Made by a program: the position numbers and the translations under genes
Notes under the pieces: generated by a model
What the model was told of the DNA's origin: nothing
What the model saw: the letters and a program-made list of their open reading frames with translations, nothing else
The model's database searches: none
Assembly: GCA_033030425.1 (NCBI GenBank)
Contig: JAUFSD010000011.1
Coordinates: forward strand, 1-64,000
DNA: 64,000 bases
DNA from: Verpa conica
Taxonomy: Eukaryota > Ascomycota > Pezizomycetes > Pezizales > Morchellaceae
Direction of reading: 5' to 3'
Shown here: in pieces, positions 1 through 64,000 of the stretch
Layout: the number at the start of each line of letters is the position of its first letter
Numbering within the stretch: the stretch's first letter is position 1

Positions 1-148
1 CACGCGCGAACCACAAAAAACACACGGTTGCTCGGGTTAACGGGTACGGCCACGCGTTTTAGGAAGTACACGCTTGAGAGTCTGGCACTGCGCTGCGTCT
101 GCGCCAAAGGAGCAAAGTCCCGGCAAAAGGTGCGCCGAGAAAATAGAC

Positions 149-1340
149 CGAGTGACAGCCCGTGACGCAAGCCAGAGAGGTACCAAGAGGCGCCCAACAG
201 GTCACAGAGCACATGGTTACTGTTAGAGGGCGACCTTACGAAGAACACCTACACAAAACCACTGAAAAAGAGGCTGAGAGAAAAACCGAGTGATTTTTAA
301 TGATTTTGAAGACCTAGCCCAGCGAGGCGCACCGAGTGACAGACTGTGATACAAGTGAAAGAAGTGCTGAAGCAGGCAAAAGAAGACCCTCAGACGCGTC
401 TAGTGAGTCACAAAACAGAGGAGAGAACAAGTTCCCTGCTCGAACACTAAAGAAAAGTCGTGACAGAAGCCGAGTGATTTATGATGATCCCCGTGCGACC
501 TCCCCAAGAAAAAGAGCAACCGGAGCGCAGCTGGGAAAGGCGAGAGAAATTTCCAGCAAAAACGCGACGAGAAAATAATCGAGTGACACTTGATGACGCA
601 TAGAGCTTCTAAAAACTAACCGAGTGAGTAACAGTGACGCAGGGGAGTTAGGTCCAAGACACAACGATCACAAAGAGCAACGGGCAGGGGGGCGGGGGGA
701 GAAGACGTGTGACAGGGTGTGATGCTAAAGAGAGGTGAAGGGACAGACCGCGGTGGAGCGAGAAAGGGATCAAGTTAGCTCTTGTGATACGGAAACGCAA
801 GTTACCTGGGCCACTAAAAGAAGTCCTGCACAGTTAGGTCTAGAGTCTGTTAGCGCTTAGTTTAAAAAAGTACTACACAGCACAACGTCAAGAAATACGC
901 GCTACAACAATCGAGTGATACACCGTGATTCCAGACGTCACCCGCAAGGCATCAAGCATAGAACGAGCACTACAGCGATAGAAAGAAGGTAGCCGTACAG
1001 GATTAAAGCTGGGGCAGGTCTCAGAGGCTACAGGCTACAAGTGTGAGTGAAAGCCGTAGAGTAGTAGCTGGCGTTAATCACAAGGTCAAGGTAAAACTAG
1101 ACTAGCGGGAGGTCACTTGACGGCAAAACTATTATGTCCAAGTGATTTTAGATGACACAGAGCAGGAAGCAATAAAATGCTCATTTGAGGGAGAGTGGGT
1201 GGGCCTGTGACACAAGCTCCACAACGACTAGAAGACCTTTCAAAAGGTCACATGAGGCCGCAGGGAGCCAAAGACACTACAAAGTATTATCCAGTTACGA
1301 AAATAACTCAGGTCAACGATCGAGTCACTTCTCATGATTT
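149..1340. repeat. Array of degenerate CGAGTGA-N5/6-TGAY motifs
   Basis: About ten copies of a motif of the form CGAGTGAY, 5-6 free bases, then TGAY occur here, beginning near 149, 287, 333, 471, 580, 621, 703, 912, 1139 and 1321. The best copies elsewhere (19825, 20185, 20525) end in TGACTCG, so the motif is an interrupted palindrome with CGAGT and ACTCG arms. Spacing is irregular, 40 to 230 bp. No convincing gene lies under the array; open frames here are short and low in complexity. I interpret it as a protein-binding array or decayed end of an element that extends beyond the window start. Confidence 0.6.
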
Positions 1341-1429
1341 TCCGTACACTAAATTAACAATGGTAGGTTTAAAAGAAGTTAGAAAACTACCCGAAGCATA
1401 CAGGATGTGTTAGTTTCTGCTTTTCGGCG

Positions 1430-2385
1430 TGGTAGGACACATGTAACTAAGGTTCACCAGGTTCACACTTGGAATCTGCGTCAGCGAAAGGCAAAAGGGT
1501 GCTTATAATAGGTTTTCCGCAGGAACACACTAGGGTATTTGGTGGTAGAGGTTTTGTGTAGCGTTGGTATTAATGTAATTCAAGAAGAGAATAATTAAAA
1601 CACTAAAGACTGTCGCTTTTCAAGCGCGCAATTGCATAGTAAATAAATAGTTTTATTCATCAAGCTACAAAAATATATTAAGGAGATATGGAGACGTAGT
1701 ATAAACCGTCAGGATAACTAGTATAAGAGTATGCAAACGTATACGAATCTACTAAACTTCGAGTGCTCGAGAGAAGCATCTACTCAAAAGGTCTGGATTT
1801 GTTCGTTGAAAGATTCATTAGCAATAAAGACCAACAAAGGAGCTAATCAGGCTTGGTAAATAAACTATTGGCAGAGGTGTAATATCCATGCTAATATTAC
1901 TATAAGACTATTATACCATATAATGTACAAGAAGTCATTGGCTAGGCTCCGGAATCTCGATCTGTAGTACCTGTTATAGAGTTTTTTATTAAGCTAGTGT
2001 GGAAATCGGAGGTAAGCTTGGCAGCAGCATAGATCGTATAGGTTCATGTAGTATAGGGTCTATAGATACCACATGAAAAGCGGATATCATACCGAACAAC
2101 AAATGTTGGCAATTTCTAATTAGCAGGCACTTGACGTATCTAGCGCAATATCTATGGAGTGTATTAGGGCACTATAGCTGGACAGGCAACTTTAACCGAG
2201 CTTGCTAGTGCAGCCTAGTTGTACAGGTATTAAACTGATTCCCTCGCCTGATGGATTGCTCTGGGCGACGATCGACCGATTTGAGATGATTTCCATTGGC
2301 TAATGTATGGCAGTACGCATATTAGAGTGTAGTGGCTTAGCGTGCCATGCGGGGCAATGTGCATAAGTGTGCTTGATCAGAGTCT
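1430..2385. other. AT-rich stretch with no recognised feature
   Basis: No open frame with family-like sequence and no strong inverted repeat is seen. A single TTGTACAGG near 2219 may be an outlying member of the palindrome array that begins at about 2387. Confidence 0.5.
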
Positions 2386-3215
2386 GTCGTACAGGACTTA
2401 TCCTATCGCTACGCGAGGTGGCATAATGTGCTGTACGGTAAAACTAACTTCTCGCTTATGGAGCCGCGCAGCCACCGTACGGCGCACCTACTAGGCTTTA
2501 GAGTATTCCCATCAACACGCTGTACAGCATCGAAGGTAAGATTTAGTTAGCTAAGATACCAGCTGTACAACACGAAGACCTTACTACCTATTTTAGCCTA
2601 GCCAGCTGTACGACGGAATACGGCAGATCCGACTACCCCTCTTTCCTCTGTACACGAAGCTTTCTTACTTTATCTCCTCTCCTCATAGCGATGTACGGGT
2701 TATTTACTCATTCACTCACTAATAAACCTCCGTCGTACGTCTTAAGGTGATAAAGTCGACCATTGCTGCTGCCACTGTACAGTGGGAAGCTTCTTTCCCA
2801 AATGTTGGAAATACTCCTTTACAGTCTACTATACCATAGTTACGACTTTACCGTTATCGCTGTACCGTGGGCTTGCTAGTATCGTGCTTCCCAGTATTTG
2901 CGCTGTACAGCGCAAGGACGGTACTACTCCTAACTCGAGTCAGCCGCTGGGCCGCGGCTTAGTTTCCTCTTCCATTACCTCCATTCTCGCCGTACAACAT
3001 CAGGACACCTTGACATTAGCCTTCATCTGACCGCTGTACAGCAGCCAAACATATATTCCACTCGCTGATAATCCTGCCGTACAATGCGATAAAGTCGCAA
3101 CCTTGACTTCTTTCTCGCCGCTGTACGGCAAGGTGGTTCTCACTCCATCTCGCTTATCCCTCGACTGTACAGCAGAACTTGCTCAAGCCAACACACCACC
3201 GAAAGTCACCATACA
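2386..3215. repeat. Left CTGTACAG palindrome array of the 2.4-16 kb element
   Basis: Some 18-19 GTAC-centred palindromes are spaced about 30-60 bp apart. Five are perfect CTGTACAG octamers (2520, 2775, 2903, 3034, 3165); the others differ by one or two bases, commonly CTGTACGG, CTGTACAA or CCGTACAA, always keeping the GTAC core. Flanking bases sometimes extend the palindrome, as at 2901 where the sequence is GCGCTGTACAGCGC. The same octamer forms a second array at 13718-15960, and the two coding genes lie between. Arrays of this kind resemble subterminal repeats bound by transposases, or iterons and parS-like clusters. The binding partner is unknown; the ParB-like protein encoded at 3763-7426 is an obvious candidate by inference. 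Confidence 0.8.
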
Positions 3216-3762
3216 GCTTTAAAAGGCTCATCCGCGGTTCAAGACCAAGAGTAAGGGACAGTAAGTGGATTTTTACTAGTACTGATATAGCTACAGTCTT
3301 ACTCATACAATAATTTGTTGGTCCAAAGGGCCCACATCGAGGAGGCAGACGTATCGACCTAGCTATACGATTCTAATTACTACCCCCTTGAATATTTTAC
3401 AGCTAAAGGATACAAAAAGAAGTCCCCCCACTTCCTAGTAATGGGTTGTTGGATCATGTCTATAATTTTGGTTCGGGATTCTCATGCTATAGACCTAGTT
3501 ATAAACTACAACATACATCATGATACATTATGGTGTGGTAGCTAGGAAAACGATTTAGTGTAAAACAAAAATAACTTCTCACGGCCTGTTACAATAGCCC
3601 CTGAAAATCTCTAAATACCTCTAAAATCACACTCTTATCGATATAAGAAAACAACCTCCGACAAACCTACTGAAAAGACAACAAATTATACAACCCGGGG
3701 AAGATATATTTAATTCTAACTCAATTGAAATATTCATTACAAGGTAAGAGGACGACAACACC
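3216..3762. other. Spacer between left palindrome array and ParB-like gene
   Basis: AT-rich sequence downstream of the stop codon of the minus-strand ParB-like gene. It probably holds that gene's 3' untranslated region. I see no motif array or open frame of note. Confidence 0.4.
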
Positions 3763-6700
3763 CTAAGTAGTGAAAATATCACTATCGTCACTATCATCCA
3801 TTACTCCTGCCGACACAGCAGACTTGATTGCCTCAGTAGACCCCGGGTTTGGCTTTTCATACAAGGTAGACTTTGGTGTAATAACGCCCTTCGGTATCCT
3901 CCTTTTCTTTGCTTCGCTGGCTAGTGGGGAGGCATCTTTACGCTTGCCGCCGCGAGCTGTGACCTTAGTGGATGGCTTGTTCACTGCCTTGTTCGACTTG
4001 CGGGAGCGGATCTTCGGGCCGGGGCGAACCGGGGGTACCGGATCGACATCTTGCTCAACTAGCTGCTCAATGTCTCCAGAAATTCCATCGGGGGAAGTGA
4101 CAGTGCCTTTTGCGGACCCGGAGGCAACTCGACGGGATCTTGGTTTAGGCAGGGTTGGACTGGGTTGAATTGGGGGTACCGGTTCCACATCATCTTGCTC
4201 AACTAGCTGCTCAATGTCTTCAGAAATTCTATCGGGGGAAGTGACAGTGCCTTTTGCGGACCCGGAGGGAACTCGACGAGAGCTTGGTTTGCGCAGGGTC
4301 GGTCCAGGGCCTGATCTCACTTTCGCTCTTGGCTTCTTTTTGGAGGCCGGTCTTGAGATAGGAATCATAATATCCAGTAAATTGGCATCTGCAGGTGGGT
4401 TCACCAGCATTACAGACTCCGGGGACGGGGGTGCTGGATTCTTCTTAGTCACGGGCAATGGTGAGACAGGTAGCTGTAATTCTGGGTTATTCGGCTTCTC
4501 GTCGTGGGGAAAGTTTGGAGGGAGAGGAAGAACTATGAGATCTTGATGTAGCCTTGTCGAGTATGTCGAATCTTCGGACCCTGAAAAAAGGTGTTAGAGA
4601 GGGATTTAGGTACACCAGAACAATAAAAGAGTGCTCATACAGCAATTTCCACGCTCATCTTCTGCTTCATAGCCAGGATGACTCGCCAACGCAACATCAA
4701 GCTCACCTTCAATCGGCTCAATCACACCACAAGGGCTTTGTGCAACCGGGATATCAACGGTGAGCTCCCTAGAGTTCTTGGGTCCAACATCACTGGTATC
4801 TTCCCCGTCACTTCCCTCCTCTTCCAGAAGCTCTGATTCTGAATCTGAATCGTTATCTCTAACAACCTCCCTCTCGCCGTAGTCTGACGGGTTCTCTGGA
4901 TCATTGCTCCCGATACCCAGACCGTCGTCGTCGTCATCAACAGCTATAAGGATGTCAGTGGAAGGTAGCGTAATAGAGTATAAGATAGAAACCTTCAGAT
5001 AATTCTGAATCTTCGCTATCATCTCCAGAGTTATCGTGCCCACCCACTAAAACCGTTGCTACATTGCTATCACTACTATTTTTAGTACTGTGAGCGATTC
5101 AGATGGACTTGAGGAACAGCGTACCTCCGCGCGAAAATATCCCCCGCTTCATCAATCGCATCCAATATGTTGCTCTCTTCCTCTTGTGCCATAAGCACGG
5201 CAGCATTTGCTTCGTCGATCGGAGGTGGGGGCCAAGGACCACCCCGGACCTCAAAGATAGGTTCCGCGTTCTTAAAGGGCTTCAGGAATGCCCAAATAAG
5301 ATCTCGCTTAACAAACCAGGAAGTTGACGTTAGTTCAGCGTCTTCTGCTATATTTATAGCTTGTGCAACCTTCCCGGGTTCGCGTATTTCGGTAGCGTAA
5401 AAGACGTGGTTCCAGTCGATCTTCATATGACAATCTTGGAACTCCGGTAGCCAAACATTGCCGACACCACCAAATCGCGCTAACGGGACATCAGTTCGAG
5501 GGCACACTTCCGAGAACATTGCCATTTCTTCTGCTGTACGGGCCGGAAGGCTGGTTTGTATGTCGTTGACCATTTGAAGGACCGTATTCATAGGCATCTC
5601 GGGGCGACATGACAATAATGCTTGCTCAATCTTTCGTTTATCAAAGGCACGAGCCATCGCAGCAGGTGTACTCGCTGGCCCAGATACCATACCAGAAAAG
5701 CTTGGACCAATACCGAGTGATTCCGCATGTTGCGGATAGAATCCTAACGCACGACAAACCTTATACAACTTTCTCCATTCCGGGATAGAAAATCGCTTGT
5801 TATACAAGGCAATGTCCTCTGGCGTCATGTCGACACTGATTGCCACGTTGCGAGATGCCCAGGATTCAATTTCGAGACCTGGAACGTCCTTTCGGACATA
5901 AATTTTATACAATGCAAAGAAGTTTCTCATGATAAACAGCCACACCTGATAATACGCGGTGACTCGGTAGGTGCGGTCTTGCAAACGGGGCCCCCGTAGA
6001 GGTTCCAGCTTGTTTAGAACTAACTTAAACTGCGGATACTTCTCCTCATCCGGGTAAACCGCCTTCGGGTTAAAAGCGATATTATAAAAGATTTGCCTGT
6101 AGCTTGCTTTGGAGGAGGCAAAATCGGGGGAGAACCAAAACGCGATGTCGGTCATGATTCGACTGAACACTTCGACTAACTTGATATCTTCCCAGAAGGT
6201 ATTAAGAGAGATTATTCGGTAGTCCATGCGGAGGAGTCGTTCAAGAATCATATTACGGCTTACAGCATAGGTAATTTTATAGAAAAGTCGGAGTGACATT
6301 TGCTCCACGACAAATTCGGCATCCTCCACAAACCTACCTGGTGATTTCCCGTCTAACGCCTTAACTGTGAGATCATCGATCTGTTCCCAGAAACCGACAA
6401 TCCCATCACCGATAGACTCCCAAATCTGACATACTCTAGTAATATATTGCACGAGCTCTTCATGACACCTCAGAGGCATCATGCGGCTTAGCCTTCCACC
6501 ACTGAATCCTGACCATACTCCACGGTTCTTCAATGCTCGAGTAAAGACTGGGCATAATTTCTCGGAGTTCAGAAGCTGCTTAATCTTGCCTTTAGAACCC
6601 ATATTGTTCAATAGAGCATTTGTTGATGCGTTGTCGTTACGTTCTTTGAAGAGGAGCAGGTTGGCCCAAATTTCCGCTAATGTGGGGACAAGCTGTAGCT

Positions 6701-7426
6701 CAGAGGCATTCGAGCGAAGCTTCTCCTTTGCTTGTGCAGATATTGCTATAAGAAACCAATGAATTAGCAACTAGAGCGATAAAGTAGACCGGCCAAACAT
6801 ACTTTCGTCATAGAGCTTAACAACCCACCAGCGGTCTCGTTCCTCGGAAAACAGCTCTCGCAGAGCGTGAATGCGATGCTGGCCGGATTGAGCTTCCACA
6901 GTTATTCCGGCAGGCATAATAAGGTATGGATAACGAGAGGTAGCATCACCAGGATCAGGCTCTTTCGATTCGTCTTCATTAGTCGGTTTTGTGATGAGTG
7001 GGTCAATTCCGACGTTTTTCATTGTCGCTTGTCGAGCATCCTCAAAACCGCCCGACTCACTATGCAGGAAATGTGGTGTTCATTCAGGCATCTTTTAAGA
7101 CCGGTTTCAGCGAAGGCATCTAAAATCTTTTTTACGTGGTCCTGCGATACACGCCGCTGATCGCTCGTATCCGCACCTTTCCATTGAAAGTCGAACGCTG
7201 ATGCAGACATTCTGAAAATGCCAATTAGGTGTAGATCAATTTCATCTTGAATTGAGTTTGCTTCTTTCTCTTTATTCTTCGCAATGCTCGCCATATCTTC
7301 TTTATCAAAGACTTTCGCTTTTTGTCTGCGCGGTTTATTCTTCTTCGCCTCCTTTTCCTCAACCTGCTGAACAGTCCCGGCGGACTTCGGCTTCGCCGTC
7401 GGCTGGCGAGGTTTTGAGCTGGCCAT
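3763..7426 (-). CDS. ParB-like (GQHR) domain protein with charged C-terminal tails, putative element gene 2
   Basis: Multi-exon gene read right to left. The ATG at 7426 opens a lysine-rich leader (residues ~1-50), followed by a region with RRVSQDHVKKILDAF and, after the next junction, VEAQSGQHRIHAL and WWVVKLYD, which resembles the ParB/sulfiredoxin-fold core (GQHR in place of GHRR). A canonical intron at 6746-6802 leads to ~540 residues (6745-5125) that I do not recognise. Downstream exons (5087-4993, 4943-4641, 4580-3763) keep phase and encode an Asp/Glu/Ser-rich stretch, then a basic tail holding two near-identical ~45-residue repeats (SSRRVPSGSAKGTVTSPD type). Uncertain points: the frame changes near 7023, explained either by an intron using GTGAGT at about 7056 or by a frameshift; and the 5088-5124 intron would be only 37 nt. 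ParB proteins bind palindromic DNA, which fits the flanking arrays; nuclease or partition activity is not shown. Confidence 0.72.
6746..6802 (-). other. Intron in the ParB-like gene
   Basis: 57-nt intron with GTATGT donor, GCTAATT branch-like motif and TTATAG acceptor. It joins LYDE to TISAQAKEKL in frame and removes the apparent stop at 6771, showing that the ParB-like domain and the 540-residue region belong to one protein. Confidence 0.85.
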
Positions 7427-8050
7427 TAATGTAGGTATCTCGGCGGTAACAAAGAGAGGAGAAGGATTACTTGACAAAGTTGTATATCTCAAAGGAGAAC
7501 GGGATGGGGGTGATGATCATATCAAGGTACCGATAAATGCAGGTAGATGGGTGTAGGTGTGGGTGTGGGGTGTCTTGTTACGGAATGGGAGGCTCAAAGT
7601 GATTTGTCATCCTACAAAACACACCACGAGATATGTATATCCGTGAAAGTTTTCACCAAAATATCTCTCGTACTCTCCTCAATTAATACAGCTATGATAA
7701 AAGTTTAAGGCTGTTAGCACTAAAAAAAATATATATACCGATTTCTGAAGCTATATAGTATAGAGGCTCAACTAGTTAAGCATAAGAAGGCTTTAGACTA
7801 ACTGGAGAGGATTTTAAGCCAAATTATAACTGCTTATTATTGCTATATCAGATTTCTTCGGTCGTATTTTAATATCCGGAATGGATATTATAGACAAGTT
7901 GAAGTTTTACCACAAAATAGCATGCGTTAAGTGAAGGAAATATTTATTCAATTGCACTCAGGACATGATTAAAAATAAAGCTGTAGGCTCCCCCCTCTCT
8001 CCCTCCGCCGGGGCCATACCCAACTAGTCACTCCTGGCCTTAATATCTAT
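7427..8050. promoter_or_regulatory. Intergenic region upstream of the ParB-like gene
   Basis: Gap of about 620 bp between the 3' end of element gene 1 (8051) and the ATG of element gene 2 (7426), both on the minus strand. It probably carries the terminator of the first and the promoter of the second. A GGGTGTGGGTGT-like run lies near 7545-7570. No CTGTACAG site is seen inside it, in contrast to both flanks. Confidence 0.4.
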
Positions 8051-11000
8051 CTATTCCTCACCACTTGATACTCCATCGGCCATGGTGGCAATTATCTTGT
8101 TTACCATGAAATCTGGAAGCCAAAGGCTTAAGACACGCTTTGCGCTAATTTTAGCAGCTTCTCCGGCCTTCTCTAGAATTCCGCGGTGAAACTCCTCCGA
8201 GTAAATACTGAGTTCATCAGTGCGTGGATATTGGCGAACGCCCTTTGTCCGATAACAAATCTTAACACATTCCAAGAGCCGGCAGCTAATCTTTTTATGT
8301 TCTAATAGTAAAGCGCATTAGTATGATAGACAATTGGTTATATTTGTGGAAGGGGAGGGGTTAACCTGTAAGTTCAATGACATGTTTTGCGGCTGCGATA
8401 CCTGGAGCTTCCCGTGTGGTCTCCCTCGGATTAGAATACATAAGGCATCTTACTACAAAAATAAAAAGCCATTCATTCCTCGGCGTATTTATCTTCTTTC
8501 CATACTCGAACTCCACAACATTTGGATTATAGCGGTCGAACCCCAGAGCGACAGGGGGGGTTGCTTGGGATAATGTATACCCGATGAGAAGAAACAGGTT
8601 ATGCTGTGGGTTATTGAGCTGTAGGGTTGCTGCGGCGCGGCGAAAAAATGCAGCAACTGTACTTCCGGGGCCAGCGACATTGTGGGATCGAGCTCTCAAA
8701 TATTTCGTTATTACTGCATCCATACCGGAAATATACGCTGGAGGAAGCTCTTCGAGTGGAACCTTGAGTGGGAAAGCCGGGGTTGCTTTAGCACGTCTGG
8801 CCGCTACTCTTGATATAGTGAGATTGAAGTCCTCCGAAGTTTCATAAAGGCCCTCAGTAGGTCTTGCCAATCTTAATTGTTCCTGATGATTTGCCTGCCA
8901 GAGTCCAGTAAAGTCACGAATTTTTGTGAACCGCCGCCCACTCAGTAATCCGTTCCAGGGCCCTGGAATTATATCCACACCTTCGATCCTCAGGGCTGTT
9001 GCTAAAGACTGTTGCCAATCTTTAGCTGTGAGCATCTCTCCGATACTAACGGTATCAAAGATTGCCGATAACCAAAACATACCGCCCTTACAAAAGCCTT
9101 TTGAAGAAACGGTGTTTTGGGGTTTCCTCCAGCTTCCAACTCTTCCGAGAGATGGGGCATTTTTATGAGGGTTCCAGCTTAAAATTAATGCCGCAAGCTC
9201 AGCGGGCTGAATTACATCAATATGAGCGGACGGAAAGGGAGTTAATTTGTCTAACAGTGTCTCCCATGGTTTCTCTAAACTAACTTGATGAAAGCTTTTG
9301 ATCATGGATAACATAGTCCTATAAATATTCATAAAATTAGCGAATTGATCATCATATTTGACATTATTTGGCTGAGCTTACATCTTGCTAAACGGGTACT
9401 TTACTAAAGCGTACGCTATGAGTAGTCTTTCGCGGCGGTCACTATCCTTTTGAGCGACCAGGGAAGTAACCTCTTCACAATCGTTTAAAGCTGCGGCAGC
9501 CGAGACCGAAGCCATTCTAGTGTGCTGTTCACGAAAATGAGACGTTACAAGGGCCTGTAGTTCGGGTATCATGAAGCGGCGGATTATGTCTCTTAAGGCG
9601 ATAGTCGCTAACTCAATTGTGATTATCTCTTTATCAGTAAACATGCTCATTGAGGTCTCCCTTGATATTGCAGCAGCTTCTCCAAAGTGAAACTTTATAC
9701 TCTTGAGGTGAGTAAGGACGAGGTTGCCAGTGCTAACGTCGATCAGCCATGGGGAACGAGACTTAACAGTAGGTAACTGTATTAAATCAATTCGAGATGG
9801 CATGATGTATGGCCATCCGTACCGCTCGATACTTGTGAACAAGCCAATCCATTTCCATAACCTTGACGGGATATGCGCCGTATTTCCGGTAAACATGAAC
9901 GCTGAAAGGCGTTCAAGAGTTGCAGTTGCCTCTGATACTACTAATCCATCTTGTCGATTGTTACTCTTGCAATTCTTAACAATCCCGCTAAGACATGTCT
10001 CAAATAGATAGCTGAAATCTGTTAATACCCCAGGAAACACCTTTGAACCAATTAGTGACAGTCTTAACGCAGAAACGGATACGAGGGTAATCACCTCCGG
10101 AGTATACAAATTAAACCATTTCATATACAGTGGCCGGGCAATCTTTGTCCATGTCATTGTAGGCAACATGATATTTTTACAGACATAGGTGAAGTTCCGG
10201 TTTTCTGGTAGTAAGAGTTCGAAGTTAACTGATAAAACCGGTTCAAATCTAGAACCGATTCGTCCAGTCTCTACCGCCTGGGCGACTGCGTCATTGAACT
10301 GCTCAAATGGCTTACCGTCTTCAGCAATCTTCCATAAACTAGTTAACTTGTCTTTAAACTTCTTTCCATCCATAGAAGGCGCACATACTGCCGCTGTGTA
10401 AGAGCCGTGCGACAGCAGATGTCTCCCAGGCCGGTGGCGGCAATACTGCTTAAGAACGCTGTAACCTTGGAATAAAACAACAGTGACGACTTCGTTATCC
10501 GGCTCGAGATTATTCTGATCCACTAGACTTTGATTTAATCTGTCTATTATTGCTGTCTTGTAAGATTCTGGAGGCTTGCTTGCTTGGAAAGAACATACGG
10601 CGGGGCTAAACCCCATCGGGAATACTCGTAGGTTTGCCCCTCTCACATTTTCGTACTCAGAGAGAATTTCTGATGTGTTAAATAATGAAGACAAGACTTG
10701 CGCGCTTGGAGGTTCATCGAAGGCTTCTTCTGGACCGTGATCGACGTGTGGTGCTGAGATTTTCACGTTTGTAGCTAAAGCGAACATCATTCTTGAAACG
10801 CAGTGAGCATCGTATGTTCCCGATAACGTGTTGGCCAGTGTTCCATCCAAAATCTGTTTTGGGCGCACTGTGACGTCTTGGCCGATCTGGTAGGCGTGAA
10901 AGGAGATGTCTTGGTTTAGCCAGTACCCTTCTGGGCACGCATTCAAAAGCACGGCCAATAGGCAAGGATTGAAGAGAATAAAATACGCCAATCCTTTCCG

Positions 11001-12484
11001 TCCATATCGGCCTGTTCTCTTCCGCCTAGAGTCCACTCCGATGAAACTCCGTGCCTACTCAGTCGGGGAACTGTCATCATTATTCTGATGATCAAAGTAG
11101 AGAGTTGTGTTGCATGCAGCTTCGACATGGAAGAGTATTTCATTGCCTGTCTCATAGTTCTTGTTTGAAGATCAATTTCCAATGTTTCGTGATCCGGCTT
11201 TGGAACCATTACGACATACACCTCACTGCCGGCGACATCTGCAATCTTCATACACCGCTTGTAATATGAATGGCTAGCGGTGTACGCTCGGTAGCTTGCA
11301 TACGGCTTACTCCATTCATTGAAGCTTAGTTTTCCATTGGTTAGGTTTCCACGTCCTAGCCCTGCAAAATTACCATTCGCAATAGAGTCCACGCATGTAA
11401 AATCAAGCGTGTGTTCTGATCTAATCTCATTTTTGGGACCGCCAGGTGTTTTATCTGAGGCAAAATCGATCGATGAAGCAGCCCAGTCGAAAGAAGCTCT
11501 GGTGTTGATCAGTTTGGCAGCTTTCTCAAACGCATATGCAGGAGTTGCCGAACGCATGTCGTCAATTTGTTTATGAAATGAACCGGGGGTGTGGTAAAAT
11601 ACACTCTCTGTATCGACCTCCACTCTTCCATTGTTAAGGATTTCCGAGTCCGGGTCTTGCGAGAGAAATTCAGGTGGCGGGTCCTGCTCGTTTTCTGGCA
11701 TTTCCTCATCTTCGCCTGACCCTTGCACGATTGTTACTTGCTGAGGTCCACCAGGAAGTTCAGGGGAGGCGCGTATTCTACTAGCTATCAAGTCAACTAG
11801 TCCATCAAGTTCATCATCAAGCACAGATACAGCTACATCGTCAAGCACAGATACAGCTACATCGTCAGGCACAGATACAGCTACATCGTCAGGCACAGAT
11901 ACAGCTACATCGTCAAGCACAGATACAGCTACATCATCCAACGACTCCGGACGCCCGTATCGATCCCGTGGAATAGTGCGGCGACGATGAGACCTCCGAC
12001 CAATCTCATCCGATGACTCTGAAGAGTCATATGGATTCCCTTGAATAGCACAGGGCCGAGACCCCCGACGAACCCCCGAGTTTTCAAGAAGCTCACTTCC
12101 AGTCGTATCTTCTGTTCTTTGTTCGGCTAAGGCCTTCCGAGATCCCCGTAGTCGTAGTAGTGTTTGGCGTTGAGATTGGCCCTGGTCCAGAAACTCATCA
12201 TCAGATCTCGCATCATTGAACTCACCAACAGAATCCTCTCCTTCCCCTGAGTCATTGTCCCCCTCTTCTCCTGAGTCATTATCTTCTACTTCCGAATCTG
12301 ATGATATAATGATAACTTCCATTCCTTTTTTGTCTTTGAAGGTTCTGAGCGGCGGGCTGTGGGGTCTGTGTTGGATGATACTTTCGCTAGATGTAGGGCT
12401 CACTGGCTCGGTCTTTATCTCGGCATTTTCAGATCTTTTTTTCAAGAAACGGGCCTTCCAAGTCGGCATGGGCGGGTCCGACAT
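8051..12484 (-). CDS. Large unassigned protein with acidic N-terminus, putative element gene 1
   Basis: Minus-strand gene of about 1.4 kaa. The ATG at 12484 (MSDPPMPTWK) opens a disordered Ser/Asp/Glu-rich N-terminus of ~280 residues that includes five tandem DDVAVSV(L/P) octapeptides (11819-11938). The following ~1.1 kaa are folded-looking but match no family I know. Two introns are well supported: 9319-9381 (GTAAGC..TATAG) joining YPFSKM to TMLSMIKSF, and 8302-8365 (GTTAAC..ATTAG) joining HVIELT to EHKKISCRLLEC; both keep frame. The junction near 11.05-11.10 kb is unresolved: the reading frame changes and the new frame contains an in-frame TAG just upstream of 11054, so there is either an unrecognised intron or a disabling mutation. 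It is co-oriented with, and upstream of, the ParB-like gene, and both sit between the two CTGTACAG arrays, so a role in mobilising or maintaining the element is inferred. I see no DDE, tyrosine-recombinase or HUH signature. Confidence 0.68.
11819..11938 (-). repeat. Coding minisatellite, 24 bp x 5
   Basis: Five near-identical 24-bp units in frame inside element gene 1 encode DDVAVSV plus Leu or Pro. Units differ at only one or two bases, implying recent expansion by slippage or unequal exchange in a disordered acidic region. Confidence 0.9.
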
Positions 12485-13717
12485 GATTCCTTGTTTTATT
12501 AGATAAATATTAATGACCACAAGGGAGCAGGGGTGTAAGCCTTACAGGAATTGAAATATTTTCTCACTCGTACGTAGCGGATAATTAAGTCACTGGAGTA
12601 AGGATTTTTCTTGATGAAAAACTCATGGGTGGCGATGGTGATGTATGAAAGAAAATTCTCTTCGAAAGCCCCCCAAGGCACAGTTCATAGAATTAACATC
12701 TCCTCGCGCTGTCTCCCAAACTGTGAACTTAGACTACGCGTCGTTGAAAGATACCCTAAAAGAATTAGCTAGAATGAACATCGGCAGTCATTTGAGATAC
12801 GGAGACAGCATAGCAATTTAGGCGAAGACCTGCGTCAAGATTCTTTACCGCTTCTTTGGCAATACAATCTCCATTGGCAGTATTACTGCCAGTGGCAATA
12901 TAACATAGCCATAGTACACTCGCGCAGCAACTCATTTGCGACCCACCCAAATAACCACTATAAAATTATATAACGGCAGATATACACTCAATAGATTTAA
13001 TATGTATGTAGAGGACATTAAACTACTACATAGGGCTTTCAGTATTTTACTGTCATTTTTCAGTAACTTCTATTATGTTATTGCGTGACTACGCGTATTC
13101 ATTATTACTGGCCTATGATATTGAAGCGGAGCCGAGAAACAGAGAGAAATAAAGCCATTTATAAATCTAAGATCATCTTCCCCTCTTCTTCAAAATTATA
13201 TGTAGTACAAAGGTTGATTGTGTGTAATTCCCATTATATTTGTACGCTGTCGTTATCCTTAATTCAAAATAGTTGAATCTATAACGAATACTACAATCAT
13301 ATATTCTATAAACTAGCTAGGAAAGTAAGAAACAGAAGTAAAAACACCGAGAAACAAATGAGAATTGAAGGTGTTTGCGTAGGGAGAAACCCCCGTTATA
13401 CTGAATCATTTAAGAAGTAGAAGAGGGCAAATACTTTAGTGAAATAACGAGTGATTGTTGGTGACCAAGAAATCTATTTATGGGGTGACGCTAAAGAAAG
13501 CAAAAACAGTTTATCGCAATTTGTGGTTAACTTATATCCCAGCACGTTATACCATAACCTATCGGATAGTTCACAAGTTACTCCTTCATGATGTACCTTG
13601 TCTTAGAGCTTTTAGAAAACCACGAGTGATACGTAAGCCTTCTGGACTGCAAAAACCTAGCTTATGATGGTCTCGCTAAAAGTGATGCTCAGAATCATGA
13701 AAATACGTGGTAAAGTG
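12485..13717. promoter_or_regulatory. Upstream region of element gene 1
   Basis: About 1.2 kb between the ATG of element gene 1 and the right palindrome array, likely containing its promoter. Two CGAGTGAT motifs (13448, with TGACC following, and 13622) match the motif arrayed at 149-1340. A 61-codon minus-strand frame at 12765-12950 with a hydrophobic start is not accepted as a gene. Confidence 0.4.
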
Positions 13718-15960
13718 CTGTACAGTATCGCGGAGACCAAGGAAGAAAGATCTTTTACATGCTGTACAGGGCGAAGGTGATCGGAAAAGAAAATCATAGT
13801 TACTACTGTACAGCGAGGGACGCTCGCTTAGAAGTGAGACTTTTTAGTGCTGTACAGGGCTTCAACAATTTTAAGGGACGGCGATAATTATGGCTGTACA
13901 GCGAGAAACGTTAGGCTTGTAAGGGGTATGTGGGTGTAGTACAGGGACATATGAGCATGAGTAGAGCTGGCGGTTTTCACTGTACAGCGTGGGATAATAT
14001 TTAGCGTAAGAGCACGCAAGTGCTGTACTGCTAATGGCTGAAAGGAATTATGACTAAGGATAGCCGCCGTACAGGCATTGAGTAGGGGGCTCATTGAATC
14101 TGTAAAATGTCGTACAGTCCTGTATCAGGATATGACCAGCACGGTAATAGGTACTGTACAGCCAGTATTCAAAGCTTATTTATTTTATGATAGCGCTGTA
14201 TAGGTGGAGTCGGGGTTAATTGTATTTGCTCTGGGAAACCGTATAGCAAGGTGCTGGGAGTGAGATACTTAGATGAGGAGTGCCGTACAGGGCTACCTGA
14301 GAGTGTTGTACACATAACGGAGTGCTGTACGGTTAATCCTTCAAAACTCAGGTGCTATTATAATTGCTGTACACCATTAGCTAGAAGGATAGGTATTAAG
14401 TGCTAGCGTTGTACAGTCGCTAGAGTAGGGCGGTCTATTTAAGAAAGACTGCTGTAGCAGACGAATATATAAATAGGATACGACTTGTGATTAACTATAT
14501 AGGGATATCCTATTAATATATGAATAGTAGAGAAAAGTATAATATAGCTATATGGCAAAGGGGTAGGAATGAAAAAGAGCGTACAGGGCCATTGTTTGAA
14601 CATAAGAAATGATGGATACTACTGTAATACTATATAATGTAAGCGATATTTAGTTTTGTGCTGCCTTTACAGCACAGTCTTGGAGTTTCAAAAATGTAAA
14701 GCCCTACTGTAATATAGCAGCGGGAACCATGAAAAACGTTAGGATCTAGCTGTACAGTGGACAATATTAATCTATTATCAATATAAATTTACCTGTAGAG
14801 TATAGTCTAGCTTCAAAAGAATTAATCAAATTCTCTATATAGCATAATAAATATAAATAGTTCAGCGTTGAATATGTAATACAGGCAGAAATATATTTAG
14901 GTTCTTTGCGCAGCCTAGCCATACAGTACAGTAGCTATAGAAGAGCCTGAGCAAAGGAAGCTGGACATCAACTTAAATGACGGTTTTAAATATATGATTC
15001 CGCTGTCCAGCAATAAGTATGAACTACTATAATAGTAAATATGGCTGTACAGCAAGTGTGCTAAACGATAATTATGTAACTACCGGCGTACAGGCTAAAT
15101 AAAGCCCAAGAAATAATAGTAAGCACTGTTCAGGCGTAGAATCACTGAGATAGGGCTTGAATAGCTATTTTATAAACTCAGTATAGGTTGGACGAGATAA
15201 AAAGATACTGTACAGTCAAATGAAAGCGCTGGATAAAGAACTATAAAGTGACATCTAAGCCGACCAAGTGCTAAAATATCTAACAGATCAATAAATTGAT
15301 ATAAAGTTTCACTGGGTAATATTTTTAAATCTTTTATTACTATTTGAAGAGGAATAAAATGTACTTTGGACAAATTGAAGGACAAAACTAATTCTCTTAG
15401 AACTAATATTAGGCTCTAAGCTAAATCTCGGAAAGTTTGATAACTAGATATACAGTGCACGATTGATTTGAAATAACTTACCAGAGTTGACATACAGGAG
15501 GTTTACATTTTATAGAAGAATGGAAGAACAGCTATACAGGAAATAGTGACATAACCATATTTTCCGTTAGAGCCTGAATAGAGATGAGTACTTTTTTAGA
15601 AGAAATGTAGAATAGCTATACATTACATTATACTATTTTAAAATATTCCGATTTTGACTGAACAGTAAGTTTAGAAAATACCACTATGTACAAAGCGGCT
15701 GTACTATCAAACTGTAAAAAAGAATTCATTGATACATATACTGTACAGTCGATTTAACAAATAAAATAAAAGTAGTAAGTTATTATACAGTACCATTTCA
15801 TCGCTAGCAATTGATAGAGTTTTGCCTGTACAGCAGGCTTATCACTGTAAGTAGTAACTAGCGGATAGCTGTACAGCTTATTGTTACAGAGATGCTAATT
15901 TTAAACAGTACTGTACAGCAATTATTTCACAAAGTAGTGTTTGAAAAAAGCCCTGTACAG
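13718..15960. repeat. Right CTGTACAG palindrome array of the 2.4-16 kb element
   Basis: Fifteen perfect CTGTACAG octamers are seen (13718, 13762, 13806, 13850, 13894, 13980, 14154, 14750, 15045, 15208, 15741, 15826, 15869, 15911, 15953), with roughly twenty one-mismatch versions such as CCGTACAG, TTGTACAG, CTATACAG and CTGTACGG between them. A given octamer would be expected about 0.03 times in 2.2 kb of random sequence. Spacing is mostly 40-60 bp at the outer and inner ends and looser around 14.4-15.7 kb, where sites have decayed. The background is more AT-rich than in the left array. No gene is evident inside. Confidence 0.87.
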
Positions 15961-16059
15961 GATAAATCTAATGAAAATTTTGAAAAACTATCAGTAAAAC
16001 CCTAAAATGGCTCTAAAATATATGAATTTTAGACTTTTTAACCACTAATAGGGACTTTT

Positions 16060-19000
16060 TACCCCTAACCTGGAGGTCACACCACAAAAAAGCTATTAAA
16101 TAGGAATGATGGGGTTTTGTTATTTCGGATAAATAGATTGAGGGGCAGTGCTGGATTGGCTGCTGAGAATCGGTTAAAGAGACGGAAGAAAAAAGACTAT
16201 GGGAAATTATTTCGGGATTCTTGGGACTTGTTGCAGGATGTGTGCAATTGGAAGGAAGGGTCAGAGGAATATGATGTGGACATGTTGGATATGTTACTGG
16301 TGGGGAAGATGCAATCGATATCGGAGGAGGTTTTGGGAGTTGTCAAGCCAACAGTGGAACGGAGGGGTCCGGATAAGGTGGTCGGCAAGCTTTCAACATC
16401 GACGGATGTTGACTCGGCTATTGGACTGTTCAAAAGAGTCCAGAGATCCTCCACCATTGGGAAAACTATGCTATCTGAAATGGACAACAGTACACCCATG
16501 GAAGAGTGCGAGTCCAAGTATGAGAAAGTCTACAATAGCTCTACTCCCTCTTTCACATCCACGACTGATATAAACAGTGCCTCTGGGTCTGATTCCAGCA
16601 TTCCATGTGGTGAACCTCTGATGGATGATGCAGAGATTACCAGCATACTTCTAGGTATGGTGTCTGAGAAGCGGGTCAAAAAGTTCATTTCTAGGTTTCC
16701 AGGAAGCAAATCCTGTGGCGAGGATGGTATTCACGCGCTGCAGATGAAAGCCTTACTGGATACCTCTTTCATCACCGATCTCTCACTTCTATTCCAAGCC
16801 TGCATACTTACAGGCTCCACACCTGAACGGTGGAATAGGTCTATTCTCTATCCTATCCGAAAAGACTCCAGTCTCCCGTACACAGCTGCCAACACAAGAC
16901 CTATCTCCATACTGGTAATGTTCAGAAGGGTTTTTGAGAGTCTGATAATACCGGCCTTTGAGGATCCCTCCCTTCCCTTCAACACGATTGATGCTGGACA
17001 GGGTGGCTTCCGGAAAGGCTACTCCACTCTCACACATGCCTTGACTCTCCACCATTCCCTGGCAACCAAAGCTCTTCCAATAGCTGTGTTTCTTGATCTT
17101 GAGGCAGCATACGATATGGTTGGTAAGGATAAACTGGTGGAGGAATTGCGTGCTCAAGGGATGCCAGCTTTGCTGGTGCGGCTGGTGGTCCACCATGTTC
17201 ACTTCCATGTCTTACAGCCTGATTGTCAATGGTGCCTCTTCAGGTTCCCATAGACGGGTTGTTGGTATTCCACAAGGCTCTCCTCTATCTCCTGTCATGT
17301 TCAACAAGTTTGTCAACTCCCTTGTGGTGGCGCTCAATGCTACGGTACAGGATGCCAGTGGACTTCCTTCTAGCCTCTTCTTTGCAGATGATGGGGTTCT
17401 TATGTGTCGGGATTGGGTGAAAGCCACGGTGCTGCTTAACATATGTGAGCGGTGGGCTGTCGACCATGGCATGCGCTTCAAGGTGCCAAAATGTGGTGTT
17501 GTCACTACCAAGACGATGCACAACAGGTGGCATACTCCTCTCTCTCTCTATGGAAGTCCTTTGCCAGGTTGTTGATACCTACCGCTACTCTCGGCTTCCC
17601 TGTCACCTGTGATGGTATAGACTTTGACGCCCATCGGGACAGGATTGTTGAGAAGACCCTTAAGCTCAAAGGTTTCTCCCCAGGTGCTCAGAGCTCTTGG
17701 ACTCCTCAGAGTCGGGGCTCAATCTCTTCAAGAGTCTACCTACGACCGATCATGGAGTATGGGCTGCCTCTCTTCGATGCTTGGGTCAAAGCTGGTGCCT
17801 GTTTCAAGTTCCTCAAGCCCTTGGAGCTGGCGTGGAATGAATGCATGGTGTGGGTGGCTGGTGGTACACTCCAAGCGTCCCAAGCTTATAGGCAACCTCT
17901 GTGAGTCCCGAGATCAGGCCTCGTATGGAACATCTACGCTGTAGCTTTCAACACCACCTCTATACTATGGATGCTGGCAACCCGCTTAGGAATATTGTTG
18001 GCTCCCTCCCTGCTAGAAGGTCCAAGAAATTGCTGGTTGGCCACTTGGCTTATGATAAGCTGTATGGGAGGTTCAGGGAGGAGACGGTGGGGCTTGTTGG
18101 TCTCGACGCTGGTAAAGTGAAGGAAAAGCTGGTAGGATTTTTGGCGGTAGAGAAGAGTTTAGTGGTGGGGAAGAGAGATGATAAGACGGGTACTATGGTG
18201 GCTATAGTGGAGCCGGAGGGTAGGCTGGAGCGCTTGATAGTTGCCGTTCGGGTATGTTTAATATCTTATTTACTTTTTATTTTTTTATTTTTATTTTATT
18301 TTTTTATTTTTTAATACTGGTTTTGAGACATTTTTTAATTTTTTATTTATTTTTTATTTTTGCTGTTTGACTGGGAGTGGAGATGGGGGCTGACCGTAGA
18401 GGTGCTTTTTGGTTTAGCGTTTTGAACAGTAAGCAGCAAACTACTTTGTGGGATTGGAGGCGAGGACTCTACGGGTTTGGAAGAGTTTGTCTGTGTGGGG
18501 TTCGGTGGGATAGGGGACATGTTCGTTGTATGGCTATGAGTGGTATCTTGACTGGGGTTTTGACGGAGGAAGAAAAGGAGCTGATGGAACTCGACAAGGT
18601 GTTACACCCGCCTGACACCAAATACACCGTGATTGATTATCTTCTCAATATCCGGGCTCATGATAGGGCGTATGATATATTGGCTGAGTGGAGTAAGAGG
18701 ATGGCTGATATGTTTGTTGCTGGTCGTGTGGCTGCTGCTAATAACGGGAGTGATTGATCTTTTTATTCGATTAGTGCTTGTGTCGTCTTTGTGTTTTTTT
18801 GTTACTATGGATGCTTCTATTTATTTTCTCTATTTCTTTTATTTCTTTATTTCTTTTATTTTGCTGGTCTCTTATAAGTTTTGTTCTCTTTTACTTTGAC
18901 GACACTAGTATTGATGGGGTGGTGTGGAGGACTGGGGCCGCATGGTGCTTGGTGCTGGGTATTCTGTGCTTGGTACCTTGCCCTTAGTGGAGGGGAGGAC

Positions 19001-19216
19001 TGGTGACTTGGTGGTGGTAGCTTGAGTTGGTAGCGTATCGCTAAGCTTGCCCCTCTTTGTGGATTGCAGCTGGCCGTACTACTCTCCTGTCTTACTGCTT
19101 CTCTTATTACTTGTCTCTTCTCTCTGCGCAATCGCAAGGGTGATACTTAGTTTATACTTTGTACTTATCCTATTAGCTGGAGTTAATAAAATTCTTAATC
19201 ACTAACCCTAACTAAC
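16060..19216 (+). mobile_element. Degenerate non-LTR (LINE) retrotransposon, 5'-truncated
   Basis: Pieces of one reverse transcriptase protein are spread over several plus-strand frames: an upstream region from about 16080, RT motifs TRPISILVMFRRVF (~16890-16930), AVFLDLEAAYDMV (~17080-17120), GIPQGSPLSPVMFN (~17265-17300) and the catalytic FADD (~17380), then maturation-domain and C-terminal pieces to 18757. Frame changes near 17.2, 17.57 and 17.9 kb, and an interrupting T-rich run at 18262-18358, show it is dead. A stop codon lies just upstream of the first usable frame and the endonuclease domain is absent, so the copy is 5'-truncated, as is common for LINEs. It ends in AAATTCTTAATCACTAACC followed by a short CTAAC repeat, abutting the 520-bp repeat at 19217. 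A Tad- or similar fungal clade is possible; I cannot place it further. Confidence 0.85.
18262..18358. repeat. T-rich low-complexity run inside the LINE
   Basis: Nearly pure T with scattered A, about 100 bp, between two coding pieces of the LINE C-terminus. It may be an expanded slippage tract or the remnant of a tail from another insertion. Confidence 0.7.
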
Positions 19217-19742
19217 GGGCAACCTGCAGCAGCGCGCAGCCGAGAGGCAAGCGAGGAAGTACTCGACTATGTCCAGGTACATAGAGAGAGGGCTTGTGAC
19301 CGCCAAAACACTGTCTGATTTTCCCTCTCTAGAAATAAAGATACACAGGGGGCTACAAAAGTCGCCAAAACCTTGCTCCCAGCCGAAAACCACGATGGAT
19401 TGAGCAGGTCCCACAGCTGCGCAGAAGCAACGCCACAGCGACGTCTGCAGCAGCCGCCTAGGCAGGTGGGGAGTAGGGCTGCAGCGCTGGAGAGTCTATA
19501 TGGGGTGCTCCCGCCCGGGAGTGGGGAAAGCAGCAGCAGGACTCCCGGACGGGAGTAACCTAACAGTAAAAAGTATAAAAAGACTACTCGGGTGGGTCCT
19601 ATGCTCCCGAGCGGGAGCTACACTAAGTCACTCCCGGCCGGGAGTAAACCACTCTATGGCGGGAGTCAGAGGACTGCTTTAAGAGAAAAAGCGAGTTTCT
19701 AGCCATAGCCCTAAGGCTTGACACCCCTTTTCGCCCTATAAT
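19217..19742. repeat. Copy 1 of ~520-bp GC-rich repeat with ACTCCCG palindromes
   Basis: Starts GGGCAACCTGCAGCAGCGCG and ends CGCCCTATAAT; a second copy with the same ends lies at 20708-21215 in direct orientation. Within its last 250 bp it carries palindromes ACTCCCG-N2-CGGGAGT or CTCCCG-N2-CGGGAG near 19508, 19544, 19600 and 19630, plus a half site GGCGGGAGT near 19658. Copies differ by scattered substitutions and a small deletion, so this is an old duplication. No coding potential is accepted. Confidence 0.85.
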
Positions 19743-19754
19743 AGAATCAACTCC

Positions 19755-20640
19755 ACTGTCAGCAAGGCCCCACAAAGAAAAAAGACTACACTCCCTCACT
19801 CAAGACACGAAACCGCGACAAAAACCGAGTGATTTTCCATGACTCGCGCTGTCGCCCCCCCACCAAGCGCAGCAAGCAAGCCTAGGAGCAGCGCCACAGC
19901 GACTGCAGGCAGGCGGTGCTGGGGCAGACATGGGGTGCCTAGGGCAGGGACTTAGGGCGCAGGAGGGTAGGGGGTGGGGTACGGCGCAGCTTGTCAGCAG
20001 TCAGCGAAGTCACGAGTCGCGGCCGCGAAGTGGAGAGAGCCGAAGTCCAGGTGCTGAGACAGAAGTACCTGGACAAGTAAAAGTGCATATAAAGGACCTC
20101 AGGACATCTAGACCACTGTCAGTAAGGTCCAACTGTGAAAAAAGACTGCACTCCCCCACTCAAAAGAAGAAACTGCGACGAAAACCGAGTGATTTCTCAT
20201 GATTCGCGCAGTCGCCCCCCCACCAAGCGCGGCAAGCAAGCCTAGGAGCAGCGACTGCAGGCAGGTGGTACTAGGGCAGACGTGGGGTGCCTGGGGTGCC
20301 TGGGGTAGGGGGGTAGGGGTAGGGCGCAGGTTGCCAGCAGTCAGCGAAATCACGAGTCACGGCTGCAAAGTGGCAGCGGGAGAGGTCCAGGTGCCGAGAC
20401 AGAAGTACCTGGACAAGAGGGAGTGCATACAAGGGATCTCAGGACATCTAGACCATTGTCAGTCAGTCTCCAGAGTGAAAAAAGACTGCATCCCCCCACT
20501 CAAAAGTCGAAATCGTGACATGGACCGAGTGATATCTCGTGACTCGTGCGACCACGACTGCGCAAGCAAGCAGGCAGTCAATAGGCAAGCAAGCGACGCT
20601 ACAGAGATGTCAGAAATAGGCCCTAGGTAGTTAGGGGGTA
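19755..20640. repeat. Tandem ~350-bp repeat, two full and one partial unit
   Basis: Units begin with ACTGTCAG-like sequence at about 19755, 20115 and 20455. Each holds a block AAAAAAGACTRCA followed by the motif ACCGAGTGAT..ATGAYTCG (19825, 20185, 20525), and the first two continue with CCCCCCCACCAAGCGC and a G-rich tail. The motif is the same interrupted palindrome arrayed at 149-1340, linking the two regions. The units lie between the two 520-bp repeat copies. Confidence 0.8.
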
Positions 20641-20707
20641 GCAAGGCGCAGCGCAGGTCAATATGCAGCACTGCATTGCGCGACGTGGTCTGGAGCTCAG
20701 GGTGATC

Positions 20708-21215
20708 GGGCAACCTGCAGCAGCGCGCAGCCGAGAGGCAAGAGAGGAAGTACCCGACCATGTCCAAGTACATAGAGAGAGAGCTTATGACCGCCAAGGC
20801 ACTGTCTGATTGTCCCCCTCTAGAAATAAAGATACACAAGGGACTACAAAAATCGCCAAAATCTCGCTCCCAGCGGAAAACCACGGCTGCGCAGAAGCAA
20901 CGCCACAGCAGCGTCTGCAGCAGGCACCCAGGCAGGTGGGGGGTAGGGCTGCAGCGCAGGGGGGGTCTATATGGGGTACTCCCGCCCGGGAGTGGGCAAA
21001 GCAGCAGCAGAGGACTCCCGTCCGGGAGTAGCCTAACAGTAAAAAGTATAAAAAGACTACTCGGGTGGGTCCTATGCTCCCGACCGGGAGCCACACCGTG
21101 TTACTCCCGGCCGGGAGTCGACCACTCTATGGCGGGAGTCAGAGGACTGCTTTGGGCAAAAAAGCGAGTTTCTAGCCATAGCCCTAAGGCTTGACACCCC
21201 TTTTCGCCCTATAAT
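20708..21215. repeat. Copy 2 of ~520-bp GC-rich repeat with ACTCCCG palindromes
   Basis: Direct-repeat partner of 19217-19742. Palindromes ACTCCCG-N2-CGGGAGT recur near 20980, 21014, 21076 and 21102 with a half site near 21132, so site order and spacing match copy 1. Homology stops exactly after CGCCCTATAAT at 21215, where the open frame of the ankyrin gene begins, suggesting an element end. Confidence 0.85.
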
Positions 21216-22405
21216 CATTGAACGTAGTACTGAAGAAGAATGCTACCGGGTAAACTCGGAGGACGCAGGCGCTTATCTAGTATGGTTGCAAAAGGTTGCA
21301 ACTGTTAGTGACCAGGAATTCGACTCTTATGCAATATTTGCCAAGAATGAGCGCCAGGTTATTACGACATCACGCCGGAACCTTAGCAATTCTACAGATC
21401 CCGAGGAAGCCGGGGGTTTTGAGCTTTTGTCCTGTGTTGGAACAATAGTCAGCCTTTGCGGGTTCATTACGCAGTTCATCGGTTTGCGTGGGATGCACTG
21501 GTCTGTCACAGTAGCACAGCTCGGGGTAATTGTGAGCATGACTATATTGAGAGCATGGGTTCGTCGAGGACTTTCAAAGCGCCCTTATGTTCAACTACTC
21601 CCCCCTGGACATGAGATCGACTGGCTAGCAACAAGAATCACAGAAAGCGAGGATCAGCTCTGGAGAGAGTTTGACCACCCACCACCCTTTTGGCAACGTC
21701 TTCGAGATTGGATCTCTATGCGCTCGGTAATGCGTAAGCAAAAAAAAGATATGTACTTGTGGAGCCCAAAATGTCTTGGTTGGGGTATCATGACAGGGGA
21801 AGATATTCGCGAGTTTGAGCCCTTGATGAGCGAAAGATCCGGTAGAAGGATTGGGAGAGCACATGAAGTAATGCAAGTTCGAAAGGATCTCGGGTGGCTG
21901 ACGCAGTGGCCTGGTCCCGCTTTTGAAAACGCGATTTGCGTTGCTTCTGCAATAGAGGTTGTGATGAATACCCTCTTTGTATCAAGCGATAGCAACGTAC
22001 TATTTTGGTCCCTGAATGCTCCAATAAACGAAATAGTTGTGTTTAGGCTGAGTCGTATTCCTGGAGGGAAATGGACTACCGACATCGCTGAGATTGAAGC
22101 CACAATTTCTTTGTGGCTATATTCTGTACGCGAGAATGAGCAGAAGACCTACACAAAAGACAATAATTGTAATGATAACGATAGTGAGGATAAGAGTGCT
22201 TGGTTGCGTAGTGGCCTTGTATCAAAACAACAAAGCATACGGCTTATAGGAAAGAGTACAAGGGCTCTGTGTAGAGATATGAGATGGTGGATGGGTAGTG
22301 GGGTATCAAGGGTGTTACAAGTAGAACTTTTATCTCCGACTAGTAGTGCCATCGATAATGCAGATACTATAACGGTCGAAGGTCATCGTATTGTAGGGTT
22401 TACGG

Positions 22406-22459
22406 GTGAGTACCTAAGAACCAGTCAACCTGATCTACAATGCTTATAATTAGTTACAG
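22406..22459 (+). other. Intron in the ankyrin membrane protein gene
   Basis: GTGAGT donor, CTTATAAT branch-like motif and TTACAG acceptor, phase 1, 54 nt. It links the transmembrane exon to the ankyrin exon and removes the stop at 22447. Confidence 0.85.
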
Positions 22460-25400
22460 GCCAACCTAGAGCTCAGGAGATCCTCCCTGGAGAGTATCCA
22501 AGGGTTAAAGCCAAAACTTATAGGATCAAGAACGTTCTCTCAGACTTGAGTAGCGATCTGCAAAGCAATGGAAGAGCGGCCATTAACCTTACTCCGGAAC
22601 CAAATCCCCCTGCAGCCGACCTTGTCGAACCTCAACTTAACCTGGCTATGGTATCGGATGCTCCCCTTGGACGTCTCTTTGCTCAAGATATGTTCTCGGC
22701 CTTTATGTGGGCAGCTGCGAAGGCAATTGATCGACAAGATATACAACGAATTATGGGTCATGCAAAGGTCCAGCAGGGGGCTGATAAGGTTGTCTTGGGT
22801 AGCAGTACCACTGCATGGCGGTCTTTTACCCTTCAAAACCCGACAATATCGAGGATGTTACAGGGTGTGCAAAGAACAGGGTTGGGAGACCTAGAAGATA
22901 TTTCTCTAAGCATTATCCCTGCGCTAAGTGTAGAGGGCAAGCTTCCGAATGCTGGTGCTGTAGTCGAGATAGCTCGTGAAGAGGCGAGAAAACAGGAGTT
23001 GGCTCAAAACTGGGAAAAGGCTGGAGAGGTTTATTTGTGGGCATTCCGGATATGCATGACGTTTGAGCCTAGTAGTTCAGAAGCTATCCAAGCTACTGTT
23101 GCCTTAACAGAAGTTATAAGATCGATTAATATAACAGCACACGAGAGAGTCAACCACTGCCGTTCCGAAACATCTGTACATCTGGAGAAGCTTCAGTCAG
23201 TGCTTGCATGCGAGTTAACGCAGTCAATTGACAAATCACTCCTGTCTCAACTTGCAAGTATTTATGAGGCCCAGGGTCGAGCGGAAGGTTGTGGTTCATG
23301 GAAGCCATCCGAATCAGAAGTTGATATAGGCACCAATATTCACTACCTACGGACGCCATTACATGAAGCAATCCTAGGCGGCAATATAGTCGACTACCAA
23401 GAACTAATCGTAAACGGGCAGTATCTAAATGAAAAGGATATACTCGGGTGGACACCATTGCATTATGCCGCAAATCTGGGGAAGGAAGATTTGGTCTCAA
23501 AGCTTCTGGATGTTTACGCAGATCCAAGTCCAAAGGATAATTCGGGATGGACGCCTTTGCATTATGCTGCGTGGAATATAGGCTTGAGTCCAAGGGTTGG
23601 ACAGTTGTTATTGCAGCGGGGGGCAGATCCAGATATGAAAGGAAACGATGGATTCACACCACTCCATTGTGCAGCAAGTAGGGGTAATCTGGAGATGGCA
23701 AGTGTATTGGTCAAGGCACGGGTGAGACTGGAAGTTCTTGATAATGCGCGGAGGACACCACTGCACCGGGCTGCGTATATCGGGTCTCAGGATATTGTTG
23801 CTCTTTTGATTAAAAAAGAAGTCTACCTAGACTTACCCGACGAGTATGGAAGAACACCTCTGCACCTAGCCGCAAGCATTGGTCATGAAGAAGTAGTAAG
23901 ATGCTTGTTGGAGTCTCCAGTTGCAGGCCAAGAATGGAAGGATGATGAAGGGCTCACAGCGATAAATCTGGCGGCTAGGGGAGGTCATGAGGCAGTGGTC
24001 AAAGCGATGGTTGAGGTAGATTTAGGCAAGGGAGAAGGCGATGAAGCCGATACAGCACTCCATATGGTGGCTAAGCGGGGGAATTTGTCAGTGGTGAAGG
24101 AGCTTCTAGGTGCGGGAGTGGAAATTGGGAAGAGAAATAGCCGTGGATGGACAGCGCTACATGTGGCAGCTCTTGGTGGGTTAGAGGCTATAGTGAAAGC
24201 TCTTATAGAAGCAGGCGCAGATAAAGAGTCAAAGGATCACGTAGGTTTGACGCCACTACATTTGGCGGCTCACAAAGGGCACCAAACGACCGTGGAGGTA
24301 TTGATAGAAGGGGGAGCGGACAAAGACGTGAAAGACCCTTCTGGATCGACTCCGTTGCACTTAGCGGCCTCGGGGGGACGCTATGATGTTGTGAAAGTCC
24401 TGATCAGTGCAGGCGCGGAAATTCAGGCGAAGGATCGGGATGGACGAACTGCAATGCATTGGGCCGCTATAGAGGCGCACGAAACGGTTGTAGAAATACT
24501 CCTTGAAGCAGGCAGCGAAAAAGAGGCAAAGGACAATTATGGGTGGACGGCGTTACACCGGGCTGCTGATAATGGACACGGTTCCGTTGTCGGGATTCTA
24601 CTGAAAGCTGGTGTAGATGTGCAGGTGCAAAACGAAGATGGATGGACGGCATTACACCTTGCTGCTGATAGTAGTCATGTGAGTGTTTTGAAGATGCTCC
24701 TGGAAACAGAAAACACCCCAACCACAGCGCTTCACCAGGCATCTATTAGCGGGAAAATAGAGGCAGTAAAGACTCTTTTGGCGGCGGGTTTGGATTCGCA
24801 GGTTTTGGATGGGACTGGATCGGCTGCGCTACACCTCGCTGCTTATAATGGCCATGAAACAATTGTGGAGTTACTTGTCAATTCAGGGTCAGATGTCGCG
24901 ATTAAAGGCAAACACGGGCGAACGGCTCTGCACTATGCTGCTGGTAATGATCATGTAGCAGCGGTGTTGACACTTTTAAATCTAGGCGCAGATCCACTGC
25001 TAGAGGATGAAACTGGGTCGACGGCGCTGCACTATGCTGCATCAGGCGGAGGAGCGAGAATGGTCGAGATACTTCTGGGAAGAGGCGCAAATTGGCAGAC
25101 GAAGAACAAAGATGGGTGGACGGCATTGCACTTTGCTGCTGCCAGTAGGCATGTAGTAGTCGTGATGGCACTTCTAGGGTCAGAAACCCAGGCTGCAATG
25201 CCATTTCTTCATCGCTTTTCCTCCAGCGGACTAGTGGCAGAAATAGAAACACTTTTAGATGCGGGTGTAGATCCAGAGCTAAAAGACGAATCGGGATGCA
25301 CGGCACTGCACTACGCTGCGTCAGCCGGAGAAGTGGGAGTAGTCGAGTTACTTCTGAAAAAAGGTGCAAATTGGCAGACAAAAAGCGGCGATGGGTGGAC

Positions 25401-25899
25401 GGCATTGAACCTGGCTGCTATTAGCAGGAATGTTGTAGTGGTGAAGGCAATCCTCGACTTAGAACCCCTGGCGATGGACACAGGTCTTCACGAAGCAGTT
25501 CAACGGGGGGACCACGTGGCAGTGGCGACAATTTTAGATGCAGGTGCGCATCCAGACAAAGTGGATCGAACCGGGTCGACGGCAGTGCACTATGCTGCTT
25601 TTAGCGGATACGAAGCAGTTGTAGATGTATTTCTAGAACGAGGTGTGTCTATATCAGCAAAGAACCACCGCGGGAGGACACCACTACATCAGGCTTCTCG
25701 GGGTGGGCATTTGGTGGTAGTTAGAAAACTTTTGCAGGCAGGTATTGAGGTGTACATGAAAGACGAAAATGGGTGGACGGCACTACATGTAGGTGCTTAT
25801 GAGGGGCTCGTTTCAATTGTTTGCGCACTTCTGGAGGCCGGAGCAAAAATAGAGACGAAGAACGATTATGGGTCAACAGCTCTGCACTTAGCTTCTGAT

Positions 25900-26309
25900 C
25901 AGTGTTCCCAACCGTCCAGGGCCCCTATAGGGGCCTTATGGGGCCCCGTCACGACCTCCGGACGTGACGGCCTGTGGATTATAGTCCGTCCAGGGCGAGA
26001 TTGTGCTGGACAGCAGTGACTATAGGGCCTGAAGGGGCCTATAAACCATGCCAAGTCGCCTTTTTTATACTTTCTAAAACAAAATAGGTAATTTTAACAC
26101 AAAATAAGGCATCCATAAAGCCCAATATTAGTCTTAAAACACAATAGAACCCTAGCCCTGCTGTCTTGGCGGCCTGTGGGGCCCCATCTAGTCCCCGGTC
26201 CTCATGCTTTGGGCCTAGGGCATTTTAACGCAGGGCAGGACGGACTACAGAGCTATAAGGCGTCCAGTCTAAGGCTCAGAACGGACGGACTGCCCTATTA
26301 GGAACACTG
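25900..26309. mobile_element. hAT-like MITE inserted in ankyrin gene, 8-bp TSD
   Basis: Terminal inverted repeats CAGTGTTCC and GGAACACTG bound a 410-bp non-coding insert. The flanking CTTCTGAT at 25892-25899 and 26310-26317 is an exact 8-bp target-site duplication, the length typical of hAT elements, and CAG..CTG ends also fit hAT. The interior has GGGGCCCC-rich stretches near both ends. A diverged relative lies at 28721-29139. Exact TSD copies imply a recent insertion. Confidence 0.93.
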
Positions 26310-26671
26310 CTTCTGATAATGGTCACAAGGCCGCAGTGCTGGCACTTCTAGCAACGGGTGCGGATATAGCTGCACAGGACAATTATGGGGAAACGGCGCT
26401 TCACCGGGCTTCTTCTTGTGGGCACGGGGCTATAGTGAGATTGCTTTTGCAGGGTGGTGCGGATATCCGAGCTAGGAGCAGTGATGGATCGACGGCGTTG
26501 CATCTTGCTTCTCTCCTTGGACATGACACGACGGTGAAGGTGCTTTTACAGGCAGGAGCCGACACAGAGTTGAAAGATAATGATGGATGGAGAGCGTTGG
26601 AAGTTGCTGCTGGTAATAGTCACGGTGAAGTTGCGAGGTTATTATTCTGGGAGACAGGTGTTATTGGATAG

Positions 26672-27600
26672 TCGGAGGTGGGATATATGGTTTTCACTTG
26701 CGTAGTTTTCCTTTTTTTGGTAGTGTATTCTATATCCATACTCTAGGTTTTCTTCTCTTTCTCCCTTATTTTTTACTCTGGCCGATCTAGTGTCGTAGAG
26801 GATTTACGATATAGATTGATAGGGAAAGATATTCTTATTTCTTCTTATTTCATATTGGTATTATGTATATTATATAATCATTATGTATGAATAACACGGC
26901 TGTACATGCCTAGGACCACCGTAGCGCAAATTCTAGGCTTCTTTGTTCTTCGCCTCTAGGCGCGCTTTAGCTCATTAGAAGATATCATACTCCTTCTACC
27001 ATGATTTTATTTGCAAGCTTCTCTCTCAAGTTCATTTTCGTCAAGCATATGTTGTGAGAATAATCTTGCTGTCTCCTGTGTGCTTTGACTCTTTGCAGGC
27101 TTCCCTGACGCGTCTAAGTACTACTTCTCACTAGATAATCGACTCCCACCCTGCCTATATCTCCAGTGGTTTACGTAACCTTTTACTTCTCTGTAGTGTA
27201 CTGCAATACTAATATGTGCCCTCTGAAAGCGCTACTAATATGGCTCGAATAATTCTGCCCTAACTAGTATTCTTTAGAGGTTTTATACCGTGATATCTCA
27301 GCGATACCAAACAAGACTATGTAATCAAGCCCCCTAGTTGTTGGGTATATATTTGGCCCCGCTACTTGGAAGACATGTGAAAAACCATAGATGACTGTGG
27401 GGGACAATAGATGACTGATAAATGTAGTTTATAAGTAAGAAATCATAATATAAATACCTTTTCTGATCATTTTTCGATAGCTCAATAATACCTCTACCCA
27501 TTTCTAGCATGTACTTATGATTAATTCATTCATTCTACCCACTTCTATTGTTGGCAATAACCCCGGGGGTTCATTTTAACCAAAGAAATTATCATAATAA
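26672..27600. other. AT-rich intergenic stretch
   Basis: Follows the ankyrin gene stop. It has T-rich runs near 26700-26780 that may belong to the 3' untranslated region. No coding sequence or strong repeat is recognised. A CCCCGGGGG tract lies near 27560. Confidence 0.4.
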
Positions 27601-27734
27601 ACATACCTATTGATGAATATTGAAATCTTTGAACTACACCTAGAACAGAGCCAACATGTATATCATAGTCTAGGCCGTCTCGGGCACCTCTTAAGTATAC
27701 TTTTTGAGAATTGCTTCAAGTTTAAGGATTTTCA

Positions 27735-28440
27735 AGCACATATAGGTACCTCTGTTCTGGGCCACTCGCTGATTTCACAATTTAGTGAATGTACCCGGTC
27801 CATTCTCCAATCCCCTGCTGCCCCTATACATTCATGGCTCGACTTGCTCATTGACGAATGATCCGGAAAAGTACCCGCTTACAGGGATCTTTACAGGGAT
27901 CTAAAGAAGATAATTTTAAGCAAAATAATTAGGATCTGGTATTATAATATTATCAACTTGCCCCCCTAAATATTATAGGGTTTATATACCAGAGATTAAC
28001 CACATAAATGCTCTAAGTTATTATGTATTTATTTGGGTGTACAATATGTCTTCTCTAGACTATTAGGGCTGATGAGGGTCTGAGTTTGTATATCCCTCTT
28101 TGCTAAGTATCTCCAGTGATTATAGTTATGAGAGATAACTCCCAGTACATAGGTATCCATAGGGCGCCTAGCTATATAGCTATAGTATGGCTGATGAGGG
28201 TCTAACATTGTTATTTAGATCCCTGTAGGTCCAGGCCATTCGTCAATGAACCGGTCGAGCCATGAATATATGGGGGTGGCAGACCATTCGCGAAATCACG
28301 AAATTCGCGGGTGACCCAGAACAGTCTCCCCAGGCCATTCGTCAATGGACCGGTCCAGTTGTGGATGTATGGGAGCAGTAGGCCATTGGCGAAATCGGTG
28401 GGTGGCCCAGAACACCTCTGGGGTTCCGGACCACTGTGAA
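27735..28440. repeat. Fold-back repeat with duplicated right arm
   Basis: The left arm (about 27745-27865; ..CATTCATGGCTCGACTTGC then CATTGACGAATG..) recurs inverted at about 28225-28330 (CATTCGTCAATGAACCGG then CGAGCCATGAATATATGG). The right arm is then repeated directly at about 28331-28440 (CATTCGTCAATGGACCGG). The ~350-bp centre is AT-rich. No transposase is encoded; it looks like a MITE or fold-back element with a tandemly doubled end. Confidence 0.7.
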
Positions 28441-28720
28441 AACCACCAATATGTCCAGGTGCAATAAACTCTGTTTGTGAGGCCTGGTTGAAATCACAGG
28501 AGTGTAGAGATTGATTTTGTCCGGACCGGTCTAACGATTGGCCTGGCCCAGGATAGACTAGATTTTTAATTACTATTGTACGGATCGGCCTTGCCCGTCT
28601 AAAAGAGCGCTGATCCGGAAACGCTCAGATTCGGAAGCACATCCTACTGCATATTGCATAAGGACCTATGCTGTTCGATTATTTAAGAAACATCCAGTGC
28701 CTTACACTAAACCTGGTCCA

Positions 28721-29139
28721 CAGTGAAGGCAACAGGGCAGCCCGTCCGTCCTTAGTCCTAGGACTGAACGCCCTACACCCCATATTCTCTGTCATCCGGG
28801 TACTATACTTGTCATAGGGCGTGGAGATCGAGGACTAGACTGACTGAATGAATGAACTATAGTCACCGGCAGGGCGCCAAGGTCTGGTGAGTTAGGGTTG
28901 AACTAAGTGTCTCAACTCGTCAAGAACTCACTTTAGGTGTTCATCTGCGGAGTTATAGTTGATATTTCATTATGTGACTTGCCGATAAATGCTAAATTCC
29001 CCCTTCATGGAGGTCTGCCGGGCCCTATGGGGCCCTATAAGCCCCATAGTCTGGAGAGCTTCTAACCCCAGACGGACCACAACTCATAGTCCGTCCGTTC
29101 CTAAGGTGGCTGTAGGGCGCCGAACAGTTGCGAACACTG
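28721..29139. mobile_element. Diverged hAT-like MITE, relative of 25900-26309
   Basis: Begins CAGTGAAGGCAACAGGGCAG with CCGTCCGTCC, matching the inverted right end of the 25900-26309 element, and ends GCGAACACTG. Near its right end it has GGGCCCTATGGGGCCC like the relative. Length is 419 bp against 410. AACCTGG occurs beside both ends, but not as a clean 8-bp duplication, so the insertion is old or the borders are off by a few bases. Confidence 0.6.
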
Positions 29140-29458
29140 AACCTGGACATAGATATAGGTTTTTCCAGACCCACTGTCACAGCCTAGAGGTCAGCCTAGT
29201 CGAGCAGGAGTGTTCCTACTCTTGCCCCCACAACCTGGGGCCCGAGACTCCGGGACACCAGGAACAGTGATTCTGATCACCCTTTTACTGGGAGAATCTG
29301 TATATGCCTACATTTCCTACATTAAACCACAGACAATAGCTTTATAGCACAATATCTACATAAAAGGTTGGTTGTACAAGAACTATTATTGGTAATACGA
29401 CTAGTGCGTGTACTGAAACATCGTGAAGGTTTATTACACATGCTATCTACGACCCCTG

Positions 29459-31514
29459 CTAGCACCGCTTTTCAATCGTAATCCATAAATCTTCATGAAT
29501 GAGTAGTCCAAGGTTTCTGAATTTCGTCTTCTCTGGGGCAACAAGTGCAGGCTTGAATGTCCGAAAAAACTAATATTGCAAAATTAATAATTGTCATAAT
29601 AACAGATAGAGAAATACTAACTTCGAAACACACTTTCCACAATTCCAGCAATGCAATGTTCTTGCCCAAGCAAACCCTAGTACCGGCTCCAAAATTTAAA
29701 TCGTACTTCTCCATTAAAGCTGTTTTTGCTTCGTCTTCTAACCATCTGTTGGGGTTAAAAACATCAGCATCTCTGCCGTAGATCTCTTTGTTTCGCCCTG
29801 TCACATGTGAATTTGCGGATAGCAAGGTAGTCTCCGGGATATATCTTCCATCTTCAAGAGTCAGTCCTCCCTTCATTGTTTGTCGAGGGAGCAGAATTGG
29901 GGAGGACGAAGAAAACCGCATAGATTCTTTGATGCATGCCGTTAGATATTCAAGTGACTGGGCGTCATCGAAAGTAATTACCGACAGCTCAGGGCCTTTC
30001 ATTTTAACAAAACCATCAATTTCGGCAACTAGTTTGTCGTAGCACCCGGGGGTATTGAGAACATTGAGAAGAATCCCTCGGAAGGTTGCTGCAGTTGTAT
30101 CTGAGCCCGCAAACCTGATGAATAAGGATAATTTAGATCCTGGTGACTTATAAGGATACGTTGTGAACATACATTACAAGAAGTAGCTCAGACTTAACAT
30201 TCGCTATAGCCATTGGAGAACCATCGGAGTTTTTAGCTTCTAGAAATCTAGAACAAAATTCAGTTTTAAAAAGCTCAAAGTTGACTCGAATAAATAAAGA
30301 CATACTGCTGCATCAAATCGGACCTTTCACCAGGCTTTAGACCTAGTTTTATCCTCTCATCGACTAGTGCATCACGCTCCTAAGCCAATAAGCAGGTTAG
30401 ACCTTCCTCCCCTCGAAAACTTTAAATAGGTATAATAAAAGCCTACCAAACATAGTCGCCCATACCCTGTTGTATTATCGACTTTCGGTGTCAAAAGTGG
30501 TGCAATGGTAGAATGTTGAACAACTTTTTTAAATAAGACCCAATGCGTAAGCAAACCTATGGTCTTTAAGCCAAGTTGGAAGGTCCTAATCAATGCATGG
30601 ACATCGGAAGATGACTGAACAAAGCCAAACGGTTTTCCGAAACCAATTTCGCTTATAACTGTACCACAGATTGGCGGTGAGCATATTGTATGACAAATAA
30701 AAACAAGGAGGGTTACCATCATAGGCAAAATATCTAAAAAATATTTATTAGAATCTTTATTATTTGGTCATGGTTATGAGGTAGGAGGTTCATACTGTGA
30801 CCATTTCGCAAAGTCCATTTCCTTTCCAGTTTCAGCAAAGTCTGTAGTAAGCTTTTCTTTCCATTCGATAACCCTGGTGTCTATCATTGGCTCTACTGCT
30901 CTAGCAGAAGACATGCTATACTATGCGGACCACCAATGTTAGTTGTGCAAATCACCAGATATACCCGAGAGTTACCAATTCTATCTATCTAGGAGGGACA
31001 TTGTTCTTACCGCGCCGGCAATCCTTTTCCTAGCAATCGCGTGCTCTTTATGACCAATGACGGCAACTACACTTGGCGACTCACCCGCAGAGTACGCTAT
31101 CCGGTTAAAGTCTGTCTTGTCGGCATATCTGTGATAGATCACTGGAATCATCTTTGGGTCTGCGAATAATAAGAAATCCGGCTGGTATCTAACGATGGGG
31201 CCTAGGTGGAGAAATGACCCATCAGTAATTGTAGATTTCCGTCAAACTAAGAGAGCAAAGATAGAACTACCATATTTCTTGTGTAGTTCCTCAATCACCA
31301 AGTGCTCCTTTTCGGTAAGAAAACTCCAAACGCAATATAGTGGCGATATACTCGCTAGGAATGGCCCGGGGAAATGCCTAAGGGGGTGGAAATAACGGTT
31401 CTTGATCACTGTATAAGAAAGATATAATACCGGCGTCAAAAGTAGAGAGATTGCCGCGGCTTGAAACAGACTACACTCCACCAGAATGGATCGTGCACCT
31501 TGCAATAGTAACAT
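29459..31514 (-). CDS. Cytochrome P450 monooxygenase, nine exons, intact
   Basis: Heme-thiolate monooxygenase, probably ER-anchored. Proposed exons, in reading order: 31514-31271, 31201-31011, 30920-30796, 30733-30717, 30658-30447, 30379-30306, 30247-30173, 30114-29622, 29569-29459. They sum to 1542 nt (513 residues plus stop), the normal P450 length, and all introns are 50-90 nt with GT..AG ends. Landmarks: N-terminal hydrophobic anchor (SLLLTPVLYLSYTV), proline hinge HFPGPF, KKYGPIVRYQPDFL, I-helix FAGSDTTAAT, K-helix ESMR, and heme loop FGAGTRVCLG with the cysteine ligand, then a C-terminal FKPALV segment. The pattern resembles the fungal pisatin demethylase / benzoate hydroxylase-type group. 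Substrate cannot be told. The fourth exon is only 17 nt. It has no visible cluster partners; repeats flank it on both sides. Confidence 0.92.
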
Positions 31515-33900
31515 GATGGTGTGAGGGATCGAGGGCGACTGAAGAATATTGAAAGATGGGTTCAGAGGGTAGATATTTATTCCTTCGCTTATCAATACTC
31601 AGATTACTATAGGGAATCCCTGGTATTCCAATTCCTCAGCGGTCTGGTTTATGACCCGGGCTAAAACGCCGTGCATGAAAAAGCCAGTATACAATTCTCA
31701 TAAAAGTCTAAAATATCTTGGAAAGGGCTTATCATTTGCTATATGGAGTAGACCTAGTAATAATGATGCCACATTTCCACGGATACGTATAGCGATTCTC
31801 ATGGGTGTGGCCCCAATCCGGCGACTTACTTCCACACGCGCCAAGTATCATGGGGCAGCGTTGTGCCACTGGTCTTTTACAGTAACCCGGTCGGAATTAC
31901 ACAGGTTTAAGTTTCGCGCCTTTTCGACAAGCGAGACAGGCAGGGTTTAAGCGGTTAGGTCTTCGGCAAGAGAGATAGGGAGTGGCCACGGTACAAGGGC
32001 TAGAATCTCCGCCACAAAACTGAAAGGCCAATAGAAACCCTAAACTCGAACCCCGCGTTTCTAGATCTTTGTGCCGGAAGCTGTAATCGTGCTTCCGCGT
32101 CAAGAAGCTGACGCGTGACGACGTTTTGGTTAGAAAGCCTACTTCTTGGCTCGGCTACAAATTATCGACAGCGCACGCGAATGCAATGCACTGTAAGAAA
32201 ACCCTTGTCAACTTAGACGGCATCAGCCATCCCTCACTTGCTAAAGGTTACGAGTCACTGGCATGGGCTGCCGCCACTAGAACTTAAATTTAGTTCAACA
32301 GGAGGGCTAGACCAAACGAATCTCTATACCGCTCACAAGGCGAGTTAGTCTGGTAACTGTTTGAGAGTTTGAGTAAAGATGTGACTTTCTTCTTACAGGG
32401 AATTAAATCACCTTGAAATAACTAAACTTTCGTAGTTTTTTAGCAGCAATAATTTCTCAGCTTCATATGTCACCAACATATATTATATAATTTTCTCTTA
32501 TGGAAAGCCGAGGATTCAGTATAGCAAAAATCCCCGAGCCTCCAGCAACGACTGTACTACAATTATTGATTATTATACACCTCCCTAACCTATAGAATCT
32601 TATGACAGCATACTTCCCCGTAGACCATTTAAAGGCACCCTAAAGTAAGGTTTTCGGGGGCAAAAGTGGATGATGACTCCTACACACATAAGATTGTTGG
32701 CATAGAGTGGGTGTGAACAACTGTACTATAAAAAGAGAGAAGCTATTAATCACATGTAGCCCCCGGTAGGCAGGATTTATAGATATGAAATTCGAGGCCT
32801 TAATAGACTCTTTACAGTCTCGGCTAAGATTTCTGTAATAGTATCGGTGCTACCCACTACCTTTGTTTCATGATCTTTTCTATAAGGCGTTGGCACCCGC
32901 CCACTTAACTAGGTTTTAGTCCTTGATAGCAAAGAACTAAGTAGTGGTAAGGCGAGATAATAAACTTGATTACCGTAATATCCCAGCAATGCCTGACAGG
33001 GCCACTAGGTGAAGTAAACTTTTTGATTGGTCTAATACTCGGATAGGACCCAACTGGCCAGTAAATAGGGCTCAAAACCAACCGATATAGGAAATGCTAT
33101 CGCATCGGCTAGTAATAGCTTAGTTCTCTCTGGTGGTCTCCCACCAAGCCCCGCTCGGTACCGCTGAGATAATACGGTAGTCGCCAAAATTTTAAACCTG
33201 TTATGCGAGCGGTGCTAGCCCCGAGACTAGACTTGATTCTACTTTGAAATGTTCTCTATCAGTCTCGTATCATATATTGTGAGAGGGGTCACCTACCAGA
33301 AAACATTTCTTAACAGAGTCGAGGCTAGCTATGGCGTTTACTATGAAGATATGCCTCGGACAGGTGTGAATTAATTAACAGTCTCTCGAGGGCATTAATT
33401 ATGCTTGTTCGTATGAACCTTTGAATCGCAGGGAAATAATCGTTCTCGCGTTTTTCTATGGCCCAAAAGAATCCTCATACTCCTATTTATAGTATCATGG
33501 TGTGGTTGACAGTGCGCAGTATCATTTCTTTGTTTGGCGCCCAGTACGTTAGGTAGCTTATTGTCTTAAAATCCTTTGTGGGTACCCTTTTATGCTTGGG
33601 CATTCAAGTAGTTTAGTGTTTGCAGCGGGGCGGCCCGTAGACGCGAGCTGCGGATTATGATCTGCATCGCGGCCCCGCAAAGTCTGAGACATGCTATAAA
33701 GTGAGACCTGTGGGGGACCACAGGTAGCCAGGACTGGTCGCCGAATTATGGCAGTACCCACGGTTCGAATGATACATTCTGATGACCTATGCGGCCTATG
33801 CTAATCTGTAGTCCGGCCAAACCCACCTCAGGACGGGCAATAGCCGATAGTCAGTTCAGTTATGGCTCGATAGGGTCTTTAAGATCACGCTCTCGAGAAA
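31515..33900. other. Gene-poor region upstream of the P450
   Basis: Contains the probable P450 promoter next to 31515. No further coding sequence is supported; short open frames lack family-like sequence. Near 33625-33690 an imperfect GC-rich inverted repeat (TTTGCAGCGGGGC.. / ..GCGGCCCCGCAAA) can form a hairpin, and a small CCTGTGG/CCACAGG hairpin follows at about 33706. Confidence 0.4.
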
Positions 33901-34079
33901 CATGGACAAGAAGACTCCCTCTGTTTGAATGACAAAATTTACCAGCTCTGCGGCATGTGCGGCGGCATGTATCTTCCAAATCTCAAAAGACAGAAAAGGC
34001 AAAGTGGGTCCCATCCCTAACCACACCCAACAAAAAAGATACTCTTTCTTAATACAGGCATTATATATTTATAGCAATT

Positions 34080-34500
34080 CCTCACTTGGATATGGGGCGT
34101 CAAATGTGTCAAAAATGAATTTTCCCACTGGTGGTAAAATCATGGGCAAACATGCTGGAATACAGTATAAAACCGGACCATCTGTCTAGAATACTATGAT
34201 GGTTCACAATTAAAAGATTAAGTAAGACATGCAAATTTACCAATTAAAATACATGAAGCACCACTTGAAGCTGGATCCTTGGCTATTGCCTCTAAAGGGA
34301 AAGATAAGGCCTAGATCATGATTAAAGGGATAGTTATGTGTGAGATATTTGTGTTAGACCAGTGGACTATGGTGGACCACTATAGTATTCTAGACAAGTG
34401 GTCCAGTTTGATACTGTATTCCAGCATGTTGGTCTATGATTTTACCACCAGTGGGAAATTGAATTATGACACATTTGCTCTTCCATACTTGGAAGAGATA
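34080..34500. repeat. Fold-back element with ~125-bp inverted arms
   Basis: Left arm at about 34082-34205 and right arm at about 34373-34498 are inverted copies, sharing AAATGTGTCAAAA, CCCACTGGTGGTAAAATCAT, CATGCTGGAATACAGTAT and TCTAGAATACTAT in order. The ~165-bp centre is unrelated. No transposase is encoded. A clean target duplication was not found. Arm identity of roughly 85-90% by eye implies a moderately young MITE or fold-back element. Confidence 0.82.
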
Positions 34501-35325
34501 TGCAAAGAAGTACAGTAAAAATATAAGATTAGCTAAGTAGCTATACTCTGGGGGTTGGCTGCCATTTATTTAGCTGGGCACTTGGTTGTCATTCACAAAG
34601 GTTGACTTGGGGTAAACATGGTGACCATGGTACCCACAAAGAACCGGCTTACATACTTCAACTACAATTGTTGATCGAAATCACATTAACATCAGTTTAA
34701 CCTAGGGTGTCGTTATTTGTGTGGATTGTCACTAGAAAGGCAAAATGGCTTGTAGCCCATAACGCTGCCACCCCAGATACTGACTGGGCGAGAAGACACT
34801 AATTAGACGTCAGATAGCTCTCTAGAGTTCCATATTCTGTCATAATACAGCGGCCCTCTCTATAGGATGGGTAAGTCATTATCGCAATTGGACTATGTGA
34901 AAGTACAGGTGCGAGCAATGAATGATAGTTCGATAATACGCCTAGAGGAGGGGGGTAAGCCCGACCTCTTATACCCTACATGCCTATGGGATCGACCGCT
35001 GTCGGCCATACTCCAACAGACTATACTATTTTCATGGATACAGGCTGTTTATAGGGTTAGGGTTATAACTTTTACACCTCCACAGCTAGTTTTTCATGGT
35101 ATTATACTTACTATATATATCACGTCACTTAGTGATCATTTGGAATAGGTCTATGAAAAATATTCGGTGTACATCACGAGCACTACCTCAAGGAACAAAT
35201 ATGTGTTTATGTTTGTATAGATAGAACCGCCGCATTGATATAAGCACTTTAGAGTTCAGAAACCCCCGAGCCCTCCAGCTTCTGAAAACACCGGATACTC
35301 CAGGGCTATAGTCTGTTATAATTGT
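34501..35325. other. Intergenic sequence with a dispersed repeat
   Basis: Around 34974-35012 it has TACCCTACATGCCTATGGGA then TCGACCGCTGTCGGCCATAC, repeated in diverged form at about 44355-44400. No gene is accepted here. Confidence 0.4.
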
Positions 35326-35329
35326 TGGA

Positions 35330-35736
35330 ATGAGTGACACTCTGTGAAGTTAAGTGTGGCGAATACGGGGTGTGGCAACACCGGAGGAATAGAATCCCGG
35401 ATGGTCCGGCAGGGTAACCAAGCGGGGGAATAGTATAACCGACGGAAGGAAATTCTATCCGAGCATCGGAAGAATTGTATGGTAACGGATTGGCTTTTAC
35501 TTTGTATTGGGATTACGGAATGTTTTCTATGTTAGCGGATTTGTAACTATATAAGCAGGCTTCTCCTGCGTCTTTCTTTAGGTATCAATCAAGTTTGTGT
35601 GTCAGTTCTATCTTCTTCACTACACATCAAGTCTATTGTTTAAAAATAATTAGTGTTTCTAATAATGATTGTACGATTTACTTCTTCCCACTTAAAGCTA
35701 AAATTCTTGCACATACTATTAACTTCCATCTCACAG
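35330..35736 (+). mobile_element. LTR-like fragment
   Basis: Starts TGTTGGAATGAGTGAC, contains a TATATAAGCAGG promoter-like box near 35550 followed by TCTTTCTTTAGGTATCAATC, and ends near CTTCCATCTCACA. This is the layout of a Copia-type LTR, but no second LTR, internal domain or clean target duplication was found. It lies just downstream of the hydrolase relic. Confidence 0.45.
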
Positions 35737-35836
35737 GAGAATCTCCGGATACTGCTCACTCGGACCGCTGTAGAGCCGGTCGTCCTTACCCTTCAAAAGA
35801 AAATTAAAAAAGACACATATATAGACTCTTTGTATT

Positions 35837-36527
35837 TCAATCACCCGGAAAACATCGATCGTTCCAAGAATCCCTGCAATGTCTTCTGCTGGTTAGAGAC
35901 CAAGAAACCTGAAAAGTACCCCTATCCGAGTACATAAGATGCTCTGCACCGTCTAACACCAACGACCTCTTCCACCCACGAAGACTAGACCAGAGCGCTT
36001 TCCAGGTTGGCTCAGAATCCACATTATGTTTGTGAGTACCCATTAAGACGAACGGCTTATCCAAGCCACTCTCGATCACGGGTCTAAAAATATTTCCGTC
36101 CATGTTGATAGCTCCTTGGACCCGGTCGTTAGTAAGCATTGTGGCCGCCGCTGTAGCCCCGCCGGAAGAATGGCCGAACATTCCGGTTCCCTGAATAAGT
36201 AATCGGCCGTGCGCGCCGGGAATTAATCTCGTGAGATTTGTGGATAGTAAGTCTAGTGTGAATAGTGTGTCTTGGACTCTGGCGTATAACAGTCTCCCAA
36301 CTACGTCTGGGTCACTCATATTCATTGTTGGGTCAAGTAGAGCTACACGGCCATCGGGGATCTCAACGACGGCTGCATCGTACGGGTGATCAATTGCGAC
36401 AGCTAGGTATCCGTGTGATGCAAGCTCTTCAGTAAATGTAGTGTAGAGCCTACGATTTGCAAAATATGCGTGGGAGAAAATAACCAATTGGATCTCCTCG
36501 ATGGGTAATATTAAGGCTCCTTCATGA
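35837..36527 (-). pseudogene. Alpha/beta hydrolase (PAF-acetylhydrolase-like), 5'-disrupted
   Basis: The minus-strand frame encodes VIFSHAYFANRRLYTTF, then GHSSGG (GxSxG nucleophile elbow) and LDGAEHLMYSD near the C-terminus, which carries a His in the expected region. This matches fungal PAF-acetylhydrolase-like or chlorophyllase-like serine hydrolases, though at ~220 residues the N-terminal third is missing. The frame is open upstream to 36527, where the CATGA target duplication of a solo LTR begins. Across the insertion, the flank right of 43246 can be read in the same frame (..IKSNFHEGAL), so the gene probably extended there. The last ~30 residues look non-homologous, so the 3' end may also be altered or spliced. 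Confidence 0.7.
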
Positions 36528-36556
36528 TGTTAAATTGTACATTTGTCATGTATTAG

Positions 36557-37204
36557 TGTCGCGGGCAGCTCCGAGGATACCAACGCCACCGTCGCACGGA
36601 ACAAGACCAAAACCGGACCACACCCCATTAAGAGAGTCACCTTCGACCTCGCCCCCACTCGGCGATCGAGTCGATTGAATGCGCGCATTGTGAGCAATTT
36701 AACGGAAAGGGAATAATGGGCGCAGGAAGGCTCGTATCCGCGCACGCGAGGTTGATGGGGGTTTGTGTCTTTGGCAATAAGGTTCTCCGGGCCGACGGCC
36801 CCTCGTGGTAGTTTCGGAATTTACGTAACGTTATCGTATGACCCTGGGAGCTCTTTGTACACTTTGTATGCGGTTTGTATGGGAAAGATACCTTTCTGTT
36901 GGATATGACATATCCAACAGAAACAGTGGGGGAAATTTAGTTGGAGTGAAAAAGTTTTCTTTGGCGTTAAGGTTATTTGGGAAGCAGGGAAGAAGGGAAG
37001 AAATAGGGGAAACATATAAGGAGGCGCGCCTGAGTGATTTTCTTAGGCACGCAACGTCTTGTTTATATTGTCCAGTAAAGAAATATTACAGAGTTTTTCA
37101 CTTGTAATATCTTTTGCCATAACACCGTTCATTGTCGCCGTCTTAGTCGCTGTCACCGTCCCGTTGCCTAGGCTTTACCATACCATCCCAACCGCCCCGC
37201 CACA
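36557..37204 (+). repeat. 5' LTR of the Gypsy element
   Basis: 648 bp, TG..CA ends. Against the 3' LTR it has small insertions (ACCCTGGGAGCTC against ACCCGAGCTC; CAGTGGGGGAAATTT against CAGTGAAATTT) and a differing patch near 37021-37036. ATATCCAACAG occurs as an inverted pair near 36895-36921. Confidence 0.95.
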
Positions 37205-37246
37205 CTACGTTGCGTCTCTTCAAGCCTACCCAACAACACTGTACCA

Positions 37247-38723
37247 ATGTCTGCCAGTAGTGGCCCCCGGGACCCTCCGGCATTTCGCTCCCAGCTACCC
37301 TCGATGATTTTACCACCGCCTATAACACCGACGCCGCCCAGTTCCACGCCAATCTTCTGCAGTATGCAGCCAAACTCCAGGAAAACAACATCCGACTCCG
37401 CAACGAAAGAAACGGACACCTTCAAGCGGCTACGGAGGCACAAGCCAGCCTCAACAATGCCGAGGAAGCCATCGTCACCGCTGAAGAAACCGCCCAACGT
37501 CTTACCACCGCCAACACCGTTCTTGCTCACCGAGTAACCAGCTTGGAAAACGATCTTCGCAGCCCGAACCGCCGCGGAAGGAGGAGAATTCCAACTCCAC
37601 CTCCCCTCGATATCAATGACCCCGTCGCCCCCAGAAGATCTGACAAAATCCCTGACCCTCCAATGTTCAATGGTAACCGCGCGGCCCTGAAACCCTTTGT
37701 CGCCCAACTTCGCAATAAACTCCGTAACAATGCCGATCGTTTTTCCAATGAAGCCGCCAAAGTCGGATATGCTTTTAACCGTCTGGAGGGAGTCGCCTTG
37801 AACCAGGTACTCCCTTATGCAACTGCCACTGGAATTGACTTTGCCAACGTTGAAGCTCTCATCACCGTCTTGAACTCTGCCTTCGCCGACCCTGATCCTC
37901 ATGGAACTGCAAGGAGGAACTCCACAACCTCAAACAGAAAAACAAGGACTTCTCCTCCTATCTCGCTGACTTCCGTCGCATCATGGCAGACCTTGGGTAC
38001 GATGACTCCGCCAAGAGAGACGCCCTTCGGGAGGGTCTCTCTGAGGAAATGAAGGACCAACTTGTCGGTCGCCGCGTCCCTGTTGATGCCCATGGTGCAG
38101 CCACGTTCGATCTCTACGTCGCCGACCTTCTTGTTGTGGATAATGACCTCCGTGTTCGCAAGGAAGAGAAGAGGGGCTCAAGGTCCTTCGGAAACTTCCA
38201 ACATCAACCTGCCCCCCGCGCTTCTGCTCCTGCCCCCGTTGCCAGTTCTGGCTACCATCCGTCATTCGCCCCTGGAGGTTTGGCTCCCATGAATCTCAGT
38301 GCTTTCGTCCCCCGTCCTGCTGGTCAACCCCGTGGTCCTCTTTCCCCCGAGGAAAAACAGAGGCGTTTTGCCTCGGGGCTTTGTATGTATTGCGGCCAGA
38401 GTGGCCATGTTTTTGCCAATTGTCCTTTATCTCGTTCCGGCCCACGTGCCACCCCTTCGTCCTTTAGTATGCGCGGCGCCGCAATTACTCCATCTCCTTT
38501 TGGTCTTCTTTCTGGTGCTGCTGCTTCTGTTTCTGGGTCTTCTGTTGCGGCGGTGTCCCCATCTCCAATATTTCCGTTTCTGGCTCTCCTGTTCCTTCTT
38601 CGTCTTCTGTGGCCGGTGCGCCACCTAGGTCTTCCTTTGCTTCTTCTTCTCGTTCGGGCGGCGACCCGCGTTATCAATCTTCTTCTTCCGATCAGCAGGG
38701 TTTTCAGTAGTCCCCGCCTTTAA
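37247..38723 (+). pseudogene. Gypsy Gag, frameshifted
   Basis: Capsid/nucleocapsid precursor. A coiled-coil-like N-terminal stretch (about 37330-37560, rich in Ala, Glu, Asn) precedes the capsid region PPMFNGNRAALKPFVAQLR (~37660) and LNQVLPYA, and a CCHC zinc knuckle CMYCGQSGHVFANC lies at about 38385-38430. The frame shifts near 37915, between PDPHGTA and ELHNLKQKNKDF. The first ATG at 37247 is in a different frame from the coiled coil, so the start is also disturbed. Confidence 0.85.
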
Positions 38724-38757
38724 CTGGCCCTGCCCAGGGACCTTTAACGATTTTTCT

Positions 38758-41700
38758 TTGACTGCATTTTCTATTTCTGGCTTTTCGGTATCAAACATTG
38801 TTGTGGAGGAAGATTCTTTGGATGGTGAGCATTTGGTAGTAGCATGTACCTTATCCACCAATACAAAGACAGTAAAAACCCACGCTCTGATTGATACTGG
38901 TGCCTCCGGATATGCTTTCATTGATGAATCGTTCGCGCGCCAGCATTCTTTTCCCCTGTTACCGTTAAAAACTCCCCGGGCTCTAGAAGTCATAGACGGC
39001 CGAAGCGTAGCCTCCGGGGACATTACCCATCTTTCCCATCTTGGTCTCTCTATAGGGGGACACCAGGAGCATGCGCCGTTTTTTGTCACTTCCCTTGGAC
39101 ACTATCCTCTTGTTTTAGGCATTCCCTGGATGAAGCACCATGATGTGGCCATCAGGTTTGCCTCCAATCATGTCTCCTTCGGTTCCGATTACTGCATGAA
39201 ACACTGCACCTCCTCCACCATTCCCGTCGTCTCCACTGGTATCTCCCCCCCGGCTCCCGCTCTCAAGAAAATTTCCATTGCAATGATTGGGGCTGTCCCC
39301 TTCTCCTTTTTGGCTAGAAAGAAGTCTTCTCGCATTTTGTCAATCTCCCTTTATGAGATTAACAAAGCTATTGACCATAAGACTACCAAAGAGGATTGGA
39401 AGGCTAAAGTTCCGGTTGAGTACCATGATTTTTTGGATATGTTCGACGAACAGATCGCAAAAAACATGCCCCCACGCCGTATTTATGATCATAAGATTCC
39501 CCTGAGGGATGGAAAGGAACCCCCCTTTGGCCCCCTATATGGAATGTCTCGCGAGGAACTCGTCGCACTCAAAGAATACCTAGAGGACAATTTGTCCAAA
39601 GGATACATTAGAGACAGCTCCTCTCCTGCCGGTGCCCCTGTATTGTTCGCCAAGAAAGACGACGGAAGTCTCCGTCTCTGTGTTGACTACCGAGGAATTA
39701 ACGAAATAACTATTAAAAATCGATATCCCCTTCCTCTCATTCGAGAAACCTTGGATCGCTTAGCTAAAGCAAAGTGGTACACCAAGTTGGACCTCAGGAT
39801 GGGATACAATCAAGTACGCATGGCAGAAAACGAGGAATGGAAAACCGCCTTCAGGACCCGGTATGGCCACTTTGAATACACCGTAATGCCCTTCGGACTT
39901 ACCAATGCCCCCGCAACCTTTCAGCACTTTATCAATGATTCCTTACGCAAGTACCTCGACGTCTTTTGCACTGCCTACCTTGACGACATTTTGATCTACA
40001 GTAACACTCTGGAAGAACACAAGGTCCACGTTCGTAAGATACTGGAAGCTCTGAAGGAAAATGGGATCTTTCTCAAACCTGAGAAATGTGAATTTCACGT
40101 TCAATCCACAAAGTACTTGGGTCTAATCATCTCCCCTAACGGCGTCGCAATGGACCCTAAGAAAGTGTCTGCCATCAGGGAATGGTCTGCCCCAAGGAAT
40201 GTGAAGGAAGTACAAGGGTTTATTGGGTTTGCGAATTTTTACCGGCGTTTTATTTTGGGTTTTTCTAATCTTGCCTCTCCTATTACTGCTCTTACGAAAA
40301 AGGATACACCGTTCATATGGTCTCCGGAGTGCGAAGAAGCCTTCGAGAAAATGAAAGAAGCTTTTACCTCAGCTCCCATTCTCATGCACTTTGACGCCGA
40401 CCGACCAATAGTGGTGGAAACCGATGCTTCCGATTATGTCTCCGCGGGTATCTTGTCCCAGTATGATGAAAACAACGTCCTCCGTCCGGTGGCCTTTTTC
40501 TCCAAAAAACATTCGCCCGCCGAATGCAATTACGAAATTTACGACAAAGAGCTACTAGCAATCATCAGAGCCTTTGAAGAATGGAGACCAGAGTTGGAGA
40601 GTACCGAAGAGCCAATCTCCGTCATCACCGATCACCGTAATCTGGAATATTTTATGTCCACCAAGCAGTTGAATCGTCGCCAGGCCAGGTGGTCCGAGTT
40701 TCTATCTCGTTTTAATTTTAAAATTTCATATCGTCCAGGGAAACAAGGGGGGAAACCCGATGCACTAACTAGGAGATCTGGAGATCTACCTAAAGAGGGG
40801 GATGAAAGATTGGCTCATCAGAGTCAAATAGTGTTGAAAAGGGAAAATTTTGACAGTAAGCTTGGTTTGTTTACGGGTTCTTTGTCAAATGAACCCGCTC
40901 AAGGAACGACCCCACTGGAAAAGTTGTTTACCAAAGCCTATGCTAATGATTCCGCCCCTCAAAAAATTCTAGAACTTCTTCGCCAGGGTGTGCAACATTC
41001 AAAGGAAATAACCCTGGCTGAGTGCACCAACGTCAATGGAAAACTTTGCTATCGAGGCACCCTTTACGTCCCAGACCACAACGAATTAAAGCTGGAATTG
41101 CTGAAACAGTACCACGACTCCCCCTCCGCCGGCCATCCAGGACGCTCAAAGACCTTCGAACTTCTGAGTAGAGACTACTACTGGCCAAAGATGGGAAGTT
41201 TCGTGAAGCGATATGTTAAGAATTGTCACACTTGTAGCCGCAGCAAACCATCGTACAATGCCCCGTCTGGAATTCTTCGTCCTGCCCATTCCAAATCAAC
41301 CTTGGCAGGACATTTCCATGGACTTCGTCACTGGCCTACCGTCGAGTAATGGGTACGATGCCATTTTCGTTGTGGTCGATAGACTCTCCAAGATGCGCCA
41401 TCTCCTCCCCTGCCATACCACTGCCAACGCTCAAGACGTCGCACGTTTGTACCTTGAAAACGTCTGGAAACTTCACGGCCTCCCTCTTACGGTAATCTCG
41501 GATCGCGGAACTCAGTTCACGTCCCAGTTCTGGCAATGCCTGTGTAAACAGTTGAAGATTGAGTCCAAATTATCTACGGCCTTCCATCCTCAGACCGATG
41601 GACAAACAGAACGCGTCAACGCTGTAATGGAACAGTACCTCCGAAGCTTTGTGTCTTATCAACAAGACGACTGGTCCAGCTGGCTTCCCATTGCCGAGTT

Positions 41701-42370
41701 CGCGGCTAACAATCACTTTTCGGAAACCACCAAAGTTAGCCCGTTCTTCGCCAATTACGGATTCCACCCTCGGTTTACCCTTGACTTGGTCCCTCATGAT
41801 AGGTCCCCCCCCAGTATTGACGCTCGGAAGTTTGCCCAGAAAATGGAAGACTTACACGACTACCTTCGCGGAGAAATGAAGCTCGCTCAAGATGCCCAAG
41901 CAAAACACTGCCAATGCCCATCGTATCCCTGCTCCCGACTATAAAGTTGGAGATCAAGTTTGGCTGTCTGCCAAAAATATCCGAACCCAGAGGCCCTCAA
42001 AGAAATTGGACTGGAAACAACTTGGTCGGTTTACCGTTAAGAAGGTTATCAGTCCCTATGCCTACGAACTTGATCTTCCAGCTACCATGGCCAATCATCC
42101 CGTGTTTCACGTTTCCCAGCTTCGCCCCGTCGCCACTGATCCCATTCCCGGCCATGTTCCTCCCCCTGCTCCAGTTATTGTTGAAGGAGAAACGGAGTGG
42201 GAAGTGGAGGAGATTCTCGACGCCCGGCCACGGCATCAAAGGCCCTCAGTACCTCGTCAAGTGGACAGGCTATGACCTACCTACGTGGGATACCCCCGAA
42301 TACATTGAACAATGCGCTGCCCTCGACATCTTCTATCAGCGACATCCAACCAAGCCTGACTTTCGCCAAA
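38758..42370 (+). pseudogene. Gypsy Pol with chromodomain, frameshifted
   Basis: From 38758: aspartic protease with IDTGASGY (~38895), reverse transcriptase with DGSLRLCVDYRG, KLDLRMGYNQ, and catalytic YLDD (~39978), RNase H with ETDAS and ITDHRNLEYF, and the integrase HHCC zinc domain (HPGRSKTF..CHTCSRSK). Near 41290 the frame shifts; the integrase core continues to 41944 with DFVTGLP, SDRGTQF and the later Glu of its DDE triad. Further shifts near 41910 and 42235 separate the GPF/chromo-like tail: [31 protein letters not shown], then [10 protein letters not shown], which are halves of one chromodomain. Protein order fits chromoviruses, whose chromodomain steers integration to heterochromatin. 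Four or more one-base shifts with otherwise well-kept codons suggest recent decay or assembly errors. Confidence 0.92.
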
Positions 42371-42416
42371 GCCTCACTAGTTCTCCTGGGAAGTCGAACC
42401 TCGGGGAGGGGCCTCC

Positions 42417-43060
42417 TGTCGCGGGCAGCTCCGAGGATACCAACGCCACCGTCGCACGGAACAAGACCAAAACCGGACCACACCCCATTAAGAGAGTCAC
42501 CTTCGACCTCGCCCCCACTCGGCGATCGAGTCGATTGAATGCGCGCATTGTGAGCAATTTAACGGAAAGGGAATAATGGGCGCAGGAAGGCTCGTATCCG
42601 CGCACGCGAGGTTGATGGGGGTTTGTGTCTTTGGCAATAAGGTTCTCCGGGCCGACGGCCCCTCGTGGTAGTTTCGGAATTTACGTAACGTTATCGTATG
42701 ACCCGAGCTCTTTGTACACTTTGTATGCGGTTTGTATGGGAAAGATACCTTTCTGTTGGATATGACATATCCAACAGAAACAGTGAAATTTAGTTGGAGT
42801 GAAAAAGTTTTCTTTGGCGTTAAGGTTATTTGGGAAGCAGAGAAGAAGGGAAGAAATAGGGGAAACATATAAGGAGGGGCCTCGCCCCGAGGATTTTCTT
42901 AGGCACGCAACGTCTTGTTTATATTGTCCAGTAAAGAAATATTACAGAGTTTTTCACTTGTAATATCTTTTGCCATAACACCGTTCATTGTCGCCGTCTT
43001 AGTCGCTGTCACCGTCCCGTTGCCTAGGCTTTACCATACCATCCCAACCGCCCCGCCACA
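42417..43060 (+). repeat. 3' LTR of the Gypsy element
   Basis: 644 bp, near identical to the 5' LTR, followed by ATTAG. The palindromic patch GGGGCCTCGCCCCGA near 42876-42890 replaces the 5' LTR's GGCGCGCCTGAGTGA. Confidence 0.95.
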
Positions 43061-43246
43061 ATTAGTCATGTATTAAAATAATGGAATTATCTTGATTGCT
43101 GTGGAAACCTACGGAATAAGGAAGAGCATTCCGGCGAGAATGACTCACATTGTTTTGTGTAACAGAAATTATTGTATAAATAGGGGACGAATCTCCCACT
43201 TGTTTAATAGAATCATCATCTTCACTTTACACTGAACTTCACATGA

Positions 43247-44584
43247 AAGTTGCTTTTGATCAGTGTGGTCAACAAGGCCCTCCCCTATGCTCGCCTCGAG
43301 GTGGCTCGAGGTAAATAGCAATGAATTTAAAAAGAATTACAGACTCTAGTAGCAGCAAAATAGGTCATCCTGGCTATCACTACTATAGTATAGAAATTGG
43401 AAGTGGAAACAGAGAAGAGAATTGAGTATGGAGATGTGTCTTATAGCAAGAATGGTGGTATTTATCTACAGAACTAGCTAGGCTAGTATATATAAACTAT
43501 CTAATAGCACTCAAATCATATTACTAAAAATAGTCTTATACCTGGAGGACAAGCTCCTAAAATTTAAGGCGAGGCCAATGCCAGAGGTCTACAAAGCCGA
43601 GACGCCTTGGGGCCACCCCTTTGGCTCACCTCGAGCGGCCTCGTGGACCACCTTGCTTTTGATTGACCCTAAAGTCCCGTTAGAGAGGTGAAGAATTTTC
43701 TCAAAGTACACAGCGGTTACAGATCCCGGAGTAGTGTTTGTCATGGCGATTCGGGGTGATTTCTGAGCTAATGGACCCGCCCCGGCCCGGGTTCGGGGCC
43801 TGATTTCGATGAAGGAACCGCCCCAATAGAGGGATAACCAGCGGGGCCCCGTTGGGCGCACTACCGTTAATTAGGTTAAATTTCGATTAATGGGGAATAT
43901 TTAAAGGGCAAACCCGATCTGGCCGGGGAATGGAGCGGTTCGGGGCGGTTTCTTGGCGTGGTTCCCCGGTTAGTTTGGGACCCACTCCTCCATGGCGAAC
44001 ACTATACTTGACAAATGTACAAAATAACAGTAAGAAGCGTTTCCCACTTCTTAGTGTTAAAATACTTACCTGATGAAGAGAATAAATTTCCCATTAAGTG
44101 ATAAGGGGGCAGTATAATGTTCACAAAGTATGGGTATGAGAGAGGAAGTGCTGCACGAAAAATGAAAAAGCCTCATTTCTTGATTTTGGAACCAGCAAAA
44201 GCAGAAATTAATAATCGTAGAGTTTGTCCTGTAAGCTATATATAGGAATATTATTTCATACTTCAAAAACTAGGTTTGATTGTCTTTACTTTTCTGGGCT
44301 AACAACGGTATCATAGAATAGCTATCGAAGGGTCACAGACTAGACTTCACGTACCCTACATGCCTATAACCTCATGGATCGACCACTGTTGGCCATACTG
44401 TATTATTTTCGCCTGGGCCAAGGAAAAGCTAGCCTCCCGAAACAATAGATGGTTGTGTTTAAACAAATTACCCAAAACCTCGGGTATAGTCCACCAAACT
44501 AATTACAAGAGATAGTAGGCGATGAAGTATGATCCAACCTACGGGCCATGGAGGCTCTTATAGTAGCTACCAAGTATGTGTAGA
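43247..44584. other. Repeat-derived intergenic stretch
   Basis: GC-rich, diverged sequence at 43560-43990 (CTCGAGGTGG, GGCCCGGGTTCGG and similar) with no accepted gene. At 44355-44400 a TACCCTACATGCC..GGATCGACC block repeats that at 34974-35012. Confidence 0.4.
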
Positions 44585-44586
44585 TA

Positions 44587-44782
44587 CACTATTGACCCGA
44601 TAGATTGGCTATGTGGGCGCCAACCCCACCTATTCTTAATAGTATTCCCTAAACTTGTTTGAGCTTTCTCTAAACCCATCAAAGCTAGCTCATCATAATA
44701 ATCCTTACTATCAGATAACAAGTTTACATATGATGAGAAGTGGTAGCGGTGCCCACATAGCCAATTTATCGAGCAAATACAG
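44587..44782. mobile_element. MITE family 1, copy 1 (TA target)
   Basis: Inverted ends with core GATARATTGGCTATGYGGGC surround ~110 bp of unique centre that includes TCTAAACCCATCAAAGCTAG. TA dinucleotides flank both ends. A sister copy is at 60584-60778, and the centre is conserved between them, so this is one family. Non-coding; probably a Tc1/mariner-driven MITE. Confidence 0.82.
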
Positions 44783-44859
44783 TAGGTCATTTATAGGACC
44801 CTCAGTTTATATCTAATGAGACATTTTTGTGTGAACATCACCTGACTGGTCCACATATA

Positions 44860-45000
44860 CAGTTTCCGGTAGAATTATTGTGGAAACAAGGGTTATGAGC
44901 AGGGGTTTTGTAGCCAATATTGACGGCCGAGAACTAAGGAGGCCAATCAAGGACATTGGTCTTGCACGCCACACTTCCACAATACTTCTACCGCAAGCTG
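44860..45000. mobile_element. MITE family 2, copy 1 (TA target)
   Basis: Ends CAGTTTCCGGTAGAATTATT.. and ..ACTTCTACCGCAAGCTG are inverted repeats flanked by TA. 141 bp. A sister copy is at 61128-61265. Non-coding. Confidence 0.83.
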
Positions 45001-45012
45001 TACTTATGGTTA

Positions 45013-45122
45013 CAGTCGCTCATCCCCATGCGGCGAATAGGTGTCTTCATATGCGTTGAATAGGAGAGTGGATTAGGGTTATTTATTTGAGTCCCTGCTC
45101 GCCACACGGGGGTGAACGACTG
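45013..45122. mobile_element. MITE family 3 (TA target)
   Basis: Ends CAGTCGCTCATCCCCATGCG and CGCCACACGGGGGTGAACGA-CTG are inverted, flanked by TA at 45011-45012 and 45123-45124. 110 bp. It lies only 12 bp from the end of the family 2 element. Confidence 0.78.
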
Positions 45123-45132
45123 TAATCATAAG

Positions 45133-45670
45133 CCTTCACAATAGCAATACAGATGCCACGTGAGAATTATGGAACAATAACGGCATGAGGGTCACGCTCC
45201 CAAACAGAGGCATCGACACCCCCCACTTATCTATAAGTCAAACATTACGTGAAGTTAGGCTCCATATCCACTCACAAGCCTTGGGGACCGTAGACCGACC
45301 GATATTACAATAAAACTCTTGTTGGGTGTTTAGAGTCACTGGTAATAGAAAGAGAATTAGCCTATCAGCGTTCACAAGTGCTCCGGTGGTCCGTGCACGC
45401 GGGGCTGATAACAAATCTGCTATGAGCTCGCTTGAAATATATTCCAGTGATAATGTCACCTAGGAGCAGTCACTAAGACGCAGCCGGTGAACTCACAAAG
45501 AAAAGTCTTGTATTAAGTAAGAAACATGGTAATCATGATGGTCCATGACCTAGCACAAAAGGTTTTAAGTAACCTCCAAGGCACGCCAAGCCTCACGTGA
45601 CAGATAAGGCCCTTTCTCATACAATACCCTTCCTCCCAATCTGCTTCACCACCTCATCGTCTCAAACATC
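45133..45670. promoter_or_regulatory. Upstream region of the small ankyrin gene
   Basis: No gene or strong repeat was found. The last ~100 bp are pyrimidine-rich (CCCTTCCTCCCAATCTGCTT), typical of fungal promoters directly upstream of an ATG. Confidence 0.35.
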
Positions 45671-46231
45671 ATGGAACACCTCTCGCGACTCTGGGCATCA
45701 GTAACGCAAACACCTTTCCAGAGCGCGGCCAACGGGCCCCCACCAGGTTTTCAGATGCCCCCCTTGATAACAGCAGTGACTAATCATGATATTGAGGCCA
45801 CGCGGGATCTTCTAATGCGTGGGGCTGATGTAAACGCAAAAGATGATCTAGATCACGCGCCGCTACACTATGCGGCAATGTCGGGGAATGTGGACATGGT
45901 GGTACTCCTACTCGACCATGGGACAGATATTGAGGCGAGAGCTGGTGCTGATAAGAAGAATCCCGGGACATCTGCACTTACGGCGGCGGTCGCAAGCAAC
46001 GAAGAGGGTACCGCTAAGATTCTAATGGCAAGAGGTGCAACAACGAGTTCGAAGGAACTCACAGAGTGTGGGATGGCCAACTACATAAGATGGATGTCTG
46101 AGGGTATGTTTATTGCTCCCCAGGGGTGTTGGAGGTTGGGTTGGATCTTTACTAATCTCCAAAACATCGTTACAGATCAGTTCAAGCGTTATAGACAAAG
46201 CCTAACACACTTCAAGTTTTCGGAAAGGTAA
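45671..46231 (+). CDS. Small ankyrin-repeat protein
   Basis: The ATG at 45671 lies in a pyrimidine-rich leader context. About three ankyrin repeats are visible (PLITAVTNHDIEATRDLLMR, HAPLHYAAMSGNVDMVVLLL, SALTAAVASNEEGTAKILMA). An optional 72-nt intron at 46104-46175 (GTATGT donor, TACTAAT branch, TTACAG acceptor) keeps the frame; because 72 is divisible by three the unspliced frame is also open, giving 186 residues unspliced or 162 spliced. The strong splice signals favour 162. No other domain is present. It could be a stand-alone protein-interaction module or a truncated member of the larger ankyrin family nearby. Confidence 0.7.
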   Translation: MEHLSRLWASVTQTPFQSAANGPPPGFQMPPLITAVTNHDIEATRDLLMRGADVNAKDDLDHAPLHYAAMSGNVDMVVLLLDHGTDIEARAGADKKNPGTSALTAAVASNEEGTAKILMARGATTSSKELTECGMANYIRWMSEGMFIAPQGCWRLGWIFTNLQNIVTDQFKRYRQSLTHFKFSER

Positions 46232-47225
46232 GGATAGTTAGGTTGGACCTGCGTTTTTTAAACAGCCATAGCGACAGAAGTAATATATTCAGTGGTATTT
46301 TAAAAAGTCAGATTTTTCTTTCTTACCCATACCCGTTTATCTCTCTCTCAAACCCCCTCCTCCAGGTCAGGTCCACTCTCTAGTCCTATAGACCCAACCC
46401 TGACATTCGGCACTCGGGTGTTAAAGTACTGCAGAGCTCGTTGGTGTATTATGCCTCATTATTTAACAGTAATCTTAGTTTTATTGGAACCTTGGGTGAG
46501 AAACCTTAGCGATAGTTAAAGAAAATTCCTAGAGGTCAACTCCCAGTGCCTATTTTCCCATAGCTGGCTTAATGGAATAGTTATAGAGAGATTTCCCTAG
46601 TAATGATTAGTCATTGATGACAAGAACTACTTCTAGATAGTTTGGAGAGGGAGTGTAATCTAAGGCAGGGTACAGACACAGTCACACGTGAGTACATTAG
46701 CGATAGAATTAAAAACGATCTTTAACCACATTAGAGTAAATTATTTTATGGCACTGATGCAACACCGGTGCTAAGATAAGGTACATAAGGGGCTCCCGTG
46801 GCACTATCTGTCAGTTTGTCGATAGCTATCTAGTCTAACTATGCTCCCCCTTAGATATCTTAAATTTGTGAATATTGGCATTTTCGAACAGACACTAAGA
46901 AAGATCTAGATACTAGAGACTAGGCATTGTTGATGAAGGTAAAGAATTTTACTAGAAATCACTCCCGCTTCTCTATTTATCTATATAGACGGTGATCCTA
47001 CTATAGAGCAATCATGTAGACCAGATCAAATATATTCTAGCAGAGGTTCACACTAAAATAAGTAATAAATTATACAAAAGGAATCAAAAACCAATAGAAA
47101 AAAACTATAAAGAACCAAAAACTAGCATGAAAGAAACCGCAAACAGATGAGAAAAGGAAATGACCAAGCCCTGAAAGTGAGAAAAAAATGGTTAAAGAAC
47201 TTAGAAAAGACAGATCAAATAAATA
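46232..47225. other. Intergenic region between two ankyrin genes
   Basis: Low-complexity AT-rich sequence with A-rich stretches at 47080-47170. It should contain the convergent 3' untranslated regions of both neighbours. No other feature is seen. Confidence 0.4.
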
Positions 47226-50200
47226 TTACATCATATCAATCATGGTACCAGTGAAAACTACTCCTAGGGCAATTTTCCCAAAGAAATGTGCGAGGTCCAT
47301 TGGCTCTTGCCCCTCGTTATTCCTTGCATCAATATCCGCTCCACGTCTAATAAGAAACTCTGCCGACGTCGGATTACATTCCTGAGCTGCATAGTGAAGT
47401 GGCGTATTGCCAATATTATCCCTCGCCGCATGATCCGCCCCGCCCTTTAGAAGTGCCTGCACTACCTTTTCATGCCCGAGTTTAGCTGCGTAGTGCAGTG
47501 ACGTCAAGCCCCCATCCCCCACCACCCCCACCTTCGCCCCCCACGTAAAAGAACCTCAACCACCTTCTCATGCCCCTTCTGGACTGCAATAAGCAGCGCC
47601 GTATATCCACTATTGTTCTTTGCTTCGGTGTTTGCACCTTCCCGTATAAGTAGTTCTGCCACCTTCTCACGCGCATGATGTGCTGTGAGGTGTAATGCCG
47701 TATCTGAATCATTATCCGCCGCCTCTATGTGTGCTCCGTTCTTTAAAAGTATCTCTACTGATTTCAAGTGTCCGTAATGAGCTGCAGAGAGTAGTGCAGT
47801 GTAATTATAGTAGTTCTTCGCCGCAATATTCGCTCCATGCTCTAGAAGAACCTCGACAACACCCTCATGGCCATACTCAGCTGCCAGGCGTAGTGGCCTA
47901 TTACCCTTATCATTCGGCACCTCAGTCTCTGCTCCATTCTTCAGAAGCATCTCCGCTACCTTCGCATGGCCGTACTCTGACGCCCAGTGCAGCGGCGTGC
48001 AGCGTGCATTTCCCTTCGACGCAACGTTTGCCCTATTCTGTAGAAGCACCTCAACCACCTTCCCATACCCTTTCCAGCATGCGAGGTGGATTGCGGAATT
48101 CCCCACTTGGTTTGTTGCCGTGATGTCCGCGCCGTTCTTGAGGAGGATCTCGACTAATTTTTCGTGTCCGTTCATAACTGCAAGATGCAGCGCTGTGTTT
48201 CCGAGGTTATTCGCCGTAATATTCGCCGTGGTGCTCGCTCCATTCCGCAGTAGGACCTCTGCCATCTGGTCAAACCCCTTCGAAGCTGAAATATGCAGTG
48301 CCGTGTCTCCATCGTTATCCTTTGCGGTGGTATTTGCTCCCTTTCGTATAAGCACCTCTGCTACCCCCGTGTGCCCATAATGTGCGGCGGCGTGTAGCGG
48401 CGTGTACAGGAATTTATTTGTTGTTGTAAAACTTGCCCCATTCTGTAGAAGCACCTCTGCTACCCTCTGATGCCCATAATAAGCTGCTAGGTGTAGCGCA
48501 GTATTCCCCCCTTCATTCGTCACCCCGATGCTTGCTCCTTTCTGCAAAAGCATCTCCATCACCTTCACATGCCCATACTCAGCCGTCCAGTGTAATGGCA
48601 TATACCCAATATTTCCCTTAGCCTCAATATCTGCCTTATTCTGAAGAAGCACCCCCACCACCTTCTCATGCCCCTTCCAACAAGCAACATGCAGTGCAGT
48701 ATTCCCCTTCCCATTTGTCACTTCGGTATTCGCCCACTTCAGAAGAAGGACCTCCGCTACCTTCTCATGGCCATGCTCAGCCACGTAGTGTAACGCCGTA
48801 GCTCCACTATCATTCTTCGCCGCAATGTTTGCGCCGTTCCGAAGAAGCATATCCGCAACTTTTTCGTGTCCTTTCCAAGCTGCAAGGTGTAGCGCCGTAT
48901 TTCCTATACCAGTAGTTGCTGTGATGACTGCCCCCTTCTTAAGAAGAATCTCTACCACCTTATCATGCCCGTCTCTAGCTGCAGTGTGAAGTGCTGTGAA
49001 ACCGTCGTTATTTGTTGCCGTGATTCTCGCCATGACGTTCTCGCCGCTCCGCAGGAGTACCTCTACCACCTTTTCATGCCCTTTCCAGGCTGCTACGTGC
49101 AGTGCGGTGTCTCCATTTTTTCCCTTCTCGACAATTTCCACTCCGCTCTTGAGAAACATCTCCACTACCTTCTCATGCCCTTCCCTAGCTGCAATGTGTA
49201 GTGCTGTGCGATTGTCACTATTTTTTGCTGTAACTCTCGCGGCAACATCCCCTACAAACCCCAAAAGCACCTCTACAACTTTTTCATGCCCTTTCCAGGC
49301 TGCGATGTGCAACGCCGTGTCTCCGTCGCCGTCCTTCTCCGCGATGTTTGCACCGTTCTGCAGGAGCATCTCCACAGATTTTTCATGGCCGAAGAGGGCT
49401 GCATAGAGTAGTACCGTATACCCGCTATTATTTGTCGACGCAATGTTGGCCTTGATATTCGTGCGGTCTCGTAAAAGGATCTCCATCACTCTATCATGCC
49501 CTTTCCAGGCTACAAGGTGTAGTACGGTGTTCCCATCCTTATTTTTCCCCTTAATCTCTGACCCATTCTTCAGAAGTAACTCCACAACCTTGACATATCC
49601 GGCCCTAGCTGCGTAATGCATCGCAGTGTACCCGTTGTTACCCATTGCCGAGATGTCTGCCGCTACGCCCGCCCCATTTCCTAGCAGAATCCCCACCATT
49701 TTATCATTCCCCCTGCAAGCTGCGATGTGCAGCACCCTGTCCCCATCTTTGTCAGTCGCTTCGATGTTTGCTCCGTTCTTCAAAAGCACATCTACTACCC
49801 TCTCGTACCCAGATTGAACTGCGAGGTGCAGTGCCATGTCCCCTTTACCATTCACCGCCGTGGTACCCCCACCATGCTGCAGAAGCACTTGCACTACCTT
49901 CCAGTGTCCGCTACCAGCTGCAAGGTGCAGAGCCATGTTCCCCTGGTTATTCGTTGTCGTGATGCATGCACCGCCATTCCTCAGGAACATCTCCAGTACC
50001 CCTACATGTCCGGACTCAGCTGCAAAGTGAAATGCCGTACTTCCCACGTGGTTCGCCGCTTCAATCTCTGCACCGTACTCCAGAAGGATATCAACTGCTT
50101 TATCATTCCCGGACCCAGCTGCGAGGTGTAGTGCTGTATCGCCAACTTGATTTGTCGCCGTGATGTCCGCATCGACTCGTAAGAGGTGTTTAATAATTAC

Positions 50201-52535
50201 CTCATTCCCAGACGACGCTGCGAGGTTTAGTGGAGTATTTCCTACTTTGTTCATCGCTATAACCTCTATATCATTAACTCTCAGAAGAGTCTCGACCAAC
50301 TTCACATGTCCGAACTCAGCTGCGAGATGCAGCGCCGTACTACCTGCTTGGTTTGTCGCCGAGATATCCGCGCCATGATGCAGAAGTACCTCAACAACCT
50401 CCACACGCCCAGATCCAGCTGCGAGGTGCAATGGCATACTCCCTTCACAAGTCACCGTGGTGTCTGCACCCTGCAACAGAAGAGCCTCAACTACCTTCGC
50501 ATATCCGAGCTCAGCTGCCAAGTGTAGGGGTGTGCTCCCCTTGTGGTCTGTTGCCATCATGTCCGCACCCCTCCGGAGCAGCATCTTCACTACACCCTCG
50601 TGCTCGAACCTGGCTGCAAGATGCAATGCTGTACTTCCTTCACAGGTCGCGTTAATATCTGCGTTTTTTTTCAGGAGTATCTCGGCCACCCCAACATATC
50701 CTTTGCGGGCTGCTAAGTGTAGTGCAGTGTTATTCTTAGAATCCACTGCCTCGGTATCCGAATTGTGCTCGAGGAGTGTGGAAACAGTCTTTTCATCTCC
50801 ATTACTAGTAGCAATGTGTAATAGGGTCGCTCTATCCTCTCTATACGCCTTAGAAACATCCACTCCAGGGCCATTGGTTTCGAAAATCCGCTTCAGAGCG
50901 TTGACATCCTTATCCATCACGGCGCTAAGTGGTGTGATAAGACCGTTTTGAATTCCTGAACAACACTATTCTTAGTTACAAAGTCTTCTAACAGGAACTC
51001 TGATTTATCCTACCGGCATCCAATGTAAAATTCCTTAAGTGTCTAACAACACTGGTATATGACGAGTGCCCTTTGTGTTTGAACTTAACCATAGTAGAAT
51101 GATTTCCTTCAGCAGCTATGGTTTCTTCAGTCTCTTCCGGAAGTTGAAGCACTGACGACTCGGCTTCCACAGCCGTGAAGTAGTCACCAGTTCTAGACCA
51201 TTTACCATCCGAACCCTAACTAGTGCTTAGCTATTAGAGAAACACATCAGGAGATCTTAATTAACATACCTGTTTCAGTTTGCGAGTTTGACCAATCTCT
51301 TTAAAACTAACTATCTTGATCTTCATACCCGATGAATAATTGATGAACCTCCTCAATTCGTTCCTGAGCTCTACCGACCCGCTTTGAATTGATGTGACGA
51401 GATCCACCCTCGACGAATCTTCTTCAAGCATAGCAAGGATATCATCAACAACAAGGCCACGGTGTGGGGTACCAAAAAATACTGTTCCACGAGTGTTCGA
51501 GAACAGGGAGCCATGCATATTCTCACTATCTTTGGCCTTGACAATTGACTAGTGGGAGCACTTATTAGCGTCTGAAAAAAAACATATCTTGATCTTTGCA
51601 TGAAGTACCTGAGCGATGATAATGCCTCCGAAGCTATGTCCAATAAATATTATCGGTCTGTTTTTTTCCTACACAGCAGACAATTAGCGTTTCTAAATAT
51701 TCCTATTCCTGCTTAATCGGACATACCTCTTCCGATTCTCTTGCCTTCTTTAGCTCCTCCAGAAAGGTATCAGTGTAGTCCGGAATAGTGTGGATTGATT
51801 TACTCGTAAGCTTCGAATTATACCCATATATCATAGTCCTGCATTGCGGCAGATCAAATGGAAGGAAATGACGAAGCCACATCTTCCTTTGGTTCAGTCC
51901 ATTCTTTTCCCCTGCCCAAGACCCATATGCATGGCCGTTAAGCCCACATACAGCGACAATGCTATAAATAAATAAGCCGATGACTTTAAGATTAATCAGA
52001 ATACATGTTGCATAGCTTACTCTGCCTTGATATCTTCGTTAGTGGGGTAGAGTTGAGTGAGACCATAGAAGTCCTTGTCTATGATGACCTCGTGACCGGA
52101 ATTACCGAGTTTGATCAGGTAAACATCATCATTGGGGAGTTCATCCAGAATACGGGGAGAGTACGGCGTGAATTGGACAAGAGCGGTTTGATTTTGGTCG
52201 TAACATGACTTGCATATCGTAGTCTGACTGATATCGATGGTAATACCCTCACCCAAAAACTCGGACGAGAGCGCAGCGTTCAATTCATCAGCCGTGACAT
52301 CAAGAGGGATATCTCTAACCCTGAAAACTGTCCCTTTCACCCTTGGAGCTTCTCTTTTCACTTCTGGAGCTATCTCTTTGACTACCTCTACAGCCGTCTC
52401 TTTCACCTCCACGGCCGGCTCTTTCGCCCCGAGGGCTGTTTGTGGTATCTCAGGAACTGGGGCTTCTAACTCTAGAAGTTGTTTCTTGCTGGATCTGCTG
52501 AAAGATTTGATGAATCTCCTCACTCTATCTGGCAT
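47226..52535 (-). pseudogene. Alpha/beta hydrolase - ankyrin (about 36 repeats) fusion gene with one frameshift
   Basis: Proposed exons in reading order: 52535-52021, 51961-51727, 51668-51609, 51548-51270, 51215-51014, 50955-47226. All junctions are GT..AG and keep phase, with introns of 54-60 nt. The N-terminus (residues 1-170) has a short RNA-binding-like or unassigned region (FRVRDIPLDVTADELN). The hydrolase follows with VCGLNGHAYGSW, GHSFGG (nucleophile elbow) and VFFGTPHRG, as in the fungal lipase-like domain often found at the head of NLR-like proteins; here no NACHT follows. Exon 6 encodes about 36 ankyrin repeats of the type GxTALHLAAxxGHEKVVEVLL. Near 47542 a run of six G on the coding strand puts the frame off; the last ~100 residues (to 47226) are in the next frame, so one base is missing. 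This may be a real mutation or a homopolymer error. Full product would be ~1.67 kaa. Confidence 0.88.
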
Positions 52536-54190
52536 ATTGAATGTGAGGGTTTGGCGCTAATACTTGGGGAAACAATAGATGACAAAATAGTAATCGAGCT
52601 GTGGAAGTTATGTGGGAGGAATGGAGGACCTGAAGCGACAATAAATAGATTAGATCTGTATGGACCTTTTGTATACCCTATCTATGCGGACCAGCATAAA
52701 AAGCATGCTCTACGCATTACGGCTTTGCTACTCGTAATCGTGTAACGCTTAGAAAAACAACCAGACCTACTACGTACCTTGTTAATTCTATTAAGATTTA
52801 TGCACGTGGGCATTCCACACAAATAGTCGAAAATTAAACTCACCAGTTATGACTAGAGCCTTAGAGGGTTGGATTAACCTCTAGTCATAAACGGTCTAAC
52901 GCTAGATGGGTAACTCTGCGAAAAGCGGGGCTTGTGGCACTGGCAGTCGTGATTCGGAAGGGGTTCGTGGACAAACCGGGAGGCCCTCTTGCACTGCCTT
53001 GAGCACGCATAGAAAAAACACGTAGAAAAACGTGGTAGAGTCATCAAAGACTAATTTCAAAATGTTGTCCTATGTATCACCTTGCGGAGATAATCTACGG
53101 CGACGGAGGTGGGCGGTATCCTACTGTGAATGGTGAGGTATTACACCGCAGTCGTTGCACAGGCGGGTAAAGGTGTACCAATAACCACTGTGTACCTAAC
53201 CGTAATACGGCACTTTGCATCGATTGCTCTCACCGCTGCCAAGAACGCTCCTAGGCTACTGTGTTTCCCCGGGAGTCCCAAAGAGCTATCATCCATGGCC
53301 AATTGCAACGACAAGATGGCCATCGATTTTCTACCTCGATGGCATAGCTGAGAGGAGCACGGACCCTTCTAAAGGAGCAGCGCTGTTTCAAAGATTATGC
53401 TTTTTCCCAAGTGCTTAGTTGTCAAAAACATTTCATTGAAGGTGTCAGGCAGCTCGAATGAAAATAGTTTCTGTCACTGAAGAGATTTCATTTGTGCTAG
53501 ACAGTACTATGTGAGTTGATTGCGTACTAGGTGAAGGTAGAGAGCCGCACAACATTCAATACGGCAACCTTACCAGTAAAACAGAATACTTGATGGATAT
53601 CTTTTGCAAGGCTGAAAATATGGAACGACGTGTCCAGAATGCAGACGGTTTGAGGTGGATATGCAGATAGAGGTTAATGCTAACCATGGCGGTGACGTTG
53701 GTGGGAGGAGAGCTCGGTAAAGCATGTGTCCACTCCATCGGACTTTCACCACAGAGAGATCTACATGCAGTGTAACCGAGGCTCAGTGCTCAAATATACT
53801 GTGCTAGCCATGTATCTCTGAGTGTAACCAGTCTGCGCGGCTCAGCCAAACCTTACCCGGGAACCCCCAACTCTCTTATTTATTTATTTATTTATTTATT
53901 TGAATCAAGTGATTTGATTGTTTCTAGGTATAAACTCTGGTATGTAGTTCTAAAATATGACCTATCTTCAACTCTGCTAGCATGCAGGGTATATAGGTAT
54001 GGTGCATGCGATCTTAAAGGTGACAAAATACTGATGCCTGTGGAACACCCCCTTAGAAGCAACAGATTAATAAACCAAAAAATAAGTAGCTTTCTATGGT
54101 ACTAATAAAGCTCTATCTATATTCATTAGGTTATTGGAATAGTCTTTGTGAAGTTATGTTGGTATGAGTATGATTTAAAGATTGCCAAGA
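52536..54190. promoter_or_regulatory. Upstream region of the hydrolase-ankyrin gene
   Basis: Presumed promoter next to 52536. A 12-bp perfect hairpin, TTATGACTAGAG (52847-52858) with CTCTAGTCATAA (52879-52890), lies about 310 bp upstream of the start. A TTTA microsatellite is at about 53877-53901. No gene is accepted in the rest. Confidence 0.4.
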
Positions 54191-54421
54191 GGAGCATTCC
54201 ACAGAATACACAAGGGTGACCAGATACGCACATTTGCGCTAAACCCATAATTTCACTTTAAGAGTTGATAATAATATTATAAAATCTGCTATATATTACT
54301 CCAAGTGGTCTAGAAAGTACCCCTACAGAAGGCTTGTCTCTAATATATTTATTTGTGATATTATAAAAGAAAAGCGAAATTAGCGTATCTGGTCATGATA
54401 GGGTATTTTATGGAACGTTCC
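54191..54421. mobile_element. MITE-like element, 231 bp
   Basis: Left end GGAGCATTCCACAGAATAC with GTGACCAGATACGC is inverted at the right end as GCGTATCTGGTCATGATAGG then TGGAACGTTCC. The centre is AT-rich and non-coding. The target duplication is unclear. Confidence 0.65.
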
Positions 54422-54559
54422 ACTTCCCCTTTTTTACACCCAAAACTAGTCCCTTATAACTTTACAACCACAGATATTATGACCAAACAAAAAGATATAG
54501 AGCTTCACTAGTATCATAAAATGTGACGACTTTACCATCGTCACGACTAGTCTCAAGTA

Positions 54560-55042
54560 CCTCTCCATTTAGAGACACCTAAGGATCTCCCTTGAGGCAT
54601 AGGACTAGCTATCCCATTCCGGTCAATAGATACTAAGGAAAGTCATTACTATGATAGCCCGTTCCCTAAGCGAGCTGGCGAGCCCCTAGGACGGAGCGAA
54701 GCTCACCGTCGTCGGTATGCGACAGAGACCAGAGTAATGCGTCTGTAGCTTATAGCTACGGGAGATACTAGCGCAATGAGACTGAAGCAGTTACCTCCAT
54801 GAACAGAGTTAAGCTCCTGTTCCTCTAGGAGGAATAATAACAGCTTCGCTGATGGCCAATCTTATGGGAGGCCGAGAGCCATGAAACGAGAGCAAAGCTA
54901 TGCTTAGTAGTTAGGGCCGCCAGCAAAAATAGTAATTAACCTGGCGGCGTCACGAATCGAACCATACGGGGCTATGCCTTGTGCGTCGCCCTAAGGTCCT
55001 TATGGATCAAGATTACCTCTCCGCCACGCTCCCAGGTTGGAC
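54560..55042 (-). mobile_element. SINE-like, tRNA-related repeat candidate
   Basis: On the minus strand an A-box match TGGCGGAGAGG (55016-55026) is followed by a B-box match GGTTCGATTCG (54953-54963), the internal RNA polymerase III promoter. The T-stem and acceptor stem do not pair as in a real tRNA, so this is not a functional tRNA gene. A tRNA-unrelated body of several hundred bases follows. Directly after the B-box an 8-bp hairpin GCCGCCAG/CTGGCGGC (54917-54948) occurs. The 3' end is only a guess. Confidence 0.5.
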
Positions 55043-55049
55043 TAGGAAC

Positions 55050-56198
55050 GTGGGAAAGGAATCTAAGCAACGGCAGGAATCACCAGTGGGTTACCCTACC
55101 TAGGGGACTCTGTGTTTTCTAACACCCCCGAGGCGCCCCACTGTGCCACCCGCCGTTTGCAGAGGGGGCCCCCCTGAGTTGCTGATTCCCTAACAAAAAG
55201 ACAAGTTTTGGACCCCAAAAATAACCCCAAAACCGTCAGGAAAATTCGTCCAACCGAACCAAACTCGGAGGGTATATGGGGGACAGTGCTGCGAATCCAT
55301 AGGTGCAATCGGATTTGAAATCGGACCATTTTAGCAATAGTTACAGAGTTTTTAGTAACCAACGCTTTTTAGTCGCTAGTCTATCGACCCCGCTAGTTCT
55401 TAGGGGCGCTCTAGACTCAGTTGATTTCCAAGCGCGGAGGAATTGTTCCCCCGCTCCTTGGCAGCCTGCTCGCAATCAAAATCATAGCTTAAACCCGTCC
55501 TTCCCCCAGGACAATCATTATTGCTAGTCAACGAACAACCGTTGTTCAGAGACCCTCATACTCTTTGCTAAAGACGTTTGTCTTCCCCTGGGAAGCAGAG
55601 CCTTTTAAAGTCTTTAGTTATCTATCCATTAAATCCTTATTCCTGTTTGCCTAGGGACTGTCGACCTTCCGTGTTGACGAGCGGTTCTAAGCCTCGCTGC
55701 TGAAGCTTCTCATCAGAAAGGAAGGTTGTTGGTTTTTTTTGGTACGGCAGTACTCCCCTGGGAGTGCCCCCGTTACATAAAAGGCTCCATATCTTTTTAT
55801 CAAGTGATGGTTGTTGTGGTTGTGAAGTTATAAGAACTTGAAAATCGTGTCACTTTTATGACCTCATGCACCATACCTCCTGTGCTCGGTAATCTCCCCC
55901 GCACCGGATACACGATTAAAGTAAATCATTCGTTTTTCTTGAATATCAAGTAGTTAGAACTAAATCGAATAATGAAGAAGCTGCTATTGAATTTTACATT
56001 TATATGCTCCTATATACGAACCCACTAATTTGGTTTGACGGCCCACATCCTTGAGCCAGATCATATTTAGTGCCTCTCTAAGGTAATAACTACTAGACCC
56101 GTTAAGCAAAAGCTAAATTGCTATTCCTATCATTCTGCTTTTACTAGTTGAGGTGCCTTCCTAAATGACCATTCAGTCTGCCTATCGAGGAAATTAAC
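55050..56198. other. Intergenic stretch, no accepted gene
   Basis: Moderately GC-rich to 55700, then AT-rich. At about 55780-55860 and 54450-54530 diverged inverted copies of one repeat (AAAAAGATATAGAGC / GGCTCCATATCTTTTT) are seen; a third is near 56550-56610. No family-like open frame. Confidence 0.4.
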
Positions 56199-56200
56199 TA

Positions 56201-56678
56201 TGGCGCGCGCAGACTTAAATGTGCTAGCCGAGTTCGGATGTGAAACAGCAACCCACACCAAATCTTTTTTTTTTGTTTAAATCATTAATCCCACACCAAA
56301 TCTTAGTCAAACTTCAATAATCTAGGCATGCAAAAAATAAAAAAAAATCCTACAAGCTCAAGTGTATGCTCAACAGAAAACACTACCAATATATGATCTC
56401 AGTGGAGTTTTTCCTCTAGTATATCCCTTCTTACTTATTAGGCTATATGCAGCATCCAGCATGTCTAAGTATTTCTAGGAACGGTTCCATTTGGCACTTT
56501 CTACAGCCAAAAATGAAGTTTTATTCCACAACAACTACACATGCCAAAGCTTAACAAAAAGATATGGAGCTTTTTTGATGCTATAAAAGGCCACATATCT
56601 TTTGTTAGTCTTTTGGCTGGCTGTGAGAGCCGGCATATTGGCTGAAATTTTGCGTTACATTTAAGACTGCGCGCGCCA
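56201..56678. mobile_element. MITE, 478 bp (TA target)
   Basis: Ends TGGCGCGCGCAGACTTAAAT and ATTTAAGACTGCGCGCGCCA are inverted repeats, flanked by TA (56199-56200 and 56679-56680). Subterminal GCTAGCCGA / ATTGGCTGA blocks are also inverted. Non-coding. Confidence 0.83.
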
Positions 56679-56680
56679 TA

Positions 56681-57746
56681 TCACTATTACGTCACTTAGT
56701 TAGACTAAAATTCTAGGTCGTTATTATAAATTCAGCTATCTATCTATTATATGGTATTTCTAGGGTGCTTGTGGGCTCGGGTGAATAACATGGAGGTAGG
56801 CCACTAGGCGTCACCAGTAGCTATAAGTCCGGCCATCACTTCGGAGAATCGGCTTCCTGAAGCTACATAGTGTGTATCAAGGGATATTTCAATAGTTCTG
56901 GACCTATGAAGACCTTACTCGAAAGTCTCTGGAAGTATTTCAACGAGAGTTTTGTGCCTGAAGCTTAGGGACCTATTACGGCGCCTGGGTTAGGGTTATA
57001 CTCCACCCACCGTTGTGGTCCACGCTAGTATCAAGGGCTGAGTGATATCAGGCACTATGATACTTATTCTTTACGAGCTGTATCAAACGGTATATATAGA
57101 TTATTTCCTTCTCTATCATTATTATATCATAGATTTATCCCCCCTCAGGGTAGAGCTCCTTTTTTAATTAGATTATTTTCAGTTATTAGGTAACACAAAT
57201 CAGCCTACACCGTACAGCGAAAGTTATGATATAAGTGATTATGCGAGACAGCGCTTGCACATAGGGTTACAGGAGGGTCCCACTTATTATTTGCAATGGT
57301 ACGTTAAACCTACCCGCTTATGGATATACATACCACATGAACTGGTTATTATAAAGGGATTTACCTCCTGACTTAGTCAACTTTGTTAGAACTCGGTATA
57401 TAGGAGTCTACGATCGTCACAGATATTTCATTTGGAGAAAGCCTTGGTTATAAATAATTCCATAAATGTCAATAACAATCATTCTAGACTTTAAAACACC
57501 AACAGTCATCTTTTTTTTATTTTTTATTTTACTACATCAAAACGTATCATAGAATTCTTATACGAAAGCACTGATAGGTAGCAAACGAAGTACGAAATAT
57601 CTAAATCCATCTTCCCAGAGAACCAATTATCTGGGACAGGGAAGCAGGGTCAGATATGGTACCGGACCAGGTTCCTTTCACACATGTAAGTACAGATTGT
57701 AAGATTTTATAGGTTGTCTTCAAGACTCACCAAAGCTCTCTTAGGC
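56681..57746. other. Intergenic, AT-rich, no feature seen
   Basis: Contains a T/A run at 57509-57535. It lies downstream of the MABP-like gene on its strand and probably includes its 3' untranslated region. Confidence 0.4.
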
Positions 57747-58305
57747 CTAGACCTTGTCCGCTTTCCAGATAAGGTAAAGGAAGTCCTTACCGCGACCTTT
57801 ATTGAAATCTATGGTCTTGCCACTATAGCCGGTTGGTATACTATCAAGTGAACTTCCCAAGCGCAATAGGCCGACATTGTAGACCTTCATTTCATTACGA
57901 GTATCAATGATTGGGATGAGGTATCGAAAGTCTCCGCCGGCGCCCTTTGCAAGGTCATCTTTACCCGGAGTCGCTTTGCCTTGAATCACGAAGTCGAAAC
58001 CAGTGATGGCACTAGAGGCAGAGGTGGAGTATCCTGGGACAAGCCAGACAAATCTAATGCGACACTAACGTTAGAGTACTTTCCCAGTCTTTTTTATGGG
58101 GTTAACTGCTGGGACTTACTTTCCCCCGAAGTCAGCATTGATTTCGTCGTTGCGTCCGTTTATTTCCCTGATACGATGATCAGGTGCCTGGGCCGGCTCA
58201 TCCCCATATGCAACCTGTATATTGTTAGTCGCATAATTTGGGTATGAAGGTAGTACTTACTGTAATGCTCGAAATGAATTCTCTGTTGAAGGCCTTCTGG
58301 TCCAT
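57747..58305 (-). CDS. Small MABP-like (beta-prism type) protein, three exons
   Basis: Proposed exons: 58305-58261 (MDQKAFNREFISSIT), 58214-58120, 58011-57747, giving about 134 residues. The introns have GTAAGT donors and TACAG / CTCTAG acceptors. Landmarks are ITGFDFVIQGK and two copies of a D-L/F-x-KG-x-G-x-D-F-x-YL motif (DDLAKGAGGDFRYLI and DFNKGRGKDFLYLIW), the signature seen in MABP-type beta-prism domains and related small fungal and bacterial proteins. MABP domains associate with membranes; what this single-domain protein binds is unknown. There is no signal peptide. An alternative acceptor at the second intron (CCCAG) would break the frame, so the CTCTAG site was chosen. Confidence 0.72.
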
Positions 58306-59690
58306 GGTTTATTTGGTAGTTTGATAGTTTATGGAATTTTTCTAGTGGTGTATGAGAATTCGAAGTTGCGTGCTGTCTTCAGCTTTTAGTCGTAGGAGGA
58401 GCTCCTTATATACTACATTTTATCTCATCCATCTACCTATTCCATCTTTGAGCTATAAGCTTAGGTCTAGTAACCATCACATGTAAAGGTCTTACCTGTA
58501 ATTCCACCAATTCCCCGCTCTCAAGGCGCCAGCCAAGTTGACAATGTATATAGCACCATGTTTGATCGGTATAAGTGATTAAATCAAATGATTCTAACCA
58601 GTATCGTACACCCGAAATAACTAGGGTATGTGTTTCTGATATTCGCATCGAGGTTTGATTTGGAGATTTGTTTCCGGAGGTCGCCTGGGGTGACTGTTAG
58701 CACAGTCCCATTTTACACTGATTCACCTCCACTGGTGCTCATAGCAACCCCTGCCTTGGAGTAATGACTACAACTACCTTTATGATATCATATTATGGGT
58801 ATTATATCCCTCGTGGTATTTGTCATGCATTTTAACACTTGAGCAGTATTTATACTACCTTTATGATATCATATTATGGGTATTATATCCCTCATGGTAC
58901 TGGCCACGCATTTTAACACTTGAGTAGTATTTATTATAGTTATACCAAACACAAGGGTATTATTTCCCGTAGTAGGAGCACACAGCGGGCTTGAATATAT
59001 AGGGGAATTGCCCTACGGCAGATATTACTAGCAGGTTACATAATAAGTTAAAGTAGTGATGGCCCCCGGCAATTTATAGTATGTGTCCGAGATCTCTTAA
59101 GGTATCCTCTGATTCTTGTGACTACTAGTATAAGATAACGGTTACTCTCACTTACTAGGAATATAGAATCATCCACCTAACGGTTAGTACTTACGGTTTA
59201 AGAAAATGATATTTCAGGCAACTCTCCGGGAGCACAATCTACGCAAGGTTTAAATCAGGTTATTGGAAGAGGCTTTATCATATTGACCACGAGATTACTT
59301 CACTCTAGATTAGTGATTGGTAGATATTACTAGTAGAGTTTCACTGTGCCTCTTTTTCTTGTACGAAGTGTAATATAGTTATAAGGCACCATGACTACAC
59401 CTCGAAGAACCAACAAAACCAGTAGAGAACCAGGAGACTTTCCAACGGAACTGGTCAAAAAGCCACCTGTACACGAAATGAGGACTTTTCAGCTGAGTTA
59501 TATATTGTCAAAAAGTGTAGATCTCGGATATGTGGAGCTCGGGTGTGTATATACTTCCATAAGAAGAGTACGCTGTCGGTGCTTTCTTTTTACAGCACTT
59601 CCAATTAAACCTCACACAATCTTTGGGCAAATAAACAGTCCGACTAAAATGCGGCATTCGTCAGATAATCCGATGGAGGCTGAAGCACGA
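58306..59690. other. Intergenic region with an ~85-bp tandem duplication
   Basis: At about 58768-58936 a unit of ~83-85 bp (CTACCTTTATGATATCATAT.. ..TTTTAACACTTGAGCAGTAT) is present twice in tandem with few differences. Next to 58306 lies the presumed promoter of the MABP-like gene. No other gene is supported. Confidence 0.6.
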
Positions 59691-59704
59691 GCCATTCAGT
59701 GGTT

Positions 59705-59880
59705 TAAATGCGCCAAATACTCCAACAACGCATATACTCGTAAAGCGCTGACGTTCTTGGAAGGGGCTGATATTGCATACCATACAAAATCATGGACTTG
59801 GCACATTCTTGTATGGTATGCAATAGCAGCCCATTCCACAAATGTCAGCAATTTACGAGTATTGAGCGGGGAAGCGCAAA
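59705..59880. repeat. Long hairpin (fold-back MITE)
   Basis: ATACTCGTAAA..GCTGATATTGCATACCATACAA on the left is inverted on the right as TTGTATGGTATGCAATAGCAGC..TTTACGAGTAT. Arms are ~55 nt with a ~20-nt loop. It explains overlapping open frames on both strands, which are rejected as genes. Confidence 0.85.
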
Positions 59881-59889
59881 GGTAAATAT

Positions 59890-60448
59890 TGTAGGGGGAC
59901 AAAAATACCCGGTCATTGGGATAGCAACCAGAAAGGCCAACCTCAAATAACCATTACTCCACAACCACATTAAAAGCAAATATGAAAATTTAATTATGGC
60001 AAAAAAGCCTCATTATTTTTATTATTATGGATATAAATCTAAAATTACCTTAATCATTCTTATCATAAATACTATAAAGGCAAAATAGACTTTATGGGCT
60101 AATAATAGATTACTATCTCCACAGTTACATAGCTCTGATTAGACCCTTTAGGGTATGAATTATTAGACTAGGGACTGTTCTCATATAGGGAGCATATACT
60201 TGTAGCCTAAACATATCTAACAAGTTTGGGATCTGAGGAATTATGAAATAGTTTTTAGAGACCATTTCTATTGATAGGAACACCCAAGACACCAAACTAT
60301 TATTGCAAGATACCTATATACCCTTGGAATATACCTATAACTTTGCTATACTAGGAGAAAATAAATCCTAAGTTCATGGTTGTGTTTTGTGGGATACCAA
60401 CCTGAGTTGGTTGCCATGTGGATGTCCGGGTTTTTTTGTCCCCCTACA
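59890..60448. mobile_element. MITE, 559 bp, TGTAGGGGGACAAA ends
   Basis: Left end TGTAGGGGGACAAAAATACC and right end GGTTTTTTTGTCCCCCTACA are inverted; inner blocks GGCCAACCTCA and TGAGTTGGTTGCC extend the arms. The centre is AT-rich with no coding sequence. The flanking AATAT/ATAT may hold the target duplication but is palindromic and ambiguous. Confidence 0.8.
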
Positions 60449-60583
60449 ATATATTTTGTTTGATCTCTATCTCTCCCAGCCCAAGGCTAGATGCTTGATC
60501 AATTATTTCTTCACTATAGGTTTTAATTAAGTACCGAATATTCCTACTCTTAGTTTTGGCGAGTTCTGACGTCTTGTGGGCTA

Positions 60584-60778
60584 CCATATAAACTTGATAA
60601 ATTGGCTATGCGGGCGTCAACGCCACCTATGTTCAATATTGTTCTCTAAACTTCTTTGAGCTTCCTCTAAACCCATCAAAGCTAGCTCATGATAATAATC
60701 CTTACGATCAGATAGCAAGTTTGCATTTGATAGGAAGTGGCAGCGACGCCCGCATAGCCAATTTATCGAGTTTATACG
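60584..60778. mobile_element. MITE family 1, copy 2 (TA target)
   Basis: Ends CCATATAAACTTGATAAATT.. and ..AATTTATCGAGTTTATACGG are inverted, flanked by TA at both ends (TAs near 60582 and 60780). The inner GGCTATGCGGGCGTC pairs with GACGCCCGCATAGCC. The centre is homologous to 44587-44782. Confidence 0.85.
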
Positions 60779-60780
60779 GT

Positions 60781-61127
60781 ACTGCTAGAGCTATTTTATC
60801 AAACTTGCTTGAGGGCTCCAATGCACTCACCACAAGGCATTCTATCAACAATTGAATAATAGGACTGTGTTTTTTTTTATTCCGGGCCTCTGTTGCCTTT
60901 TGCTCTTCTTCCTTTGAGATATCCATGGTTACGCCAGTATGACACGTGACGACCCTCATTGATCAGATTAGATGTCATTTAAGGGTTAGGGTACTTTATT
61001 CTACTTTTCTTCTTTGTCCTTCCTTCTTTGTGTACCACACAACTGTGGGTCCTGGGTTAGACTAGAGGTTAGTTGGTTGAAACGGGTGGGTATACTCGTA
61101 GTCATCAAGCGTTTCCGGATTATGGTA
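60781..61127. other. Short intergenic stretch
   Basis: No gene accepted. A T-run at about 60871 and a GGTTAGGGTA near 60970 are noted without assignment. Confidence 0.35.
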
Positions 61128-61265
61128 CAGCCTCCGGTAGAATTATTCTGGAAACAGGGATTATCGAGCAGGGCTAGCAAATTATATTGTCAAAATGTTG
61201 GTCAAAACCGTAGAAGACCAATTATCTTGCGCGCCACATTTCCACAATAATCCTACCGAGAGCTG
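61128..61265. mobile_element. MITE family 2, copy 2 (TA target)
   Basis: Ends CAGCCTCCGGTAGAATTATT and AATCCTACCGAGAGCTG are inverted and flanked by TA. 138 bp; sister of 44860-45000, with matching inner TGGAAACA / TTTCCACA blocks. Confidence 0.83.
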
Positions 61266-61483
61266 TAACTGGGGGAGCGACATGTCTCTCTTACTAGCTC
61301 ACATTCTGGGCTTGTGGGCTGTGTAATTGGTTAAACATAAGGACTATCTTTTCTTAATCGTCGGTTCAGCAATATTCAGCGTATCACTGTAGTCCCTCTT
61401 GACCTGCACCCTGTTTATCTGGTGGATCTCAGTGAGCGACATTACGCTCTTAATCACCCTGCCCCGTAAACACTTGACGACTA

Positions 61484-61590
61484 CGAGTATAGTACTTCGG
61501 GGGTGGGGGAAATTCTGTCCCCATGTGGTAGTGGTGGCGCCTATTTCGCCTGGGGACAGACTTACCCCTACATCCGAAGTATACCCACCA
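61484..61590. repeat. Hairpin MITE-like element
   Basis: GTATAGTACTTCGGGGGTGG..CTGTCCCCA is inverted as TGGGGACAG..TACATCCGAAGTATAC. About 107 bp, flanked by TA. Arms are imperfect. Confidence 0.7.
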
Positions 61591-62851
61591 CCTCTGTAAC
61601 TTAGAAATCACGCATCCTTTAATTAAATTAGGTCACAACACCACTAATTGATACGAGGAGCTAGCACCTGCTTCAGTAGAGAGTAGTTATCAAGTATAGA
61701 GCACTGAGCTAATCACCTAGGAGGAGCGGCCTTCGGGCCCACTCAATTTACACGTCACTAAGAGCCTCCGACTGCCAATTGGCTTCTTTGTATACTGTGA
61801 GAAAGGTTTTTAAGATTAGAACAAGAATCTATGATGGATCTTCTGATAGAACTTTTCTATAGGTTGAGCAACTCGAGGGGGAGAAGGTTTTTTCCTTCTC
61901 CCCTCTTTTATTCTTTTCCTCCAAGCTAGTTTAGCTCCTCCTTCAGACTACGTCACTCATGACTAATCAACACTGTAGCTCGCGTCTATTCAGAACTAGC
62001 AAGCTGTGTACAATTAGAAAATTAGAAGGTGATGATGTATTCTCTAAAAGGTGACAAGCGATCTATCTATCTACTAGTGCATATCGACTAGCGTGCTCCA
62101 CAGTAACTTTCCCTACTGTGGAGACACCGTTGCAACAAGGGTTAGGGTTATATATATATATATAGATAGCTAGAGGGACAGACTAGACTAATCATAAACC
62201 ATCACCCGTCATACATCGGTAGCCACTCTGAGAACTTGAGCAGCCACACTACGGGTAGAAATGCCTACAAGGCATACTATTATGGAGGCTTAATTAGTCA
62301 ACTGTACAAAGTCCCAGTAACCCGAGTAATAACCTGTGATGCATTTATACGCCGACGAGATACTCAGAGTATAAATGGATGAATTAACCATAATAGATGG
62401 AGCTACTGAGATTATGTATAATAATGAATGTTTCCGGATAGAATAATACCCATAAATGTATGTAGTGAAACGGTGACGTAACACAAATCAATAAAATCAA
62501 CAAAGCATGAGAATACATGCAAGCACGAGAGTTGGAATATCACCCTACATGTTATCACCTACATGTATGCATGTATATAAGGCTAGCACTTATGTAAAAA
62601 TCTACTTTAATTCAGATAATAAAAGAAACTAGCAATACATTAATTCCAAAGTACAAGATGTCCCCTCCCCCAAAACCCTTGCTCATAATAACGAAAGGAA
62701 AAAGATAACATAATTGTCCCCACCCTTTGATCCGACCGTACCCTCCTCAACTCCAACCCTCTAATCACAGCTATAGTGCCCTCGAACGTAAGCGGCCAAC
62801 TAATGTATAGTTTGGAAGGACCACATACCTCATAAATAAACTCATGACCAC
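61591..62851. other. Intergenic region with hairpin and a direct repeat
   Basis: A 10-bp perfect stem GGGGAGAAGG/CCTTCTCCCC with a six-T loop lies at about 61880-61906. Sequence at about 61965-62100 (..TATTCAGAACTAGCAAGCTG.. ..TGACAAGCGATCTATCTA..) recurs directly, diverged, at about 63890-64000, so the exonuclease gene is bracketed by copies of one repeat. A short TA run is at 62150-62163. Confidence 0.55.
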
Positions 62852-63601
62852 CTAGAACGGACTCAACGCCTTATGTGGTCCATCAGCCATACGGACCGGT
62901 CTTTTCGCCAGCATCAACCTGTCATTCGTAGCAGACATAACACGAGTCTCCCAGCGAGGGGTAATCTTCGCCTTATATATCCGCCACAAATCCGGCAAAT
63001 AAGTGACATCCTGAAGACAATACTCCAATATTTCAGCCTTCATCGGGCGCTCATTAAACACCTCGTAGCTCCCACCCTTTTCTGGTGAAAACAACTTATT
63101 CCCAGCGGTCTTATTTCTATCAAAACTAAGCGCTTCGAACCTACTTAAGCCAGCGTCACGCGTGATGCATCGTGCAAGCCCGTTCAAATAACGCCTCTGC
63201 CCCGGCCGAGTAGCGTTTTCCAATAGTTGGATATCAACAATGCCCTGTAGTGAGATTTTGAAGAGGTTGTATAACGCATCGGAGTCATTGCGCACATCGA
63301 AGAAGCACTTCGGGATTTCTGGAGACTCCAAGATATCTTTGAAGCTCGGGGTTGAGAGTCGGGTGGTTGACTTTGTGGTGAATGCTGCGTCACCGAGGAC
63401 GTGGACGTCGATGAGAAAGGTGTGTTTTAGCGGGAGGACGTATAACTGGATGATGGATATACTCCCATCCCGGGATAGGTTTACCCCCTCGATATCAACA
63501 TAGAGGGAAGGGGGTGAAATAGGGAGGTTGCAGAGGCTAGGTATGATCGATTCAAGCGACTCGGGAGTGCTGACAACCGTGTATTTAGCGTTGACGTCCA
63601 T
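62852..63601 (-). CDS. 3'-5' exonuclease-domain protein (DEDDy, RNase D/WRN type)
   Basis: Intronless, ATG at 63601, 249 residues. DEDDy motifs are visible: motif I VDIEGVNL (D-x-E, residues ~35-42), motif II FDVRNDSDAL (~100-110, with the Asp that binds the second metal), and motif III EYCLQDVTYLPDLW (~205-218) with the Y-x3-D pair. The fold hydrolyses nucleic acid from the 3' end using two metal ions. Stand-alone fungal proteins of this size with this domain are common and of undefined substrate, close in layout to the Egalitarian/EXD-type group. C-terminal ~35 residues are basic. It is flanked by copies of one repeat but looks undamaged. Confidence 0.92.
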   Translation of the reverse strand: MDVNAKYTVVSTPESLESIIPSLCNLPISPPSLYVDIEGVNLSRDGSISIIQLYVLPLKHTFLIDVHVLGDAAFTTKSTTRLSTPSFKDILESPEIPKCFFDVRNDSDALYNLFKISLQGIVDIQLLENATRPGQRRYLNGLARCITRDAGLSRFEALSFDRNKTAGNKLFSPEKGGSYEVFNERPMKAEILEYCLQDVTYLPDLWRIYKAKITPRWETRVMSATNDRLMLAKRPVRMADGPHKALSPF

Positions 63602-64000
63602 ATTTTGTCTAAGCTGAGGATCTCTAGGTTATCTTCAGAATTTTTCATCAGCGAGGAATATTGAGGCAAACGGATGTAGTGCTCACCTTATATACTTTTT
63701 TTCTGGAAATATGCTAAGGCAAAGTATAGCTTGAGAAGGTGATGATTTTTAGAATTACCATCGTCAATCGTATGCCTATTTTATAGATGAATTCTTTCAG
63801 GCGTCCTATATCTCCTAGATTAGCAAACAAAGTAAGACATAGTCTGCTCCTTACTTCTCCTCACACTACACTAGGTTTGATATTGTGGCTCGCTTCTGTT
63901 CAGGACTAGAAGCTGGGTGTAACTGATGGTGATGTATTTTCTAAGAGGTTATGAGCAATCTGTCTATCTACTACCAACTAGCGCATATTGCCTAGCGTGC
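63602..64000. promoter_or_regulatory. Upstream region of the exonuclease gene and repeat copy
   Basis: Presumed promoter adjacent to 63602. From about 63890 to the window end lies a diverged direct copy of the 61965-62100 repeat. Confidence 0.45.

Follow-up and report, generated by a model that had tools for sequence, protein, structure and literature searches.

The first 64,000 nucleotides of a Verpa conica contig (JAUFSD010000011.1), referred to here in full as the window, are tentatively read as carrying one copy of a family of two-gene selfish elements that lack a reverse transcriptase (RT) and live at, and attach to, chromosome ends. The observed part of this model consists of a regular lattice of palindromes, a change of palindrome between gene pairs, a sharp terminus, a polarity and changing flanks. 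The features of the window are collected in Table 1.

Table 1 Coordinates of the features in the window
Feature	Position	Strand	Remarks
Telomere-associated repeat at contig start, directional motif TCACTCG (CGAGTGA on +)	1..1340	-	BLAST 3-305, weaker pieces to 1339, vs C13:1505.5-1526.6k
Distal (left) palindrome array, RCTGTACAGY sites, 42.95-bp lattice	2431..3172	.	5 exact + 6 one-mismatch sites, 11/11 on grid
Two ORFs (276, 146 aa), first basic and repeat-rich	3763..5046	-	possible gene B 3' exons, as in C13
Gene B, main exon (DUF3723)	5082..6770	-	Pfam PF12520, E 3.8e-35; 43% identical to P0001
Gene B, exon with motif QSGQHRIHAL (GxHR box)	6771..7079	-	PF12520, E 7e-08
Gene B, 5' ORF	7019..7516	-	one frame change near ORF end; C10 and C13 copies continuous there
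Gene A, last exon	8051..8317	-	after possible 64-bp intron 8302-8365; C13 ORF order identical
Gene A, third ORF	8361..9377	-	30% identical to C13:1518529-1519305
Gene A, central ORF	9378..11054	-	37% identical to C13; 51-53% to P0002-P0004; possible 63-bp intron 9319-9381 downstream
Gene A, first ORF	10943..12481	-	one frame change near ORF end; no Pfam match
Proximal (right) palindrome array, 42.95-bp lattice	13718..15960	.	15 exact + 14 one-mismatch sites
Proximal terminus, telomere-ward reading TATTTAATAGCTTTTTTGTGGTGTGACCTCCAGGTTAGGGG	16049..16102	-	second copy C17:4616-4670, different flank
Telomere-targeting LINE, cut off at element terminus	16100..19216	+	95% identical to C13:1526573-1529763; RVT_1
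Telomere-like repeat at LINE 3' end, CACTAACCCTAACTAAC	19200..19216	-	sequence
Older telomere-associated repeat	19217..21240	-	sequence matches

All 20 copies of the octamer CTGTACAG in the window lie within two arrays (five at 2520-3172 and 15 at 13718-15960), as had been counted in the initial annotation, where about 1.0 is expected for the window (dinucleotide shuffles, mean 1.00, maximum 3 in 100 shuffles). A scan of the whole window found exact octamers neither in the interval that separates the arrays nor past 16 kb; two one-mismatch sites lie in that interval, at 5534 and 7367. With up to one mismatch, 61 sites were found in the window, 40 of them inside the two arrays (20 exact and 20 with one mismatch), and the more than 30 near-matches claimed at first would require two mismatches. 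An additional one-mismatch site lies outside the left array, at 2219. The octamer occurs 536 times in the genome, as compared with 482 for the reversed-pattern control, which makes a second array of such size unlikely, and arrays of this palindrome were found at one place, the window element. In the genome search, the left array region (window:1340-3240) matched itself alone, and the right one (window:12560-16200) matched itself, seven LINE copies and a terminus on C17.

The sites are evenly spaced, a feature absent from the initial annotation. On a grid of 42.95 bp with a tolerance of 4 bp, all 11 left sites and 24 of the 29 right sites fall on the grid, where chance gives 21%; the power at this period is 11.4 of 12 in the left array and 19.2 of 29 in the right. 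The observed periodicity value was never reached in 300 random placements in any of four arrays, two in the window and two on C13. The spacers are near-random: their positions carry no more than 0.26 bit, apart from 0.52 and 0.47 bit directly beside the octamer. As about 43 bp corresponds to about four turns of DNA, the palindromes would lie on one face of the helix.

Between the arrays lie two genes on the minus strand, both read in the direction of the contig end: gene A (about 12481-8051; no Pfam match over the cut-off) and gene B (about 7516-5082; Pfam DUF3723). The large co-oriented genes described earlier are both present, but they are split by introns and each carries one frame change. 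No intron of 35-130 bp could be fitted to bridge the frame change in gene A, and the sole candidate in gene B, of 137 bp, would delete a stretch that is conserved in both other copies, on C10 and on C13. Continuous homologues of the frame-shifted genes exist on C13, on C10 and in P0003, and the frame changes may reflect decay or base-calling error. A basic ORF is found downstream of DUF3723 in the C13 copy as well (L027:8815-9588). The external protein relatives are P0001 (DUF3723) and P0002-P0004 (gene A); the search found no external relatives of the C13 gene A, and scans with DUF3723 gave no match in contigs of viruses, bacteria and archaea.

In agreement with the initial annotation, no transposase, RT or recombinase was recognised in gene A, for which Pfam gave chance-level matches alone (E 0.13 and 0.17, below the cut-off). 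Pfam found neither helicase nor RT in those pieces of the two genes that were scanned; an ORF with OrsD and DEAD is located elsewhere, on C10. The PDB sequence search was empty with the gene A profile and gave one chance-level match with that of gene B (6ukj, E 0.036). Structure prediction gave no usable fold, with a pLDDT of only 31 for the central ORF of gene A (4 sequences) and of 32 for the main exon of gene B (2 sequences).

Gene B, which had been called DNA-binding-like, belongs to a family known from Starships, and passages of two reports call DUF3723 characteristic of these elements (PMC10175614, PMC11623301). That the window holds a fragment of a Starship or a degenerate one is nevertheless highly improbable, as the initial annotation had judged from visible motifs: the eight DUF3435 matches of the genome are on C10 and C12, and membership was rejected because no DUF3435 tyrosine-recombinase captain was found on C11 or C13. 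The DUF3723 proteins of the window and C13 cover only positions 40-358 of the 508 of the profile and both lie at contig ends, and this location and the palindrome lattices set the element further apart from Starships. The arrays of palindromes also recall bacterial ParB-parS, and the GxHR box of DUF3723 resembles the ParB/sulfiredoxin box. DUF3723, however, has no significant similarity to ParB: profile comparison with SopB of the F plasmid (hhalign) aligned the GxHR box alone (E 0.21), the PDB profile search was empty and no ParB family was among the Pfam matches. The resemblance to ParB is at the level of the motif and is not significant.

The pair of genes was found once more in the genome, on C13, with the order conserved, which makes two pairs in total. 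The C13 pair is devoid of CTGTACAG and carries a different palindrome, TGTCGNNCGACA, on a lattice of 42-43 bp; the divergent pair thus has a palindrome of its own, but the spacing of about 43 bp is kept. The array at C13:1506.6-1508k has a period of 42.95 bp (power 26.1 of 27), and that at C13:1509-1511.3k, with 38 sites, has a power of 25.7 at 21.2 bp and of 18.6 at 41.9 bp. Arrays on C1, C3, C5 and C6 have their peak at 42.4-43.2 bp, which is less sharp on C3 (8.4 of 11). An array stands upstream of gene A in both copies and even spacing suits cooperative binding of a repressor, so that the arrays could be autoregulatory operators of genes A and B with no role in movement or at chromosome ends. 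This is considered very unlikely, since TGTCGNNCGACA arrays are present at many contig ends for which the searches gave neither gene, and the window has an extra array past the 3' end of gene B.

Five gene A loci were found, each no more than about 52 kb from a contig end, toward which it reads. The initial annotation had named homologues without arrays, and arrays without the genes, as evidence that would count against it, and each was found in part. In the stretches read, no 43-bp lattice was present at the DUF3723 relative at C10:27 kb or at the gene A relative at C12:1569 kb; the palindrome cluster at C12:1558.5k consists of a coding repeat of 27 bp within a 641-aa frame, and a loose group of ACACGTGT at C10:13.9-14.7k, about 13 kb from the DUF3723 relative (6 exact sites in 50 kb), is without the 43-bp spacing. 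A spacing of 45 bp was seen at C10:6.0-8 kb. Gene A or B was found beside arrays only on C13 and in the window, plus a relic on C15, and the genes are missing from most copies of the terminus described below. The array-only copies and the lattice-less gene relatives can be interpreted as non-autonomous and decayed copies.

The motif CGAGTGA occurs at positions 149, 287, 333, 471, 580, 621 and 912 at the left end of the window. On C13, the telomere-associated repeat is followed by TTAGTTTAGGGTTAG, which resembles the telomere tract at the end of C15, the only contig end at which telomere repeats were seen; the contig ends are presumably chromosome ends. The RT next to the window element is part of a separate, truncated LINE, which looks like a telomere-targeting non-LTR element, with its 3' end joined to telomere-like repeats.

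The window element stops at 16,100 against this LINE, and a 52-bp copy of its end lies on C17 with other flanks; no array was found behind that copy in the 1.8 kb read. The C13 element starts at a sharp terminus that was found at 20 other places. When a 206-bp flank joined to 85 bp of terminus was used as the query, 20 of the 40 non-self matches started at positions 206-208 and one at 218, while 19 covered the flank side alone, one of them (C8) to 208. With the query itself included, all 21 terminus copies are no more than 39 kb away from a contig end and occupy 19 of the 50 ends, and the array points toward the nearby end in 19 of the 21 (p 0.0002), the other two being C5:2032431 and C20:1382636. 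The terminus of the window is weakly like this TGTCG-type terminus (best score 27, reached by 0.2% of placements; in a comparison of four copies, the worst was at 1.7% of placements).

Subtelomeric repeats such as X, Y' and TelKO are common to many chromosome ends and have one polarity. It is somewhat unlikely, but in keeping with this polarity, that the arrays are host subtelomere architecture, with genes A and B as passengers; a chromatin or telomere protein of the host would bind the arrays, and ectopic recombination would have copied them from end to end in the manner of X/Y' or TelKO. Recombination alone would preserve the mostly single polarity of the 21 copies at contig ends, other repeats at those ends are similarly oriented (17 of 18 copies of TCACTCG on the C13 stretch, 13 of 15 across the window; the flank repeat), and the scarcity of genes beside the arrays would follow. 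Recombination would, however, bring flanks along, whereas the edge of the proximal junction is sharp and different flanks are seen at all six junctions read of 23 (C13 twice, C1, C15, window and C17); the C13 flank is shared by none of the 20 other terminus copies. The changed palindrome with unchanged spacing also speaks against it, and the element differs from X, Y' and TelKO in its sharp terminus on unrelated flanks, its two element-specific genes and the lack of a helicase found in these.

The sharp, A/T-rich edge (ATTATAC or TTTAATA) would also suit a conventional DNA transposon that has two ends, subterminal repeats and a preference for subtelomeric targets, its distal end being lost or unrecognised; CACTA/KDZ-like elements typically carry their transposase-binding sites in subterminal arrays. 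Such a transposon is unlikely, given that Pfam found no transposase domain and given the polarity of 19 in 21 and the distal side. A terminus is recognisable at the proximal end only, with a junction overlap of 2-3 bp; the second end was not found, and telomere-associated repeats follow on the other side. Comparison of the 60-bp terminus with the distal 3.3 kb (window) or 5.5 kb (C13) gave no inverted repeat, the scores of 17-24 being within the shuffled maxima of 25-28. Three junctions were checked for displaced sequence on the far side of the element, and none showed it: neither the 5' part of the LINE in the window, nor the remainder of gene A on C15, where array and telomere repeats come next, nor the continuation of C8 turned up. 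The self-contained mobile element proposed at first is partly supported, in that the pair occurs twice with its own arrays and a sharp terminus and changing flanks are signs of mobility, but not in having two equivalent ends.

For the two-gene element at chromosome ends, the anatomy from centromere to telomere would start with a fixed terminus on the proximal side, followed by palindromic operators arrayed at about 43 bp, then gene A, gene B and telomere-associated repeats; in the window, a second array would sit between gene B and these repeats, with both genes transcribed telomere-ward. A protein of the element, probably A or B, would bind the palindromes cooperatively on one helix face, and the resulting nucleoprotein array would mark the element and hold its proximal terminus. 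In a single, one-sided event, this terminus would then be fused to a chromosome end that was broken or eroded and would replace the sequence beyond, while the distal side would supply or receive a telomere and array-only copies would be carried along. We infer that the element is mobile and that binding drives the joining, which would be one-sided by design rather than through later loss. A new class is possible, if doubtful, in which RT-less elements capture chromosome ends one-sidedly by means of a protein coating a face-phased palindrome lattice, perhaps as a eukaryotic counterpart of ParB-parS derived from DUF3723. A literature search of partial coverage showed no description of such an element in the titles and opening lines of abstracts that it listed.

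Telomere-targeting non-LTR elements, such as FoTeR, MoTeR and HeT-A, are among the closest known systems. They are likewise confined to chromosome ends with a fixed polarity, but the two genes of the window element encode unrelated proteins without RT, and palindrome lattices are added. The Terminons of bdelloid rotifers, according to the passages of PMC6431247 that describe them, are large multi-gene elements attached to telomeres, often head-to-tail and truncated by telomere repeats, in which coiled-coil ORFs also occur; unlike the RT-less element of the window, they are RT-bearing retroelements that have a ribozyme end. In these cited passages, the telomere-associated mobile elements are retroelements, and a DNA-based element would represent a new mode of life on chromosome ends.

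The arrangement suggests that the chromosome ends of this fungus are stacked from end-attached modules. If the model is true, selfish DNA could live on, and perhaps rebuild, chromosome ends, and DUF3723, a Starship family of unknown function, would gain a testable role beside candidate binding sites. Two protein pairs and two palindromes on one lattice would provide a clean system for specificity swaps.

Every one of the 20 CTGTACAG octamers in the window lies inside one of two arrays, where about one would be expected in 64 kb, and the clustering described in the initial annotation is thus real. In these arrays, 40 sites match the octamer with at most one mismatch. Neighbouring sites are mostly 42-44 bp apart, or close to a multiple of this; the spacing drifts, and midway along the right array some steps are irregular. 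A period of 42.95 bp fitted best for both the left array (12 sites, counting an outlier at 2219) and the right array (29 sites), and in either case 0 of 300 random placements scored as high; 11/11 left and 24/29 right sites fall within 4 bp of the grid. The site consensus is approximately RCTGTACAGY, and the information in the spacers is little above base composition. As the spacers are near-random, the arrays represent a spaced set of operators and no recent tandem repeat. One instance of a CTGTACAG array was found, that of the window. A directional motif, TCACTCG, occurs at 149-912 and 19826-20526; 13 of its 15 copies in the window point to the contig end.

Two genes lie between the arrays, gene A (a large ORF set) and gene B.

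Genes enclosed by the window arrays
Gene	Coordinates	Strand	Location	Remarks
Gene A	ORFs 12481 to 8051	minus	between arrays	possible introns 9319-9381, 8302-8365
Gene B	7516-5082	minus	between arrays	possible basic 3' exons to 3763

The Pfam scan of the gene A pieces gave no match over the cut-off, and gene B was identified as DUF3723 (E 3.8e-35). The GxHR box of DUF3723 resembles ParB-like proteins, but a profile comparison with SopB was not significant. Each gene carries one frame change where its homologues run continuous, which may reflect decay or an assembly error. Two ankyrin-repeat proteins are encoded elsewhere in the window, at 22546-26019 (1157 aa) and 47504-50920 (1138 aa).

Searching the genome (45.8 Mb in 25 contigs, here C1, C3 and so on, the window being C11:1-64000) gave five gene A loci including the window (7 matches) and six DUF3723 loci (12 matches), the two being paired on C11 and C13 with identities of 35-37% for gene A and 35% for gene B. 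On C13, CTGTACAG is absent from 1505001-1533696, and a different palindrome, GTCGNNCGAC, is present at 33 sites from 1506786 to 1511187. When sites were scored as TGTCGNNCGACA with at most one mismatch, 27 sites in 1506.6-1508k gave a period of 42.95 bp (power 26.1 of 27), and 38 sites in 1509-1511.3k gave a best period of 21.2 bp (score 25.7; 41.9 bp scores 18.6), with single steps mostly of 41-43 bp; 0 of 300 random placements reached the C13 scores. Genome-wide, TGTCGNNCGACA occurs 162 times versus 31 for a control pattern. Among 50 of the 162 places listed, 44 are in the first 9 kb of C1, C3, C5 or C6, two are near the C5 right end and four are contig-internal; the clusters on these four contigs have period peaks at 42.4-43.2 bp. 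The spacing is kept while the site changes with a divergent gene pair, which is the expected trace of cooperative DNA binding on one face. A protein would thus bind the palindromes cooperatively along one face of the DNA, and we infer that this lattice-binding protein would be A or B.

A coiled-coil ORF with internal repeats (C13:1511352-1512557, 402 aa) lies between the C13 array and gene A and has two weak relatives in the genome; a frame of 641 aa that contains a coding repeat of 27 bp (C12:1557227-1559200), about 8-10 kb before the C12 gene A relative, is perhaps the counterpart of this ORF. TCACTCG recurs at C13:1524896-1526405, with 17 of 18 copies in the C13 stretch pointing to the contig end, and forms an array of 26-bp spacing (1524959-1525088) adjoining gene B.

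None of the five gene A loci is more than about 52 kb from a contig end, and all read toward that end; the same holds at C10:27 kb for a divergent copy of DUF3723, the remaining copies being 188 to 373 kb from an end. DUF3435 captains are about 4 and 10 kb from the copies at C10:188k and C12:1343k and about 22 kb from that at C10:373k; the genome search gave no captain on C11 or C13. The close DUF3435-DUF3723 neighbours at C10:188-194 kb and C12:1332-1344 kb are probably two Starships of this genome. Flanks were compared among copies in this genome, the stretches read at the C19 and C15 loci being 3-4 kb. The 43-bp lattice was not found near the C12 gene A relative (C12:1557227-1581375) or the C10:27 kb DUF3723 (C10:1-50000), where a loose ACACGTGT palindrome group without this spacing (C10:13898-14729) lies about 13 kb to the telomere side. 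The ORF at C10:36828-39827, which matches OrsD and, weakly, DEAD, is possibly a telomere-linked helicase, and CATGNNNCATG occurs 16 times at C10:377477-379910, about 4 kb past a DUF3723 fragment.

The window is the start of C11, hence the element is at most 16.1 kb from the contig end. We treat contig ends as chromosome ends; C15 has the one contig end at which telomere repeats were seen, and its tract (C15:1496738) is irregular, TTAGGG being mixed with TTTAG/TTAG units. Window 3-305 (more weakly further on) matches a repeat that precedes telomere-like TTAGTTTAGGGTTAG on C13, so that genes A and B both read toward the presumed telomere.

The element has a sharp centromere-side end, the terminus, which on C13 is ATTATACCC at 1509046. 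The search query joined 206 bp of C13 flank to 85 bp of element and gave 40 non-self matches, of which 20 start at query position 206-208, 19 are flank-side only (one of them, at C8, extending to 208) and one starts at 218. Of the 21 terminus copies, C13 included, none is more than 39 kb from a contig end, a zone comprising 4.3% of the genome, and they are spread over 19 of 50 contig ends; the array points to the contig end in 19/21 (exceptions C5:2032431 and C20:1382636). Proximal flanks were read at 6 of 23 termini, window and C17 counted, and those of C13 (twice), C1 and C15 differ. Neither gene A nor gene B was found at most copies. The window terminus (16100-16102) shows a weak likeness to the two C13, the C1 and the C15 termini (scores 27, 25, 25 and 20, reached by 0.2, 0.15, 0.2 and 1.7% of placements). 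A 52-bp copy of it with the same polarity and a different flank is present at C17:4616-4668; behind it, the 1.8 kb that were read hold no array. The C13 flank includes another repeat (C13:1508840-1509028, query 1-189), present near many contig ends in several copies of 93-98% identity, mostly with the same end position.

The window element abuts a LINE cut at 16100 and 95% identical to C13:1526573-1529763. The C13 sequence past 1529763 (the match limit, not necessarily the LINE 5' end) has one window match, 145 bp at 55134-55278; distal to the element there is no such match. On C15, a gene A relic is broken by the terminus, after which come array and telomere repeats. The C13 flank is intact at C8:11851-12058, and the next 60 bp there matched nothing in the sequences compared, C13:1505001-1533696 included. 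At these three junctions, the sequence formerly beyond seems to have been replaced, though it may instead have been lost later, and the C8 locus could itself be rearranged. The terminus might be joined by an enzyme of the element, by break repair that uses a fixed DNA end, or by recombination.

The 3' end of the LINE (16100-19216) faces the centromere and lies on telomere-like repeats; additional copies of the LINE occur close to other contig ends. It resembles FoTeRs, whose 3' ends likewise lie on telomere-like repeats (PMC12857005), and is probably a telomere-targeting retroelement like FoTeR/MoTeR.

The window arrangement is real and unusual. We infer mobility of the element and binding of its palindromes by protein, and it is best read as a selfish element that attaches to chromosome ends and carries element-specific operator lattices. 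Chromosome ends in this genome look like stacks of end-attached modules.
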